Below, piece by piece: positions 1 through 64,000 of a stretch of DNA of 64,000 bases (positions are counted from its first letter, which is position 1; every line of letters starts with the position of its first letter). The translations under genes were made by a program, and so were the position numbers. The notes beneath the pieces are model-generated. The model was not told the origin of the DNA. It did not search any database and saw only the letters and a list, made by a program, of their open reading frames with translations. The stretch is from Roseimaritima sediminicola (GTDB taxonomy: Bacteria > Planctomycetota > Planctomycetia > Pirellulales > Pirellulaceae). The stretch is taken from positions 124,001-188,000 of the forward strand of contig NZ_WIAD01000001.1 of NCBI RefSeq assembly GCF_009618275.1, in the 5' to 3' direction.

Positions 1-1107
1 GCTACAGAGCGCAAACATGTAACCGGTGCCCGGCCCCGGATTAAACCACATCCGGAACATCCGGCCCAAAAACGTGCTAGGCAGCGTCCGCTGGACTCGC
101 GGACTCAGTTCCGGCGATTCGGCCAACATCAACGCCCCCATGATCAACCAGAAGCCCGCCAGGATCATCATCGCAAAATTAATCGGCTCGGCATCCACAT
201 AGGCGTCCGGGGTATGATTGGCGTAGTGCATCGGGATCAGCATCATCGCAAAGATCCACAGCAACTGCAGCGTGAACATGCACCACCGCAGGCCGGTCGA
301 GCGGTTTTCGGTGACCGGCGCAATCCTGGCCGCGGCGGCTTTGACAAACAACACCATACATCCGCTGCCCACCAGCCCGAACACTCCGACATACAACCAC
401 GACTCGGGCATGGAACCGGCATCCTGTCCCACGATGCCTCCCAGACAAACCCCGGCGCAGAGGAACTGGGCAAACAGCACGCATCCCAGCACAGCCAACA
501 GGGCGAACGCCTGCCAGGCGCGATGCGACGCCAGCGTGGCGATCATCAGAGCTGCGGTGGTCATCAACAGGGCGGTGAAAAACACCACGATGACCATCAT
601 CACCAGCGTCGGCATGTTCACGCCCCGCAGCAGATACGAAAAGGCCAATCCCGGCACGACGGCGGCAAAGTAGATCATCATCTGCAGCAGCGCGCTGTTC
701 AGCTTTCCCAGCACGATGCGCATCGAGGACAGCTTGGTGATCGCCAACATCTCGAACGTCCCGTCATCGATCTCGGCGGCCAAGGAACGATGGGCGACCA
801 ACGGCACCATCCCCAACAGCGGCAGGGCCAGCACAAAGTAATAGCCCTGCAGCATGTCTTCGCCCGAGGGCATGTAGTACACGTCGGGCGACAGGGTGAC
901 GATCCCCAGGACGGTCCAAAGCCAGGAACTTGCCAGCAACAAGAAGAACGTGATCACGAATTGCTTGCTCTTGAGCGCCTGCCGCGCTTCTTTGATCAGG
1001 ATCGGGTTCAACCAACCGCCGGCCCAGACGCTGGCTCGATCGATCCAGCCCCAGAAACCGTCCTGCTCTGGATCCCGCGTCAGGGGGTGAGGTTGATTCG
1101 GGTTCAT
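1..1107 (-). CDS. ABC-2 type transporter permease, partial (C-terminus beyond left edge)
   Basis: An integral membrane protein of at least 369 residues that starts MNPNQPHPLTRD and remains open at the window edge. After a cytoplasmic N-terminus with the stretch PILIKEARQALKSKQF, usual in planctomycete ABC-2 permeases, come repeated hydrophobic segments (for example VITFFLLLASSWLW and MMVIVVFFTALLMTTAALMI). This is the pattern of an ABC-2 exporter permease. The ATG overlaps the stop of the upstream ATPase gene by four bases (ATGA), so the two are almost certainly co-translated and form one transporter. The substrate cannot be told from sequence. The residues EIDDGTFEMLAITKLSSMRIV after the second helix resemble the coupling region of ABC-2 permeases. 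Confidence 0.85.
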   Translation of the reverse strand, partial: MNPNQPHPLTRDPEQDGFWGWIDRASVWAGGWLNPILIKEARQALKSKQFVITFFLLLASSWLWTVLGIVTLSPDVYYMPSGEDMLQGYYFVLALPLLGMVPLVAHRSLAAEIDDGTFEMLAITKLSSMRIVLGKLNSALLQMMIYFAAVVPGLAFSYLLRGVNMPTLVMMVIVVFFTALLMTTAALMIATLASHRAWQAFALLAVLGCVLFAQFLCAGVCLGGIVGQDAGSMPESWLYVGVFGLVGSGCMVLFVKAAAARIAPVTENRSTGLRWCMFTLQLLWIFAMMLIPMHYANHTPDAYVDAEPINFAMMILAGFWLIMGALMLAESPELSPRVQRTLPSTFLGRMFRMWFNPGPGTGYMFALCS

Positions 1108-2057
1108 TGCACGTGCCCCTGGGTGATTTGCAAGAAAACGTCCTCCAGCGATTCGTCCACGGTGGCGTAGTCCAGGACGTCGATTCGGGCATCGGTCAAG
1201 ATCCGCAGCAGTTCGACCTGGACGTCGTCGCCACCGTGCAAATGAAAGCGAATCAAACCGCGTTCGCCTTCCAGTTGGTCGACCGCCGGATGCGGCTGGA
1301 GCAGTTTGACGGCGGGCGCGACGTCGCCGAGGATGCGGACCAGGATGTTGCGGGTTTTGCGCAACTGGCGACGGATCTCTTCGACCGTGCCGGTGGCCAA
1401 CAGGCATCCCCGTTCGATGATGCCCACCGAATCGCACATTTCGGCCAGTTCCGTCAGGATGTGACTGCTGATCAGGATGGTTTTTCCCTCGGCCGCCAGA
1501 GCGCGGATCATCTGCCGCAGCTCGATGCGGGCACGTGGATCCAGTCCCGCGGCCGGTTCGTCCAGAATCAACACGGCCGGGTCGTGGATCAGCGCCCGGC
1601 CCAGACACAAACGCTGCTTCATGCCTTTGCTGAGCCCGCGGATCGGTTTGTAAGCCAATTGATCCAGGCCGGTAAATTCCATGACCCGCCGCAGCCGCCG
1701 CGTGCGGTCCCGACCGATCACGCCGTAGGAGCGAGCAAAGAAGTCCAGGTACTCGGCGCAGTTCGTATCGCCATAGGTGCCGAAGCCGTCGGGCATGAAC
1801 CCCAGCCGGCCACGGACGCGATCCGGATCGTTGATCGCCGACAGGCCTTGAATGAATGCGTCGCCGGAGGTGGGCAACTCCAGCGTCGCCAGGATGCGCA
1901 TGCTGGTCGTTTTGCCGGCGCCGTTGGGACCGATGTAGCCAAACACGCCGCCCGGCGGGACGGTAAACGACACATCGTTGACCGCGCGGGTGCTGCCGAA
2001 ATCGCGGCACAACCGCTGCAGTTCGATCGCCGGTCCGTTCCAAGAGCTTGCGATCAT
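1104..2057 (-). CDS. ABC transporter ATP-binding protein (NatA/CcmA-like)
   Basis: A 317-aa nucleotide-binding subunit. It has Walker A GPNGAGKTT (residues 43-51), signature LSKGMKQR (142-149), Walker B LILDEP (163-168) followed by AAGLDP, and the switch histidine in ISSH (199). The C-terminal 100 residues are the accessory domain usual for exporter ATPases paired with ABC-2 permeases. I start it at ATG 2057, which overlaps the TGA of the upstream gene (ATGA). The reading frame is open upstream to about 2201, but that part lies inside the upstream gene and lacks family similarity. It probably energises the permease encoded directly downstream. Confidence 0.93.
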   Translation of the reverse strand: MIASSWNGPAIELQRLCRDFGSTRAVNDVSFTVPPGGVFGYIGPNGAGKTTSMRILATLELPTSGDAFIQGLSAINDPDRVRGRLGFMPDGFGTYGDTNCAEYLDFFARSYGVIGRDRTRRLRRVMEFTGLDQLAYKPIRGLSKGMKQRLCLGRALIHDPAVLILDEPAAGLDPRARIELRQMIRALAAEGKTILISSHILTELAEMCDSVGIIERGCLLATGTVEEIRRQLRKTRNILVRILGDVAPAVKLLQPHPAVDQLEGERGLIRFHLHGGDDVQVELLRILTDARIDVLDYATVDESLEDVFLQITQGHVQ

Positions 2058-4342
2058 GGCAACCGTCCCATTAGATAGTGTTCGCGCTGGACCGACTGTG
2101 CCCGCTCGACCCCCAGCAAGGACCGCTCGTCGTCCGAACTTTCGGCAATAAAGGTGCCCCGAGGCATACGGTTCATCCACTGTTGCAGGCGTCGTTCCCA
2201 CTGGCCGACTTCATCGCCGATGCCATAGCGTCCCCAGGGGTCCGTACCGGACCGCAAACGGGGCCGCACATCGGGATCCAGTTTTTCGAATCGGATCACC
2301 GCCGGCGGTTCCCCTGCGCCGTCGGCGCCGCCCCCAGCGTCTTCCAGCGACCGACTCTGACCGCTGCCCACGCCGCTTGCATGCCAGTAGCGGCCGGCCT
2401 TGTCCCGGACCAACAACCGGTCCAGATCGTAGGGCAGATGGTTGTGGACCTGGGGCTGCGGCGTGTTCCAGTCCAGGGTGATCGTTTCCTCGACCGCCTG
2501 CGGATAACAGACCAGCATCTGTGTCTGGGCCCGCGGCGGCAGGAAGCAACCGCGCAGACGAACCGAGTCCTCGCCCGCGGTGATGGTTCCTTCAACATTG
2601 GAAGCCGCATTGTGGCGATAGCCTCGGCCGCCACGGATCGAGCCGCGTGCCACCGGATACACGGCCGCTTCGGGTGGCATCTGCAATCCTTTGTAGCTGT
2701 CCAAAACCGCGAAATAAGTTTGCCGCGACTGCGTCGCCAGATAACCGTTATGAGTATCGACCCAGGTGATCTGCCGCGTCCGGATACGCGTTTCGACGCC
2801 GTCGCTGAGGTAGGCGTACAGCACCAAGCCGCCGGTAATCAGCAGAGCCGTGACCGGGGCGATAAAGAACAGCAAGAACAGCCGTTGGCGGCGGCGCAAA
2901 TAAAGATAAAAGAACGGGCCGATGGCCAGGACAAACAGCGTGTTCAATACAACAAACAATTTCACGGGCGGTTGTCCCACCGCCGCGATCAACAGCGACC
3001 AGTAATTCCAGTCGCCGCCGGGAACGTTCACGCCATGGCGATGCACCCAGTTGAACTCGTCTGCATCGTCGACATCGACCACAGCTTGCCAGAGTTGGTA
3101 AGAACCGGGAAACGGGTCTTCGTCCCTAATCACCGTGACCCTACCCATGCCCCAGTCGCCCTGCCGAATCCGTTGTCTCAGTTCCTCGGCGGTGCGTTCG
3201 TATACCAGGGGATGTTCGTGCTTTCGCAGGTCCTCGACGGTTTCCGTTTGCAACTGGGCGATCGGCGAGAGATTACCGGTCGGAAGCGTTCCCGCGCCAC
3301 GCGCGATCTGCTGGTTGTCCGCGTTCAACAGCATCGGGCCGCTATAGCTGTCGTAGTGCCAGGAGACGTGTCCGGACAGGCGATTCAACCGGATCCGGTC
3401 TTCCAGCCTGCGGCCGGTGAGGATGCGGACGTTGCGGGGCGGCTCGAGCCGGACTTGATCCAACAGGGCGGGCGCTGCGATCTCGGATGCGTACACCCAC
3501 AACCGGCCCCCGTTTGCGACCCAATCGGTCAGCGCCCGGTAGGCAGCGGGCTGCTGCTGCAACCGCTCCAGATCCGGAGCCGCGATCAGGATCACGTCCA
3601 GCTGGGAATAGGCCAGCCAGTTTTCGGGCAATTGGGCGATATCCAATTGCCGAAACTGTACCGCCGCCTCCTGCACCTTGTCGATCTCCCGCAGCGCCTG
3701 GCGATGGTCCAGCCGCGTCGTGTCGGGGTCCGCCGGTAACGCCCCATCAAAGACGGTCTGCAGGGACCGTACGTCCGGACAAACCCGCCACGGCGGCGGC
3801 GAGGCGTTCTTACCAAGATTCGTGGCGACCACCACGCCGATACTACAGTGCTCGAGCGGTTGCAGTCGGCTGTTGCCGATGTTCAACACCGTCATCGCGT
3901 TCGGTATCGGCTGGTCGTTTTCCAGCACACGCACGCGAAGCGAGGACCACCCCACATAGTACGGCAGATACTGGACGCTGCGATGACCGGTCGCCCGCTG
4001 GGGCAGTTGCACACCGCACCGATACCGGTAATCCAGATTGGTCTGCAGTTGATCACCGGGGGTCAATTCGATGGTCAGATTCCGCTGCTGGGTAAACGTT
4101 CGCCCGACCGGTCGAAACACCAGGTGCACCGGTTGGTAGCCGTTGCCGGGCACGGATTCCATCTCCACCGACAATTGAAACCCTTGTCGGGGCGGCACCG
4201 GCACCCGCCCCAGCGGAACCGGTTCGGCGGGCACGGCGGTCATGGTGGCAAAGAACCAGCCGATCGCCAGGATCACCCCGGTCGCGCGGACGCCGAGCGA
4301 TCGAATATGGAAATGAAACGGCGCAGGGTCCGGACGATTCAC
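2054..4342 (-). CDS. Exported membrane-anchored protein of an ABC transporter operon, 762 aa
   Basis: I do not recognise a named family. A GTG start at 4342 overlaps the TGA of the preceding gene (GTGA). The first 38 residues form a signal peptide or anchor (ATGVILAIGWFFATM then AVPAEP). A long extracytoplasmic part of about 420 residues follows. It contains a stretch like a class-I glutamine-amidotransferase or GldG fold (DVILIAAPDLERL, then LTDWVANGGRLWVYASE), a fold often found in auxiliary proteins of gliding or exopolysaccharide-type ABC systems. Two helices at about 460-510 (VVLNTLFVLAIGPFFYLYL and FFIAPVTALLITGGLVLYAY) are followed by a beta-rich C-terminus. The ABC genes downstream suggest a role in the same transport process. 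That role is inference. Confidence 0.8.
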   Translation of the reverse strand: MNRPDPAPFHFHIRSLGVRATGVILAIGWFFATMTAVPAEPVPLGRVPVPPRQGFQLSVEMESVPGNGYQPVHLVFRPVGRTFTQQRNLTIELTPGDQLQTNLDYRYRCGVQLPQRATGHRSVQYLPYYVGWSSLRVRVLENDQPIPNAMTVLNIGNSRLQPLEHCSIGVVVATNLGKNASPPPWRVCPDVRSLQTVFDGALPADPDTTRLDHRQALREIDKVQEAAVQFRQLDIAQLPENWLAYSQLDVILIAAPDLERLQQQPAAYRALTDWVANGGRLWVYASEIAAPALLDQVRLEPPRNVRILTGRRLEDRIRLNRLSGHVSWHYDSYSGPMLLNADNQQIARGAGTLPTGNLSPIAQLQTETVEDLRKHEHPLVYERTAEELRQRIRQGDWGMGRVTVIRDEDPFPGSYQLWQAVVDVDDADEFNWVHRHGVNVPGGDWNYWSLLIAAVGQPPVKLFVVLNTLFVLAIGPFFYLYLRRRQRLFLLFFIAPVTALLITGGLVLYAYLSDGVETRIRTRQITWVDTHNGYLATQSRQTYFAVLDSYKGLQMPPEAAVYPVARGSIRGGRGYRHNAASNVEGTITAGEDSVRLRGCFLPPRAQTQMLVCYPQAVEETITLDWNTPQPQVHNHLPYDLDRLLVRDKAGRYWHASGVGSGQSRSLEDAGGGADGAGEPPAVIRFEKLDPDVRPRLRSGTDPWGRYGIGDEVGQWERRLQQWMNRMPRGTFIAESSDDERSLLGVERAQSVQREHYLMGRLP

Positions 4343-4809
4343 GAGGCATCCTCCCGAGCATCGGCGGCGGGAAGCGTCTTGGCCGGAGCCGTCGAGACGC
4401 AGGCCCCGTCCGCGTCCGAGCAGTGCACGGCGGAGCCGCCGGCCGGCGAATTCAGAGACTCGGCCACCGCCTCTGTGGTCGCGGCGCAGCGCGTCGGCAC
4501 GGCGGCTTGTGGGCGCGACAAATCCCCGCCGGCGGCTTGCACCAAGGGATGCATCGCCAAAGAGAACAGGTAGGAAATCGAGAACACCGCAGCGTAGGTC
4601 ACAAAGCAAACGACCGCAGCGGTGACCGCGACGACCAACGCTTTCAGGCCGACATAGTTACCGCTGAACCCCGTGCGAACCACCCATGACAGGACCGCGA
4701 CCAGCGTGGTCAGTCCGATCAGGGAAAGGATCGAAATTCGAGGCATCAACCGTTCGGGTTCTTCCCCAGCCGGTTCGCATCGCATACGGTCATCGGACAT
4801 TTCGGACAT
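4339..4809 (-). CDS. Small two-helix membrane protein, first gene of the ABC operon
   Basis: A 156-aa protein not recognised as a known family. Two hydrophobic helices are visible (ISILSLIGLTTLVAVLSWVV and LVVAVTAAVVCFVTYAAVF), followed by a polar, Ala/Ser-rich tail of about 70 residues. Its TGA overlaps the GTG of the next gene. The start could be the ATG at 4809 or the in-frame ATG four codons later, since no strong Shine-Dalgarno separates them. It is transcribed divergently from mscL across about 140 bases. Its reality rests on the coupled stop/start and on good codon use. Confidence 0.7.
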   Translation of the reverse strand: MSEMSDDRMRCEPAGEEPERLMPRISILSLIGLTTLVAVLSWVVRTGFSGNYVGLKALVVAVTAAVVCFVTYAAVFSISYLFSLAMHPLVQAAGGDLSRPQAAVPTRCAATTEAVAESLNSPAGGSAVHCSDADGACVSTAPAKTLPAADAREDAS

Positions 4810-4950
4810 GTCGATTACTCTGCCGTTTCATGTTAGAAAAGAGCCGCTCGGGGGGATCGCTATTCGCCCTCAGCATACCGAGCTTGGGCGGCAAAATCGA
4901 GCAATCGCTTTTCGTACGGTTCTAATCTCCTGGTGATCAAGGCTGCGGTT

Positions 4951-5418
4951 ATGGGAATGTTGCAGGAATTCAAGAAGTTCGCCCTCAAGGGCAACATGAT
5001 CGACATGGCCGTGGGGATCGTTATCGGGGCCGCGTTCAGCTCGGTGATCTCCTCGCTGGTCGAAGACGTGATCACGCCGCCGCTGGGTCTGTTGACCGAA
5101 CAGGTCGACTTTCAATCGTGGTCCTACACGCTTCGCGAAGCCCAACCGGCCGGAGAAGATGGCCAGCCGGTCGAAGCCGTATCCATCAACGTCGGCAATT
5201 TCCTGAACGCTCTGGTCAGCTTCCTGATCGTGGCGATCGCGATCTTTATCGTGATCAAACTGATGAACCGGGTCCGCGAACAGTTCGAAGCCGACGAGGA
5301 CACGCCCACGCCGACGTCCAAAAAGTGCGACGCCTGTAAGATGGAGATCCCCATCAAGGCAACCAAGTGCGGCCACTGTACCAGCGACCTGCCCGACGGC
5401 TCCACGTCCGCTGTGTAG
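4951..5418 (+). CDS. mscL: Large-conductance mechanosensitive channel MscL with C-terminal zinc ribbon
   Basis: A 155-aa inner-membrane channel that opens under membrane tension to release solutes on osmotic downshock. The N-terminus MLQEFKKFALKGNMIDMAVG and the first helix with VIGAAFSSVISSLVEDVI are typical of MscL. The second helix is FLNALVSFLIVAIAIFIVIK. The tail carries four cysteines as CDAC...CGHC (C126, C129, C140, C143), a zinc-ribbon signature. E. coli MscL lacks it. ATG 4951 is preferred because AAGG lies eight bases upstream. A GTG at 4933 in the same frame is possible and would add six residues. The stop TAG is the first part of a repeat. Confidence 0.95.
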   Translation: MGMLQEFKKFALKGNMIDMAVGIVIGAAFSSVISSLVEDVITPPLGLLTEQVDFQSWSYTLREAQPAGEDGQPVEAVSINVGNFLNALVSFLIVAIAIFIVIKLMNRVREQFEADEDTPTPTSKKCDACKMEIPIKATKCGHCTSDLPDGSTSAV

Positions 5419-5433
5419 CTGCTAGAGAGTTGC

Positions 5434-5451
5434 CTTTCGCTCCGCCGAAAG
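5434..5451. repeat. Palindrome CTTTCGCTCCGCCGAAAG downstream of mscL
   Basis: An imperfect 18-bp palindrome with arms CTTTCG and CGAAAG. The same core recurs in this window at 5602-5619, twice more up to 5690, at 52908-52924 and at 53097-53113. It is preceded by TAGAGAGTTGC, close to the TAGAGAGTCGC found after lysS. This is a REP-like dispersed palindrome, possibly an RNA hairpin at the mRNA end. Confidence 0.75.
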
Positions 5452-5476
5452 TGGCTCGGTCCGCCTCCCTTTCTCT

Positions 5477-5596
5477 CCAAAGTCTGGCGACTTCAGCTAC
5501 AGACGCTGGAGTCTAGCCTTTAGGCGATTCGTCGCTGCGCGCGCGGGCGGCTAAAGCCTGGACTCCAACGCTCCAAAGTCTGGCGACTTCAACTAC
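5477..5596. repeat. Two copies of a 24-bp repeat around a 60-bp inverted repeat
   Basis: Copies of the 24-bp unit (CCAAAGTCTGGCGACTTC then AGCTAC or AACTAC) lie at 5477-5500 and 5573-5596. Between them, at about 5505-5572, is an imperfect inverted repeat with arms GGAGTCTAGCCTTTAGGC and the complement of GCTAAAGCCTGGACTCC. The 24-bp unit returns four times at 11128-11276, so this is a dispersed family rather than a local duplication. Confidence 0.8.
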
Positions 5597-5693
5597 GGCT
5601 ACTTTCGGCGGAGCGAAAGGCGACTCTACGGCTACTCTCGGCGGAGCGAAAGGCGACTCTACGGCTACTCTCGGCGGAGCGAAAGGCTGCTCT
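5597..5693. repeat. 33-bp tandem repeat, three copies, running into the 3' end of the decaheme gene
   Basis: The copies lie at 5597-5629, 5630-5662 and 5663-5693 (the last one shortened). Each contains the palindrome CTTTCGGCGGAGCGAAAG (or CTCTCG...), followed by GCGACTCTAC. On the minus strand the unit begins GTAGCCGTAGAGTCGCC. The TAG at 5667-5665 is the stop codon of the decaheme cytochrome gene, so the third copy encodes its last residues. Confidence 0.85.
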
Positions 5694-7641
5694 GGCCGAC
5701 GTGGTAGTTGTGGCACTGAGTACAGTTGTCGCTGGCGGCCGTGGCGTTGTGACAAGCCGCACAGGACGCCTTGGGCAGGGGGCGAAAATCGTGGCTGCCA
5801 GGGGTGGTCGAAGCCCACTGCACCTCCGCGTCCCCGCCGGCAATTTGGTGACAGTGCGTGCAGTCATCCAGGATCGGCAGCTTCAGATGCGGCCGATGGG
5901 AAAAGCGGGTGAAGGGCCGCGGTTGTGGCTCCTCCGGCTCCGCTTGCCAGCGGAACGCGTCGGCGCCCACCGGTCGTTGGTGACATTGTAAACACGCCGC
6001 GACCGCGCGATGCTGCCACATCCGCTGGGCCAGCGGCGAATCCTTCGGCAGCTCCGCGGCGGCTTCGATCAATCCGACCAGCAGCGGATCGCCATGCCCC
6101 TGTCCGCGATACCGCACAGCCAACGTCAGATCGTCCCGGTACCAGCCCCCGGAGGGCAGCTGCGTTTGCGGATCGAACTCGGGCAGGTGCCAGGGGGCTG
6201 CCGCGGCGCCGCCGCTTTCAGCAAACCATCGCTTGGCGGAATCGTACAACAATTGCGGTGACAACTGGGCGGCAACGCGGCCCGCGGCGTCGTCACCGAC
6301 GCCGCTGGCGCCCAGACGCTGGCGGATCGTGCGATCGCTGTCTTCGGCCAACGCTTTGGCCAACCGGTCAATCGCCAACGCCACCTGCTCCGCGGCGGTG
6401 ACTTGTGTCTTGCTGGCAGCGTTGACTTTGGCAAAGTCTCGCTGGGCGGGCAGGCGTTCGAGGGCCGACTGCACCTCTGGATCGGCCGCCAGCAACCATT
6501 CGGTCAGCGGGCCGATGCGACCATCATAAAACCCCAGAGCCGCCTCGGGCCAGTGCGTCGCGCCGGCGGGTGGCTGGGCCAAGGCTGGCACGGCGAACAG
6601 GTCCAGGGCCTGAGCGGACTCGACCGCCAGCGTCGACTCGTGGCAGGATGCACAGGTCTGCTGGAAACTGCCCGACGCGGTGATCTCGCCCTCGGCCGTC
6701 CTCTGGTGGCACGCGCGGCAATCGAACTTCGGTGCGACGCCATCTTGCAACGATTCCGGAAAGTGTTTGCGGGCGTGGGCAGCGTGATCGAACGCGATGC
6801 GCCCCGGCCGGCGGTAGGGCCAATCCGTCCACTCGGGATGTCCATCGGCGAAACTGGCGAAACGATCCTGATGGCACGTTTGACACTGCTGGTTGGTCAG
6901 CGCCGTGAGATCGTGATTCGGACCCTGATGCTCGCGGTGGCATGCGCTGCACTGGACCGAGTTGGCAGCGAATGCGGGGCTGGGCAGAGAATCGTGCCAG
7001 GACCGGTCACCAAGCGAGTTGTCCCGGCTGATCCGATGCAGCTGTGCCGCCGTCAGATTATGGGCCAGCAGAGCCGTTTCGGGTTCGATTTGCCCGTGAT
7101 GACAATCGATGCACAATTGCGATTGGCTGATGCCGGCGTGCTGGGCTCCTGCGGCGACGAACCAGTTCACCAGTCCACCTTGGGCCGCCGGATGGCAGGC
7201 TGCACAGCGATCCGCCGCCAACTGACTGCCGAGGATCTGGGCGTGCGATCGGTGCAGCGGGCCGGGACGCAGCGGTTCACTTTGCCAGGGCACAGCGATC
7301 ATCAGGCCCAGGACGGCTACCGCGGCCAGGACGCCCGCGACGATTGCGCGCGTTCGCCGGCTGTGCCAGGAGCGCCGGGGAACACAGGGCGTCGGCGTCA
7401 GAGCGCACGTTCCATCGGCGTCAGGGCCCCGGTCGCAGGGGCCGCCCAAACAGGCCGGACGCCCACAGCGATATCCCCGGCGGCCTTCGACCGGACGACA
7501 CGCTCCGGTGGCCGGGCAGCCGCCATCGGGATTCGGGCCGTGGGCGCAAGGGTGTCCCTGATCGGCGTGTCCGCAGACCCAACGGTCGCTCGGCCGATCC
7601 GTCTGTGGCGGCTGGGGAGAATCGATTTCTTGTCGACGCAC
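5665..7641 (-). CDS. Membrane-anchored decaheme cytochrome c with Cys-rich cytoplasmic N-terminus
   Basis: A 658-aa protein with ten CxxCH heme c motifs: CAACH, CIDCH, CSACH, CQTCH, CRACH, CASCH, CLQCH, CTHCH, CAACH and CTQCH. A single helix at about 98-118 (AIVAGVLAAVAVLGLMIAVPW) precedes all the hemes, so they should lie outside the cytoplasmic membrane. The 97 residues before the helix hold nine cysteines in GPNPDGGC and GPDADGTC type motifs, perhaps another metal site. No ATG fits. I use GTG 7641, inside the 3' end of the cytochrome b gene (stop 7667), so the start is uncertain. It is the last gene of a three-gene electron-transfer operon. The tail QSSLSLRRE is encoded by a repeat. Confidence 0.9.
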   Translation of the reverse strand: MRRQEIDSPQPPQTDRPSDRWVCGHADQGHPCAHGPNPDGGCPATGACRPVEGRRGYRCGRPACLGGPCDRGPDADGTCALTPTPCVPRRSWHSRRTRAIVAGVLAAVAVLGLMIAVPWQSEPLRPGPLHRSHAQILGSQLAADRCAACHPAAQGGLVNWFVAAGAQHAGISQSQLCIDCHHGQIEPETALLAHNLTAAQLHRISRDNSLGDRSWHDSLPSPAFAANSVQCSACHREHQGPNHDLTALTNQQCQTCHQDRFASFADGHPEWTDWPYRRPGRIAFDHAAHARKHFPESLQDGVAPKFDCRACHQRTAEGEITASGSFQQTCASCHESTLAVESAQALDLFAVPALAQPPAGATHWPEAALGFYDGRIGPLTEWLLAADPEVQSALERLPAQRDFAKVNAASKTQVTAAEQVALAIDRLAKALAEDSDRTIRQRLGASGVGDDAAGRVAAQLSPQLLYDSAKRWFAESGGAAAAPWHLPEFDPQTQLPSGGWYRDDLTLAVRYRGQGHGDPLLVGLIEAAAELPKDSPLAQRMWQHRAVAACLQCHQRPVGADAFRWQAEPEEPQPRPFTRFSHRPHLKLPILDDCTHCHQIAGGDAEVQWASTTPGSHDFRPLPKASCAACHNATAASDNCTQCHNYHVGQSSLSLRRE

Positions 7642-7666
7642 GCGTGCAACACCCTGCCAGAGAAAA

Positions 7667-8497
7667 TTAACCCAGAAACCGCAGCACCAACAAAACATGC
7701 ACCGTCGCCCAAACCAACAGGGCGATCGACAACAGGCTGTGCAAAACCAGCCATCCCCGCAGCCGCAGCTGGAGGGCAAAGTGGTAGTCCAAATCGTCCC
7801 GCATCCGCACCAAAGCCGCAAAGCGACCGGCGGCGTCTCGAGTTCCCGCTTCCAGATAACGGTCCAGCTCGTTCAGCTGGGCCAGGATCCGGCGGCGACG
7901 ACCACCGCTGGGGACGGCGACGTACACCAGTCCAGGCCGAGACAGGAAAAACGGCTGCAGCGTTTGCGTATAGAACTGAGACAAGACCGCCGCAGCCTCG
8001 GGGCCACCGCCAGCGGCGCCCAACTGGTCCGTGACCAACTGATCGGCCAGCTGTGCGATGCGGCTGCGATGCCAACCAATCTGCTCGAATCGGTACTCGC
8101 CCGCCACGGCCGTCAAGCGTTTCGGTGCGCTGCGGCTGACGTACAGGCCATAGACGCCACTGCCGGCAACGGCCAAAAACAGTATCGCCAACCCGCCTTC
8201 GAACGTGCCGCTGGCCAGCAGCGTGGGAACGTGCAGGGCATAGGCGGCGGTAGCGAACAGTCCGGTGTAGATGTGAATCTGAACCCAGGTGGACATGGTC
8301 CACAGCGGCAGCACCGGGATTCGCCGGCGCAGGCCGATCAGGGTCAACAGCAGCACGCAGGCCAGCGTAGTCCAGCCGGTCATCACCGCGGCATGCCCCA
8401 GTCGCTGGGTGACCACCCACCGCAGCACTCCCAAGACGCCGATCGCCACCAGGGTCACGCCGGTGGCCAGCAACCGACGCTGCAGAAAACGATTCAT
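7667..8497 (-). CDS. Putative diheme cytochrome b-type membrane protein
   Basis: A 276-aa integral membrane protein with about five helices. Two His pairs with identical 13-residue spacing, H75/H89 in one helix (HIYTGLFATAAYALH) and H253/H267 in another (HSLLSIALLVWATVH), fit bis-His ligation of two b hemes as in ferric-reductase-like and NarI-like proteins. A cytoplasmic or periplasmic domain of about 110 residues separates the pairs. The ATG at 8497 shares one base with the upstream TGA (TGATG). Its place between an iron-sulfur protein and a decaheme cytochrome suggests it moves electrons through the membrane. The family assignment is inferred from the histidines and context. Confidence 0.82.
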   Translation of the reverse strand: MNRFLQRRLLATGVTLVAIGVLGVLRWVVTQRLGHAAVMTGWTTLACVLLLTLIGLRRRIPVLPLWTMSTWVQIHIYTGLFATAAYALHVPTLLASGTFEGGLAILFLAVAGSGVYGLYVSRSAPKRLTAVAGEYRFEQIGWHRSRIAQLADQLVTDQLGAAGGGPEAAAVLSQFYTQTLQPFFLSRPGLVYVAVPSGGRRRRILAQLNELDRYLEAGTRDAAGRFAALVRMRDDLDYHFALQLRLRGWLVLHSLLSIALLVWATVHVLLVLRFLG

Positions 8498-10326
8498 CAA
8501 ACGTCCCCCTCACGCATGCCGCGCTGCCGCAGGAGATCGTCCAGCGAATGCACATCGGTCAAATCGATGCGCACCAGGGCGTCGTGCGGGCACGCTGCGG
8601 TACAAGCCGGACCCGAGGGTTGGGTCTGGCACATATCGCACTTGGTGGCTTTAAGGATCGGCAACCGAGTCTGCTCGTCGCGGTAGAAGCGACCTTGCGG
8701 ATCACGCACTTCCACCATTTGAATGTTCTGATAGGGGCAGGCCGCAGCACAGGTTCCACAGCCGATACAGATCGGTTCGTGAACACTGACCGTACCGGTC
8801 GCCGGATTGCGAGCGATTGCACCGGTGGGACAGCCGATCATGCAGACCGGATCCGCACAGTGCATGCAGGCCTGCAAGAATTGCAGACGTTGGTGGGAGC
8901 TGCCGATGCGTGCAAAGCGGGGATTGCCATCGTGGGTCGTAGCACAGGCCTTCACACAGTCGTCACAGCGAGTACAGCGATGCAGGTCCACGACCATCGC
9001 CTCGCGGCCGTTGTTCAGCCGGTTCTGAACGACGAATTCCAGCAAACCGGTGGGCAGTGGTGAGCGCCCGTCACCGCTGGCCTCGCCCCCTGGATCAGCC
9101 GCCCCGGTCGCCGCACCGGTCGCCGCTCCGGTCGCCGCTCCGGTCGCCGCACCGGTCGCCGCGGGCTGCTGTCGCCGGGGACGGACGAGGGGACGTGGCA
9201 GTTCGGATTTGCGGATAAACGGCAGCACGCTCTCGACCACCGTTTCCACCGGGATGTGCAGCGTGTCCAGGAACCCTACGGCTCGCAGAGATTGCTGCAG
9301 CGCTAGCGGCGGTGTGCCCTCTGGACGTGTCGCGTTGTGAGCGATTTCTTCCAAGCCGAACAGCTGGCCCTTGCCCAGGTAGGCACTGGTCTGGTGGCCA
9401 GCACCGTGCTGCTGGGAAACGCGGGCAAAGCCGGCGCGGATTAATATTAATTCCGTCGGCAGATGCCCCTCCGATGCCACCAATGGTTCGGATTCGATCT
9501 GCTGTGCCGGTGGCAGGTCGCGTGTCCGCTGGAATTGGGCATTCCATTCGGTCTTGCCGAACGACTGCATCGCGACCGCGTCGACGACCTGTTGCAGCTG
9601 GGCCTCGGGCAGATAGCGCAGCTGCGGTGTTTCCTGAAGATGTTTTTTCAACCAGTGCGTGCGGTAGTGCTGTTCCAGCTGGGCAGAGAACGCCCGGTCG
9701 CGGCGCAGCAAGCGGAGGCCCTGCCAGCGGATCTCCAGCAACGTCGCTTCGCTGTCACAGACCACGGTCGCAGTGCGGGGCGAACGGTACATGGCCGCCA
9801 CTTCGCCGAACAGGTCGCCGGGCCCCAACAGCAGCGATTTATTTTCCTGCAGCACGCCGTCAAAATCTTGCAGGAACACGGCCTGCCGGTCGTCAACCTG
9901 TTGCAGCCGCGGTCCCTGTAAAACATTGATGGCTTCGCGCGGCCGGGATTCGGCAAAGCGAGAACGCCGCCAGAGTTGCCGGAGCGCCTGTTTCCAGGGC
10001 ATCGGCTGTACCGGAGCCCGTCCCAACTGCTGCGGCGGCAGCGACTTGAGCAACGCCCGCACGTTGCCGGCCAGGATCAAAAAAGCGCTGTTGCCGTAGT
10101 CCCCTTCACGGACCACCAATTCGCCCGGAAGATATCGGCGAACGCGGCAATCGTTCCGCAAAATGCCTTCCAGCGGCGTCGCCCGGGGAAACGTCCGCGG
10201 CGACATCTGGGCAAACGGACTGCGCGTCAACAACCAAGCCACTTCGCTGTCGGCCATCGAAGGATCGAACGGTTCGTCCCAACGCTGGGGGCGGCGGACG
10301 CTGGTGGCGGGGGTGGAGGGGTGCAT
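8497..10326 (-). CDS. Cyclic-nucleotide-binding domain protein fused to a four-cluster ferredoxin
   Basis: A 609-aa soluble protein. The N-terminal half holds two CRP-type cNMP-binding domains. The first (about 60-235, with LVVREGDYGNSAFLILAG and GPGDLFGEVAAM) is interrupted by an insert of about 60 residues, and the second (about 250-375, with GKGQLFGLEE) is degenerate. A linker of five TGAA repeats (about 388-407) leads to a DmsB/NrfC-like region with four Cys quartets: 451-461, 487-499, 520-530 and 563-579 (CxxCxxCxxxC, CxxCx4CxxxC, CxxCxxCxxxC, CxxCx8CxxxC). It should pass electrons to or from the cytochrome b encoded next. The start could also be ATG 10257. Confidence 0.9.
   Translation of the reverse strand: MHPSTPATSVRRPQRWDEPFDPSMADSEVAWLLTRSPFAQMSPRTFPRATPLEGILRNDCRVRRYLPGELVVREGDYGNSAFLILAGNVRALLKSLPPQQLGRAPVQPMPWKQALRQLWRRSRFAESRPREAINVLQGPRLQQVDDRQAVFLQDFDGVLQENKSLLLGPGDLFGEVAAMYRSPRTATVVCDSEATLLEIRWQGLRLLRRDRAFSAQLEQHYRTHWLKKHLQETPQLRYLPEAQLQQVVDAVAMQSFGKTEWNAQFQRTRDLPPAQQIESEPLVASEGHLPTELILIRAGFARVSQQHGAGHQTSAYLGKGQLFGLEEIAHNATRPEGTPPLALQQSLRAVGFLDTLHIPVETVVESVLPFIRKSELPRPLVRPRRQQPAATGAATGAATGAATGAATGAADPGGEASGDGRSPLPTGLLEFVVQNRLNNGREAMVVDLHRCTRCDDCVKACATTHDGNPRFARIGSSHQRLQFLQACMHCADPVCMIGCPTGAIARNPATGTVSVHEPICIGCGTCAAACPYQNIQMVEVRDPQGRFYRDEQTRLPILKATKCDMCQTQPSGPACTAACPHDALVRIDLTDVHSLDDLLRQRGMREGDV
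9104..9163. repeat. 12-bp tandem repeat (five units) coding for a TGAA linker
   Basis: Five units of CCGGTCGCCGCW lie in frame inside the cNMP/ferredoxin gene and encode (TGAA)n between the sensory and iron-sulfur halves. The units differ only in the last base. Because the length is a multiple of three, gain or loss of units would change linker length without a frameshift. Confidence 0.85.
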
Positions 10327-10422
10327 GCTGCGTGCTTAGCCGGCGGCCGCCCTCGAAGTCAAGATCGACTGGCCGTGCCGTTCCCTGTAGACAATCCAGA
10401 GCCACCAGACCGCGTTGATCCC

Positions 10423-11103
10423 ATGCCCGAACAGAATCGCATCGTTTCCCCCGGACCGCACCAGCACGCGGTAAAAGCGGACAATGGCCAGATATTAACG
10501 GTGCCCCGCGATTGGGACTGGCTGCCGGCCGGCGACGCCGGGCTGACTCGCCGCGTCAAATCCACGGGTCCCAGCTGGACGGTCAAGCAGAAGAAGGGCC
10601 GCCGCGTGATCTCGCTGGGCGTGTGGGCTTCGCGTGCACGGATCGCCGAAGTCCGCGCGGCGGTGGAGGCCGAAAGAGCCACCCCCGCGTACGCTCGCCG
10701 CCGCGCCGCCGATGCCCGCCGCCGAAACGTCAAACAGCAGCAGTACGTGGAAGACTTTCGCGGGGCCGTGCTGGCCTTCCTGGACTTCGCTCCCGCTCAC
10801 GCCGCTCTGGCCGAAAAACTCGCCACCGCCGTGGCCGAACACGCCACACCGGTCGGTAGCGGTACGGTCGCTCGGACCCAGCGTATTCCCATCGAGCAAC
10901 GTGCCGAGTCGGCCGTGATCGCGTGGATGCGGCATCAGACCACCGGCTATGACAACATGAAGATCGCACGGGTCAAAGGCCGGCGCCGCGAAGTCCGCCG
11001 CTTGTTGGCCGAACGTTCACGGTCCTTGCTGCAAGGCTATCGCCGAGGCGAGCCGGTGGCCGCAGCGACCTGTCCCCTGCAGCGGGCGTTAAGGGAGATG
11101 TAA
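10423..11103 (+). CDS. DUF2293 domain-containing protein
   Basis: A 226-aa basic protein starting MPEQNRIVSPG. The C-terminal part (about 140-215, RTQRIPIEQRAESAVIAWMR then TTGYDNMKIARVKGRRREVR) matches the DUF2293 pattern, whose function is unknown. The family often has this Arg/Lys-rich helical end, compatible with nucleic-acid binding, but that is inference. The N-terminal part contains WTVKQKKGRRVISLG and a long Ala/Arg helix. It is transcribed divergently from the electron-transfer operon with about 96 bases between them. The ATG at 10423 is the first one outside the neighbouring gene. Confidence 0.8.
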   Translation: MPEQNRIVSPGPHQHAVKADNGQILTVPRDWDWLPAGDAGLTRRVKSTGPSWTVKQKKGRRVISLGVWASRARIAEVRAAVEAERATPAYARRRAADARRRNVKQQQYVEDFRGAVLAFLDFAPAHAALAEKLATAVAEHATPVGSGTVARTQRIPIEQRAESAVIAWMRHQTTGYDNMKIARVKGRRREVRRLLAERSRSLLQGYRRGEPVAAATCPLQRALREM

Positions 11104-11127
11104 AGGACGAGTCTCGTAGCCGAACCC

Positions 11128-11276
11128 GTAGCTGAACTGGCCAGAGTTTGGACCGGGCGGCCACGGGATGGGACGCGTCCCAAAGTCTGGCGACTTCGGC
11201 TACGGGAGAATGTCCAAAGTCTGGCGACATCGGCTACGCGGTCGCCTCACGCGTAGCTGAACTCGCCAGCGTTTGG
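11128..11276. repeat. Four copies of the 24-bp GTAGCCGAAGTCGCCAGACT family in two orientations
   Basis: Copies are at 11128-11151 (plus), 11180-11203 (minus), 11214-11237 (minus) and 11253-11276 (plus). On the minus strand the copy at 11237-11214 begins GTAGC, whose TAG is the stop codon of the diguanylate cyclase. The copy at 11253-11276 lies in the last codons of that gene and encodes QTLASSAT in its tail. The family is shared with 5477-5596. Confidence 0.85.
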
Positions 11277-12916
11277 TTGCTGGCTTCGTCCTGCAGATCT
11301 TGTACTTGTTCGAGCAACGCTTGTTCGTCGACTTGGGGCTCGGCGCCGCTGATCTCCGCCGCCGCGGCTTCGTCGTTACGGTGCAACCGGTCGTAGCGAA
11401 CCACGCGGTTGCGCCCGCTGCGTTTGGCGTGGTACAGCGCCTGGTCGGCTTGGTCGATCAACTGTTCGGCCGATTCCGGATCCTGGCCGTTGTCGCTGCA
11501 GCCGAGACTGGCGGTGATCTGCAACTCCTGGATCTCGAGGTTCTCGATAGCGACGCGGAACCGTTCGGCCGCGATGGCCGCGCCGGCCAGATCGACGTGG
11601 GGCAGCAGCACGCAGAACTCTTCGCCGCCATAGCGACACACATAGTCGGTATCGCGTGCCGTCTCCAGCAACGCCGCCGCGACGGCCTTCAGCACCTCGT
11701 CGCCGGTTTGGTGGCCGTGATTGTCGTTGATCGATTTAAAATGATCGACGTCCACCATGACGCAGCTGAGAGGGTAGTCGTAGCGCTGCATCGATCGCCA
11801 CTGTTCGGCGAAATGTTCGAAGAAAGACCGCCGGTTCAAGCAGGACGTCATCGGATCGCGGGTGGCCAGGAAAGACAGCTGTTCGTTCTGCTCCTGCACT
11901 TCGGCTTGCGAACGCTCCAGATTCTGCAGCGTTTCCTGCAAGGCGGCATTGTTCTCTTCGATAACGGTGATGTCGTCCAGACTCAGCAGCGTGCCCTCGC
12001 GGCGTCCTTCGGGATTGACGATCGGGCTGGCGTTAGCCTTGAAATGCCGCAGTCGGCCCTGACAGTCGGTCAGACGAACGGCGGCGTCCGCCGGCGAAGG
12101 CGACTCGGCGGTCAACGCATCTAACCACTCCAGCGGCTGGCGCTGGGGCGCGTCGGCAAACTCCCACCCGAGGCTCTCCAGCGCCCGACCTTGCAGCCGA
12201 TCGGCGTCCACGCCGCAAACCTGAGCGAACGCTTCGTTGGACAGCATCACGCGGCCTTTTTGATTTAATACCAATACGCCTTCGTTCATCGTATCCAAGG
12301 CCGAGCGGACCCGTTGCGGAACCGCTTTGGCCGGGTCTAGATGCCGGAAACAACGACGCAGCCAAATGCTGAACCCCAGAAAGTTCGCCAGCGTGGCCAA
12401 CAACGTGATCCGGACCGACGGCATCGCAAAGAATCCCCACATTCCTTTCTGAACCGGGGGGCGAAACGCGATCTGAATCGTCCCGCGGTGTCGGTTCGCT
12501 TCGAGTAACGGAACGGCGATCTGGTTGCTGGCGGAGGTCGAGTCGGGTGCGTGCCAGGTCGTCCGATGAGGCCCCACCAGGATGGTTGGAAATTCCTCGC
12601 CGGCCGCTCCCTCGACCGCCCGCTGGCGTGAGGCCTGTCGGTCTGCGGCCGACGGGGCCGGAGTCGCTTTGGCCGACAACACGTCGCCGTTGCGAGCGAC
12701 CAACGATTGCAGCACGACGCGCATCCCATCGACGTCGCCGCGAGAAAGCATCTGCGAACAACTGACGGCCACGCTTTCGGACAAGCGCGTGCGGGATGCT
12801 ACCAGGGCGGGGTGCCCGTCGTCCCATTCACCGGTCAAACGCAAGCCCAACAGAACGGTCGCCGTCCACATCGCCATGGCGAAGGCGATTCGAGTCGTGG
12901 TCCCCAAACGTTTCAT
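11234..12916 (-). CDS. Membrane-bound diguanylate cyclase with PAS domain
   Basis: A 560-aa enzyme making cyclic di-GMP from two GTP. Helices at about 8-26 and 165-187 enclose a periplasmic sensory region. A PAS domain (about 203-315) and a short coiled coil lead to the GGDEF domain (350-510) with an intact active site GGEEF (430-434). The product-inhibition I-site RDTD (R421 to D424) is present nine residues before it. ATG 12916 is preceded by AAAGGAAAC and is preferred over further upstream starts. It lies 46 bases after the LEPR-XLL surface protein gene on the same strand, so the two probably share a transcript. The last residues are encoded by an intergenic repeat. Confidence 0.94.
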   Translation of the reverse strand: MKRLGTTTRIAFAMAMWTATVLLGLRLTGEWDDGHPALVASRTRLSESVAVSCSQMLSRGDVDGMRVVLQSLVARNGDVLSAKATPAPSAADRQASRQRAVEGAAGEEFPTILVGPHRTTWHAPDSTSASNQIAVPLLEANRHRGTIQIAFRPPVQKGMWGFFAMPSVRITLLATLANFLGFSIWLRRCFRHLDPAKAVPQRVRSALDTMNEGVLVLNQKGRVMLSNEAFAQVCGVDADRLQGRALESLGWEFADAPQRQPLEWLDALTAESPSPADAAVRLTDCQGRLRHFKANASPIVNPEGRREGTLLSLDDITVIEENNAALQETLQNLERSQAEVQEQNEQLSFLATRDPMTSCLNRRSFFEHFAEQWRSMQRYDYPLSCVMVDVDHFKSINDNHGHQTGDEVLKAVAAALLETARDTDYVCRYGGEEFCVLLPHVDLAGAAIAAERFRVAIENLEIQELQITASLGCSDNGQDPESAEQLIDQADQALYHAKRSGRNRVVRYDRLHRNDEAAAAEISGAEPQVDEQALLEQVQDLQDEASNQTLASSATREATA

Positions 12917-12962
12917 CGATTGTTTCCTTTCGCTGCGCGGCGTCGGCGGCAGGGCCGGTGAA

Positions 12963-15938
12963 TTAGCGGGTCGCGATTTCCAGTAGAGAAGCATCGTCCT
13001 GGGCAGCATCGCTGCCGAGACCGCCGCCAAGTCGCGGTGTCTGCGTCGCATTCAAGATCGGCAAAGGATCAAAAGCGAACCAAATGGGCATCGAGGACAT
13101 CAGTTTGGTGATCAACACACTGCCCCGCAGCAACCATGCGATCTGCGCCAGGGAGAATCCGGTGGCCAACACCACGGCCGTCCCGGCTACCATCTCTCGC
13201 TGATGGGTTTCGTCCAGTACCCGCTGCTGGACCTGGTCCACCCGTTCGAACAATTGACCGCTGTCAAATGCCGGAACCACAGTCAATAGGTCGCCGGCAA
13301 AGGACGGCGGAGGTTGGGGATCGTCGCGCAGCCGTGAGGGTACGGCATCCGCAGCCCGCGCCTGGTTCGCCGCGGCGGCGGTGTGGTCGCGGAAGCGGGA
13401 CCCGCTGCTCATCCCAGCTCGGCCGTAGGGAGGTGGCGGCGAAGCCGCCGGCTGTGGCAATGCACCGGGCATACGTTGCGGCAACATAGTCACGGGGACT
13501 GCGGCTACCGCCTGCACCGTCTGCGCGATCTGGCTGTGGAGCAGCGATTCGGTATCGATCACCGCGCCGGCCGCCACCGCCTGCTGCGACGCGGACGGTC
13601 CCTCGACAGACGGTTCCTTGGAGGGTTGTCCCTTGGCGATCTTGCCCTGTGGTTTGGTCGTCGACTCCGCTCGCCGCGATCCGTGCGGTGTGTCGTCTGC
13701 CGAAGAGTGGACCGAATCGGCTCGTGAAGCCGCGTTTTCACCGGCCGCGAGTTCCGGCAACTGGCTGGCAACGCCCCCCGCCGCATAGCGTCCACCGATC
13801 GGCGGCGGTGCGTGCGCCGGCGAACGCCATCCCAGAATCGTTCCCGTTCCGCCGGCAAACGACAACCGCTTGGGCGGCAGAGCTGCCACCGGGGCCGATG
13901 CCTGACTTTGAACGCGCGGCAACATGGGTTTGGGAACCGGATCATTGCGAACCGAATCGTGGTCCGTGTCCGGACGATCCTCAGCCGGCGGATCCTCAGC
14001 CGGCGGATCCTCCTCAGCCGGCGGATCCGCAGCGACTGGCGGATCCTTAACGGTCGGTTCTTCCGCGACTGGCGGATCCTCAGCCGGCGGTTCTTCCGCG
14101 GCCGGCGGGTCAGTTGGCGACTTCAGCGGTTCCGCCGGCGGCGTGGGTTCCGCCGGCGGCGTGGGTTCTTCCGGCGGCGTGGTGGGTTCGTCCGCCGGTC
14201 CGCCGTCCGGGGCGTCCTGCGGGACCGAACCGTGCAGCGTGACGGTCAAACTCGGCAGCAGACTGTGGCCGGTCTGATCGACCAACGTCGCAGTGAACAG
14301 CAACTCGTCCGGCGTCTGGCTGCTCCACATCTCCAGCGGTTTGGCCAGCGGGTCGGCAATCCGCCAGGAAGTGGGCGAGGTTCGCGTTCCACGACTGAAA
14401 GCCACATCGGCCGGCACGCCCACGATTTCCAGTTCGGCGGAGCCATCCAAGCTGTCGGCATCGGCGACGAGAATATCCATCGGCATCCGCAGCGGGCGAT
14501 GCGTCTGGCTGGCAACCACCGGCGCCCAGCCATCCTGCGCGACGTCGATCCAGTGGACGGCGTAGGCACCGCTGGAAAGCGCCGTCACCAAACTTCCCGC
14601 GTGACTATTCATCGCCCCTTCGGTCGCGACGTCCAGTCCGGTGGGTTCAGCCGATTCGTTGAACAAACGCGTGACATACTTCTGGGTAACTCCATCGTCA
14701 TCGGCTTCGGCGTAGTTCACGACAAAGCCGCCGCCGGACAGTGCGGCCACGGTCACTTCGGCATGTCCGGAGCTCGAGATCGCTTGACCGGTGAGTGTCC
14801 AGTGCTCGGTGCGCAGCGTCGTTCCCGCGGCATCGGTCAGACGCACTTCGACCACCTTTTCAGCGGACCGTTCGACCACCGCGGCAACCACAAATCGGTC
14901 CGGGGATAGCCGCAGGATGGCCGGTGGTTCGAAGGGTTCGTCGGCCGTCACCGAAAACTCCGCGACCAGCGGTTGCCCGGGCGCGGGGATCCGGCTCCAG
15001 TGTCGCGCAAGCGGCTGGTAAGTCAGTGCATCCCTGACGGTCCACGATACCCCGCGAGCATCGGCCTGGAAGTGTTCGGCGACGGTCCCGGTAGGGGTTT
15101 GAATCAGTGAGTAGACATCGCCGATGGGTTCACCGGCAAAGTCGACCGTCCGTGCCTCGATGCCGCCCTGCCCATCACCCCATCCCAGCACGAAATGCTG
15201 CTCGCCAGCCAGCAGCACCAACTCCGCGTCGTATTGATGCGTGTCGTGATTTCGAGTCACCGGTTGTTCGAGCGGGCCGGCCAGCGGCGTGTCGGCGGCG
15301 TTGAAAACTTGAGCGAAGACGCTTTGCCCATCGTTCCAACCCACCACCCAGCCGCCATCGGGGCCGGCCACCACGCGGACGTGAATCGGCTGATGCAGCG
15401 CTGCGGTCGCTACCGGCACGGCCGCCGGTCCCGGTGTCCCGTCGGCCATCGTTCGACGCACCATGATCTGGTATCGATCTCCGTCCGGTTGGACAAAGGC
15501 CATCGCGTGCTGGCCGTTATCCAGGGCGGTTATCCAGGCATCGTGCTGCGAGGGATCGACACCGGCAATAACGTGAGGATGCGACTGAACCGCTTCGATG
15601 GGCTGTGTCCAAGCAATCTCCCAGGCGGTGGTCCCGGCTGCCGACTGCGACGCACCGTCTGCCGCGATCGAAGCGGAGCCGGCAGGGCTGGCGGGTGTAG
15701 CGGGTGTAGCGGGCGGCGTATCGCCCTGAGCCGCCTGCGTACTGCGGTATGCCTGCGAACTGCGGTCGGTTTCGGCGACCACGTCCGGCGCGGGCGCTAC
15801 TTCTGCGGCCAAGGCGTCAACGGCGGGTTCCGGTTGTTCCCCCCAGCCCAGATCGCCGGCGCGCAACTGGCGCTGCTCCAAGCGTTCGACCAGGGGCCGA
15901 AAGCGCGATTTGCGGACGGGGCTCGAGCGGAATGCCAT
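12963..15938 (-). CDS. LEPR-XLL surface protein with beta-propeller-like region, Pro/Glu stalk and C-terminal anchor
   Basis: A 991-aa protein. The N-terminus MAFRSSPVRKSRFRPLVERL followed by EQRQLRAGD is a LEPR-XLL type export motif known from planctomycete surface proteins. Residues about 100-540 carry repeats such as GGWVVGWNDGQSVFAQVFN, GEQHFVLGWGDGQGGIEAR and GGFVVNYAEADDD, suggesting a beta-propeller. A Pro/Glu-rich stalk (about 575-670) contains 15-bp DNA repeats (around 13978-14035). A hydrophobic end (about 916-965, with AWLLRGS, SSMPIW and DPLPIL) resembles the end of the giant protein at 38976. ATG 15938 is chosen because it places the motif near the N-terminus. An upstream ATG at 16055 is possible. 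Ligand unknown. Confidence 0.85.
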   Translation of the reverse strand: MAFRSSPVRKSRFRPLVERLEQRQLRAGDLGWGEQPEPAVDALAAEVAPAPDVVAETDRSSQAYRSTQAAQGDTPPATPATPASPAGSASIAADGASQSAAGTTAWEIAWTQPIEAVQSHPHVIAGVDPSQHDAWITALDNGQHAMAFVQPDGDRYQIMVRRTMADGTPGPAAVPVATAALHQPIHVRVVAGPDGGWVVGWNDGQSVFAQVFNAADTPLAGPLEQPVTRNHDTHQYDAELVLLAGEQHFVLGWGDGQGGIEARTVDFAGEPIGDVYSLIQTPTGTVAEHFQADARGVSWTVRDALTYQPLARHWSRIPAPGQPLVAEFSVTADEPFEPPAILRLSPDRFVVAAVVERSAEKVVEVRLTDAAGTTLRTEHWTLTGQAISSSGHAEVTVAALSGGGFVVNYAEADDDGVTQKYVTRLFNESAEPTGLDVATEGAMNSHAGSLVTALSSGAYAVHWIDVAQDGWAPVVASQTHRPLRMPMDILVADADSLDGSAELEIVGVPADVAFSRGTRTSPTSWRIADPLAKPLEMWSSQTPDELLFTATLVDQTGHSLLPSLTVTLHGSVPQDAPDGGPADEPTTPPEEPTPPAEPTPPAEPLKSPTDPPAAEEPPAEDPPVAEEPTVKDPPVAADPPAEEDPPAEDPPAEDRPDTDHDSVRNDPVPKPMLPRVQSQASAPVAALPPKRLSFAGGTGTILGWRSPAHAPPPIGGRYAAGGVASQLPELAAGENAASRADSVHSSADDTPHGSRRAESTTKPQGKIAKGQPSKEPSVEGPSASQQAVAAGAVIDTESLLHSQIAQTVQAVAAVPVTMLPQRMPGALPQPAASPPPPYGRAGMSSGSRFRDHTAAAANQARAADAVPSRLRDDPQPPPSFAGDLLTVVPAFDSGQLFERVDQVQQRVLDETHQREMVAGTAVVLATGFSLAQIAWLLRGSVLITKLMSSMPIWFAFDPLPILNATQTPRLGGGLGSDAAQDDASLLEIATR

Positions 15939-16367
15939 GGCGGGGCGTGACGTAGGCGAGTGACGGGGCGACCGTCCCCAAAGCCAACGACAAAGCGACG
16001 GTCGATCCTGGAAACGTAGGTTAGCCCCGGCCCACACGGGCGGTCGTCGGGCCATGACAGTCGGGCCGACCGCGAGAAAACCAAGAGGTCCGCGCGATTA
16101 TGCGGATAACAGGGAGAGCTGGGACAAAATGCCTCGACGACCCTTTTCGGGGCGCCCCCCGGGTTCGCCGAATCGTTCCTGGCAGGCAGCGGTTCAGATT
16201 GGCTGCAAAGACGGCAGGCGTACTCCCGCCACGAGAAGGCCCCACTTCGAGGGGCGTTGCGTGAATGAAGATAGATGTCCAAACGCGACGAGGATCCGCC
16301 AAAACGGCCGATTATCCACGGTTATCCAAGCGTTTCGCAAAACTCGCAGCGGATGCCCCGGCTCGAC

Positions 16368-16400
16368 CCCCATCTTTTAGAAAGGGCCCCATCTTTTAGA
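16368..16400 (+). repeat. Direct repeat CCCCATCTTTTAGA, two copies upstream of the sigma-54 promoter
   Basis: Identical 14-bp copies lie at 16368-16381 and 16387-16400, separated by five bases and ending seven bases before the -24 element. This is closer than usual enhancer sites for sigma-54 activators. They could be a repressor site or part of a dispersed repeat. Confidence 0.6.
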
Positions 16401-16407
16401 CGGGGCA

Positions 16408-16423
16408 TGGCACGGTACTTGCG
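16408..16423 (+). promoter_or_regulatory. Sigma-54 (RpoN) promoter
   Basis: TGGCACGGTACTTGCG matches the -24/-12 consensus TGGCACNNNNNTTGC with correct spacing: TGGCAC at 16408-16413 and TTGC at 16419-16422. Transcription should begin near 16435 and run into the sigma-70 family gene at 16684 with a leader of about 250 bases. A dedicated enhancer-binding activator would be needed. None is encoded in this window. Confidence 0.75.
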
Positions 16424-16683
16424 TTATCCCTCACTGACCGCTCAGCCCCGTCGACTTGAGATCGTAGGGCGCAGGCAAGTGGGATGCCGTGCATTCGATG
16501 CAAATGCAGCTCAGTTGCGTGAAACTTTGGAAACGCTTGCGGTTAAAGATAGTGCCTTGAGTGCACAGAGCGCATCAGACGACGGAAGCCTGTTGGCCGC
16601 GAACTCGCCAGCGGTTTCCAACGCCGTTTGATCCCCCCGTTAGCCACTTGTTGTCTATCAATATAGTTTGAGACCGAACGATT

Positions 16684-17706
16684 ATGTCCAGTCGATCCGC
16701 CACCATTTCGCTTCACCCGCGCTGGATGAAGATGCCCGAATTACGGCCCGCCGTCGAAGCCTGGCAAGAACACGCGTCGACCCCGCTACCATTTCAGGGT
16801 GCGGATCTTCGGCGCTGTGCCGAAGCCATGGTGGCCGAAGAGATCGGCTTCATCAGCAACCGCCGATTCGTCGAACCGGATGCCGGCGAGCGCATCTTCG
16901 ACCGGCCCTTGAACCTCGAAGAACCGGAACCGGGCAAGCACCGTCGCGGGCTGCGTACCAGCGATCTGCCTCGACATCTGGGTCGTCTGTGCGAGGCACC
17001 GTTGATCTCGCCGGATCAGGAACAGATGCTGTTCGAGCGGATGAACTTCCTGCGACATCAAGCGAACGCGCACCGTTCGCGGTTGGATCCGCGGCGACCG
17101 GCCAAGACGCGAATCGAACTGATCCGCAAGCTGCTCTTCCTGGCCGACTGGCATCGCGACCGGATCGTCGAGGCGAACCTGCGGCTGGTGTTTTCGATCG
17201 TCAAAAAGTTCGCCAACCAACACAACCGCTTCGACGACTTGCTCAGCGACGGCATCGTGGCGTTGATGCGGGCGGCTGACAAGTTCGACTTCCAACGCGG
17301 CTTTCGCTTCAGCACCTATGCGACTCAAGTTGTTCGCCGCGACGCGTATCGCAGTGTGGTAACGTTGCGTGACGAGCGTCAGAAGGTCGCCAGCGGGTTG
17401 CAGGATATGGAAATCGATATCAGCGATGAAATCCGCCAACCCAACATGAGCGAGTCGCGATGGCACCTGCTGCGAACGCGATTAGCGAATATGATGTCGG
17501 AACTGGATCCGCGCGAGAACATGATTATCCGCGCACGCTTTGCCTTGGATTCGCACCACCGAGTGCAAACCCTGCAGAGCTTGGCCAGTCGCTTGGGCGT
17601 GTCCAAGGAACGGGTGCGGCAGTTGGAGCGGCGAGCCTTGGATAAACTGACCGCCATGGCGGTCGACGCCGGATATCAGGAAACCGAACACGGCGCTATG
17701 TCTTAA
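16684..17706 (+). CDS. RNA polymerase sigma factor, sigma-70 family
   Basis: A 340-aa transcription initiation factor. Region 2 (about 158-225) includes EANLRLVFSIVKKFANQHN, FDDLLSDGIVALMRAADKFD and FRFSTYATQVVRRDAYR, a good match to the core-binding and -10 recognition part of group 2/3 factors. Region 4 (about 275-325) has the helix-turn-helix TLQSLASRLGVSKERVRQLE. The N-terminus (1-100) is not conserved with housekeeping factors, and no full region 1.1 is seen. It is a planctomycete-type alternative factor rather than the main RpoD. The upstream sigma-54 promoter suggests an RpoN to sigma cascade. The epimerase gene follows 32 bases later. Confidence 0.93.
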   Translation: MSSRSATISLHPRWMKMPELRPAVEAWQEHASTPLPFQGADLRRCAEAMVAEEIGFISNRRFVEPDAGERIFDRPLNLEEPEPGKHRRGLRTSDLPRHLGRLCEAPLISPDQEQMLFERMNFLRHQANAHRSRLDPRRPAKTRIELIRKLLFLADWHRDRIVEANLRLVFSIVKKFANQHNRFDDLLSDGIVALMRAADKFDFQRGFRFSTYATQVVRRDAYRSVVTLRDERQKVASGLQDMEIDISDEIRQPNMSESRWHLLRTRLANMMSELDPRENMIIRARFALDSHHRVQTLQSLASRLGVSKERVRQLERRALDKLTAMAVDAGYQETEHGAMS

Positions 17707-17738
17707 GGCCTAGCGGCAAAACCTGTCAAAGGATCCGC

Positions 17739-19133
17739 ATGAGCCAAGACTTCGAGGCGACGCTGGACGTTCCCGTTTCTCGGGAGACTCTGTTCGCCTA
17801 CCACGATGCGGCCGGCGCCCTGCAGCGTCTGTTGCCGCCCTGGGAACCGCTGGCAATCGAACACTCCGACCAAAGCCTGCGAGTTGGCAGTGAAGTGCGG
17901 ATGCGGGGCAGCTTGCTGGGCTTGCCGCTGCGGTATACGGCTCGGCATACCCAGTACGAGCCTCCACGACTGTTCCAGGACGTGCAGGCCGAAGGCCCGT
18001 TCGGGTTTTGGCGTCATGACCATCGCTTTGAAGAGAATGGCCCGAACGCTTCGCGGCTGATCGACCACATCGAATACGGACTGCCGGCGGGCGTCGTGGG
18101 CCGCTGGGCGGGAGCCGGTTTGGCAGAACGCAAACTGCAGCAGATGTTTCGATATCGCCATCGCGTGACCCTGGATGATCTTTCGATGCAGGCGAATCGA
18201 CCGCTGCGCCCGCTGCGGATCGGTGTGTCCGGAGCATCGGGACTGGTCGGCACGCAACTGGTCGCCATGCTACGGATGCTGGGCCACACCGTGGACGAAT
18301 TGGTTCGTGGCAAGGCGGAGCAAGACGGTGAAATAGCCGTCTGGGACGACGCTTTCGCAGCCGATGCGGCGGGCAATCTGGCGAAACTTCGTCGCTTGGA
18401 CGCGGTGATCCATCTGGCGGGTAAACCGATCGCCGACCAGCGTTGGACCGCGGCGGTCAAACAACAAATCCGCTCCAGCCGCGTCGACAAGACACGTCAG
18501 CTGTGCCAACGTTTGGCAGAACTCGGCCCGGACCGTCCCGACGTCCTGTTGTGTGCGTCGGCGTCGGGCTACTACGGCGATCGTGGTGATCAGGTGCTTA
18601 CCGAAACCGCGTCGCCGGGCGACGGATTCCTTACCGAGGTCGCTCAGCAATGGGAGGCGGCTTGCGGGCCGGCCGGCGATGCCGGGATCCGCGTGGCGCA
18701 GCTGCGTTTCGGGATCGTGCTGTCCCCTCAGGGCGGAGCTTTGCAGAAGACGCTGTTGCCGGCTCGCTTCGGCGGTGGGCATCTGGGAGGCGGCAAGCAG
18801 TGGTGGAGCTGGATAGCGCTCGATGACGTTCTGGGCGGCATCTATCACGCCTTGGTCGAGTCGCAGGTCCAGGGACCGATTAATTTCGTCTCGCCCCAAC
18901 CGGTGACAAATCGCCAGTTCACCAAGACGCTGGCCGGTGTGCTGAACCGGCCCGCTCTGGTTCCCGCGCCCGCCTTCGCGCTCCGTATGGCTTTGGGCGA
19001 AATGGCGGACAGCCTGTTGCTTGCCAGTGTCCGCGCGGTCCCCGAGCGTCTGCAGGAAACCGGGTACACCTTTCGCTTTGCAGACCTGCAATCGGCGCTG
19101 CGGCATCTGCTCGGCCGTTGGCCTCAGGACTGA
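17739..19133 (+). CDS. TIGR01777 family NAD(P)-binding epimerase with N-terminal SRPBCC domain
   Basis: A 464-aa fusion. Residues about 1-150 form a START/SRPBCC-like ligand pocket (DVPVSRETLFAYHDAAGALQ, then LLPPWEPL). Residues about 158-460 form an extended short-chain dehydrogenase of the TIGR01777/SULA type, with glycine motif GVSGASGLVGTQL, VIHLAGKPIADQRW, CASASGYYG and WIALDDVLGGIYH. Such fusions are common in Planctomycetota and other bacteria. The substrate is unknown. It follows the sigma factor gene by 32 bases and may be co-transcribed with it. Confidence 0.92.
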   Translation: MSQDFEATLDVPVSRETLFAYHDAAGALQRLLPPWEPLAIEHSDQSLRVGSEVRMRGSLLGLPLRYTARHTQYEPPRLFQDVQAEGPFGFWRHDHRFEENGPNASRLIDHIEYGLPAGVVGRWAGAGLAERKLQQMFRYRHRVTLDDLSMQANRPLRPLRIGVSGASGLVGTQLVAMLRMLGHTVDELVRGKAEQDGEIAVWDDAFAADAAGNLAKLRRLDAVIHLAGKPIADQRWTAAVKQQIRSSRVDKTRQLCQRLAELGPDRPDVLLCASASGYYGDRGDQVLTETASPGDGFLTEVAQQWEAACGPAGDAGIRVAQLRFGIVLSPQGGALQKTLLPARFGGGHLGGGKQWWSWIALDDVLGGIYHALVESQVQGPINFVSPQPVTNRQFTKTLAGVLNRPALVPAPAFALRMALGEMADSLLLASVRAVPERLQETGYTFRFADLQSALRHLLGRWPQD

Positions 19134-19401
19134 TCCCCGGCGCGGCCTGCGTCTTATCGTGATCACCGCGGTGCCGCTTAAACGGCCTGTGCCGATTCGG
19201 CCATCTTTACCGATTCTCGGTTTCGACTGCAGACGATTCAAGCAGCGAGTTTGGGTTGTTCTGATTAGATAGATCCTTGCGCTGGGATTCGACGCTTTTC
19301 CCGTCAAATCACTCGGCTTCCCCGCGGCAACACCCGTAAAGTTTCCTAGGGGGCAATCGGTACGAAGTGGGCAAAACAAATCGCCTTTGAGGCTTGGCAT
19401 A

Positions 19402-22400
19402 ATGACGGAAAAGAAACCGACTCGCGTATTTGATTTCTATCCCCTGGAAGAACGCGTGCTGATGAGCGGCACGGGTGCGGAAGGTCTGGAAGGGATGGAC
19501 GCCTGCGCGGACGTGGATCCTCAGTTGGCCGAAGCGCTGCTCAGCCAAGCGGTCCAAGCCGATGCGGCCCCGGTCGATGCGAACCTCCAAGACGACACAG
19601 CCGGATCGGCCGCAGAGGCTGGCGAGGCGAGCGACGCAGACGAGACAACCGCAGCGGCCGAAGAACAACCGTCATTTGATCCGGCGCGGCCCCTGGAAGT
19701 GATCTTCGTAGACGCCGGCGTGGAAGATGCCGACACGTTGCTGGAGAACCTGCGCAGCGATCGCGAGGAGGGTACGCAGTGGTTGGTGGTCCGAATCAAC
19801 GGCGGCGAAGACGGTGTAGAAACCATCGGCAAGACGCTGGGTGCGTTGTCCAGCGTGGATGCCGTGCACATTCTCAGCCACGGCCGCGAGGGCGCGATCC
19901 AGTTGGGCGACGCGACGCTCAGCTCCGATTCGCTCGCCGGATACGCGGGCCAAATCGCAGACTGGGGCCGGGGGCTCGACACCGACGCCGACATTCTGAT
20001 CTACGGCTGCGACTTGGCCGCCAGCGACGACGGCCGCGAGTTGATCGATTCCCTGGCGGTGCTCAGCGACAGTGACGTTGCGGCCAGCGACGATGCGACG
20101 GGCAACACCGATTTGGGCGGCGACTGGCTGCTGGAATATCAGGTGGGGGTTGTGGAAGCGGATGTCGCTTTTACGGAGTACGCCCAGGCCTCCTGGCAAG
20201 GTCTGTTGAACGCCCAGCCGCCGACCACACTTACATTCCAGCAAGGTGCAAACGGCTATGGTTCCACCGTCGACACCTATGTTTCCGCATCTCAGGCCAG
20301 CAGTACCGACAAGGGTAGCAGTACGGTGCTGCAGGTCGATTACGACGGTGCTGCGGGTCCCACCGCCCAGGCCCTCATTCGCTTTGAAGACATTGTTGGA
20401 CCGGGCGGGGCACAGATTCCCAGCGACGTCTACATCAGCTCGGCAGCATTAATCGTCAACGCCACGAATGCCAGTAGCACCGGGGCCAACGTGTCGTTGC
20501 ACGAGATGCTGTCCGCTTGGGACAACACTTCGAACTGGAACTCGTTGGTCGACGGCGTCCATACCAACGACGTGGAAGCATCCAGTCTAGCGGTGTCGAC
20601 CATCGCGGATCCCACGGCGATTGGCTGGCAAACGTTTGGCGGCTTGGAACACAGCGTCCAGAAATGGGTCAGCGGCACCGACACGAATCGCGGCTGGGTG
20701 GTTCAGATCGACGACACCAACGGCTGGGATTTTAACTCGGCCGATCACGCCAGCGCTCCTGAATTGGCCGTTACGTACGTGGCGGCCGCTTCCCAAACCT
20801 CCTCGGCTCACACCCTGGTCGTCGATACCACCAGCGATGTTCTGGACGGCGACGCCACCTCGATCGATACGCTGCTGGCCGATCGCGGGGCGGACGGCAA
20901 AATCTCGCTGCGCGAAGCCATCTGGGCGGCCAACAACACCATCAACTCCGGCGGTGCGAGCCCCGACGTGATCCAGTTCGGGTTGGGTGCCGGCACGCAT
21001 ACGTTCTCCCTGACCGCTGCGCTTCCCAAGATCACCGACGCCGTGCTTATCGACGGGTATTCGGCAACCGGTGCTTCGGTCAACACCCTGCAGGTTGGCA
21101 ACGACGCGGCGATTCAAATCCAACTGGACGGTAGCGGGGCCGGCAGCGCCACGGGATTGCACCTGGCCAGCGGCAGCGATGGCTCGACCATTCGGGGCTT
21201 GGCGATCACAAATTTCGCCAACAATGGCATCGAGATCGACAGCGCTGGCAATACGATCACCGGCAACTTCATCGGCGTCGACTCCAGTGGTACCACGGCC
21301 GCCGGCAACGCGGAACACGGCATCCAGGTCGATGGCGCAAACAATCAAATCGGTGGCACTACGCCGGACGCTCGCAACGTGATTTCCGCCAATGGCAACG
21401 ATGGCATTCGGATCAATGGCAGTGCCAGCGGCACGACCGTCCAAGGCAACTACATCGGTACCAACGCCGCCGGCGATGCCGCTCTGGGAAACAGTGACGA
21501 CGGCGTCAGCGTCATGAATGGCAGCTCGTCGAACACCATCGGTGGTGCCGCCTCCGGCGCCGGTAACGTGATTGCGGGCAATGACGCCACGGCGATTTAT
21601 CTGGAAGGATCGGCGACGGTCGTTCAGGGCAACTACCTCGGCACCAACGAGACCTTGGTGGCCGATCTTGGTAACAGCAAAGTGCAAACAGGCGAGGGTA
21701 CCATCCGCCTGATGAACGCTACTGGAGCGACCATCGGTGGCACCGGGGCCGGCGAAGGCAACGTGATCGCGTTCGGCGGTGGCGATGGCGTTCTAGTGCA
21801 GGGAACCAGTTCGGGCATATCAATCCTGGGCAATGCGATCCATTCCCATGCCGGGATCGGGATCGACCTCGGCGACGACGGTGTGACGGTCAACGACGGT
21901 CAGTTTGCCGATACGCCCGACCAGGATACCGGCGCCAACGGCTTACAGAATTTCCCCGTTCTCTCTCAGGTCACGGCCGGTCCCACCCCGGTCGTCCAGG
22001 GCTCGATCAGTTCGACTCCCAACCGTACTTTTCGAATCGAATTCTTCGCCAGCGACGCCGCGGATCCCAGCGGTTATGGCGAAGGCCAACGATACCTGGG
22101 CTACACCCAGGTCACCACCAGCGCCACCGGCGAATCCTCGATCGTCGCTTCGCTGTCGTCGATGATCCGCACCGGCGAGGCGATCTCGGCGACGGCGACC
22201 GATTTGACGACCGGAGAGACGTCCGAGTTCGGCCTGGCGGTGCAGGCAACCAACGTCGCTCCGGATCTGGATGTGGCCGGCACCCCGACACTCGGTGCCC
22301 AACAGGAAGACCAAGGTCCGCCCGCCGGCGCCGTCGGTACCGCGATCGGCAGCCTGGTCGATTTCGCTTCGCCCGCGGGCCAGGTCGACAATGTTACCGA

Positions 22401-25400
22401 CTCGGACTACGGCGCGGCCCTGGGGATCGCGATCACGGCCGCCGACACGACCAACGGCTCCTGGTACTACAGCACCGATGCGGGCAGCACTTGGAACGCA
22501 TTGGGGGTGGTCAGCGATTCGGCCGCGCGTCTGTTGGCTGCCGACGGAAACACCCGCGTCTACTTCCATGCCGACGCCGACTACGCCGGCGACATCACCA
22601 ACGCCTTGACCTTCCGAGCTTGGGATCAAACCAGCGGCAACAATGGCGACCTATCGCCGGTTGAGCTCTCCTCCTACGCCGTCCGCGACACGTTCAGTAG
22701 CGTCTCGTACAGCAACAACAACGGTTCGCAGTCGTGGAGCTCGAGCTGGGTGGAAACCGATAGTAACGGTGGCGATGTCGCAGACGGCCGCTTCAGGGTT
22801 TCCAGCGGTGAACTTCGCATGCAGGCCACGACGATTGGTGACAATATTTATCGCGAAGTGGACCTGTCGGGGGCGGTCAGTGCCAGCTTGTCCTTCTCCT
22901 ATACCAGTGGCTTGGGCGGCAGTGCCGCGGTGTATGCACAGGTCTCCAGCGACGGCGGAGCGACCTACACCACGTTGGCGGACGGAATCTTTGATGCCAG
23001 CAACAATACGGGCAGCGGCAACAAGACCTTTGACATCGGTTCGGACATCGCCGCCAACACACGAATTCGGTTCTACATCGCGGGCGGGGAAATCGGGGCG
23101 GGAAGCCATTCCTTTTCGGTAGACGACGTCCAAATCACCTATGAATTGCTCGGCGGGGGTGAAACGGCGTTCTCGGCCGCAACCGATACCGCGGCATTGA
23201 CGGTCAACAACGTCAACGACGCTCCGGTCTTGGCGAACTACAATCCGGTCTACGGTGCTGCCGAAGACGGAGGTTCGTTTGCGGCTACGGTCGGCGATTT
23301 TCTCGGCTCTACGATGACCGATGCCGACGCCGGTGCAGCCGAGGGAGCTGCCATTACCGGCTTCAGCAGCACGAGCGGATTTTTAGAGTACAGTCTCGAC
23401 GGCGGTACGACTTGGTCCCATTTTGATCAGCTCAGCGAAAGCAACTCGCTGTTGCTGCGATCCAGCGATTACATCCGCTTTACCTCGGCTACCGACCACG
23501 GCGGCACGCTGCAAATGCAGTATCGCGGCTGGGACCAAACATCGGGATCGGCTGGCGACCATATGGATACGACCACCAACGGTGGGACAACGGCGTTCAG
23601 CACGCATACCAATCAGACGACCGTCAATACGGCATCGGCCAACGATGCGCCAATCGCTCAAGACGACACGCCGAGCTTGCACTTTGATGGCTTGGACGAT
23701 TACGTCAACCTCGGCAGCGATCCGGCCTTGTCCATGACCAACACCATGACCATGGAACTGTGGGCTCGTCCGGACGCCTACCCCGACTCCTCCAGCATTC
23801 TGATGAACAAGGAAGGGGAATATGAAATCGGTCTGTCGTCGACCGGTACGCTGATGTGGGGCTTCGCCAACACCGACCCCGGCTGGGCCTGGCACGACAC
23901 CGGCCATACGCTGCAATTAAATGAATGGGCGCATATCGCAGTCAGCTACGACAATGGCACCGTCCGGACGTATGTCAATGGCCATATGGTCGACCTGTAC
24001 CATGGCGAGGGAACGATCGGAGACGCCCACCCGACCAAAGACGATCTTCGTATCGGCGGCCGGGAAAACAATCCGGCCGGAAACTATTTCTCCGGAGACA
24101 TCGACGAAGTCCGGCTGTGGAATACGGTTCGAACCGCCAACCAAATTCATTCCGGCGTCGACACCCCGCTGGCCGGTTCGGAAGCGGGTCTGGCAGGCTA
24201 CTGGAACTTCAATGAAGGCGGCGGTGCCACGGCCAATGACCTGACCGCCAACGCCAACCATGGCACGTTGACCGATGAAGCCGGAACCGGCGCACCGCTG
24301 TGGACCGCTTACTCCACGGGTCAAGATACGACTCTGAATGTCGCCGCGGCCGCGGGCTTGCTCAGCAACGATGTGGACGTCGAGGGAGATGCGTTGAGCG
24401 TTTCCGCGGTGGAAGGCCAAGCTGGCCAAGTCGGCAATCAAATCCGAATCGCCTCCGGTGCGCTGCTGACGGTCAACGCCGATGGCAGTTTCACCTACGA
24501 CGCCAACGACGCCTTCGATAGCCTGGCCGCGGGCGAACAGATCAACGACACATTCTCCTACACGGTCAGCGACGGCAACGGTGGCACCGATACGGCCACC
24601 GCGACGGTTGCAATTAACGGTTCGGACGACGCGCCTCGCATCATCGCGGTTTCCGATCTAGATGACGCCGGTAATGAAGTTCTCGAACTGGCCGGCGGCG
24701 ACGACCACGTCGCCTTGTCGGGACTGCCCGTGCATACCGCAGCCGGCACGGAAGTGACCGTGGAGTTCTGGATGAACTGGGACGGCACCGATAACGTCAT
24801 GCCCTTCGGATTCGATCGATATGATCTTTGGCTCAGCGAGGGAGGGTTTGGATTTAATACCGGTAGCGGAGATTTGTACGGCATCAGCAGCGCCGGCCTG
24901 GCAGGTGGTTGGCACCACGTTTCCGCGGTGTTCCACAATGGCAATCTGACGAACAGTCGATTAATCATTGACGGGGTCGAACAGTCGCTCAGCCAACAAA
25001 AGGGAACGCCGAGCAACGCTTCTGCATTCGCCACTTCCAATGCAAGGATATCCGGTTGGCCGTCCAGTGGCACTTACCAATTCAGCGGCCGCATGGATGA
25101 TGTGCGAATCTGGAACGGCGGGCGTAGCGAAGTCCAAGTACGAGCGGACATGTACCAGACGTTCTCCGGTCCGCAGACCGGCCTGGTCGCTTCCTACAGC
25201 TTTACCGGCGCGACCAGCGCCGCCGGCGGCGTGTTGGATGACTCGGGCAACGGTCACCACGGCACGATGTCAGGAATCACCGAAGCCAACATCGTTACGG
25301 ACACGAACTTTGATCGCTTGGGGGACCACACCGCCGATGAGGATGACCTGGTCACCCTGCGAGTTTCCGCAACCGATCCGGAAAACGATGCCCTTACCTA

Positions 25401-28400
25401 TAACTGGCAACAACTGTCCGGACCGGCCGTCACGCTGAGCGGCAGTACCGAAGCCGCCCCCACCTTTACCGCCCCGAACCAAACCACGGACTATCAGCTG
25501 GTCTTTCAGGTAGAAGTCTCCGACGGCACTCAAACCACCACCGAAACCGTCACGATCTCGGTGAACGCCATCAACGACGATCCGGTCAACGCCGGTACCT
25601 TGCCTTCGGATATTACGGTAACCGAAGACGTCGCCAGCAACGTCGACCTGTCCCCGATCGACATCAACGACGTCGATCACGGTGGCAGCAATCTCACGTT
25701 GACGCTCAACACCTCTAGCGGTGGCGAATTGTTCGCCAGCAGTGGCGGTGGCGTCGTTGTTACTGGCAGCGGTGGCACCACGATCACGCTAGAAGGTCAC
25801 CAGGACGATCTAAATACGTTTCTCAACAACGTTGCCAATATCCAGTACCTGCATCCGACCGCCAACCTCAATGGCAACAACGCCGATACCATTCGAGTTC
25901 GCATCACCGACAACGGAAACTCGGGAAGCGGCGGCGGCGGCAATATCGACCTGGGCACCGTGAACGTCGATATCACAGCGGTCAATGACGCTCCCGTCAA
26001 CACCGTTCCTGGAACGCAAACGGTCGCGGAAGAAACCACCACGGCCATCGGTGGGATCACGATTGCCGACGCCGATGATGCGGGCAGTAATCTGACCACG
26101 CGATTGCAAGTTAACAACGGTGTGCTGAATCTGACGTTGTCCGGCGCAGCCACGATCGCAGCCGGCAGCAACGGCAGTGGTGATTTGACCCTGTCCGGTA
26201 GTGCGGCCGACATCAACGCCACTCTGGGCTCGTTGACCTACACCGGCAACACCAATGTGACCGGTGTGGCGGCCGATACGCTGACCGTCACCACCAATGA
26301 CGGTGGCAACACGGGAACCGGTGGAGCTCAAACGGACACCGACACCGTTCAGATTAATATCACCAACGTCAACGATGCGGCGGTCTTGGGATCGGTCGAA
26401 GCCACAGCGGTAAGTTACACCGAGAACGACGGCGAAGTCGCTGTGACGTCGACGCTGACGCTTTCCGACGTCGATGACACCCACATCGAATCGGCCACGG
26501 TTTCGATCAGCGGCAACTACACGGCCGGCGAAGATTTCTTAAGGTTCACCGACCAGAACGGCATCACCGGCACATGGAACAACGGGACGCTGACCCTGAC
26601 CGGCACGGCGACCAAGGCGGAGTACGAAGCGGCTCTGCGCAGCGTCACCTACGAGAACACCAGCGAAATCCCGTCGACCGCCTCCCGCACGGTCCAGTTC
26701 ACCGTCAACGACGGTGACACCGATTCGGCTGCGGTCACTCGCCAGATCGACGTTACTTCGGTCAATGATGCCCCGGTCAACACCGTCCCCGGCACGCAGA
26801 CGGTCGCAGAAGAAACCACCACGGCTATCGGCGGCATCTCGATCGCCGATGCCGATGACGCCGGCAGCAACCTGACGACTCGATTGCAGGTCAATAACGG
26901 TGTGCTGAACCTGACGCTGTCCGGCGGAGCGACGATCGCCGCGGGCAATAACGGCAGCGGCGATTTGACCCTGTCCGGTAGCGCCGCCGACATCAACGCC
27001 ACGTTGGCGTCCTTGACGTACACCGGCAACACCGACGTGACGGGCGTCGCCGCCGATACGCTGACCGTCACCACCAACGATGGTGGCAATACCGGAACCG
27101 GTGGCGCTCAAACCGACGTCGACACGGTGCAGATCGACATCACGGCCGTCAACGATGCCTCGGTCTTGGGATCGATGGAGCCTGCCGCGATCGACTACAC
27201 CGAGAACGATGGTGAAGTCGTCGTGACGTCGACGCTGACGCTTTCCGACGTGGACGACACGCACATCGAATCGGCTACGGTCTCGATCAGCGGCAACTAC
27301 ACGGCCGGCGAAGATTTCCTAAGATTTACCGACCAGAACGGCATCACCGGCACGTGGAACAACGGGACATTGACGCTGACCGGCACGGCGACCAAGGCCG
27401 AGTACGAAGCGGCTCTGCGTAGTGTTACCTACGAGAACACCAGTGAGATGCCTTCAACGGCGTCGCGCACCGTTCAGTTCACGGTGAACGACGGGGACAC
27501 CGACTCGGCCTCGGTCAGCCGCCAGATCGACGTTACGTCGGTCAATGACGCTCCGGTCAACACGGTCCCCGGCACGCAAACGGTCGCCGAAGAAACCACC
27601 ACGGCTATCGGCGGAATCTCGATCGCCGACGCCGACGATGCGGGCAGCAACCTAATGACTCGATTGCAGGTCAATAATGGTGTGCTGAACCTGACGCTAT
27701 CCGGCGGAGCGACGATCGCCGCCGGCAGCAACGGCAGCGGCGATTTGACCTTGTCGGGCACCGCCGCGGATATCAACGCCACGCTGGCGTCGCTAACCTA
27801 CACCGGCGACACCGACGTGACGGGCGTTGCGGCCGATACGCTGACCGTCACCACCAACGACGGCGGCAATACGGGCACCGGCGGCGCTCAAACCGACGTC
27901 GACACCGTCCAAATCGACATCTCGGCTGTCAACGACGCTTCGGTCCTGGGATCGGTCGAACCTGCCGCCATCGACTACACCGAAAACGACGGTGAGGTCA
28001 CGGTGACGTCGACGCTCACACTGTCCGACGTCGACGACACGCACATCGAGTCGGCGACCGTCTCGATCAGCGGCAACTACACGGCCGGCGAAGATTTTTT
28101 ACGGTTTACCGACCAGAACGGAATCACCGGCTCGTGGAACAACGGGACGCTGACGCTGACCGGCACGGCGACCAAGGCCCAGTACGAAGCGGCCTTGCGT
28201 AGCGTCACCTACGAGAACACCAGCGAAATCCCTTCAACGGTGTCGCGCACCGTTCAGTTCACCGTCAACGATGGTGACACCGACTCTGCTGCGGTCAGCC
28301 GCCAGATCGACGTCACCTCGGTCAATGACGCTCCGGTCAACACCGTCCCCGGCACGCAAACGGTCGCCGAAGAAACCACCACGGCCATCGGCGGGATCTC

Positions 28401-31400
28401 GATCGCCGACGCCGACGATGCCAGCAGTAATCTGATGACTCGATTGCAGGTCAGTAACGGCACGTTGAACCTGACGTTGTCCGGCGCAGCGACGATCGCC
28501 GCCGGCAGCAACGGCAGCGGCGACCTGACCTTGCTGGGCACCGCCCCGGATATCAACGCGACCCTGGCGTCCTTGACGTACACCGGCAACACTGATGTCA
28601 CGGGGATCGGCGCCGATACACTGACCGTCACCACCAACGACGGCGGCAATACGGGCACGGGCGGCGCCCAAACCGACGTCGACACCGTCCAAATCGACAT
28701 CTCGGCCGTCAACGACGCCTCGGTCCTGGGATCGGTCGAACCCGCTGCCATCGACTACACCGAGAACGACGGCGAAGTAACCGTTAGTTCCACCATCACT
28801 CTCTCCGACGTCGACGACACGCACATCGAATCGGCGACCGTTTCGATCAGCACCAATTACACGGCCGGCGAAGATTTTTTAAGGTTCACCGACCAAAACG
28901 GCATCACCGGCAGCTGGAACAACGGCACGCTGACGTTGACCGGCACGGCGACCAAGGCCGAGTACGAAGCGGCTCTGCGTAGCATCACCTACGAGAACAC
29001 CAGTGAGATTCCTTCGACGGCTTCGCGCACCGTTCAGTTCACGGTGAACGACGGGGACGTCGATTCCGTGGCCGTCTCTCGCCAGATCGATGTCACCTCG
29101 GTCAATGACGCTCCGGTCAACATGGTGCCGGGAGCGCAAACGGTCGCCGAAGAAACCACGACGTCCATCGGCGGCATTTCAATCGCCGACGCGGACGATG
29201 CCGGCAGCAACCTGATGACTCGATTGCAGGTCAGTAACGGTGTCCTGAATCTGACGCTGTCCGGCGGAGCCACGATCGCCGCGGGCAGTAACGGCAGCGG
29301 TGACCTGACCCTGTCCGGTAGCGCCGCTGACATCAACGCCACGCTGGCGTCCTTGACGTACACCGGCAACACTGATGTCACCGGTATCGGCGCCGATACG
29401 CTGACCGTCACTACCAACGATGGCGGCAACACCGGCACCGGTGGAGCCCAAACCGACGTCGACACCGTCCAAATCGACATCACGGCGGCCAACGACGCCG
29501 CGGTCCTGGGATCGGTCGAACCTGCCGCCATCGACTACACCGAGAACGATGGTGAAGTCACGGTTAGTTCCACCATCACTCTCTCCGATGTCGACGACAC
29601 GCACATCGAATCGGCTACGGTCTCGATCAGCGGCAACTACACGGCCGGCGAAGATTTTTTGCGGTTTACCGACCAGAACGGGATCACCGGCACGTGGAAC
29701 AACGGGACGCTGACCCTGTCCGGCACGGCGACCAAAGCCCAGTACGAGGCGGCTCTGCGTAGTGTCACCTACGAGAACACCAGCGAAATCCCTTCGACCG
29801 CCTCCCGCACGGTCCAGTTCACCGTCAACGATGGTGACACCGACTCCGCCGCGGTCACCCGTCAGATCGATGTCACTTCGGTCAACGACGCTCCGGTCAA
29901 CACCGTCCCCGGCACGCAAACCGTCGCCGAAGAAACCACGACAGCCATCGGCGGCATTTCAATCGCCGATGCGGACGATGCCGGCAGCAATCTAACCACA
30001 CGTCTGCAGGTCAGTAACGGTGTGCTGAACCTGACGCTGTCCGGTGCGGCGACGATCGCCGCGGGCAGTAACGGCAGCGGTGACCTGACCCTGTTGGGCA
30101 CCGCCGCGGATATCAACGCCACGTTGGCGTCCTTGACCTACACCGGCGACACCGACGTGACGGGCGTCGCGGCCGATACGCTGACCGTCACCACCAACGA
30201 CGGCGGCAACACCGGCACGGGCGGCGCCCAAACCGACGTCGACACCGTCCAAATCGACATCTCGGCCGTCAACGACGCCTCGGTCCTGGGATCGGTCGAA
30301 CCCGCTGCCATCGACTACACCGAGAACGACGGCGAAGTAACCGTTAGTTCCACCATCACTCTCTCCGACGTCGACGACACGCACATCGAATCGGCGACCA
30401 TTTCGATCAGCACCAACTACACGGCCGGCGAAGATTTTTTAAGATTCACCGACCAAAACGGCATCACCGGCACATGGAACAACGGCACGCTGACCCTATC
30501 CGGCACGGCGACCAAGGCCGAGTACGAAGCGGCTTTGCGCAGCGTCACCTACGAAAACACCAGCGAAATCCCTTCGACCGCGTCGCGCACCGTCCAATTC
30601 ACGGTCAATGACGGTGACACCGATTCGGCCGCGGTGACCCGTCAGATTGATGTCACCTCCGTCAATGACGCTCCGGTCAACACCGTCCCCGGTACCCAAA
30701 CCGTCGCGGAAGAAACGACGACGGCCATCGGCGGCATTTCAATCGCCGATGCCGATGACGCCGGCAGCAACCTGATGACTCGATTGCAGGTCAGTAATGG
30801 TGTGCTGAACCTGACGCTATCCGGCGGAGCGACGATCGCCGCCGGCAGCAACGGCAGCGGCGATTTGACCTTGTCGGGCACCGCCGCGGATATCAACGCC
30901 ACGCTGGCGTCCTTGACCTACACCGGCGACACCGACGTGACGGGCGTCGCCGCCGATACGTTAACCGTCACCACCAACGACGGCGGCAACACCGGCACGG
31001 GCGGCGCCCAAACCGACGTCGACACCGTCCAAATCGACATCTCGGCCGTCAACGACGCCTCGGTCCTGGGATCGGTCGAACCCGCTGCCATCGACTACAC
31101 CGAAAACGACGGTGAAGTCGCGGTAACGTCGACGCTCACACTTTCCGACGTCGACGACACGCACATCGAATCGGCGACCGTTTCGATCAGCACCAATTAC
31201 ACGGCCGGCGAAGACTTTTTAAGGTTCACCGACCAGAACGGGATCACCGGCACGTGGAACAACGGGACGCTGACCCTGACCGGCACGGCGACCAAGGCCG
31301 AGTACGAAGCGGCTCTGCGTAGCGTCACTTACGAGAACACCAGCGAAATCCCTTCGACCGCCTCCCGCACGGTCCAGTTCACCGTCAACGACGGTGACAC

Positions 31401-34400
31401 CGATTCGGCCGCGGTCAGCCGTCAGATCGATGTCACCTCGGTCAATGACGCTCCGGTCAACACGGTGCCGGGAACGCAAACGGTCGCAGAAGAAACCACG
31501 ACGGCTATCGGAGGAATCTCGATCGCCGACGCCGACGATGCGGGCAGCAACCTGATGACTCGATTGCAGGTCAGTAACGGTGTGCTGAACCTGACGCTGT
31601 CCGGCGGAGCGACAATCGCCGCGGGCAGCAACGGCAGCGGTGACCTGACCCTGTCCGGTAGCGCCGCGGATATCAACGCCACGCTGGCGTCGCTAACCTA
31701 CACCGGCGACACCGATGTCACTGGGGTGGCGGCCGATACGCTGACCGTCACCACCAACGACGGCGGCAACACCGGTGCGGGCGGCGTCCAAACCGACGTC
31801 GACACCGTGCAAATCGACATCTCGGCCGTCAACGACGCTTCGGTTTTGGGATCGGTGGAAGCCACGGCGGTAAGTTACACCGAAAACGACGGTGAAGTCG
31901 CGGTAACGTCGACGCTCACACTTTCCGACGTCGACGACACGCACATCGAATCGGCGACCGTTTCGATCAGCACCAATTACACGGCCGGCGAAGATTTCCT
32001 AAGATTTACCGACCAGAACGGCATCACCGGCACGTGGAACAACGGGACATTGACGCTGACCGGCACGGCGACCAAGGCCGAGTACGAAGCGGCTCTGCGT
32101 AGTGTTACCTACGAGAACACCAGTGAGATTCCTTCGACGGCGTCGCGCACCGTTCAGTTCACCGTCAACGACGGTGACACCGATTCGGCTGCAGTCACTC
32201 GCCAGATCGACGTCACCTCGGTCAATGATGCCCCGGTCAACACCGTCCCCGGCACGCAAACCGTGGCCGAAGAAACCACCACGGCCATCGGCGGAATCTC
32301 GATCGCCGATGCCGATGACGCCGGCAGCAACCTATCCACACGTCTGCAGGTCAGTAACGGCATGTTGAACCTGACGCTGTCCGGGGGAGCGACAATCGCC
32401 GCGGGCAGCAACGGCAGCGGTGATCTGACCCTGTCCGGCACCGCCGCGGATATCAACGCCACGCTGGCGTCGCTAACCTACACTGGCGACACCGACGTGA
32501 CGGGCGTTGCGGCCGATACGCTGACCGTCACCACCAACGACGGCGGCAACACCGGAACCGGTGGAGCCCAGACAGACACGGACACCGTCCAGATCGACAT
32601 CTCGGCCGTCAACGACGCTTCGGTCTTGGGATCGATGGAACCTGCCGCGATCGACTACACCGAGAACGATGGCGAAGTCGCTGTGACGTCGACGCTGACC
32701 CTTTCCGACGTGGACGACACACACATCGAATCGGCCACGGTCTCGATCAGCGGCAACTACACGGCCGGCGAAGATTATTTAAGGTTCACCGACCAGAACG
32801 GCATCACCAGCACGTGGAACAACGGGACATTGACGCTGTCCGGCACGGCGACCAAGGCCGAGTACGAAGCGGCTCTGCGTAGCGTCACTTACGAGAACAC
32901 CAGCGAAATCCCGTCGACCGCCTCCCGCACGGTCCAGTTCACTGTCAACGATGGTGACACCGATTCGGCCGCGGTCACCCGTCAGATCGATGTCACTTCG
33001 GTCAACGACGCTCCGGTCAACACCGTCCCCGGCACGCAGACGGTCGCAGAAGAAACCACCACGGCTATCGGCGGCATCTCGATCGCCGATGCCGATGACG
33101 CCGGCAGCAACCTGACGACTCGATTGCAGGTCAATAACGGCACGTTGAACCTGACGCTTTCCGGCGGAACCACCATCGCCGCGGGCAGCAACGGCAGCGG
33201 TGACCTGACCCTGTCCGGTAGCCCCGCTGACATCAACGCCACGTTGGCGTCCTTGACGTACACCGGCGACACCGATGTGACGGGCGTCGCGGCCGATACG
33301 CTGACCGTCACGACCAACGACGGCGGCAACACCGGTGCGGGCGGCGCCCAAACCGACGTCGACACCGTGCAAATCGACATCTCGGCCGTCAACGACGCCT
33401 CGGTCCTGGGATCGGTCGAACCCGCTGCGATCGATTACACCGAGAACGACGGTGAAGTCACGGTGACGTCGACGCTGACGCTTTCCGACGTCGACGACAC
33501 GCACATCGAATCGGCGACCGTCTCGATCAGCACCAACTATACGGCCGGCGAAGACTTTTTAAGGTTCACCGACCAGAACGGAATCACCGGCACATGGAAC
33601 AACGGGACATTGACGCTGACCGGCACGGCGACCAAGGCCCAGTACGAAGCGGCTCTTCGCAGCATCACCTACGAGAACACCAGCGAAATCCCTTCGACCG
33701 CGTCGCGCACCGTTCAGTTTACGGTCAACGATGGTGATACCGACTCCGCCGCGGTCAGCCGCCAGATCGACGTCACCTCGGTCAACGACGCTCCGGTCAA
33801 CACCGTCCCCGGCACGCAAACGGTCGCCGAAGAAACCACGACAGCCATCGGCGGGATCTCGATCGCCGATGCGGACGATGCCGGCAACAACCTGATGACT
33901 CGATTGCAGGTCAGTAACGGCATGTTGAACCTGACGCTGTCCGGGGGAGCGACAATCGCCGCGGGCAGCAACGGCAGCGGTGACCTGACCTTGCTGGGCA
34001 CCGCCGCGGATATCAACGCCACGCTGGCGTCCTTGACGTACACCGGCGACACCGATGTCACGGGCGTCGCCGCCGACACGCTGACCGTCACTACCAACGA
34101 TGGCGGCAATACGGGCACCGGTGGCGCCCAAACCGACGTCGACACCGTCCAAATCGACATCACGGCTGTCAACGACGCGTCCGTTTTGGGATCGGTGGAA
34201 GCCACGGCGGTAAGTTACACCGAAAACGACGGTGAAGTCGCGGTAACGTCGACGCTCACGCTTTCCGACGTGGACGACACGCACATCGAATCGGCCACGG
34301 TCTCGATCAGCGGCAATTACACGGCCGGCGAAGATTTTTTAAGATTCACCGACCAGAACGGGATCACCGGCACGTGGAACAACGGCACGCTGACGCTGAC

Positions 34401-37400
34401 CGGCACGGCGACCAAGGCCCAGTACGAAGCGGCCTTGCGTAGCGTCACCTACGAGAACACCAGCGAAATCCCTTCAACGGTGTCGCGCACCGTTCAGTTC
34501 ACTGTCAACGATGGCGACACCGATTCGGCTGCGGTCACCCGCAAGATCGATGTCACCTCGGTCAATGACGCTCCGGTCAACACGGTCCCCGGCACGCAGA
34601 CGGTCGCCGAGGAAACCACGACGGCCATCGGAGGAATCTCGATCGCCGATGCGGACGATGCCGGCAGCACCCTAACCACACGTCTGCAGGTCAATAACGG
34701 TGTGCTGAACCTGACGCTTTCCGGCGGAACCACCATCGCCGCGGGCAGTAACGGCAGCGGTGATCTGACGCTGAGCGGTACCGCCGCAGATATTAACGCC
34801 ACGCTGGCGTCCTTGACCTACACCGGCGACACCGACGTAACGGGCATAGCAGCCGATACGTTGACCGTCACGACCAACGACGGCGGCAACACCGGTGCGG
34901 GCGGCGCCCAAACCGACGTCGACACCGTGCAAATCGACATCTCGGCCGTCAACGACGCCTCGGTCCTGGGATCGGTCGAACCCGCTGCGATCGATTACAC
35001 CGAGAACGACGGTGAAGTCACGGTGACGTCGACGCTGACGCTTTCCGACGTCGACGACACGCACATCGAATCGGCCACGGTCTCGATCAGCGGCAATTAC
35101 ACGGCCGGCGAAGATTTTTTAAGATTCACCGACCAGAACGGGATCACCGGCTCGTGGAACAACGGCACGCTGACGCTGACCGGCACGGCGACCAAGGCCG
35201 AGTACGAAGCGGCTCTTCGCAGCATCACCTACGAGAACACCAGCGAAATCCCTTCGACCGCCTCCCGTACGGTCCAGTTCACCGTCAACGATGGTGACAC
35301 CGACTCCGCCGCGGTCACCCGTCAGATCGATGTCACTTCGGTCAACGACGCTCCGGTCAACACCGTCCCCGGCACGCAAACCGTCGCCGAGGAAACCACG
35401 ACGGCTATCAGCGGGATCTCGATCGCCGACGCGGACGACGCAAACAGTAATCTGACCACGCGATTGCAGGTCAGTAACGGCACGTTGAACCTGACGCTGT
35501 CCGGGGGAGCCACGATCGCCGCGGGCAGCAACGGCAGCGGCGATTTGACCTTGCTGGGCACCGCCGCGGATATCAACGCGACCCTGGCGTCCTTGACCTA
35601 CACCGGCGACACCGATGTGACGGGCGTCGCGGCCGATACGCTGACCGTCACCACCAACGACGGCGGCAATACCGGTGCGGGTGGCGCCCAAATCGACGTC
35701 GACACGGTCCAAATCGACATCACGGCCGTCAACGATGCTTCGGTCTTGGGATCGGTCGAACCCGCTGCCGTCGACTACACCGAAAACGACGGCGAAGTCG
35801 CAGTGACGTCGACGCTGACCCTTTCCGACGTGGACGACACACACATCGAATCGGCCACGGTCTCGATCAGCGGCAACTACACGGCCGGCGAAGATTATTT
35901 AAGGTTCACCGACCAGAACGGCATCACCAGCACGTGGAACAACGGGACATTGACGCTGTCCGGCACGGCGACCAAGGCCGAGTACGAAGCGGCTCTGCGT
36001 AGCATCACCTACGAGAACACCAGCGAGATTCCTTCGACCGCTTCGCGCACCGTCCAGTTCACCGTCAACGATGGCGACACCGACTCCGCCGCGGTCAGCC
36101 GCGAGATCGACGTCACTTCGGTCAATGATGCCCCGGTCAACACGGTGCCGGGAACGCAAACGGTCGCCGAGGAAACCACGACGGCTATCAGCGGAATCTC
36201 GATCGCCGACGCGGACGATGCCGGCAGCAACCTGATGACTCGATTGCAGGTCAGTAACGGCACGTTGAACCTGACGCTTTCCGGCGGAACCACAATCGCC
36301 GCGGGCAGCAACGGCAGCGGTGATCTGACCCTGTCCGGTAGCGCCGCCGACATCAACGCCACGTTGGCGTCGCTAACCTACACCGGCGACACCGATGTGA
36401 CGGGCGTCGCCGCCGATACGCTGACCGTCACCACCAACGACGGCGGCAATACGGGCACGGGCGGCGCCCAAACCGACGTCGACACGGTGCAGATCGACAT
36501 CACGGCCGTCAACGATGCCTCGGTCTTGGGATCGATGGAGCCTGCCGCGATCGACTACACCGAGAACGATGGTGAAGTCGTCGTGACGTCGACGCTGACG
36601 CTTTCCGACGTCGATGACACCCACATCGAATCGGCCACGGTTTCGATCAGCGGCAATTACACGGCCGGCGAAGATTTTTTGCGGTTCACCGACCAGAACG
36701 GCATCACCGGCTCGTGGAACAACGGGACGCTGACCCTGACCGGCACGGCGACCAAGGCCGAGTACGAAGCGGCTCTGCGTAGTGTCACCTACGAGAACAC
36801 CAGCGAAATCCCTTCGACCGCGTCGCGCACCGTTCAGTTTACGGTGAACGATGGTGACACCGATTCGGCCGCGGTCACCCGTCAGATCGATGTCACTTCG
36901 GTCAACGACGCTCCGGTCAACAGCGTCCCCGGCACGCAGACGGTCGCCGAAGAAACCACGACGGCTATCGGCGGCATCTCGATCGCCGACGCCGACGACG
37001 CCGGCAGCAACCTGACGACTCGATTGCAAGTCAACAGCGGCACGCTGAACCTGACGCTGTCCGGCGGAGCGACGATCGCCGCGGGGAGTAACGGCAGCGG
37101 CGACCTGACCTTGTTGGGCACCGCCGCGGACATTAACGCCACGCTGGCGTCGCTAACCTACACCGGCGACACCGATGTGACGGGCGTCGCGGCCGATACG
37201 CTGACCGTCACCACCAACGACGGCGGCAACACCGGCACCGGCGGCGCTCAAACCGACGTCGACACCGTCCAAATCGACATCTCGGCCGTCAACGACGCCG
37301 CGGTTCTGGGATCGGTTGAAGCCACAGCGGTGAGTTACACAGAGAACGACGGCGAAGTCGCGGTGACGTCGACCCTGACACTGTCCGACGTCGACGACAC

Positions 37401-38976
37401 GCACATCGAATCGGCGACCGTTTCGATCAGCGGCAACTACACGGCCGGCGAAGATTTTTTGCGGTTTACCGACCAGAACGGGATCACCGGCACGTGGAAC
37501 AATGGCACGCTGACCCTGACCGGCACGGCGACCAAGGCGGAGTACGAAGCGGCTCTGCGCAGCATCACCTACGAGAACACCAGCGAGATTCCTTCGACCG
37601 CCTCGCGCACCGTTCAGTTTACCGTCAACGATGGCGACACCGATTCCGCCGCGGTCACCCGTCAGATTGACGTCACCTCGGTCAACGACGCTCCGATTAT
37701 GGTCACGCCGGGCGTGTTTACGATCGATGAAACCACCGATACCAGCGGCGGTTACCGATTGGGCACCTTGCAGACGATCGATGTCGACCTCGGCGACCGT
37801 TTCAACTATGCGGTGGTAGGTGGTCCGGATGCCGGGGTGTTTACCGTCGGTGGTAGCAACGGCGACGAACTGATCATGGACGATGGTTACCTGGAGATTG
37901 GCGGGCCGACGGTTTACGAGGTGGTCATCCGCTCAACCGACTCGGGTGGACTGTCCGTGGACCAGACGTTGACGGTGCATGTCAACGACATCAACCAGGC
38001 TCCCGAAGCGGCGGACGACCACTACACCACGCTGATCAACGCGTCGGTCGGACTCGATAGCCCCGATCTATTGGCCAACGACACCGACGCCGACATCGCG
38101 GACTCGCTACTGGTCCAGGTCGTGGCACCGCCCAGCCACGGTTCGCTCTCGTTCGATGCTCACGGCGAACTGGTTTATACCCCGGACCAAGGATTCTTCG
38201 GAACCGATACGTTCACCTATGTTGTCAACGATGGCACGACCACCAGCGAACTGGCGACGGTATCGATCGATGTGGAAGTCTATGTGGGCGGCGCCAACAG
38301 CTCCAACATCGGCAGCAGCGGTTCGGCGACTCCCTCCGCGCCGGCCGAATCCGAACCCAGCGAGGTGCAAGAGGGATCGGGCGAGTCTTCCGAAGCGAAG
38401 AACGACCACCCGGCGGTCTCCCCCGAAGCGGCTCCGGCCAATGTTCCACAAGCCGTGCCGGCTCACAACGGTGATCGGGACACTTCTCAGGATGGCGACG
38501 AATCGTTTGGCGAGTCGTCGGAATCGCGTGCGGGGCGATCTGTATCGCCGCGGCTGGACGTCGAGTTCGATGTACGGGAAGCGAACCAACGCCAGTCGGG
38601 ACTGTTTGCGGGGTTCAATCCGGCGAGTTCGCGTCTGGAATTATCCGCGATGGAACTGCAGCAACTGGATCAACTGCTGCAGCAAGACATCGCTCAAGCG
38701 ATCGTCTGGCAGCGTTGGGACGAAATGGCGCAGGAAGACCAACAGGACGCTACGGCGATTGTGATCGGTTCGGTGGGCGTGACCGCGGGGCTGGTGTCGT
38801 TGGGGTACGTGGCGTGGATCATCCGCGGCGGAGCGTTTGTCGCTGCCACGCTCAGCTCTCTGCCGGCGTGGCGGGTGCTGGACCCGGCCACCTTCCTGGA
38901 CGCGTACCGTCGGCGGGACGAACAAGCCGATCATACCGAACGGTTGTTCGAAAAAACGAAGGATGAAAGCCGGTAA
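19402..38976 (+). CDS. Giant LEPR-XLL surface protein, DUF4347 and fifteen 260-aa cadherin-like repeats
   Basis: A 6524-aa protein in one unbroken frame. In order: LEPR-XLL type motif LEERVLMSG (about 14-22); DUF4347 (97-269, with HILSHG and LIYGCD); DNRLRE-like domain (275-463); CSLREA motif and right-handed beta-helix (470-833); two beta-sandwich regions (to about 1400); LamG (1425-1600); Ig/cadherin-like domain (1640-1740); second LamG (1753-1970); PKD-like domain (1970-2062); a related lead-in module (2062-2194); fifteen 260-aa repeats (2195-6094); two cadherin-like domains (6095-6296); a polar linker; and a hydrophobic anchor near 6451-6478 with AWIIRGG and SSLPAW. NDAP and TENDGE sites suggest calcium-bound adhesin modules. 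ATG 19402 has GAGG nine bases upstream. TTG 19387 is an alternative. Confidence 0.96.
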   Translation: MTEKKPTRVFDFYPLEERVLMSGTGAEGLEGMDACADVDPQLAEALLSQAVQADAAPVDANLQDDTAGSAAEAGEASDADETTAAAEEQPSFDPARPLEVIFVDAGVEDADTLLENLRSDREEGTQWLVVRINGGEDGVETIGKTLGALSSVDAVHILSHGREGAIQLGDATLSSDSLAGYAGQIADWGRGLDTDADILIYGCDLAASDDGRELIDSLAVLSDSDVAASDDATGNTDLGGDWLLEYQVGVVEADVAFTEYAQASWQGLLNAQPPTTLTFQQGANGYGSTVDTYVSASQASSTDKGSSTVLQVDYDGAAGPTAQALIRFEDIVGPGGAQIPSDVYISSAALIVNATNASSTGANVSLHEMLSAWDNTSNWNSLVDGVHTNDVEASSLAVSTIADPTAIGWQTFGGLEHSVQKWVSGTDTNRGWVVQIDDTNGWDFNSADHASAPELAVTYVAAASQTSSAHTLVVDTTSDVLDGDATSIDTLLADRGADGKISLREAIWAANNTINSGGASPDVIQFGLGAGTHTFSLTAALPKITDAVLIDGYSATGASVNTLQVGNDAAIQIQLDGSGAGSATGLHLASGSDGSTIRGLAITNFANNGIEIDSAGNTITGNFIGVDSSGTTAAGNAEHGIQVDGANNQIGGTTPDARNVISANGNDGIRINGSASGTTVQGNYIGTNAAGDAALGNSDDGVSVMNGSSSNTIGGAASGAGNVIAGNDATAIYLEGSATVVQGNYLGTNETLVADLGNSKVQTGEGTIRLMNATGATIGGTGAGEGNVIAFGGGDGVLVQGTSSGISILGNAIHSHAGIGIDLGDDGVTVNDGQFADTPDQDTGANGLQNFPVLSQVTAGPTPVVQGSISSTPNRTFRIEFFASDAADPSGYGEGQRYLGYTQVTTSATGESSIVASLSSMIRTGEAISATATDLTTGETSEFGLAVQATNVAPDLDVAGTPTLGAQQEDQGPPAGAVGTAIGSLVDFASPAGQVDNVTDSDYGAALGIAITAADTTNGSWYYSTDAGSTWNALGVVSDSAARLLAADGNTRVYFHADADYAGDITNALTFRAWDQTSGNNGDLSPVELSSYAVRDTFSSVSYSNNNGSQSWSSSWVETDSNGGDVADGRFRVSSGELRMQATTIGDNIYREVDLSGAVSASLSFSYTSGLGGSAAVYAQVSSDGGATYTTLADGIFDASNNTGSGNKTFDIGSDIAANTRIRFYIAGGEIGAGSHSFSVDDVQITYELLGGGETAFSAATDTAALTVNNVNDAPVLANYNPVYGAAEDGGSFAATVGDFLGSTMTDADAGAAEGAAITGFSSTSGFLEYSLDGGTTWSHFDQLSESNSLLLRSSDYIRFTSATDHGGTLQMQYRGWDQTSGSAGDHMDTTTNGGTTAFSTHTNQTTVNTASANDAPIAQDDTPSLHFDGLDDYVNLGSDPALSMTNTMTMELWARPDAYPDSSSILMNKEGEYEIGLSSTGTLMWGFANTDPGWAWHDTGHTLQLNEWAHIAVSYDNGTVRTYVNGHMVDLYHGEGTIGDAHPTKDDLRIGGRENNPAGNYFSGDIDEVRLWNTVRTANQIHSGVDTPLAGSEAGLAGYWNFNEGGGATANDLTANANHGTLTDEAGTGAPLWTAYSTGQDTTLNVAAAAGLLSNDVDVEGDALSVSAVEGQAGQVGNQIRIASGALLTVNADGSFTYDANDAFDSLAAGEQINDTFSYTVSDGNGGTDTATATVAINGSDDAPRIIAVSDLDDAGNEVLELAGGDDHVALSGLPVHTAAGTEVTVEFWMNWDGTDNVMPFGFDRYDLWLSEGGFGFNTGSGDLYGISSAGLAGGWHHVSAVFHNGNLTNSRLIIDGVEQSLSQQKGTPSNASAFATSNARISGWPSSGTYQFSGRMDDVRIWNGGRSEVQVRADMYQTFSGPQTGLVASYSFTGATSAAGGVLDDSGNGHHGTMSGITEANIVTDTNFDRLGDHTADEDDLVTLRVSATDPENDALTYNWQQLSGPAVTLSGSTEAAPTFTAPNQTTDYQLVFQVEVSDGTQTTTETVTISVNAINDDPVNAGTLPSDITVTEDVASNVDLSPIDINDVDHGGSNLTLTLNTSSGGELFASSGGGVVVTGSGGTTITLEGHQDDLNTFLNNVANIQYLHPTANLNGNNADTIRVRITDNGNSGSGGGGNIDLGTVNVDITAVNDAPVNTVPGTQTVAEETTTAIGGITIADADDAGSNLTTRLQVNNGVLNLTLSGAATIAAGSNGSGDLTLSGSAADINATLGSLTYTGNTNVTGVAADTLTVTTNDGGNTGTGGAQTDTDTVQINITNVNDAAVLGSVEATAVSYTENDGEVAVTSTLTLSDVDDTHIESATVSISGNYTAGEDFLRFTDQNGITGTWNNGTLTLTGTATKAEYEAALRSVTYENTSEIPSTASRTVQFTVNDGDTDSAAVTRQIDVTSVNDAPVNTVPGTQTVAEETTTAIGGISIADADDAGSNLTTRLQVNNGVLNLTLSGGATIAAGNNGSGDLTLSGSAADINATLASLTYTGNTDVTGVAADTLTVTTNDGGNTGTGGAQTDVDTVQIDITAVNDASVLGSMEPAAIDYTENDGEVVVTSTLTLSDVDDTHIESATVSISGNYTAGEDFLRFTDQNGITGTWNNGTLTLTGTATKAEYEAALRSVTYENTSEMPSTASRTVQFTVNDGDTDSASVSRQIDVTSVNDAPVNTVPGTQTVAEETTTAIGGISIADADDAGSNLMTRLQVNNGVLNLTLSGGATIAAGSNGSGDLTLSGTAADINATLASLTYTGDTDVTGVAADTLTVTTNDGGNTGTGGAQTDVDTVQIDISAVNDASVLGSVEPAAIDYTENDGEVTVTSTLTLSDVDDTHIESATVSISGNYTAGEDFLRFTDQNGITGSWNNGTLTLTGTATKAQYEAALRSVTYENTSEIPSTVSRTVQFTVNDGDTDSAAVSRQIDVTSVNDAPVNTVPGTQTVAEETTTAIGGISIADADDASSNLMTRLQVSNGTLNLTLSGAATIAAGSNGSGDLTLLGTAPDINATLASLTYTGNTDVTGIGADTLTVTTNDGGNTGTGGAQTDVDTVQIDISAVNDASVLGSVEPAAIDYTENDGEVTVSSTITLSDVDDTHIESATVSISTNYTAGEDFLRFTDQNGITGSWNNGTLTLTGTATKAEYEAALRSITYENTSEIPSTASRTVQFTVNDGDVDSVAVSRQIDVTSVNDAPVNMVPGAQTVAEETTTSIGGISIADADDAGSNLMTRLQVSNGVLNLTLSGGATIAAGSNGSGDLTLSGSAADINATLASLTYTGNTDVTGIGADTLTVTTNDGGNTGTGGAQTDVDTVQIDITAANDAAVLGSVEPAAIDYTENDGEVTVSSTITLSDVDDTHIESATVSISGNYTAGEDFLRFTDQNGITGTWNNGTLTLSGTATKAQYEAALRSVTYENTSEIPSTASRTVQFTVNDGDTDSAAVTRQIDVTSVNDAPVNTVPGTQTVAEETTTAIGGISIADADDAGSNLTTRLQVSNGVLNLTLSGAATIAAGSNGSGDLTLLGTAADINATLASLTYTGDTDVTGVAADTLTVTTNDGGNTGTGGAQTDVDTVQIDISAVNDASVLGSVEPAAIDYTENDGEVTVSSTITLSDVDDTHIESATISISTNYTAGEDFLRFTDQNGITGTWNNGTLTLSGTATKAEYEAALRSVTYENTSEIPSTASRTVQFTVNDGDTDSAAVTRQIDVTSVNDAPVNTVPGTQTVAEETTTAIGGISIADADDAGSNLMTRLQVSNGVLNLTLSGGATIAAGSNGSGDLTLSGTAADINATLASLTYTGDTDVTGVAADTLTVTTNDGGNTGTGGAQTDVDTVQIDISAVNDASVLGSVEPAAIDYTENDGEVAVTSTLTLSDVDDTHIESATVSISTNYTAGEDFLRFTDQNGITGTWNNGTLTLTGTATKAEYEAALRSVTYENTSEIPSTASRTVQFTVNDGDTDSAAVSRQIDVTSVNDAPVNTVPGTQTVAEETTTAIGGISIADADDAGSNLMTRLQVSNGVLNLTLSGGATIAAGSNGSGDLTLSGSAADINATLASLTYTGDTDVTGVAADTLTVTTNDGGNTGAGGVQTDVDTVQIDISAVNDASVLGSVEATAVSYTENDGEVAVTSTLTLSDVDDTHIESATVSISTNYTAGEDFLRFTDQNGITGTWNNGTLTLTGTATKAEYEAALRSVTYENTSEIPSTASRTVQFTVNDGDTDSAAVTRQIDVTSVNDAPVNTVPGTQTVAEETTTAIGGISIADADDAGSNLSTRLQVSNGMLNLTLSGGATIAAGSNGSGDLTLSGTAADINATLASLTYTGDTDVTGVAADTLTVTTNDGGNTGTGGAQTDTDTVQIDISAVNDASVLGSMEPAAIDYTENDGEVAVTSTLTLSDVDDTHIESATVSISGNYTAGEDYLRFTDQNGITSTWNNGTLTLSGTATKAEYEAALRSVTYENTSEIPSTASRTVQFTVNDGDTDSAAVTRQIDVTSVNDAPVNTVPGTQTVAEETTTAIGGISIADADDAGSNLTTRLQVNNGTLNLTLSGGTTIAAGSNGSGDLTLSGSPADINATLASLTYTGDTDVTGVAADTLTVTTNDGGNTGAGGAQTDVDTVQIDISAVNDASVLGSVEPAAIDYTENDGEVTVTSTLTLSDVDDTHIESATVSISTNYTAGEDFLRFTDQNGITGTWNNGTLTLTGTATKAQYEAALRSITYENTSEIPSTASRTVQFTVNDGDTDSAAVSRQIDVTSVNDAPVNTVPGTQTVAEETTTAIGGISIADADDAGNNLMTRLQVSNGMLNLTLSGGATIAAGSNGSGDLTLLGTAADINATLASLTYTGDTDVTGVAADTLTVTTNDGGNTGTGGAQTDVDTVQIDITAVNDASVLGSVEATAVSYTENDGEVAVTSTLTLSDVDDTHIESATVSISGNYTAGEDFLRFTDQNGITGTWNNGTLTLTGTATKAQYEAALRSVTYENTSEIPSTVSRTVQFTVNDGDTDSAAVTRKIDVTSVNDAPVNTVPGTQTVAEETTTAIGGISIADADDAGSTLTTRLQVNNGVLNLTLSGGTTIAAGSNGSGDLTLSGTAADINATLASLTYTGDTDVTGIAADTLTVTTNDGGNTGAGGAQTDVDTVQIDISAVNDASVLGSVEPAAIDYTENDGEVTVTSTLTLSDVDDTHIESATVSISGNYTAGEDFLRFTDQNGITGSWNNGTLTLTGTATKAEYEAALRSITYENTSEIPSTASRTVQFTVNDGDTDSAAVTRQIDVTSVNDAPVNTVPGTQTVAEETTTAISGISIADADDANSNLTTRLQVSNGTLNLTLSGGATIAAGSNGSGDLTLLGTAADINATLASLTYTGDTDVTGVAADTLTVTTNDGGNTGAGGAQIDVDTVQIDITAVNDASVLGSVEPAAVDYTENDGEVAVTSTLTLSDVDDTHIESATVSISGNYTAGEDYLRFTDQNGITSTWNNGTLTLSGTATKAEYEAALRSITYENTSEIPSTASRTVQFTVNDGDTDSAAVSREIDVTSVNDAPVNTVPGTQTVAEETTTAISGISIADADDAGSNLMTRLQVSNGTLNLTLSGGTTIAAGSNGSGDLTLSGSAADINATLASLTYTGDTDVTGVAADTLTVTTNDGGNTGTGGAQTDVDTVQIDITAVNDASVLGSMEPAAIDYTENDGEVVVTSTLTLSDVDDTHIESATVSISGNYTAGEDFLRFTDQNGITGSWNNGTLTLTGTATKAEYEAALRSVTYENTSEIPSTASRTVQFTVNDGDTDSAAVTRQIDVTSVNDAPVNSVPGTQTVAEETTTAIGGISIADADDAGSNLTTRLQVNSGTLNLTLSGGATIAAGSNGSGDLTLLGTAADINATLASLTYTGDTDVTGVAADTLTVTTNDGGNTGTGGAQTDVDTVQIDISAVNDAAVLGSVEATAVSYTENDGEVAVTSTLTLSDVDDTHIESATVSISGNYTAGEDFLRFTDQNGITGTWNNGTLTLTGTATKAEYEAALRSITYENTSEIPSTASRTVQFTVNDGDTDSAAVTRQIDVTSVNDAPIMVTPGVFTIDETTDTSGGYRLGTLQTIDVDLGDRFNYAVVGGPDAGVFTVGGSNGDELIMDDGYLEIGGPTVYEVVIRSTDSGGLSVDQTLTVHVNDINQAPEAADDHYTTLINASVGLDSPDLLANDTDADIADSLLVQVVAPPSHGSLSFDAHGELVYTPDQGFFGTDTFTYVVNDGTTTSELATVSIDVEVYVGGANSSNIGSSGSATPSAPAESEPSEVQEGSGESSEAKNDHPAVSPEAAPANVPQAVPAHNGDRDTSQDGDESFGESSESRAGRSVSPRLDVEFDVREANQRQSGLFAGFNPASSRLELSAMELQQLDQLLQQDIAQAIVWQRWDEMAQEDQQDATAIVIGSVGVTAGLVSLGYVAWIIRGGAFVAATLSSLPAWRVLDPATFLDAYRRRDEQADHTERLFEKTKDESR
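25984..37683 (+). repeat. Fifteen tandem 780-bp coding repeats without a single length change
   Basis: Repeat starts fall every 780 bases from 25984 to 36904, and the array ends at 37683. Each unit codes two modules: 129 aa starting NDAPVNTVPGTQTVAEETT and 131 aa starting NDASVLGS with YTENDGEV and FLRFTDQNGITG. Copies differ mainly by synonymous changes and a few switched residues (EATAVSY versus EPAAIDY, SGNY versus STNY, TWNN versus SWNN). Confidence 0.97.
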
Positions 38977-39694
38977 ACTGATCTTGCCACGGACCCGGCT
39001 TGCAAGCGACAGTGCGGAGGAATCGACGCTCCTTGCAAGGACTGCTGGCGTGCCCCCCCGATACCGCCCCCTGACATTGCTACTGACGCTCTGCTGCGCC
39101 TGGTTGGCAGTCGCCGGGGGCTGCGGCCGCTTGGCCTATCGCTTGTCGACCCCGGTTCCGGAGCAGGTGGTGGCCAATCCGGTGGATATCCCCCCGGTCG
39201 CCGACGACTTTCTGTGGTTGCAAGTCGTCGACGTGGTTGACGATTACTTTCGCATCCAGCGAGAGCGGCCCGTCCAAAATCACCCGGGGCTGGTGCTGGA
39301 GGGTCGGCTGGACACCTCCTACCGCGTGGGAGCTTCGATTTTCGAACCCTGGCGCAAGGACAGTACGGCCGGATTCGAGCGTTGGCAAAGCACCCTGCAG
39401 TCGATCCGCCGCCGAGCCACGGTATTCGTCCGGCCGCAAGGTTCGGGCTACGTACTGGAGGTGGTCGTACAGAAGGAACTGGAAGACACCGACCGCAGCT
39501 TAGAAGCCACCGAGGGGTTGGCGTCGGTTCGCAGCGATGGCACGGTCGAACGAAGTACGGACTCGCTGCCGCAGGCCCCCACCACGCTGGGCTGGATCCC
39601 GCTGGGCCGCGACGTAGCGTTGGAACAGGTCATTCTGCAAGACATCCTGGGCCGATTGCAGCAACCCGACGGCCCTTCGCTGCTGCATCACTGA
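38963..39694 (+). CDS. Putative lipoprotein overlapping the giant gene
   Basis: A 243-aa protein of unknown function. The ATG at 38963 lies 14 bases inside the end of the giant gene, with GAAGG just before it, so translation may be coupled. A hydrophobic segment LTLLLTLCCAWLAVAGGC near residue 36-53 ends in a possible lipobox (AGGC), placing the rest in the periplasm or on the outer membrane. If the GTG at about 39050 is used instead, the signal is nearer the start (PPRYRPLTLLLTLCCAWLA). The body has VDDYFRIQRERPVQ, typical of planctomycete proteins without known role. It ends in a region poor in recognisable motifs. Confidence 0.8.
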   Translation: MKAGKLILPRTRLASDSAEESTLLARTAGVPPRYRPLTLLLTLCCAWLAVAGGCGRLAYRLSTPVPEQVVANPVDIPPVADDFLWLQVVDVVDDYFRIQRERPVQNHPGLVLEGRLDTSYRVGASIFEPWRKDSTAGFERWQSTLQSIRRRATVFVRPQGSGYVLEVVVQKELEDTDRSLEATEGLASVRSDGTVERSTDSLPQAPTTLGWIPLGRDVALEQVILQDILGRLQQPDGPSLLHH

Positions 39695-39947
39695 GAGGCC
39701 GTGTCGGCGCGGGCCGAGGCGGCTTGACGCGGCGGAACCGGCGGATGTGGTGCGTGAGCCAAACCGTGGACTTTCCGCCAAAACCCGAAGCGTCACGCCG
39801 AGCAAGCGGCTTGATCGGCAAGCTCCCTGCCGGCAACGAGGAACCTGAACTTGGATCTTTCTTGCACGTTAATCCAAGCCCAGTTCGTGGCCGATAACCA
39901 TCGCTGTCAGTCCAGTACGGTTCGTTCCTCTCGGTTTTCCATCCTTT

Positions 39948-40229
39948 ATGATTGCACTGCAGCCGACCCGCATTGACCTCACACTACTTCGCACAACCAT
40001 CGCCGCGCGGCTGGCGGAACTGGGCCAGTTGGAATGCAACGCCTTTCCGATGACCGAACGTGTGGTCGTGAAGAAAGGTGAAGCCTGCGGCGTTTATTTT
40101 TGCCTTCACGGGCCCAGAAACGTCAAGATTACCGCCATCTGCGACCTGACCAAACGCACGGTCATCTATTACGGCAGCGACGGCGTGCGGGCCCAGCAGA
40201 CGACGATCCCCGTCCAGCGAGCGGCCTAG
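39948..40229 (+). CDS. Small conserved hypothetical protein, 93 aa
   Basis: Unrecognised function. The protein starts MIALQPTRIDLTLL and contains TERVVVKKGEACGVYFCLHG followed by ITAICDLTKRTVIYYGSDG, a compact beta-rich pattern. Codon use is like its neighbours. No strong Shine-Dalgarno precedes it. The 250 bases upstream, after the lipoprotein gene, show no other feature. Confidence 0.7.
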   Translation: MIALQPTRIDLTLLRTTIAARLAELGQLECNAFPMTERVVVKKGEACGVYFCLHGPRNVKITAICDLTKRTVIYYGSDGVRAQQTTIPVQRAA

Positions 40230-40291
40230 CGAACTCGCGGCCGCGCAGCGAGCCCGCGGCGCCGCCACGCATCCCCCTCACAGGGCGCGGC

Positions 40292-40933
40292 TCAGGTGGT
40301 CAACGGCAGCGGCGCGTTGGCTAACTGCTCGACCGCCTCGGCCCACTGATTCGCTGTGGGTTCTTCGGCCCCCCACGCGACCAGCCACAGCCGGCATTTC
40401 TGGATCACGCCTTTCTCCAGAAAGCCGCCGAACAGGCGCAGCCGTACCGCGCCCACCTGGGCGGATTCAAAGCGGCAGGAATTGCGATCGCGAGCCGTCA
40501 ACAAAACGCCCAGGTGAAGGCCCCCGACGCGCAGCAGCATGCCCTGCTGGCGGCGGTCCACCAATTCCGCATCGACCGCGTCGAGCCACAACGCCGGCCG
40601 GCTATCCAACATGCGGGTCTGCATTTCGACGACGCATTCGACAATCGTCGCTGGCTCGCCGGCATCGATCAAGCGAGTCTGCACGGTCACGCCGAACGCA
40701 TCGTTCTCGCTCTGCGCCAGATGGGCCACATAGTCTTTGTGGCGGGCGTAACTGTCGGCGATACTCGGCAGAGGTTCCCCGCTGGCGTCGCGGAGCCGCA
40801 GCGTGCAGTGGCTCTCGCCATGCGTCAAGCCTACCTGCACTCCTTCGGCACCCCCGACGGCAACCACTTCGATCGCAGGCGTGCCCTCATCGACGCTGCA
40901 GATCGCCCGGCCAAGTTCGGTCATCGACCACAT
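40292..40933 (-). CDS. Hypothetical protein, 213 aa
   Basis: I recognise no family. The start MWSMTELGRAICSVDEGTPA is set by AAGAGG five bases upstream of ATG 40933. The protein is mixed alpha/beta with no signal peptide or helix long enough to span a membrane, so it is probably cytoplasmic. It follows the GNAT gene on the same strand with about 114 bases between. Confidence 0.72.
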   Translation of the reverse strand: MWSMTELGRAICSVDEGTPAIEVVAVGGAEGVQVGLTHGESHCTLRLRDASGEPLPSIADSYARHKDYVAHLAQSENDAFGVTVQTRLIDAGEPATIVECVVEMQTRMLDSRPALWLDAVDAELVDRRQQGMLLRVGGLHLGVLLTARDRNSCRFESAQVGAVRLRLFGGFLEKGVIQKCRLWLVAWGAEEPTANQWAEAVEQLANAPLPLTT

Positions 40934-41047
40934 ACAATCCTCTTCAGTTCGCTGGACGAAAAAGGAGGCGCCCGCCTCGAAGCCGCACAGCATATCAGAT
41001 TTTGCGGCGGAGCCTATCGACCGCTTCACCACGGCCTACCGGTTCGG

Positions 41048-41602
41048 TCACGCTCCGCTGACTTCGGCGGCTTTAAAGACCGTGCGGGCTTGGCGGAACC
41101 CCATTCGCCGGTACAGACGCACGGCGGCCGTATTGTCGGTGGTCACTTCCAGGTGCATCTTGGTTAGACCGGCACGCCGAAAACCTGCCGCCGCGCGGGC
41201 CATCAGGATCGTTCCCAGTCCATGTCCCCGATGCGGCTGGACGACGCCCAAATTCTGGATCGCCCCCCAACCTTCCACCTGCAGTCCCTGGACCGTACCG
41301 ACGGCCTGGGGGCGCGATTCGGGGGGCCGGTAGCGAAGCAACCAGGTGGCTTCGGGAACAAAACTGGTCCGCCGAGAGATCTCGCGCATCAACCGCACGC
41401 AGCCATCACGACGCCCCAGGCAGGGAAAGACGTTGGCGTCCAGTTCGCAGTGAAAGCTTTGGAATTTGGCGCTGGCGTGCTCGCGGCACAAACCTTCGCT
41501 CCACGGCACCAGCTCATAGCCCAGGGGCAACCGCGGCGCGGCAAACAACGGTTCGCTCAGGTCCAGTTCCATGCGGTAACGTTTAAAATAGACCAAACCC
41601 AC
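41048..41602 (-). CDS. GNAT family N-acetyltransferase
   Basis: A 184-aa enzyme that would transfer an acetyl group from acetyl-CoA to an unknown amine. The acetyl-CoA binding motif V-QPHRGHGLGTILMARA (motif A, Q/RxxGxG/A type) is at about 117-134. The following HLEVTTDNTAAVRLYRRMGF is motif B with its usual Asn and Tyr. The N-terminal 100 residues are less conserved, with a cysteine in VFPCLGRRDG. Substrate unknown. Confidence 0.88.
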   Translation of the reverse strand: MGLVYFKRYRMELDLSEPLFAAPRLPLGYELVPWSEGLCREHASAKFQSFHCELDANVFPCLGRRDGCVRLMREISRRTSFVPEATWLLRYRPPESRPQAVGTVQGLQVEGWGAIQNLGVVQPHRGHGLGTILMARAAAGFRRAGLTKMHLEVTTDNTAAVRLYRRMGFRQARTVFKAAEVSGA

Positions 41603-41763
41603 CTGTTCGTCCTCGGCGTGCCCATCTACACAAAAGCCATCTACTGGAAAGCCCGATCCGTGCCGTAGAATCCTGTCTTAAAATATAACGGATCTTGCCC
41701 CTCCTTCCGCTTTCCCGACGCGATTCTCTTCGATTGGTCGCCGCAATCCGATCGCTTGCCCCC

Positions 41764-42609
41764 ATGACTGATACATCCGAAACGCCCGAACAGGACTCCA
41801 CCTGCGAACCAGAGGCTTCGCCGGGACCGCCCGCGACGAAACGTTCTCGGTTTCGTCGCTATGCGCGGCGCCGCTGGTTGCTGCTCGCTTCCGCTGGGCT
41901 GCTGGTTCTGGCCATTGTCGTCGTCTGGATCGTTGATCAGTTCTGGGTTTCCGCCGGCCCGGACCAGGGCCAGGTGCCCGAAATCGTCGATGGGGGTCCA
42001 CTGCTGGACGCCCAGTTGGAAGCGGTCAACGCGGGAAACAGCGAGACGATTTTTCTCGACGAAGCCGTACTCAGCGACCTACAACTGCAACCGCTGGCCG
42101 GCAACGAAGCAGTGGAGGTGCTGCGTTTGGATGGTGGCAAGATTACCGACCGCGGCATCGAAACGATCGCGTCTCTGCCCAACCTGCGAGAACTGCGTCT
42201 GCGGCACAGCCCGATCAGCGACGCGGGCCTGGAGCAACTGGCGCGTTGCCAGTCCCTACAAACACTGAACCTGCCGCACGCCCGGTGCACGTCCGCCGGT
42301 ATCGCCCATCTGCAATCGCTGGAGCGACTGCGGAACCTGCGTCTGGGCAGCTCGTTGGCGCGGCCCAGTATCACCAACGCGATCGCCGAACTGAGCACAC
42401 TTCGCAGCGTTCACCTGATCGACATCCCGGTCTCGGACCAAGGCGTCAAACAGTTGGCGGCCATGCCGCTTCTGGAATCGCTGTACCTGGATGGTTCCGC
42501 CGTGACTGACGTGGGTTGGCGGTGGGTGTTTCGCATGCACCCAGAACTGCACGTCCATATCGACCAAGCACACCACGATCACGATCCCCATCGCCACCCG
42601 CACCACTAG
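41764..42609 (+). CDS. Leucine-rich-repeat membrane protein with His-rich tail
   Basis: A 281-aa protein. A polar N-terminus is followed by a helix at about 38-55 (RRWLLLASAGLLVLAIVVVW), then LRR units of the planctomycete type, such as LRLDGGKITDRGIETIA, LRLRHSPISDAGLEQLA and LHLIDIPVSDQGVKQLA. The C-terminus HVHIDQAHHDHDPHRHPHH is very His-rich and could bind metal. The LRR part probably lies outside the cytoplasm as a protein-interaction surface. The start MTDTSETPEQ at 41764 is preferred over 41695, which would add a hydrophobic segment. It ends seven bases from the convergent hydrolase gene. Confidence 0.85.
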   Translation: MTDTSETPEQDSTCEPEASPGPPATKRSRFRRYARRRWLLLASAGLLVLAIVVVWIVDQFWVSAGPDQGQVPEIVDGGPLLDAQLEAVNAGNSETIFLDEAVLSDLQLQPLAGNEAVEVLRLDGGKITDRGIETIASLPNLRELRLRHSPISDAGLEQLARCQSLQTLNLPHARCTSAGIAHLQSLERLRNLRLGSSLARPSITNAIAELSTLRSVHLIDIPVSDQGVKQLAAMPLLESLYLDGSAVTDVGWRWVFRMHPELHVHIDQAHHDHDPHRHPHH

Positions 42610-42616
42610 TGCGACG

Positions 42617-43525
42617 CTAACGTTCAACCGAACGCAAAAACTCTGCGATGCCTTGCTGCCAGGGTCTCGGCGCGGGGTCGTTGTGAAGCAGATCCTCGAC
42701 CGGCAAGAATTCCTTGCGCGGCGCGGGCGACGCCTGAAACAGACGCTGTCCCGATTCAAAGGGAATGATCTCGTCGATCTTGCCGTGCATCTGATACAGC
42801 GGACCGCGGTACTTGGCGATGCGTTCTTCCGAGGGGTATCGATTGCGCATCAATAGCCTTACCGGAGCCCAGCGGTACATGTCGGCCGCCACATCGACCA
42901 TCGAATGAAACGTGCGGTCCAGAATGAGGGCTCGAGCCCCTTGGCTGGCCGCCGTGGCCACCGCAACGCCCCCGCCCAGTGAGCGACCGTACAACGTGAT
43001 CTCTTGGGGCGCGATCCCTTCGTGCCGCGCCAACCAACGCTGGGCCGCCACACCGTCGAGCAGCAATCCCGCCTCGTGTGGCTCGCCCTCGCTGCGTCCG
43101 TAGCCCCGGTAGTCGAACACGAAAACCGATGCATCAAGGTTTGCCCGCAACGCATCCATCTCGCCGCCCAACTGACCGACGTGTTCGGCGTTGCCATGAA
43201 AGAAGACCACAAAGCGGCGTGGTTCGGGATGCGGCAGGTACCAACCGTGAAGCCGAGTTCCATCGTCGGCGTGAAAGAACACGTCTTCGACGTCCAAAAG
43301 ATCCGGTTGCCAATTTCCCGCCGCCAACGGCGGACGTGGATAAACCAGGGTGCTTTCAAATGCGACCAACATGCCCAACGCCACGCCATATAAAACGGCT
43401 ACGAACAGGACCACGCGTCGCAGCCGCCGAAGCCAACGACGCGCCGGCAAACCTCCACTGGCTCCCTCGCCAGGCGACGCCTCGCCGGGCTCCGTCGCTG
43501 CGGTCGTGGCGTCGTGATCGCTCAT
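42617..43525 (-). CDS. Membrane-anchored alpha/beta hydrolase
   Basis: A 302-aa serine hydrolase of the ABHD13/Bem46-like type. A helix at about 38-56 (VVLFVAVLYGVALGMLVAF) anchors it, followed by the beta-sheet start FHADDGTRLHGWY and the oxyanion strand VVFFHGNAEH. The nucleophile is in GRSLGGG (S182), the acid is D251 in GKIDEIIP, and the catalytic His is H281 in EDLLHND. ATG 43525 (MSDHDATT) is chosen because the upstream in-frame ATG adds no conserved residues. It lies 58 bases after a small membrane protein gene on the same strand. Substrate unknown, probably an ester. Confidence 0.92.
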   Translation of the reverse strand: MSDHDATTAATEPGEASPGEGASGGLPARRWLRRLRRVVLFVAVLYGVALGMLVAFESTLVYPRPPLAAGNWQPDLLDVEDVFFHADDGTRLHGWYLPHPEPRRFVVFFHGNAEHVGQLGGEMDALRANLDASVFVFDYRGYGRSEGEPHEAGLLLDGVAAQRWLARHEGIAPQEITLYGRSLGGGVAVATAASQGARALILDRTFHSMVDVAADMYRWAPVRLLMRNRYPSEERIAKYRGPLYQMHGKIDEIIPFESGQRLFQASPAPRKEFLPVEDLLHNDPAPRPWQQGIAEFLRSVER

Positions 43526-43583
43526 CCGGCTAGAGAACACTGAAGGGAAGCGATGACGGGAAAACACAAGGCACAGCGGGGCT

Positions 43584-43865
43584 CTAGGACGAAGGCGACT
43601 CGTTCAGGTCCCGCAGCGAAGGGATGATTACCGGGCCCACGACCAAGAACATCAGGGTCCCCATGTGGATCAACCAGGTCGTATCGGACGCGATCACCGT
43701 GCGGACGGTCACCAGCCCCTGCAAGGCCAGCATCACGACGAACCAACGATCGGCCGTGCGAGTCGCTTCACCAAAGGCCAACTTGCTGGCAAACAAAGCC
43801 AGGATGGCCAGCAGCGGGAAGCCCAGCGTATGAAAACCTTCCGCGACGGCCACAAAACTCATCAT
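43584..43865 (-). CDS. Small membrane protein, 93 aa
   Basis: Function unknown. Three hydrophobic segments are visible (LGFPLLAILALFASKLAF, WFVVMLALQGLVTVRTVI and MGTLMFLVVGPVIIPSL). AAGGA six bases before ATG 43865 supports the start. It is followed by the hydrolase gene and may be in an operon with it. Confidence 0.75.
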   Translation of the reverse strand: MMSFVAVAEGFHTLGFPLLAILALFASKLAFGEATRTADRWFVVMLALQGLVTVRTVIASDTTWLIHMGTLMFLVVGPVIIPSLRDLNESPSS

Positions 43866-44128
43866 GACAGATCCTTCCGCAATCGTTGGATAAGGTAAGG
43901 CGAATCCTTCGCCAGCGACAAGGATCGCAGATGCGTCCCGGCAAGAAAAGCTCGATCCTTTAATTATTCTTTGCGGTTTCGCGCAGAAAGTCCAATCGCG
44001 ACCGTCAGAACTGGCAAAGTTTTCCTAAACCACCAAGGTGGCCGAGCCGATACATAGGGTACGCCCGGTTCTCTCCGCCCGGTTTGCCCCCTCCCTCCTC
44101 CCGAGCCCGAGTCATTAGGCCTGTCGCC

Positions 44129-44623
44129 ATGAATTGCTGGAAAGAACGCATCGCCTTCGCTTCCCTTCTCGTGTTGCTCGCAACCACCGCGGGCGGATGC
44201 ACCACGATTTGCGCAAGCCCCGATCTGGAAGCCTACAACACCTACGGCGGCCTCTGGGACCGAACCGAGCGGCACCAGGGACGCGTGGCCAGCGTGTTTG
44301 ATCCGGCTGGCGTCCGCACCGAAGGCCAAATTCGCTCGGTCGATCCCCGCCATAGTTCCCAGGACGGCTCGCGGCGACAGGACACGCGGCGGCAGGACAC
44401 CACCGACGACGCAACGACCGACGAGGGCACTACCGAAGCACTGCCCAGTCCGCCAGAGGTTCCCGAGGATACCGGTTCCCCAGAAACCGATCAGGACTCG
44501 CCTCCTCGGCCGGATCTTCGAGACTTGGAACTGGACGATATCGTGCCACGAGACCGCTCGGGCCGCGACAGCGAAGCGGGCCGTAACGGGGGGCTCGAAC
44601 GCCTGGGACTGCCCGAAGCCTGA
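44129..44623 (+). CDS. Putative lipoprotein with acidic low-complexity tail
   Basis: A 164-aa protein. The signal peptide MNCWKERIAFASLLVLLATT ends at the lipobox AGGC, so a diacylglyceryl cysteine is expected. The mature part is short of hydrophobic residues and rich in Asp, Glu, Pro, Thr and Arg (for example RRQDTRRQDTTDDATTDEG). No family is recognised. The first 45 bases of the longer open frame (from 44084) precede the signal peptide and are unlikely to be coding. Confidence 0.72.
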   Translation: MNCWKERIAFASLLVLLATTAGGCTTICASPDLEAYNTYGGLWDRTERHQGRVASVFDPAGVRTEGQIRSVDPRHSSQDGSRRQDTRRQDTTDDATTDEGTTEALPSPPEVPEDTGSPETDQDSPPRPDLRDLELDDIVPRDRSGRDSEAGRNGGLERLGLPEA

Positions 44624-44655
44624 GCGTCCCGCTTTAGCCAGAGCGTCCCGCTTTA
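44624..44655. repeat. Direct repeat TAAAGCGGGACGCTC beginning at the receiver stop codon
   Basis: On the minus strand TAAAGCGGGACGCTC occurs twice (44655-44641 and, after TGGC, 44636-44622). The first TAA is the stop codon of the receiver gene. Confidence 0.8.
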
Positions 44656-45021
44656 GGGGAGGAACGTCTTCAGGTACTGCAGGAACCCAACGCGATCGAT
44701 CGGCTTGAGCAGGTAACCATCACAGCCGGCTTCGCGACAGCGATCGGGATCCAGATTGCCGGCCGTCATGGCGATGATGGGCGTGGAAATACCGCGATTA
44801 CGGATCGCCAAAGTCGCTTCCAAACCGCTCATCACCGGCATCTGCAGATCCATCAAAATCAAGTCATACGGATGGCGGTCGACATGGGAGCGAACCACGC
44901 GCCGCACGGCTTCGTGACCATCGTAGGCGATATCGATCTGGTCGGCCAAATCTCGCAGATACTGGCTGAGCAGGAAACTGATAGGACGAGTGTCCTCAAC
45001 AATCAAAATGGACCGGCACAT
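44653..45021 (-). CDS. Stand-alone response regulator receiver (CheY-like)
   Basis: A 122-aa single-domain receiver. The acidic pair is VED at the end of strand 1 (ILIVEDTRP), the phospho-acceptor Asp is in LILMDLQMP, the Thr of switch 1 is in IIAMTAGN and the Lys is in GYLLKPID. No output domain exists. ATG 45021 (MCRSILIVED) has GGGAAG nine bases upstream, and the 57 extra bases upstream look non-coding. The hybrid histidine kinase lies upstream on the same strand, 287 bases away, and may phosphorylate it, although the kinase has its own receiver. Confidence 0.93.
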   Translation of the reverse strand: MCRSILIVEDTRPISFLLSQYLRDLADQIDIAYDGHEAVRRVVRSHVDRHPYDLILMDLQMPVMSGLEATLAIRNRGISTPIIAMTAGNLDPDRCREAGCDGYLLKPIDRVGFLQYLKTFLP

Positions 45022-45068
45022 AGTGCTACTTCCCTGCAGCGTGGTGCCCAGTTCCGGATGGGACGTGG

Positions 45069-45083
45069 GTAATATCATATTAC
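45069..45083. promoter_or_regulatory. Perfect AT-rich palindrome GTAATATCATATTAC upstream of the receiver
   Basis: A 7-1-7 inverted repeat, 48 bases before the receiver start, AT-rich in otherwise GC-rich sequence. It could be an operator or part of a promoter. A clear -35/-10 pair is not visible, so this is a candidate only. Confidence 0.4.
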
Positions 45084-45308
45084 GTTCACAATTGAACTAA
45101 AAAGCGGACGAGGCAACAGCCTTTGCAAACCGGATGCCAAAAAAGCCGCCAGAGAAACTAGATAAACGGGGTAAAGGAGGGGCCAACTCCGCTGGCACCC
45201 CGAATCAAGGGTTCACTACGGCGTGTTGGCGACGGATCGGCGTACGATAGGCACCGAAGGACTCGCAGGCTAGAGCGATCAGCAGCCGAAGTGGTTCATG
45301 GTCAACCA

Positions 45309-48300
45309 TCAAGTTGTATGCTCGGCGATCAATTGCAGCAAATGGCGTCGATCCAGTGGTTTACTGGTGTAAGCATCGCACCCGGCTTGGATACAGCGAT
45401 CCAAGTCGGCCTGCAGGGCGTGGGCAGTCAGCGCGATAATCGCGCGGTCGAAGCCTTCTTTACGCAACTGGCGTGCCAGCTCGTAACCATCCATTTGCGG
45501 CATCTGGATATCGGTCAGCACCACGTCGATGGGAAACCGCTCACGCTCGGCCCGCTCGATCATCTGCAGGGCTTGGCGAGCGGTTTCCGCGAGAAAGACT
45601 TCCGCTCCCGCCCCTCCCAGCATTCGCTGAGCCAGAAAACGACTCTCCGGACGATCGTCGACCACTAGGACGCGGCAGTCGAGCGCGGGCAGATCGTCCT
45701 CCTCCTGGGCATCTCGAGCAGCCGATTGCCGAGCCAGCTGCGTCCCCGTCGCCGCTTTTATCTCCTCGGTCACTTCTTGACCGGTCGGCTCTGGCAGATC
45801 CAGCATCAAGGAAAAGGTGCTGCCCTCTCCCACGCGACTCTCCAGCGTCAGACGCCCCCCCAACCGCTCGGCCAACCGCCGACTGATCGCCAGCCCCAAT
45901 CCGGTGCCGCCAATGCTGCGGGTGTCGGAACCATCGAGCTGGGTGAACGGTTCGAACAAGCGTTTCTGGCTGGCGGCGTCGATTCCGATGCCGGTATCGC
46001 GGACCGCGAAACGCAGTCGGGAGGCGGGGCGATCCACATCCACCTCCACGGCGACCTCGCCGCGATCGGTGAACTTCAACGCGTTGCCAACCAGGTTGAT
46101 CAGGATCTGTTTGATCCGCAGTGGGTCGCTGTGGATCACCAAGGGAACTTCCGGCGAGACCCGCAGGGAAAGCGTCAATTGTTTCTCGTCGGCTCGCACG
46201 GCCATCAATTCCCCAATCTCCTGAACCAGTTCGGCCGGCGAAAAGGCCTTTGGCGCAATGGCCAACTTGCCGGATTCGATCTTCGACAGGTCGAGGATGT
46301 CGTTGATGATCTGCAGCAGATGCTTGCCGTTTTCCTGGATCGTTTGGATCAGGTGTTCGTCTTCGGGCCGCTGCGATTGCTCGCCCAACAAATCAGCGAA
46401 CCCCAGGATGGCCGTCATCGGCGTGCGAATTTCATGGCTCATATTGGCCAGGAATTCGGTCTTGGATCGATTGGCCGCGTCGGCTCGCTCGCGGGCTTCG
46501 ACCAGTCGCTGGCGATCAGCCTTTTGCTGGCGGATATCCTGGGTGATGGTTCCCATCGCAAACGGTTGGCCGCTGGTCGGATCGTCGATGCGAAAAACGT
46601 CCCAGAGGACGTCGATGGGCTGGCCGCTGGAGCGGTGCCGCATGCGGATCTCCTGGCAGGCCCCGCCCTCGGCGATGACCCTCCGCACGACTTCGATGGC
46701 CTTGGGCCAGTCGTCCGCAAAAAACAATTCGCGCAGATTGATCTCTTCGGCGGGTTGGTCGAGGTCCAGCCCCACCAAGCGGCGTCCGGCAGCGTTCAAA
46801 AAGATGCCTTTTCCGCTGAGGTCGCAGATGGCAATCAAGTCGTTGGATTGTTGCACCATCTTGCCCAGGGCCGTCAAGCGTTCCTGGTCGCGGAGCCGGT
46901 CGGTGATGTCGATGGCCGAGGGGATCAGGTGCGTGACGCGGCCCGAATCATCGCACATCGGTACGAGCTGGAAATCGATGGTGATGAATTGATTATTGGC
47001 CGCGCGTACCTGGACATCGTAACGCGTCGGGTTCCCCTGGGCCGCTTGCTCGATCGCCTCCCGCAACTGCTGCTGGACCGCCGCGTCGTAGCTCCACCAG
47101 TACGTCTCTTCAAAGCGTTTTCCGAGAACGTCCTCGGGTTCCAACCCGGCCGCATCCAGAGCCGTTCGATTCGCTTCGACCAGGATGCCGTCGGGCGTGC
47201 AAACCCCGGCGAAGGCAAACAGAGAGTCCAATACCCGGCGCAGAAAACGCTCGCTTTGAATCTGTTCGGTGACGTCGTGCTGGATACCGACGAAGTGCGA
47301 CACCTCGCCCTGCGAATCTTCCACCGGCGTCACTCGCAACTCGTTCCAGAAAGAGGAACCATCCTTGCGATAGTTCAACAGCGTCACCTTGCATTCGCGG
47401 CGCTGGCGCAGCGCGCTGCGGATGTGTTCGACGGCCTCGGGATCGGTCTCCGGCCCCTGCAGAAAGCGACAATTCTTGCCCACAATATCGCTGCGTGAGT
47501 AGCCGGTCATGCGTTCGAAACCGGGATTGGCAAACAGGATCGGCTGGTCGTCGGCATTGGCATCGGCGATCACGATCCCGCTGTGGATCGCGTTGATCGC
47601 CCGTTCGCGAAGCCGCAGTTCGAGCTCGCTGTGCACCTCGGCGGTGACGTCCCAGTTGGTTCCGATCATCGTCACCGCCCGGCCCTGCTCATCGCGGCGA
47701 ACCATCGCCTCGCCCGCGATCCAACGCACCTCTCCGCCGGGCCCGACAATGCGAAACTGCGCTTCGTAGTCGCGACGTCCTTCGATCGCCGCGTCGAGGG
47801 CCAACCGAATTCGGCGGCGATCCTGAGGATGGACGGTTTCGAAAAACTGGTCGACGTGCCAGGTTTGATCCACCGGAACGCCGAACAACTCACGTTCCTG
47901 GGCGGTCGTCTCGATGGTCCCCGAGGCGATATCCCACTCAAACACCCCCACGCCCGCGGCCCGCAGCGCCAATGAGAGACGTTGTTCGTTGGTCTGTTGC
48001 TGGTCTTTGTCGGCTTCGTGTTCGCTGAGGTCTTCGGCAACCAGACACAGGCCTTCGACGTTTCCGTTCAACCCGTACTCGGGGCGGATGACGATCGCGC
48101 TGCGCTGCGAGGGACGGCCGTCAGGCATCGACAGAACAACGGTTTCTCGGGCGACCTGGCCCGCCAAGGCACGCTGGAAACTGGGCTGCAAGCGTTGCAG
48201 ATTATCCTGCCCGATCACCTCGGCCAGTGGTCGGCCTTCGACCGCCTGTTGGCCCTGGGTAAAGTCGCGCAGGAAGGCTTGGTTCGCCAAACAAATGCGA

Positions 48301-48458
48301 AGTTCGGACGACAGGTACGCAGTCTTCGAGGCGAACGTATCGGCGATCACACGACAGCGGCGCTCTGCCTGCTCCAGCTGGCGGCGTGTGCGCTGCAGGG
48401 CCGCCTCGACATCCGAGAGGCTGTGGGAGCGCAGCCGCCGATCCGGATCATCTTGCAT
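45309..48458 (-). CDS. LOV-domain hybrid sensor histidine kinase with five PAS-type domains and receiver
   Basis: A 1049-aa cytosolic hybrid kinase without membrane helices. PAS modules at about 40-147, 161-275, 285-398, 405-520 and 530-645 precede HisKA (phospho-His H675 in MSHEIRTP), HATPase (790-885, N-box LVGNALKF, DTGIGI, GTGLGLAI) and a receiver (928-1045, acceptor D983 in LTDIQMP, K1033). The third PAS is a LOV domain: GKNCRFLQG carries the flavin-adduct Cys at 330. LNYRKDGSSFWNEL and HFVGIQHDVT give the flavin contacts and the Gln of the signalling strand. It is therefore likely a blue-light sensor. The gene starts at ATG 48458 with GAGGTG further upstream. Confidence 0.95.
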   Translation of the reverse strand: MQDDPDRRLRSHSLSDVEAALQRTRRQLEQAERRCRVIADTFASKTAYLSSELRICLANQAFLRDFTQGQQAVEGRPLAEVIGQDNLQRLQPSFQRALAGQVARETVVLSMPDGRPSQRSAIVIRPEYGLNGNVEGLCLVAEDLSEHEADKDQQQTNEQRLSLALRAAGVGVFEWDIASGTIETTAQERELFGVPVDQTWHVDQFFETVHPQDRRRIRLALDAAIEGRRDYEAQFRIVGPGGEVRWIAGEAMVRRDEQGRAVTMIGTNWDVTAEVHSELELRLRERAINAIHSGIVIADANADDQPILFANPGFERMTGYSRSDIVGKNCRFLQGPETDPEAVEHIRSALRQRRECKVTLLNYRKDGSSFWNELRVTPVEDSQGEVSHFVGIQHDVTEQIQSERFLRRVLDSLFAFAGVCTPDGILVEANRTALDAAGLEPEDVLGKRFEETYWWSYDAAVQQQLREAIEQAAQGNPTRYDVQVRAANNQFITIDFQLVPMCDDSGRVTHLIPSAIDITDRLRDQERLTALGKMVQQSNDLIAICDLSGKGIFLNAAGRRLVGLDLDQPAEEINLRELFFADDWPKAIEVVRRVIAEGGACQEIRMRHRSSGQPIDVLWDVFRIDDPTSGQPFAMGTITQDIRQQKADRQRLVEARERADAANRSKTEFLANMSHEIRTPMTAILGFADLLGEQSQRPEDEHLIQTIQENGKHLLQIINDILDLSKIESGKLAIAPKAFSPAELVQEIGELMAVRADEKQLTLSLRVSPEVPLVIHSDPLRIKQILINLVGNALKFTDRGEVAVEVDVDRPASRLRFAVRDTGIGIDAASQKRLFEPFTQLDGSDTRSIGGTGLGLAISRRLAERLGGRLTLESRVGEGSTFSLMLDLPEPTGQEVTEEIKAATGTQLARQSAARDAQEEDDLPALDCRVLVVDDRPESRFLAQRMLGGAGAEVFLAETARQALQMIERAERERFPIDVVLTDIQMPQMDGYELARQLRKEGFDRAIIALTAHALQADLDRCIQAGCDAYTSKPLDRRHLLQLIAEHTT

Positions 48459-48788
48459 GGCCTAGCACTCACCTCGCCTACTCGGCCTCGACATCGCAAT
48501 TACCTTCCGATGATCTGAAACGTTTTTTAAGACGGCAAAGCTCTGCAAAGCAACGCCCCGCGGCGGTCGCTCTGCAAGCCAGTGGCCAGCGTATCAAATC
48601 GCGGTGTAGCAGGAGAGCGGAGCTGCGGTGGGAAGCGGGAACAATTGCAAAAAACCAGGAGCCCCCAAATCCGGCGGTTTGCTCGCCGCCCTCACCGAAA
48701 AAAATAGCGAGCTCGGTTTGCAGCCCCATGACGAGCCACAGACCCCGTTGTCGGATCCGCGGCCAGCCTGCGCGATCTTGCGTGCAGA
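48459..48788. other. Non-coding stretch upstream of the kinase gene
   Basis: No convincing gene, RNA or repeat is seen in these 330 bases. The kinase promoter should lie at the left part. Confidence 0.5.
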
Positions 48789-49139
48789 TCAGGCGTCGGT
48801 GGCCGAGGAGATATTGGCCGGTTTGGTGCCGTCTTCCTGCTTGGGCTGGGTCGCCTGCCATTTGGCCACTTCATCAAACTTGGCCTGCAGTTTTCCGGTG
48901 ACACCGCTGCGTTCCGCACCGCGGTGCATGAGGCTATCGCGACAGCGGCCCTCCATGCGGTCCTCGACCTCTTTTTGCAGACGCGTTTTGGCCTGCCGGT
49001 CAAAGCCGGACATCAACAGGTTCTTCAGCATCGGTTCGGCCAACCGGAGGACGTCGACCTGCTTGCCCTGAAGCGCCTCGCAAGACATCTCTGCAAGGTC
49101 GTCAAGGATCTTTTCAATCTGCGGGTTGTACTCGTTCAT
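48789..49139 (-). CDS. Small hypothetical protein, 116 aa
   Basis: Unrecognised. A mostly helical, charged protein starting MNEYNPQIEKILDDLAEMSC, with no signal peptide or membrane helix. Codon use is like the neighbours and the frame is well defined. kbl ends 108 bases upstream on the same strand. It may belong to the same transcript. Confidence 0.68.
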   Translation of the reverse strand: MNEYNPQIEKILDDLAEMSCEALQGKQVDVLRLAEPMLKNLLMSGFDRQAKTRLQKEVEDRMEGRCRDSLMHRGAERSGVTGKLQAKFDEVAKWQATQPKQEDGTKPANISSATDA

Positions 49140-49247
49140 TTCGCATGCCTTTCATGGGCGTCTGGAGGAAACGCCAATGAAACAGGCAAACGCCATACCA
49201 ACGCCGCAGCGAACCGGTGAATTTCAGCTTCCCAGATTCCGGAACGC

Positions 49248-50432
49248 CTAGATTCCCAGCTCCTGTTTGACCGCCGCAAACTGTTCGATCGCCATGTCTA
49301 GGTCGCCGGTGGTGTGAGCGGCGGAGATTTGGGTGCGGATGCGGGCTTTGCCTTCGGGGACAACCGGGTAGGAAAAGCCGATGACGTACACGTCTCGGGC
49401 GAGCATCCGTTCGGCAAACCGCGCGGCCAGAGCGGCGTCACCGAGCATGATCGGCACGATCGGGTGCTCGCCGGGCAACAGTTCGAAACCGACCTGACTG
49501 AGTCCTTCGCGAAACTGTTTGGTGTTGGCGGTCAAACGATCTCGCAGTTCGCTGGAACTGCCGATCAATTCCAGAGCCTTCAGCGAACCACCGACGATGG
49601 GCGGGGCAAGCGTGTTGGAGAACAGGTAGGGACGCGATCGTTGGCGCAGCAGATCGATGATCTCCTGACGGCCGCTGGTGTATCCGCCGCTCGCTCCGCC
49701 CAGCGCCTTACCCAGCGTGCCGGTCAGAATATCGATGCGTTCGACGACGTCGTGATGTTGATGCGTGCCCGCCCCGCCTTCGCCCATAAAACCCACGGCG
49801 TGCGAATCGTCGACCATGACCAGGGCGTCGTACTTGTCGGCCAAGTCACAGATCTCGGGCAGGTTGGCGATGTAGCCGTCCATGGAGAACACGCCGTCGG
49901 TGGCGATCATGCGAAAGCGTGCGCCCGACGCCTCTTTCAACTGGGCCTCCAGGTCCGCCATATCGTTGTTGCGATAGCGATACCGCTGGGCTTTGCACAG
50001 GCGGATCCCGTCGATGATCGACGCGTGATTTAACTGGTCCGAAATCACCGCGTCTTCGCGCGAGAGCAGGGTCTCAAAGAGCCCGCCGTTGGCGTCAAAG
50101 CAGGAACTGTAAAGGATCGTATCGTCGGTCCCGAGGAACGTGCTCAGCCGCTGCTCCAGTTCGCGATGGATCGTCTGAGTCCCGCAGATGAAACGCACCG
50201 AAGCAAGGCCGTAGCCCCACTGCTGCAAAGCCTCGGCGGCGGCCGCGATAACTTCGGGATGTTGGGCTAGGCCCAGGTAGTTGTTCGCGCACAGGTTCAG
50301 CACCGAATGCGAATCGTCGACGCGGACGTGGGCGTTCTGCGGCGATTCGATCAACCGCTCGGCTTTGAAGGTTCCGGCCTCGCGAATGGCCTCGGTCTGT
50401 TCACGCAAATGTTGTTGAAACGATCCGTACAC
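49248..50432 (-). CDS. kbl: Glycine C-acetyltransferase (2-amino-3-ketobutyrate CoA ligase)
   Basis: A 394-aa PLP enzyme that splits 2-amino-3-ketobutyrate with CoA into glycine and acetyl-CoA, the second step of threonine breakdown. The fold-type I motifs are clear: [42 protein letters not shown], the [10 protein letters not shown] cofactor motif and the PLP lysine in [14 protein letters not shown] (about residue 241). A GTG start at 50432 has AAAGGA seven bases upstream, overlapping the tdh stop codon. The longer frame from TTG 50453 overlaps tdh and lacks such a site. It is the downstream partner of tdh. Confidence 0.96.
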
Positions 50433-50443
50433 CAGGGGGTCCT

Positions 50444-51469
50444 TTAATTCCAATTCAAAATGACTTTGCCCGATTGTCCCGACAGCATGGCGTCGAACCC
50501 TTGCTGGAAGTCCTCGGCGGCAAAGCGATGGGTGATCACGGGCGCGAGATCCAGTCCGCCCTGCAGCATGACCGTCATTTTGTACCAGGTTTCATACATT
50601 TCGCGACCGTAGATTCCCTTGATCGTCAACATGTTGAAGACGACGGTGTTCCAGTCGATGGCCATCTCCTTTTCGGGGATCCCCAGCATGGCGATTTTGC
50701 CGCCGTGACACATCTGCTGGAGCATGTCGCGAAACGCGTCGGGATTGCCCGACATTTCCAACCCCACATCGAAGCCTTCGCGCATGCCCAGCTCGCGCTG
50801 GACATCGCCGAGCCGTTCGCTGCGTACGTCCACCGTCCGGGTCGCGCCCAGCTTGGCCGCCAGTTCCAACCGCCAGGGATTGACATCGGTGACGACCACC
50901 GCGCGAGCGCCCGCATAGCGTGCGACGGCCGCGGCCATACAACCGATCGGGCCGGCGCCGGTGATCAACACGTCTTCGCCCAACAGGGGAAACGACAGGG
51001 CGGTGTGCACGGCATTGCCGAACGGATCGAAGATCGCCGCGACGTCGTGATCGATACTCTCATCGTGATGCCAGACGTTGGTCATCGGCAGGGCGATGTA
51101 TTCGGCAAACGCCCCTGGTCGATTGACGCCGATCCCGGCGGTATCGGCACACAGATGTCGGCGTCCGGCCAGACAGTTTCGACAGCGGCCGCAGACCACA
51201 TGCCCTTCGCCACTGACCAGTTCGCCCGGATGGAAGTCCGTGACGTTGCTGCCGACTTCCACGATGCGGCCCACGAATTCATGGCCGACAACCATCGGCA
51301 CGGGGACGGTTCGCGCGGCCCAGTCGTCCCACTTGTAGATGTGGACGTCGGTGCCACAGATCCCGGTTCGTTCGACCCGGATCAGGACATCGTTGATACC
51401 GATGGTCGGCTGGGGCACGTCCTCGAGCCATAAACCGGGTTGCGCCTCCCGTTTGACTAAAGCCTTCAT
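50444..51469 (-). CDS. tdh: L-threonine 3-dehydrogenase
   Basis: A 341-aa zinc alcohol dehydrogenase-type enzyme that oxidises L-threonine with NAD to 2-amino-3-ketobutyrate. Catalytic zinc ligands are C38 (in [12 protein letters not shown]) and H63-E64, and the structural zinc lobe is C93, C96, C99 and C107. The NAD-binding motif is [17 protein letters not shown]. The [11 protein letters not shown] segment is diagnostic for threonine dehydrogenase. kbl starts 11 bases after its stop, and the DUF1080-MsrB gene ends 10 bases before its start, so the three are one operon. Confidence 0.97.
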
Positions 51470-51479
51470 AGAAAGGGGT

Positions 51480-52817
51480 TCAATCCTTGTTGGCGGTGTC
51501 CTGGACGACGATCATCGGGGGCAACGTTTCGCCCTCGGGGATGAACTTCATCGACAGCGAATTGACACAGTGACGGGTGTTCTTCTCGGTAAAGCGTTCC
51601 CCTTCGAAGACGTGGCCGAGGTGACCATCGCAGTTCTTGCAGAGGATCTCCACCCGGCGGCCATCGGCATCGGTTTGCCGCCGCACGGCCCCATCGATTT
51701 CGTCATCAAAGCTGGGCCAACCACAGTGGCTTTCGAACTTGTCTTCGCTGTGATACAGGGCGGCATTGCAGCGGCGACAGACAAACGTGCCGGGATCCTT
51801 GACGTGCAACAGCTCGCCCGTCCCGGGCCGTTCGGTGCCTTTGCGAATGATCACAAACGCTTCTTCGGGGGTCAGCGTGTTGTAACTGTTGCGTCGTTCT
51901 CGCTGCTGTTTGTCGTCCATCGCCTTGCCTGCATGTTTTGGATCGTCTTCGAGAACCATAATTTCGACCTTGCGAAAGTCGCAAGGATGGCTTTCCGACT
52001 GCAGTGATATCGTACCGCCGCTGAGCATCAGCCCGCCGGCTTGCTGGGCCAGTTCTTTGGCGTGCGCGTCACGCGGGTCGTACTGTGGTTTGTTGTACTC
52101 CAAAACGTTCTCACCATCGAGCAGGTGCCGGATGACCTGGTTGCCGCGAACTTCGATCTCGGCCGTTACCCACTGCTCGCCGTGATAGGTTTTGGACGAG
52201 GAACTGATGCAATGCGTGCGGATCAATTCTCCGTCCATCACGACGTTCGTACCGGGCGTGCACAGGTTGCTGGTCGTGCGGTTGCGGTTGCCGTCACCGC
52301 CGAGCAACTGGACCTCGATCGATACCGGAAAGTCCTGATCTTTGGACATCTGCTCGGGCCGTTCGCCGTGGATCATGACGCCGCTGTTGCGAAGCGCCCA
52401 GCCCGGCCCGCCCTCACACTGCTCGCCCACAAAGCGGTATTCCACTCGCAGACGGTAGTGCGAATAGGGCGTTTCGTAGAACAGATGACCGAAGGTTTCG
52501 TCGAACTGGTCGTAGCCGTCATAGCGCACCTTCAGCAGCCCGTCCTCGACGCGGAAGGTATTGGCAAAGTTCTCACCGGCCGCGTGGTAGCGGATCTTGG
52601 GTGTCCAGCCGCTGAGGTCTTTGCCGTTGAACAGGGGCACCCACCGCCCCTCGGCCGAGCTGCCGGGGCGGGTCTCGGCGACCAATCGCTGGGCGTTCCG
52701 GTCGGTTTCGGGTGCGGGCGGTTCGGTGGCCGGAGCGGTCTGCAGACGGCTGAACAAGACAATCGTTGCCAGGGCGATCAAACCCAACGGCAACACCACG
52801 GGCACGCGTCGAACCAT
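51480..52817 (-). CDS. DUF1080 domain-methionine-R-sulfoxide reductase MsrB fusion, exported
   Basis: A 445-aa protein. A helix near 6-23 ([16 protein letters not shown]) suggests export or anchoring. Residues about 50-300 are a DUF1080 (3-keto-disaccharide hydrolase-like, concanavalin) domain, starting [16 protein letters not shown] and carrying [16 protein letters not shown]. Residues about 309-440 are MsrB, with zinc-ribbon pairs CRRCNAAL and [11 protein letters not shown] and the reducing Cys near 417 in [11 protein letters not shown]. The MsrB part reduces methionine R-sulfoxide in proteins. ATG 52817 has AAAGG nine bases upstream. An 8-bp tandem repeat lies 36-91 bases ahead of the start. 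Confidence 0.93.
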
Positions 52818-52852
52818 TGCAGTAAACCTTTCGAACAGGACCAGAAAAAACA

Positions 52853-52908
52853 TTGTCACAGTGTCACAGTGTCACAGTGTCACAGTGTCGCAGTGTCGCA
52901 GTGTCGCC
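52853..52908. repeat. 8-bp tandem repeat GTGTCACA, about seven units
   Basis: Seven near-identical units of GTGTCACA (later GTGTCGCA) run into the left inverted repeat of the element at 52908. They lie in the leader or promoter of the msrB-tdh-kbl operon. Confidence 0.85.
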
Positions 52909-53113
52909 TTTCGCTCCGCGAAAGTTGTAGGGAGTTATCTATCACTATCTAAGCACGTCGGCATGAATCTTTCGGTGAAACCCCGCGACAACACCCTCCC
53001 GCGCAGCGGGAGGGTCGGGCTCATAGGCCCGACTCTCCCAGAGGGAGAGTAAAGCCGAATGAAATGTTGCGACGTGCTTGTCACTATCTTTCACTACTTT
53101 CGCGGAGCGAAAG
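52908..53113. mobile_element. 206-bp MITE-like palindromic element
   Basis: The ends are a perfect 17-bp inverted repeat: CTTTCGCTCCGCGAAAG (52908-52924) and its complement (53097-53113). Similarity continues inward (ACTATCT, AAGCACGTCG). The centre forms three hairpins in a row: CCCTCCCGCGCAGCGGGAGG, TCGGGCTCATAGGCCCGA and CTCTCCCAGAGGGAGAG. No coding frame is present and no transposase is nearby, so any movement would need one elsewhere. Confidence 0.75.
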
Positions 53114-53160
53114 GCGACTCTCTAGGCGACTCTAGGCGACTCTAGGCGACTCTCTATTCT
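53110..53160. repeat. 10-bp tandem repeat TAGGCGACTC downstream of lysS
   Basis: Four to five units of GGCGACTCTA with slips. On the minus strand they read TAGAGTCGCC. They lie between the MITE-like element and the lysS stop TAG. Confidence 0.8.
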
Positions 53161-53168
53161 AACAGAGA

Positions 53169-54743
<1,575 letters not shown>

Positions 54744-54943
54744 GGGTTGACTCGTGCAAAGATTGGGAAAAAGGAAGTAGTACGGGGGCGTTCGCAGCGG
54801 GTGGGAACCGAGGGCGATTGTAGAGCTGGGAGGCCGGAGACGGAAGGTGCGGCGTCCTCCCCCCCCCTCGCGGCTGCTGGCTTTGCAGCTATAAAGTGAC
54901 GAGTCTTTTTGCTTTGGTCCGCTCTCTTTGGTCAACCCGATCC

Positions 54944-55837
54944 ATGTCCGCCACGGAAACGCCCGATCGCGACGCGTTAGCCGATTTCCTGCCGTTGATC
55001 GCCGCGGCGCTCGACAATGCTCTGCCGGCCGCCGAGGGCTGTCCGCCGCGTTTGCGCTCTGCCATGCGTTATGCCCTGCTGGCGCCCGGCAAGCGTCTGC
55101 GGCCGGCTCTGGTCATGATGGCGGCCGAAGCCTGCGGCGGCGCGGTTGCCGAAGCGATGCCGGCCGCGGTCGCCGTGGAGATGGTCCACGCCTACTCGTT
55201 GATCCACGACGACCTGCCGGCCATGGACGACGACGCTTTGCGCCGCGGCCGCCCGACCTGCCACATCCAGTACGACGAAGCGACGGCGATCCTGGCCGGT
55301 GACGCGTTGTTGACCAAGGCTTTCGAAACGCTGGCCAAACACTTCCAGCCCCGCAGCGAAGCGGCGGCCGCGGTGGCCCTGCTGGCCACCGCCGCCGGCG
55401 ATACGGCCCTGGTGGGAGGGCAAATGGACGACTTGGCCGCTGAGAACGCCCCGGACCACACGCTGTCGCAGCTGCAAGCCATCCATCGCCGCAAGACCGG
55501 GGCCCTGTTCAATGCGGCCCTTCAACTGGGAGCTCTAAGCGCCGCCGCCACGCCGGCCCAGCGGGCCGCCCTCGAGGCCTATGGCGACGCCCTGGGACTG
55601 GCGTTCCAAGTCATCGACGATCTGCTGGATCACACCGGGGCAGCGGAAAAACTGGGCAAACAGGCCGGTCGGGATGTCCAGCGAGGTAAATTAACGTACC
55701 CTGCACTGATGGGCGAAGCGGCCGCTCGCGAGCACGCGGACCAATTAATTCATCAGGCGGTTGAGGCCCTGGGGTTATTCGGATCGCCGGCTTGGCGGTT
55801 AAACTGGTTAGCCCAATACGTACTCCAACGGATTTGA
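54944..55837 (+). CDS. ispA: Polyprenyl (farnesyl/geranyl) diphosphate synthase
   Basis: A 297-aa trans-prenyltransferase that condenses isopentenyl diphosphate with allylic diphosphates to make the C15 (or C20) precursor of membrane isoprenoids. The first aspartate-rich motif DDLPAMDDD (89-97) has the spacing of bacterial FPP synthases, and the second is DDLLD near 225. KLTYP and GKRLRPAL are also conserved. ATG 54944 (MSATETPDRD) is preferred over 54896. It is followed by dxs with an 8-base gap, so both isoprenoid steps are made together. Confidence 0.95.
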   Translation: MSATETPDRDALADFLPLIAAALDNALPAAEGCPPRLRSAMRYALLAPGKRLRPALVMMAAEACGGAVAEAMPAAVAVEMVHAYSLIHDDLPAMDDDALRRGRPTCHIQYDEATAILAGDALLTKAFETLAKHFQPRSEAAAAVALLATAAGDTALVGGQMDDLAAENAPDHTLSQLQAIHRRKTGALFNAALQLGALSAAATPAQRAALEAYGDALGLAFQVIDDLLDHTGAAEKLGKQAGRDVQRGKLTYPALMGEAAAREHADQLIHQAVEALGLFGSPAWRLNWLAQYVLQRI

Positions 55838-55845
55838 CGTTCACC

Positions 55846-57726
55846 ATGCATCCTTTGCTCTCCCAGCTCGAATCGGCCGAACCGCTCAAGGACCTTTCCA
55901 ACGCCGAATTGACCCAGATGGCGGCGGAAATCCGGGACGTGCTGTGCAATCTGCTGGCCACGCGGACGGCTCACTTTGCCTCCAATCTGGGCGTGGTCGA
56001 GCTGTGTTTGGCGCTGCACGCGACCTTTGATTTTCGCAGCGACCGGTTGATCTGGGACACGGGTCATCAGATCTATCCTCATAAATTGGTGACCGGCCGC
56101 TACGATCAGTTCTCGTCGATTCGCACCCAGGGCGGGCTGATGGGTTACCCCAACCCGGCGGAGAGCGAATACGATCTGTTCATGACCGGTCACGCCGGGG
56201 CCAGCGTTAGCACGGCTCTGGGGCTGAAGAGCGGCGACGATCTGTTGGGCCAGCCGAACCGCAAAAGCGTGGCGGTGATCGGCGACGGCGCGTTTCCCAG
56301 TGGGATCGTGTTCGAAGCGCTGAACAATGCCGGGTTTCTGAAAAAAGACTTCGTGGTCGTCCTGAACGACAACAAGATGTCGATCTGTCCACGTGTCGGT
56401 GCGATGGCGGGCTACCTGGACCGGCTGCGCGGCAATCCGTTCTACACCGGCTTGAAGACCGAAGTCGCCAAGGCCCTAAATCACGTGCCGCTGTTTGGCG
56501 ATCCGGCCGAACGCCTGCTGGCACAGATGAAAGAAGGCGTCAAGGCGGGGCTGTTGGGCGGGATGCTGTTCGAGGAACTGGGGATCCGCTATATCGGTCC
56601 CATCGACGGCCACGACATCGCCCTGATGAAAAAATACCTGGCCATGGTCAAGACGCTCGAGGGCCCGGTGCTGCTGCACGTGGTGACCGAGAAGGGGCAC
56701 GGATACAAACCGGCGGCCGAAGACCCCGTGTTCTTTCACACTCCGCCGGCGTTTCGCCAACAGGACGGCCGCCCGGTGGCCGGTGCCGGCAGCGGCAAAC
56801 CGCCCTACACCGTCTACGTGCGGGACGCGATCCAGCGGGCGATGGAGAACGATCCGCAGGTCACCGTGCTGACCGCCGCAATGTGCCAGGGCACCAAACT
56901 GGAACCGGTTCGCGAACGTTTCCCGACGCGCTTCTTCGACGTCGGCATCTGCGAATCGCACGCCGTGGCCTTTGCCGCCGGACAGTGCAAAGCCGGGATG
57001 CGGCCGATCGTGAACATCTACAGCACGTTTCTGCAGCGTTCCTACGACCAGATCTTCCAGGAGGTGGCCCTGCAGGACCTGCCGGTCGTCTTTACGCTCG
57101 ACCGCGCCGGTTTGACCGGTCCCGACGGGCCCACCCACCACGGCGTCTACGACATCGGCTACATGCGGCTGTTCCCCAACCTGGCCGTGATGGCCCCGGG
57201 TTATGCCGGCGAAGTGGAACCGATGCTGCAGTTCGCCCTGGAGCACCCGCACGCTTCGTCGATTCGTTATCCGAAGACCTCGGCCTTTGACCTCGATCAC
57301 ATGCCCGAGCCGATCGAGCTGGGCCGCAGCGAAACGATTCGCGAAGGCTCCGACGGGACGATCGTCGTCTTCGGAGCGCTGCTGGAAGCCGCGATCGCGG
57401 CCGCCGAATCCCTGTCGGACCGGTTGAGCATCGCCGTGGTCAACGCGCGCTTTGCCAAACCGATCGACCGCCAGATGGTTCAGGACAGCCTGGCCGATCA
57501 GCGGTTCGTCGTGACCGTCGAAGAAGGGACCGGCGTGGCCGGCTTTGGCTCCGCGTTCCTCGAAGAAGCCAACGACCTGGGGCTGGACACGCGGCGCGTC
57601 AAGCGTTTGGCCCTGCCCGACACGTTCGTCGAACACGGCGAGCGAGGCGATCTGTTGGCCCAGCACGGCCTGCACGCCGAGGGCATCGCCGCCGCCTGCG
57701 AGCAATTTGCCTCGGCGACCGTTTGA
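55846..57726 (+). CDS. dxs: 1-deoxy-D-xylulose-5-phosphate synthase
   Basis: A 626-aa thiamine-diphosphate enzyme that makes DXP from pyruvate and glyceraldehyde 3-phosphate, the first step of the MEP pathway. The thiamine-site motif is GDGAFPSGIVFEALNNAG with NDNKMSI, and DTGHQIYPHK and FMTGHAGASVS are near the N-terminus. The transketolase pyrimidine domain has RFPTRFFDVGICESHAVAFA and DRAGLTGPDGPTHHG. Motifs such as MGYPNPAESEYD differ somewhat from the proteobacterial SGF(T/P)KRSESEYD. ATG 55846 is chosen since the first 18 codons of the longer frame are inside ispA. It ends convergent to rsmA. Confidence 0.95.
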   Translation: MHPLLSQLESAEPLKDLSNAELTQMAAEIRDVLCNLLATRTAHFASNLGVVELCLALHATFDFRSDRLIWDTGHQIYPHKLVTGRYDQFSSIRTQGGLMGYPNPAESEYDLFMTGHAGASVSTALGLKSGDDLLGQPNRKSVAVIGDGAFPSGIVFEALNNAGFLKKDFVVVLNDNKMSICPRVGAMAGYLDRLRGNPFYTGLKTEVAKALNHVPLFGDPAERLLAQMKEGVKAGLLGGMLFEELGIRYIGPIDGHDIALMKKYLAMVKTLEGPVLLHVVTEKGHGYKPAAEDPVFFHTPPAFRQQDGRPVAGAGSGKPPYTVYVRDAIQRAMENDPQVTVLTAAMCQGTKLEPVRERFPTRFFDVGICESHAVAFAAGQCKAGMRPIVNIYSTFLQRSYDQIFQEVALQDLPVVFTLDRAGLTGPDGPTHHGVYDIGYMRLFPNLAVMAPGYAGEVEPMLQFALEHPHASSIRYPKTSAFDLDHMPEPIELGRSETIREGSDGTIVVFGALLEAAIAAAESLSDRLSIAVVNARFAKPIDRQMVQDSLADQRFVVTVEEGTGVAGFGSAFLEEANDLGLDTRRVKRLALPDTFVEHGERGDLLAQHGLHAEGIAAACEQFASATV

Positions 57727-58257
57727 GTGGGCGGAGGGATTTGAGATCTGAGATCTGAGATCTCGAATCTCCTAGCTCTAACGGATTCTATGTACGATAA
57801 GAAAAGATTTCTCCCCTCTCCCCCGAAGCCTGGCGAGCCCAAACGAGCCAGGCTTCGGGGGAGAGGGGTCGGGGGTGAGGGGGAATGCAGAGCAACAGCA
57901 CCATGGCCGTATCTTGATGCGGTGCACGGCCCTGGAGATCGTACGTTATGAGTCATTCCGTTGCACCCGAGCCCCCTCACCCCCGGCCCCTCTCCCACCA
58001 CTGCTTCACTCGCTGACGCTCGCGGCGCAGCGGGGGAGAGGGGAGAAAACTTTGCCTACTACCGCTCTGAGCCCTACACAGAATCCGTTAGAGCCAGCAA
58101 ATCTCAAATCCCCTGACTCCGGCGGAACCTCTCACCGTACAGAATCGTTTTCTTCCTTCTCATCTCCAACTCGTCTTCCCGCCGACGGATCGGTTCTCGG
58201 CTGGGACAGCCGAGCTACCTTGCGCCGACCGGTCGGTTCTCGGCTGGGACAGCCGAG
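57727..58257. other. Intergenic region between convergent dxs and rsmA
   Basis: About 530 bases without a gene. They hold GAGATCT tandem repeats (57740-57765), the 320-bp element described separately, and two copies of a CGGTTCTCGGCTGGGACAGC hairpin repeat (58191-58260). Confidence 0.75.
57775..58094. mobile_element. 320-bp MITE-like palindromic element
   Basis: Terminal inverted repeats of 19 bases match in 18 positions: GCTCTAACGGATTCTATGT (57775-57793) and, on the opposite strand, GCTCTAACGGATTCTGTGT (58094-58076). Inside are nested arms such as TTCTCCCCTCTCCCCC versus GGGGGAGAGGGGAGAA and GGGGTGAGGGGG versus CCCCCTCACCCC. No coding frame is present. Confidence 0.8.
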
Positions 58258-58260
58258 CTA
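58191..58260. repeat. Two tandem copies of the CTCGGCTGGGACAGCCGAG hairpin ending at rsmA
   Basis: The sequence CGGTTCTCGGCTGGGACAGC followed by CGAGCTAC occurs twice. It forms a short hairpin (TCGGCT / AGCCGA). On the minus strand the first copy begins GTAGCTCGGCTG, and its TAG is the stop codon of rsmA. Confidence 0.85.
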
Positions 58261-59160
58261 CTTTGTGACCGCTTGCCGCAAGTGCTCGGTCAGGGTGATG
58301 ATCTGTTCGACGGTCAATTGCTCGGTGCGTTCGCTGCCGCTGTAACCGGCTTGCTCGAGCGTCTGATCGACTTCCGCTTTGCTCAGCCGGCCCTTGAACG
58401 CACTGCAGGTGACGCTGCGGAGCAGTTTGCGGCGATGAAAGAACAACGCCCGCACCGTCTGATGAAAGAATTTCAGGTCGGCGATCGCGCCGCGCCGCTG
58501 CGGTTGCAAGTCGATCCTCAAAATCGCTGATTCGACTTTGGGCTGTGGCCAAAACACTTTGGGCGACATCACGCGTACCACTTCGGCCCGGCACTGAGCC
58601 TGCACCCAGACGCTGAGCGCCCCGTAGTCCTTGGAACCCGGCGTGGCGATGATCCGGTCGGCCATCTCTTTTTGGATCGTTACAACCATGCGATCCGGTG
58701 GCGGGTCGCCGGCCAAGAGGTTGCTGATCAGCGGCGTGGCGATGTTGTACGGCAGGTTGGCGACGAGCATGAAGCGTGCCTTTTCGCCCAGTCGTGACAG
58801 TCCTTCGCGGACGCTGTCCATCAACTCCGGTGCCAGCGTATGCTTGTTCTTCAGCGCGTCGCAGTGCAACTGCTTGACGTTGGGATACTGCTGCAGCTCA
58901 TCCTGCGAGAGATCCGCCAGGTTGTCATCGATCTCGACCGTAACGACCGCTCCGGCGGCTTCGGCCAGCCGCGTCGTCAGCGATCCCATGCCCGTGCCGA
59001 CTTCCAGGATCACATCGTCGGGACGCATTTCGGCCGAACGCGCGATCAGGTCCAGCAGATTCAGATCGATCAGGAAGTTCTGTCCGAAACGCGTCAGCGG
59101 GCGCAGGCCCGCCGCGGCGAAGCGTTCGTTCAGGTAGGATGCGGTTTGTCGCTGGGCCAT
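58258..59160 (-). CDS. rsmA: 16S rRNA adenine dimethyltransferase
   Basis: A 300-aa S-adenosylmethionine enzyme (KsgA) that dimethylates two adjacent adenosines near the 3' end of 16S rRNA. The SAM motif is [11 protein letters not shown] (52-62) after the N-terminal FGQNFLID. Motif IV NLPYN (135-139) is the catalytic motif. The start overlaps the last 31 bases of ribE, so it is probably coupled to the upstream genes. The end is formed by a repeat-borne TAG. Confidence 0.95.
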
Positions 59161-59753
59161 CGGTCTTGGGTTTCCAAAAAGCGTCCCACGTATTTCGCCA
59201 GAATATCGGTTTCGATGTTCACCGAATCGCCGGGTTGGACCTGCCCGAGCGTCGTTACCGATAGGGTATGCGGAATCAGAGCCACGCTGAACTGGGTATC
59301 GGTCACATCGACCAACGTCAGGCTGACCCCGTCAATGGTGATGCTGCCTTTAGCGGCCATCTGGCGGGTCAGCGGCGGCGGGACATTGAACCACAGCTTG
59401 GCCCAGGGCGGCTCCTCTTCGCGGCGGTCCAAGGACCCCAGAGCGTCGACGTGGCCGCTGACGTAATGTCCGCCCAGGCGGTCGCCCACCGCCAGGGCCC
59501 GTTCCAGATTCACGGGCGAACCGGCCTGCAATCGCCCCAGGTTGGTCCGCGAGAGCGTTTCGGTGCCGGCTTCGAAATCGGCCATCGTGCCGCTGTGCGC
59601 GACAACCGTCAGGCAGCAGCCGTTGATCGCCACGCTGTCGCCGATGGCCAATCCATCGGCGACTTGTTCGCAATCGATTCGCAGCCGCCGGCCCGGATCT
59701 TGATCGATCGTCTCGACGACGCGGCCGAGCGTTTCCACCAGTCCGGTAAACAC
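59130..59753 (-). CDS. ribE: Riboflavin synthase, alpha chain
   Basis: A 207-aa enzyme that converts two 6,7-dimethyl-8-ribityllumazine molecules to riboflavin and the pyrimidinedione. The N-terminal [12 protein letters not shown] and two lumazine-binding repeats, [13 protein letters not shown] and [14 protein letters not shown], are diagnostic, and GHYVSGHVD lies between them. It follows atpC by 12 bases, so it appears to be transcribed with the ATP synthase genes. This is an operon extension rather than a functional link. Confidence 0.95.
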
Positions 59754-59765
59754 GAGGCAGGTTCC

Positions 59766-60152
59766 TTACTTGGCCGCTCGCAGCATACCGCGAGCCCGCA
59801 GCACAGCGGTTTCTCGCAACGACAACAGGTCCACGTTGTCGCCGGGCATGGACAACGCTTCGTTCAGCGCCTTTTCGGCGTCGGCCTTATCCAATTGGTC
59901 GACCGGCACGGCGCGACCGGTCAGGATCGATACCGTGTTCTGTTCGACCTGGGCAAACCCGCCGTCGACGTAGTACTCGGTCGTCTCGCCGCCGGTTTTT
60001 AATTTGACGCGGCCATAGCCCAAACGTCCGATCATCGCGGCGCGGTTCTCTCCCACGCCCAGTTCACCATCGAACATGGGCAGCGTGATGAAATCGACTT
60101 CGCGATCCACTTCGGTACGTTCTGGCGTAACGACCAGGCAACGGATAGCCAT
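59766..60152 (-). CDS. atpC: ATP synthase F1, epsilon subunit
   Basis: A 128-aa subunit that regulates F1 and links rotor to stalk. The N-terminal sandwich has VVTPERTEVDREVDFITLP, FDGELGVGENRAA and VDGGFAQVEQNTVSILTG. It starts just after atpD with three bases between. Confidence 0.94.
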   Translation of the reverse strand: MAIRCLVVTPERTEVDREVDFITLPMFDGELGVGENRAAMIGRLGYGRVKLKTGGETTEYYVDGGFAQVEQNTVSILTGRAVPVDQLDKADAEKALNEALSMPGDNVDLLSLRETAVLRARGMLRAAK

Positions 60153-60155
60153 GGA

Positions 60156-61610
<1,455 letters not shown>

Positions 61611-61659
61611 TCAGCTGGTTGGTTGTTGGTACGGGAGTCGGAAAAGGGAATGTTCGGGG

Positions 61660-61700
61660 GGTTTGAAATCTGAAATCTAATAATCTCAAATCTGAAATCG
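61660..61700. repeat. AT-rich GAAATCTGAAATCT tandem/inverted repeats between atpD and atpG
   Basis: The segment TTTGAAATCTGAAATCTAAT continues with ATCTCAAATCTGAAATC. It stands just after the atpG stop codon and resembles the GAGATCT repeats after dxs (57740-57765). Confidence 0.7.
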
Positions 61701-61701
61701 T

Positions 61702-62586
61702 CTAGTTGTTCATCGCTTCCACGCCGCCGATGATCTCCATGATCTCCCCGGTGATCTGGGATTGGCGGGCGCGGTTGTAGGTCATCGACAGTTGTTTGAT
61801 CATCTCGCCGGCGCTCTCGGTAGCACTCTTCATGGCGACCATTCGGGCGATCTGTTCACTGACCGCTGCGTCCAGGAAGCATTTGAACAAACGCACCTTA
61901 AAGCTGGTCGGAACGACTTCTTCGAGGATGCTTTCGGCCGAAGGCAAGAACTCGTAATCGCCGCTGCCCGCCTCGACCGCTTCGCTCGGCTCGTCATCGC
62001 CAAGCGTTCCCAGCGGCAACAGGGTTTCGATAACCGGGATCTGCTTGCTGGTGCTGACGAATTTGGTGTAGGCCACGTCCAGGCGGTCGATTTCGCCGGC
62101 GATGTACTGGGCCAGGTAGCGTTCGGCGATTCCCGCGACTTCGTCGTACTTGGGCTGGTCGTCGAACTGGGTGTATTCGGCATCGACCGTCCGGCCGCGA
62201 AAGCGCATTCCGGAGATCCCGCGTTTGCCGCTGACCTCCAACGAGACGCCTTCCAGCTCGCTCTGCAGGTGGTCGAGCCGTTCACTGGCCGTTCGCAGGA
62301 TTGCGCCGTTGTATCCGCCGCACAACCCGCGGTTGCTGGACAGGACCAACAGCTTGGCCCGCTGGGGGTTTTCCCGCGGTTCGAGCAACGGATGTTCCAC
62401 GCTGAGGCCGGCCTGCGACAGGCGGGACACGATCGCGGTGATCTGCCGGGTGTAGGCGGTCGCCGCGGCCGCTCGGTCCATGGCTTTCTTGTAGCGAGCC
62501 GTCGCGATCAACTCCATCGTCCGCGTAATTTTGCGGATATTGCGGATCGACTTGCGGCGTTTATCCAGTGCGCGAGCGTTGGCCAT
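61702..62586 (-). CDS. atpG: ATP synthase F1, gamma subunit
   Basis: A 294-aa rotor shaft subunit. Starts MANARALDKRRKSIRNIRKI and has TRTMELIATARYKKAMDRAA at the N-terminal helix. LVLSSNRGLCGGYNGAI is in the Rossmann part, and MIKQLSMTYNRARQSQITGE then IMEIIGGVEAM form the C-terminal helix. About 15 acidic residues in the middle (ESILEEV region) are a planctomycete-like feature. Confidence 0.95.
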   Translation of the reverse strand: MANARALDKRRKSIRNIRKITRTMELIATARYKKAMDRAAAATAYTRQITAIVSRLSQAGLSVEHPLLEPRENPQRAKLLVLSSNRGLCGGYNGAILRTASERLDHLQSELEGVSLEVSGKRGISGMRFRGRTVDAEYTQFDDQPKYDEVAGIAERYLAQYIAGEIDRLDVAYTKFVSTSKQIPVIETLLPLGTLGDDEPSEAVEAGSGDYEFLPSAESILEEVVPTSFKVRLFKCFLDAAVSEQIARMVAMKSATESAGEMIKQLSMTYNRARQSQITGEIMEIIGGVEAMNN

Positions 62587-62609
62587 GGTGGTGTTGGTAC
62601 GTTGATTGG

Positions 62610-63035
62610 TTAGGTGATCAGGCGAATGTTAAAGGGATAGCGATAGGGAATTCCCTTGCTGGCGGTGATCGTCGCGGTGATTCCAAAAACCAATTGCAGG
62701 ATCACCGGCACGAAGATGAACACCATGCCAAAGCAGGTGACCATCCCGATCGCGACCGTGACGCAGTAGATAATCAACAGCGTCAACTGGAAATTCAGGG
62801 CTTCGCGTGCTTCCCGTTCGATGTAAGGCGATTCGTCTTTCTTCCAGATCCACAGGATCAGTGGACCCAAAAACCCCAGCACCCCGCCGATCACAATCCC
62901 CAGCAAACCGCTCAGGTGCGCCAGCATGGAAAGGTTTTTTTCGTCGGCGGTCGGCGCGCCGGAAGACGACAGAAAGGCGTCCTCCGGCGGCAATCCCGCC
63001 CCGGGGGGCGGTGGTTCGTTCGGGATGTTACTCAC
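62610..63035 (-). CDS. DUF4870 family small membrane protein inside the atp operon
   Basis: A 141-aa protein. Pro-rich N-terminus, then DEKNLSMLAHLSGLLGIVIG and the DUF4870 pattern SPYIEREAREALNFQLTLL, with three helices ending in ITASKGIPYRYPF. The domain is of unknown function (Tic20-like). It lies between atpA (61 bases) and atpG (23 bases), which is not part of the standard atp gene order. It may help assembly, but that is inference. Confidence 0.88.
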   Translation of the reverse strand: MSNIPNEPPPPGAGLPPEDAFLSSSGAPTADEKNLSMLAHLSGLLGIVIGGVLGFLGPLILWIWKKDESPYIEREAREALNFQLTLLIIYCVTVAIGMVTCFGMVFIFVPVILQLVFGITATITASKGIPYRYPFNIRLIT

Positions 63036-63096
63036 GTGTTCGGCTCCAAAAGGAGGTCGGATGGGGTTCCGATTTCATTCGAAGCGACGGTGGAAA

Positions 63097-64000
63097 CTAT
63101 TCTTCCACGACCGGTTTATAGGTCTTCTTGAACTCGGCGATCAGACCCTTGATCTTGGTCACGATCTCGTCGGTCAATTCACCCTTGTCGGCCAGCTCCG
63201 TCAGCAGCCCCGAATGCTTGTCATGGGCGAACTGCAGGAAGTCGGCTTCCCACTGCTGGACCGCCTTGACGGGAACGTCGTCGATGTAACCTTGCGTTCC
63301 AGCATACAGCACCAACACCTGCTCGGTAACGCTGAGCGGTTGGTACTGAGGCTGTTTGAGCAGTTCGACCATGCGGTAGCCGCGGTCGAGCTGCTTCTGG
63401 GTATCGGCGTCGAGGTCGGTCCCCAGCTGGGCAAAGGCTTCCAGAGCACGGAACGCGGCGAGGTCCAGTCGCAGACCGCCGGCCACCTTCTTCATGGCTT
63501 TGATCTGAGCCGCTCCACCGACGCGCGAGACCGAGATCCCGGCGTTCATCGCCGGACGCACGCCCGAGAAGAACAGGTCGGGTTGGAGGTAGATCTGGCC
63601 GTCGGTGATCGAGATCACGTTGGTGGGAATGTAGGCCGAGACTTCGCCTTCGAGCGTTTCGATGATCGGCAGGCTGGTCAGCGAGCCACCGCCGAGTTCA
63701 TCGGACAGCTTGGCCGAACGTTCCAGCAAACGGCTGTGGCAGTAGAACACGTCGCCGGGGAACGCTTCGCGGCCGGGCGGACGACGCATCAACAAACTCA
63801 TCTGACGATAAGCCGTCGCCTGCTTGGACAAGTCGTCGTAGACGATCAAGGCGTGCTGGCCGTTGAACATGAATTCTTCGGCCATCGCCGTACCCGCATA
63901 GGGAGCGATGTACTGCAGCGGGGCCGGAGCGCTGGCACCGGCGACGATCACCGTGGTGTAGTCCATCGCGCCGTGCTTTTGCAGGGCGTCGATGATCCCG
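63097..64000 (-). CDS. atpA: ATP synthase F1, alpha subunit, partial (N-terminus beyond right edge)
   Basis: The C-terminal 300 residues are visible. Motifs include [40 protein letters not shown] and [20 protein letters not shown], and the [20 protein letters not shown] part, all typical of AtpA. The P-loop lies beyond the edge. Confidence 0.95.

Follow-up and report, generated by a model that had tools for sequence, protein, structure and literature searches.

The window, by which we mean the whole 64,000-nucleotide stretch of Roseimaritima sediminicola DNA that was analysed, contains on its forward strand a giant gene with an extended tandem array. The host genome is a 6,245,843-base draft in 185 contigs. 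The frame is open from a TTG at 19387, which corresponds to 6529 aa, while a start at the ATG at 19402 gives 6524 aa, in full agreement with the earlier note, which had described a single open frame of this size around the array. The gene and its features are as follows:

19402..38976, + strand: giant gene, 6524 aa from the first ATG (19402)
19699..20208, + strand: DUF4347 domain, N-terminal end of the conserved shell (Pfam PF14252, E 4.1e-49)
21154..21648, + strand: right-handed beta-helix region, weak (Pfam PF13229, E 0.002, under the curated cut-off)
23689..24150, + strand: LamG/concanavalin-like domain (LamG_3), candidate ligand-binding part (Pfam PF13385, E 1.3e-43, best of two stretches)
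24307..24609, + strand: Big_9 or bacterial cadherin-like domain (Pfam PF17963, E 1.3e-14, best of two stretches)
25324..25563, + strand: K319L-like PKD domain (Pfam PF22352, E 2.4e-10)
25570..25980, + strand: module C, 137 aa, single copy directly before the array; belongs to the amplified unit in R. ulvae
25981..37680, + strand: array made up of fifteen 780-bp units, each consisting of module A (129 aa) and module B (131 aa)
37993..38268, + strand: Big_9 or cadherin-like domain behind the array (Pfam PF17963, E 1.8e-18)
38638..38973, + strand: conserved C-terminal tail, present in 52 of the 149 family genomes searched (E <= 1e-8)
38755..38811, + strand: strongly hydrophobic segment within the tail, candidate membrane anchor (19-residue mean hydropathy above 1.6)

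From the N-terminus, DUF4347 and the weak beta-helix region are followed by two stretches of LamG_3 and then by domains of the Big_9/cadherin-like and PKD types; a single module C precedes the array, and further cadherin-like domains and the tail come after it. The domains flanking the array match the Pfam models Big_9, Cadherin_4 and Cadherin_5. The hydrophobic segment is the sole spot in the 6529 residues at which the 19-residue mean hydropathy exceeds 1.6, and a hydrophobic segment resides at the matching tail position in the orthologues from R. ulvae (G003) and from a further genome of the genus (G001). SHG and GCD motifs occur in the DUF4347 region in the translations of the window protein and both relatives; we take them to be reminiscent of caspase-like His-Cys dyads. 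The N-terminal motif of the giant protein presumably bears the name LEPR-XLL; for this motif, no NCBIfam match was obtained at E 0.01.

Some further loci in the window deserve mention. An open reading frame for 1030 aa on the reverse strand (12963-16055) matches neither Pfam nor NCBIfam at E 0.01 and contains low-complexity repeats of 15 and 18 bp around 13945-14198. Also on the reverse strand (5665-7821 and 8497-10326), an MtrC/cytochrome c3-like multihaem protein is encoded near a protein with cNMP-binding and 4Fe-4S domains, and the two possibly form an electron-transfer pair. A 3-keto-disaccharide hydrolase domain is fused to a SelR (methionine sulfoxide reductase B) domain at 51480-52859 (reverse strand). 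Short tandem repeats lie near open reading frame boundaries at 52850-52905 (8 bp, 7.0 copies) and 53120-53153 (10 bp, 3.4 copies).

The 15 in-frame repeats of 780 bp without insertion or deletion that had been reported before are indeed present: the motif VNDAPVN occurs 15 times at 25981 + 780k, and all 14 spacings amount to 260 aa. The two-module structure of 129 + 131 aa was recovered with the same module lengths, the second-module motif NDA[AS]VLGS being found 15 times, likewise 260 aa apart. The limits of 25984-37683 given by the earlier note describe the same array but are shifted by one codon, because the codon register runs from 25981 to 37680. Note that the copy number of 15 is read from a draft assembly (185 contigs) and could therefore be wrong. 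Pairwise DNA identity among the units ranges from 0.82 to 0.92 (mean 0.88), so that pairs differ about every 8 bp on average, while the flanking 780-bp blocks (one before the array, two after it) are only 0.25-0.35 identical to the units; the array thus stands far beyond chance. Protein identity across the 105 unit pairs amounts to 0.885-0.977 with a median of 0.935. The drift at synonymous sites noted previously is borne out by a median dS of 0.48 against a dN of 0.035, corresponding to a dN/dS of 0.07 within the array. A protein-level genome search with the unit (E <= 1e-10, all 35 candidates scored) yielded 16 matches, all of them in the giant gene, and the corresponding DNA search also gave 16 matches, all in the giant gene, among the 40 of 96 candidates that were scored. 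Silent donor copies elsewhere in the genome were considered and dropped, since every protein-level match falls in the giant gene. The array is strongly acidic (527 Asp+Glu versus 91 Lys+Arg). NDA opens 30 of 30 modules, with VNDAPVN at the start of all 15 A modules and [VA]NDA[AS]V at the start of all 15 B modules, and Asp-rich motifs of the DxD type are equally invariant in position, IADADD in 15/15 A and SDVDDTHIES in 15/15 B modules.

The N- and C-terminal parts of the giant gene are homologous in all four genomes of the genus. In three of them (G000, G001 and G003), a single frame contains both ends; in G002, a fragmented assembly, they sit on different contigs. The unit protein itself (E <= 1e-10) finds matches in two of the four genomes, the window's own included. 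The orthologue in the single-contig genome of R. ulvae comprises 6588 aa and is organized as B-(C-A-B)x8 with a period of 1191 bp, one of the C modules carrying a 2-aa insertion. In G001, likewise a single-contig genome, the orthologue of 4290 aa contains one C module (53% identical, gap-free) followed by a 300-bp array that matches Pfam Cadherin with an E-value of 5.8e-33. Units of R. sediminicola and R. ulvae form two separate groups with a support of 100/100. Given this grouping by species and the different units, the arrays were amplified or wholly overwritten separately in each lineage within a conserved shell. The comparison shows that the array was remade in each lineage since the split from R. 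ulvae, as (A-B)x15 here and as (C-A-B)x8 there.

Related tails and units also occur elsewhere in the family. Frames bearing the tail reach up to 11,666 aa, and the unit was detected at E <= 1e-25 in 36 of 149 family genomes. For a fixed-lag scan, 12 data sets were used, of which 11 were kept; G088 was left out due to false self-matches. Sustained constant-period matches of at least 1.5 kb appeared in 6 of the 11 usable data sets, with periods of 801 bp in G112, 387 and 396 bp in the first gene of G016, 1185 and 396 bp in G079, 387 bp in G141, 1191 bp in G003 and 300 bp in G001. The other five (G014, G057, the second gene of G016, G140 and G129) gave short or weak matches alone; as the scan sees constant-period arrays only, the absence of arrays with a varying period does not follow. 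In G079, three consecutive giant genes for 7323, 6649 and 8619 aa occupy positions 475000-544500 of contig C3 (L083-L086); each carries a related tail, and fixed-period arrays lie in the same stretch.

In the AlphaFold2 prediction (mean pLDDT 90.8, pTM 0.69), the unit folds into two beta modules, and a single short helix is present in each of them. The best Foldseek matches include CELSR1 and protocadherins with E-values of 1e-6 to 1e-5, the TM-score staying below 0.5 over the two modules. In a second structural comparison (VIA-align), B4GALNT1 (module A only) and integrins outrank cadherins (Z about 8). Profile searches with the unit matched 6xi1 at an E-value of 6.6e-9 ('Flagellin hook IN motif family') and protocadherin beta 8 at 3e-5, the single stretches being weak; here, too, cadherins rank below a structure, 6xi1, that looks like a bacterial repeat protein. 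Pfam cadherin models gave no match to the window unit at E <= 1; among the 18 aligned relatives, four match Cadherin_4 and three match Cadherin_5. As a separate observation, module A (residues 3-129 in the model of 29101-29910) superimposes on residues 141-255 of human B4GALNT1 with a Z of 15.1 and an rmsd of 2.1 over 112 residues at 23% identity. This lies far above the other VIA-align matches and speaks for the fold only, likening a bacterial stalk module to part of a human glycosyltransferase. Taken together, the 260-aa unit would consist of two cadherin-like beta modules, and the NDA-type junctions probably bind calcium and stiffen the chain. A rod is plausible in view of the predicted fold and the junction motifs. 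The giant protein is probably surface-anchored, with a stalk of the kind known from fibrillar adhesins, and would serve in adhesion.

In principle, the constant unit length can be explained by the fold of the modules or, as the earlier note had suggested, by strong selection on module geometry. The latter idea, according to which the stalk needs an exact pitch and selection therefore removes insertions and deletions from every part of the 780-bp unit, is in accordance with zero indels in 15 units and with the prediction of consecutive beta modules. It found no support, however, because the module fold suffices and the unit of R. ulvae measures 1191 bp. Thus, units of another length, which the earlier note had named as a refuting outcome, do exist, namely three-module units, at the level of species and not of strains, and one of the eight C copies in R. 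ulvae, with its 2-aa insertion, changes the spacing to 1197 bp. Homologous modules elsewhere are moreover equally poor in gaps at lower identity. Against all of their R. ulvae copies (67-79% identity), modules A and B need no gap in the alignment; the same is true of module C of the window for seven of the eight R. ulvae C copies (72-75% identity), the eighth showing one gap. A wider comparison was based on 127 distinct alignments, many from the single R. ulvae array and each covering 93% of the module, a filter that may drop gapped ones; in this set, A-module homologues of at least 55% identity were gap-free in 19 of 19 cases, B-module homologues in 9 of 9 at 65% identity or more and in none of 14 at 55-65%, and C-module homologues in 13 of 14 at 65% or more, with gaps in 4 of 13 at 55-65%. 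As modules outside the array are this poor in gaps at lower identity, zero indels among 15 units of 88.5-97.7% protein identity are to be expected. We consider selection for an exact rod pitch highly unlikely, and strict length as a sign of special selection was rejected on the basis of the module comparisons and the different unit in R. ulvae. These comparisons show where the constant length of the unit comes from: the modules are folded domains, and at such divergence their length barely changes.

How the copies stay alike is a different matter. Between R. sediminicola and R. ulvae, modules A and B have diverged to a dS of 1.10 and a dN of 0.20; the resulting ratio of 0.18 is rough, because vertical dS is near saturation (shell dS between the species is 1.7-2.2). 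Within the array, units that lie 1 to 9 positions apart have a mean pS of 0.36-0.37; at larger distances it is 0.35-0.47, values that rest on few pairs, among them those with the divergent unit 1. This first unit is the most divergent of all, with a mean pS of 0.47 versus 0.33-0.38. In the R. ulvae array, pS rises with distance from 0.43 to 0.53. The best in-array pairs in the protein tree are 4-6, 2-14, 10-12 and 9-13 (bootstrap 81-91); none of them is adjacent, and all share long identical tracts. Linkage between biallelic sites, expressed as r2, falls from 0.258 below 10 bp to 0.145 at 10-20 bp, 0.091 at 20-40 bp and 0.082 at 40-80 bp and reaches 0.068-0.070 beyond 80 bp, where 0.071 is expected under independence. 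A decay this extreme did not arise in any of 2000 position shuffles. Shared runs of at least 15 variable codons number 31, the longest extending over 53, as opposed to 2.1 +- 1.4 in shuffles. Identical tracts of at least 60 bp were found 30 times, up to 214 bp in length, and 27 of these link non-adjacent units. Complete synonymous saturation was also considered and rejected, as heterozygosity is 0.278 versus an expected 0.488-0.570. Invariant codons occupy 55 of 203 columns versus 0.5 expected from non-array codon usage.

Simulations of exchange were performed with 8 to 14 runs per setting. With mean tracts of 30-60 bp, r2 at distances of more than 80 bp settled at 0.071-0.076, and the number of identical tracts of at least 60 bp came to 19-34, comparable with the 30 observed. 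The model underfits near linkage (r2 of 0.15-0.18 at 3-10 bp versus 0.23 observed) and overshoots diversity (112-117 versus 95). Frequent copying of tracts of about 30-60 bp fits best, though imperfectly, and the model has to be taken as approximate.

As natural controls, the linkage test was applied to 12 array cuts from seven sources, including three cuts from two Roseimaritima arrays; these controls are few, small and partly confounded. Strong far linkage was seen in three control cuts, G079 396 (z 24), G112 801 (z 14) and G016 396 (z 33). In G079 396 and G016 396, however, greater likeness at every second module, i.e., alternating types, accounts for part of the far linkage. Both were dropped as arrays with intact history, since alternating module types are pooled in them, which leaves G112 801, with six units and a similarity falling with distance, as the only clean control for strong far linkage. 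Two arrays of eight units each, G016 387 and G001 300, are saturated and flat at all distances. For the window array, near linkage is high and far linkage lies at the null (z -1.6). Near linkage is also high in the R. ulvae array, with a far z of +3.6 for A+B (8 units) and of -2.6 for full units (7 units). The other four cuts comprise 4-6 units, and in three of them (G079 792, G112 300 and L031 309) linkage likewise drops towards the null. The shuffled pattern is thus clear in the window array, the R. ulvae array lends it support, and it may extend beyond Roseimaritima.

The divergence of the units could, in principle, date from one old burst, in which 15 copies arose nearly at once and then drifted separately under purifying selection without exchange. 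Constant length, set by the fold, requires nothing further in this case. The lack of well-supported groups within the set of 15 units and the small effect of neighbourhood point in the same direction, and a star with variable site rates (lnL -152.7, three parameters) describes the allele counts at 2-fold sites about as well as a drift-type model (lnL -151.0, two parameters). Linkage tells otherwise. Bursts simulated without exchange (8 runs per setting) gave a flat r2 of 0.07-0.08 and two identical tracts of at least 60 bp, where 30 are observed. At 3-10 bp, simulated stars reached an r2 of 0.067-0.074 versus 0.23 in the array, and on these grounds the burst without exchange was rejected; the two saturated 8-unit control arrays are flat at short range, unlike the window array. 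We therefore regard an old burst as improbable. Classic unequal crossing-over, i.e., continual duplication and deletion of whole units that homogenizes the array and keeps the unit length, appears just as unlikely. Certainly, the make-up and number of units differ between the species, the array was once amplified, and the strong divergence of the first unit resembles an edge effect. Yet, simulated whole-unit copying keeps r2 at 0.21-0.24 at all distances, whereas the observed far value is 0.07, and was rejected for this reason. Adding just 2% of whole-unit events already raises far r2 to about 0.08-0.09. Nor does the even pS of 0.36-0.37 across unit distances 1 to 9 agree with such turnover.

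Short-read chimeras may also be suspected of having produced the mosaic or the copy number, as the assembly is a draft of 185 contigs with four identical internal tracts of more than 150 bp. Chimeric joins need long identical overlaps, however, while linkage decays within 20-40 bp and units differ about every 8 bp. Furthermore, the single-contig R. ulvae genome also exhibits high near and low far linkage, albeit on a longer scale. An assembly artefact is accordingly very improbable.

We thus favour, as a fairly probable reading, that the giant gene encodes a surface-type protein with a fold-limited stalk, which was amplified after the split from R. ulvae and has since undergone short-patch exchange under purifying selection. 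In each lineage, the array was amplified or wholly overwritten after this split. The 15 units would then swap tracts of about 30-60 bp, frequently enough for linkage equilibrium beyond about 80 bp, as linkage and simulation indicate. Purifying selection would hold the units at a median of 93.5% protein identity with a dN/dS of 0.07, and judging from linkage and simulation, whole-unit duplication was probably rare or did not occur at all in the recent past. Conversion as the underlying process and a stable copy number are what we infer from this. Of the earlier proposal of homogenization by recombination, the part that stands is exchange of short tracts, in line with linkage, shared tracts and simulations, while turnover of whole units does not. 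Such exchange would also help to keep the unit length, because homologous stretches are copied in register. Going further, the array might be seen as a freely recombining population of 15 alleles within one gene, characterized by short non-crossover patches, a fixed copy number and length-preserving concerted evolution. This we put forward tentatively, with doubt outweighing confidence.

Giant repeat proteins are described as common in planctomycetes in passages of PMC5177795, and little is known about their evolution. The case presented here separates the constant length of a unit, which the fold explains, from the question of how its copies stay alike. The linkage test may serve to tell arrays with a preserved duplication history from saturated and from shuffled ones, although natural controls are few so far. 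If short-patch exchange holds true, the locus would offer a natural way of measuring how long gene conversion tracts are in a bacterium, and sister strains are predicted to have the same copy number and a different mosaic pattern. If the 15 units do behave as alleles, a mode of concerted evolution distinct from unequal crossing-over would operate in a bacterial stalk protein, counter to the reported rule of faster divergence within proteins than between species.

Among known systems, the extenders of RTX adhesins (MpIBP, SiiE, LapA, MhLap and AhLap) come to mind, which according to passages of PMC7493085 consist of calcium-stiffened beta repeats that differ between species. The window protein resembles them as a giant, putatively surface-located protein with a long series of predicted beta-sandwich repeats at its centre, in its Asp-rich junctions and in the variability of its arrays between species. 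The NDA, IADADD and SDVDDTHIES motifs would fit calcium binding as in RTX linkers without demonstrating it. Unlike RTX adhesins, the window protein has a conserved tail at its C-terminus, and a single hydrophobic segment lies in this tail. The RTX nonapeptide GGxGxDxx[LIVFYW] is absent from the 6529-aa frame and from the G001 orthologue and occurs once in that of R. ulvae, no RTX-type Pfam match was found in the parts of the giant protein that were scanned, and none of the 15 other window open reading frames scanned with Pfam is a type I secretion gene; such genes may be unlinked. Fibrillar adhesins (PMC8286594) share with the window protein a stalk of repeated domains, here the 30 modules of the 15 units together with the Big_9/cadherin-like domains that flank them, and a candidate ligand-binding LamG part, the two LamG_3 stretches being the putative adhesive domain. 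The shell of DUF4347 and conserved tail sets the window protein apart from them, and adhesion is a candidate function.

The DDxP proteins with their 'growth by insertion', as portrayed in parts of PMC7730722, are likewise giant proteins of bacteria, in which modules can be exchanged and arrays are specific to a lineage. Asp-Asp-x-Pro was, however, not found at the module ends, where all A modules start with VNDAPVN and all B modules with [VA]NDA[AS]V, and the exchange that we propose would involve short tracts. Planctomycetes, the phylum to which the host belongs, are rich in giant genes, and over 90% of such genes are reported to code for surface proteins or for polyketide/peptide synthetases (PMC5177795, citing Reva and Tummler); the relevant passages of that work count giant genes and do not deal with repeat evolution. 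No paper on this giant gene or on linkage decay inside the array of a bacterial adhesin turned up in the literature searched; as negative evidence, this is weak. Persi, Wolf and Koonin 2016 reported, in the parts of PMC5120217 that bear on this point, that a horizontal (within-protein) dN/dS above the vertical (between-species) one is universal. The window array departs from this pattern: with vertical dS near saturation, its horizontal ratio of 0.07 lies below the vertical ratio of 0.18.
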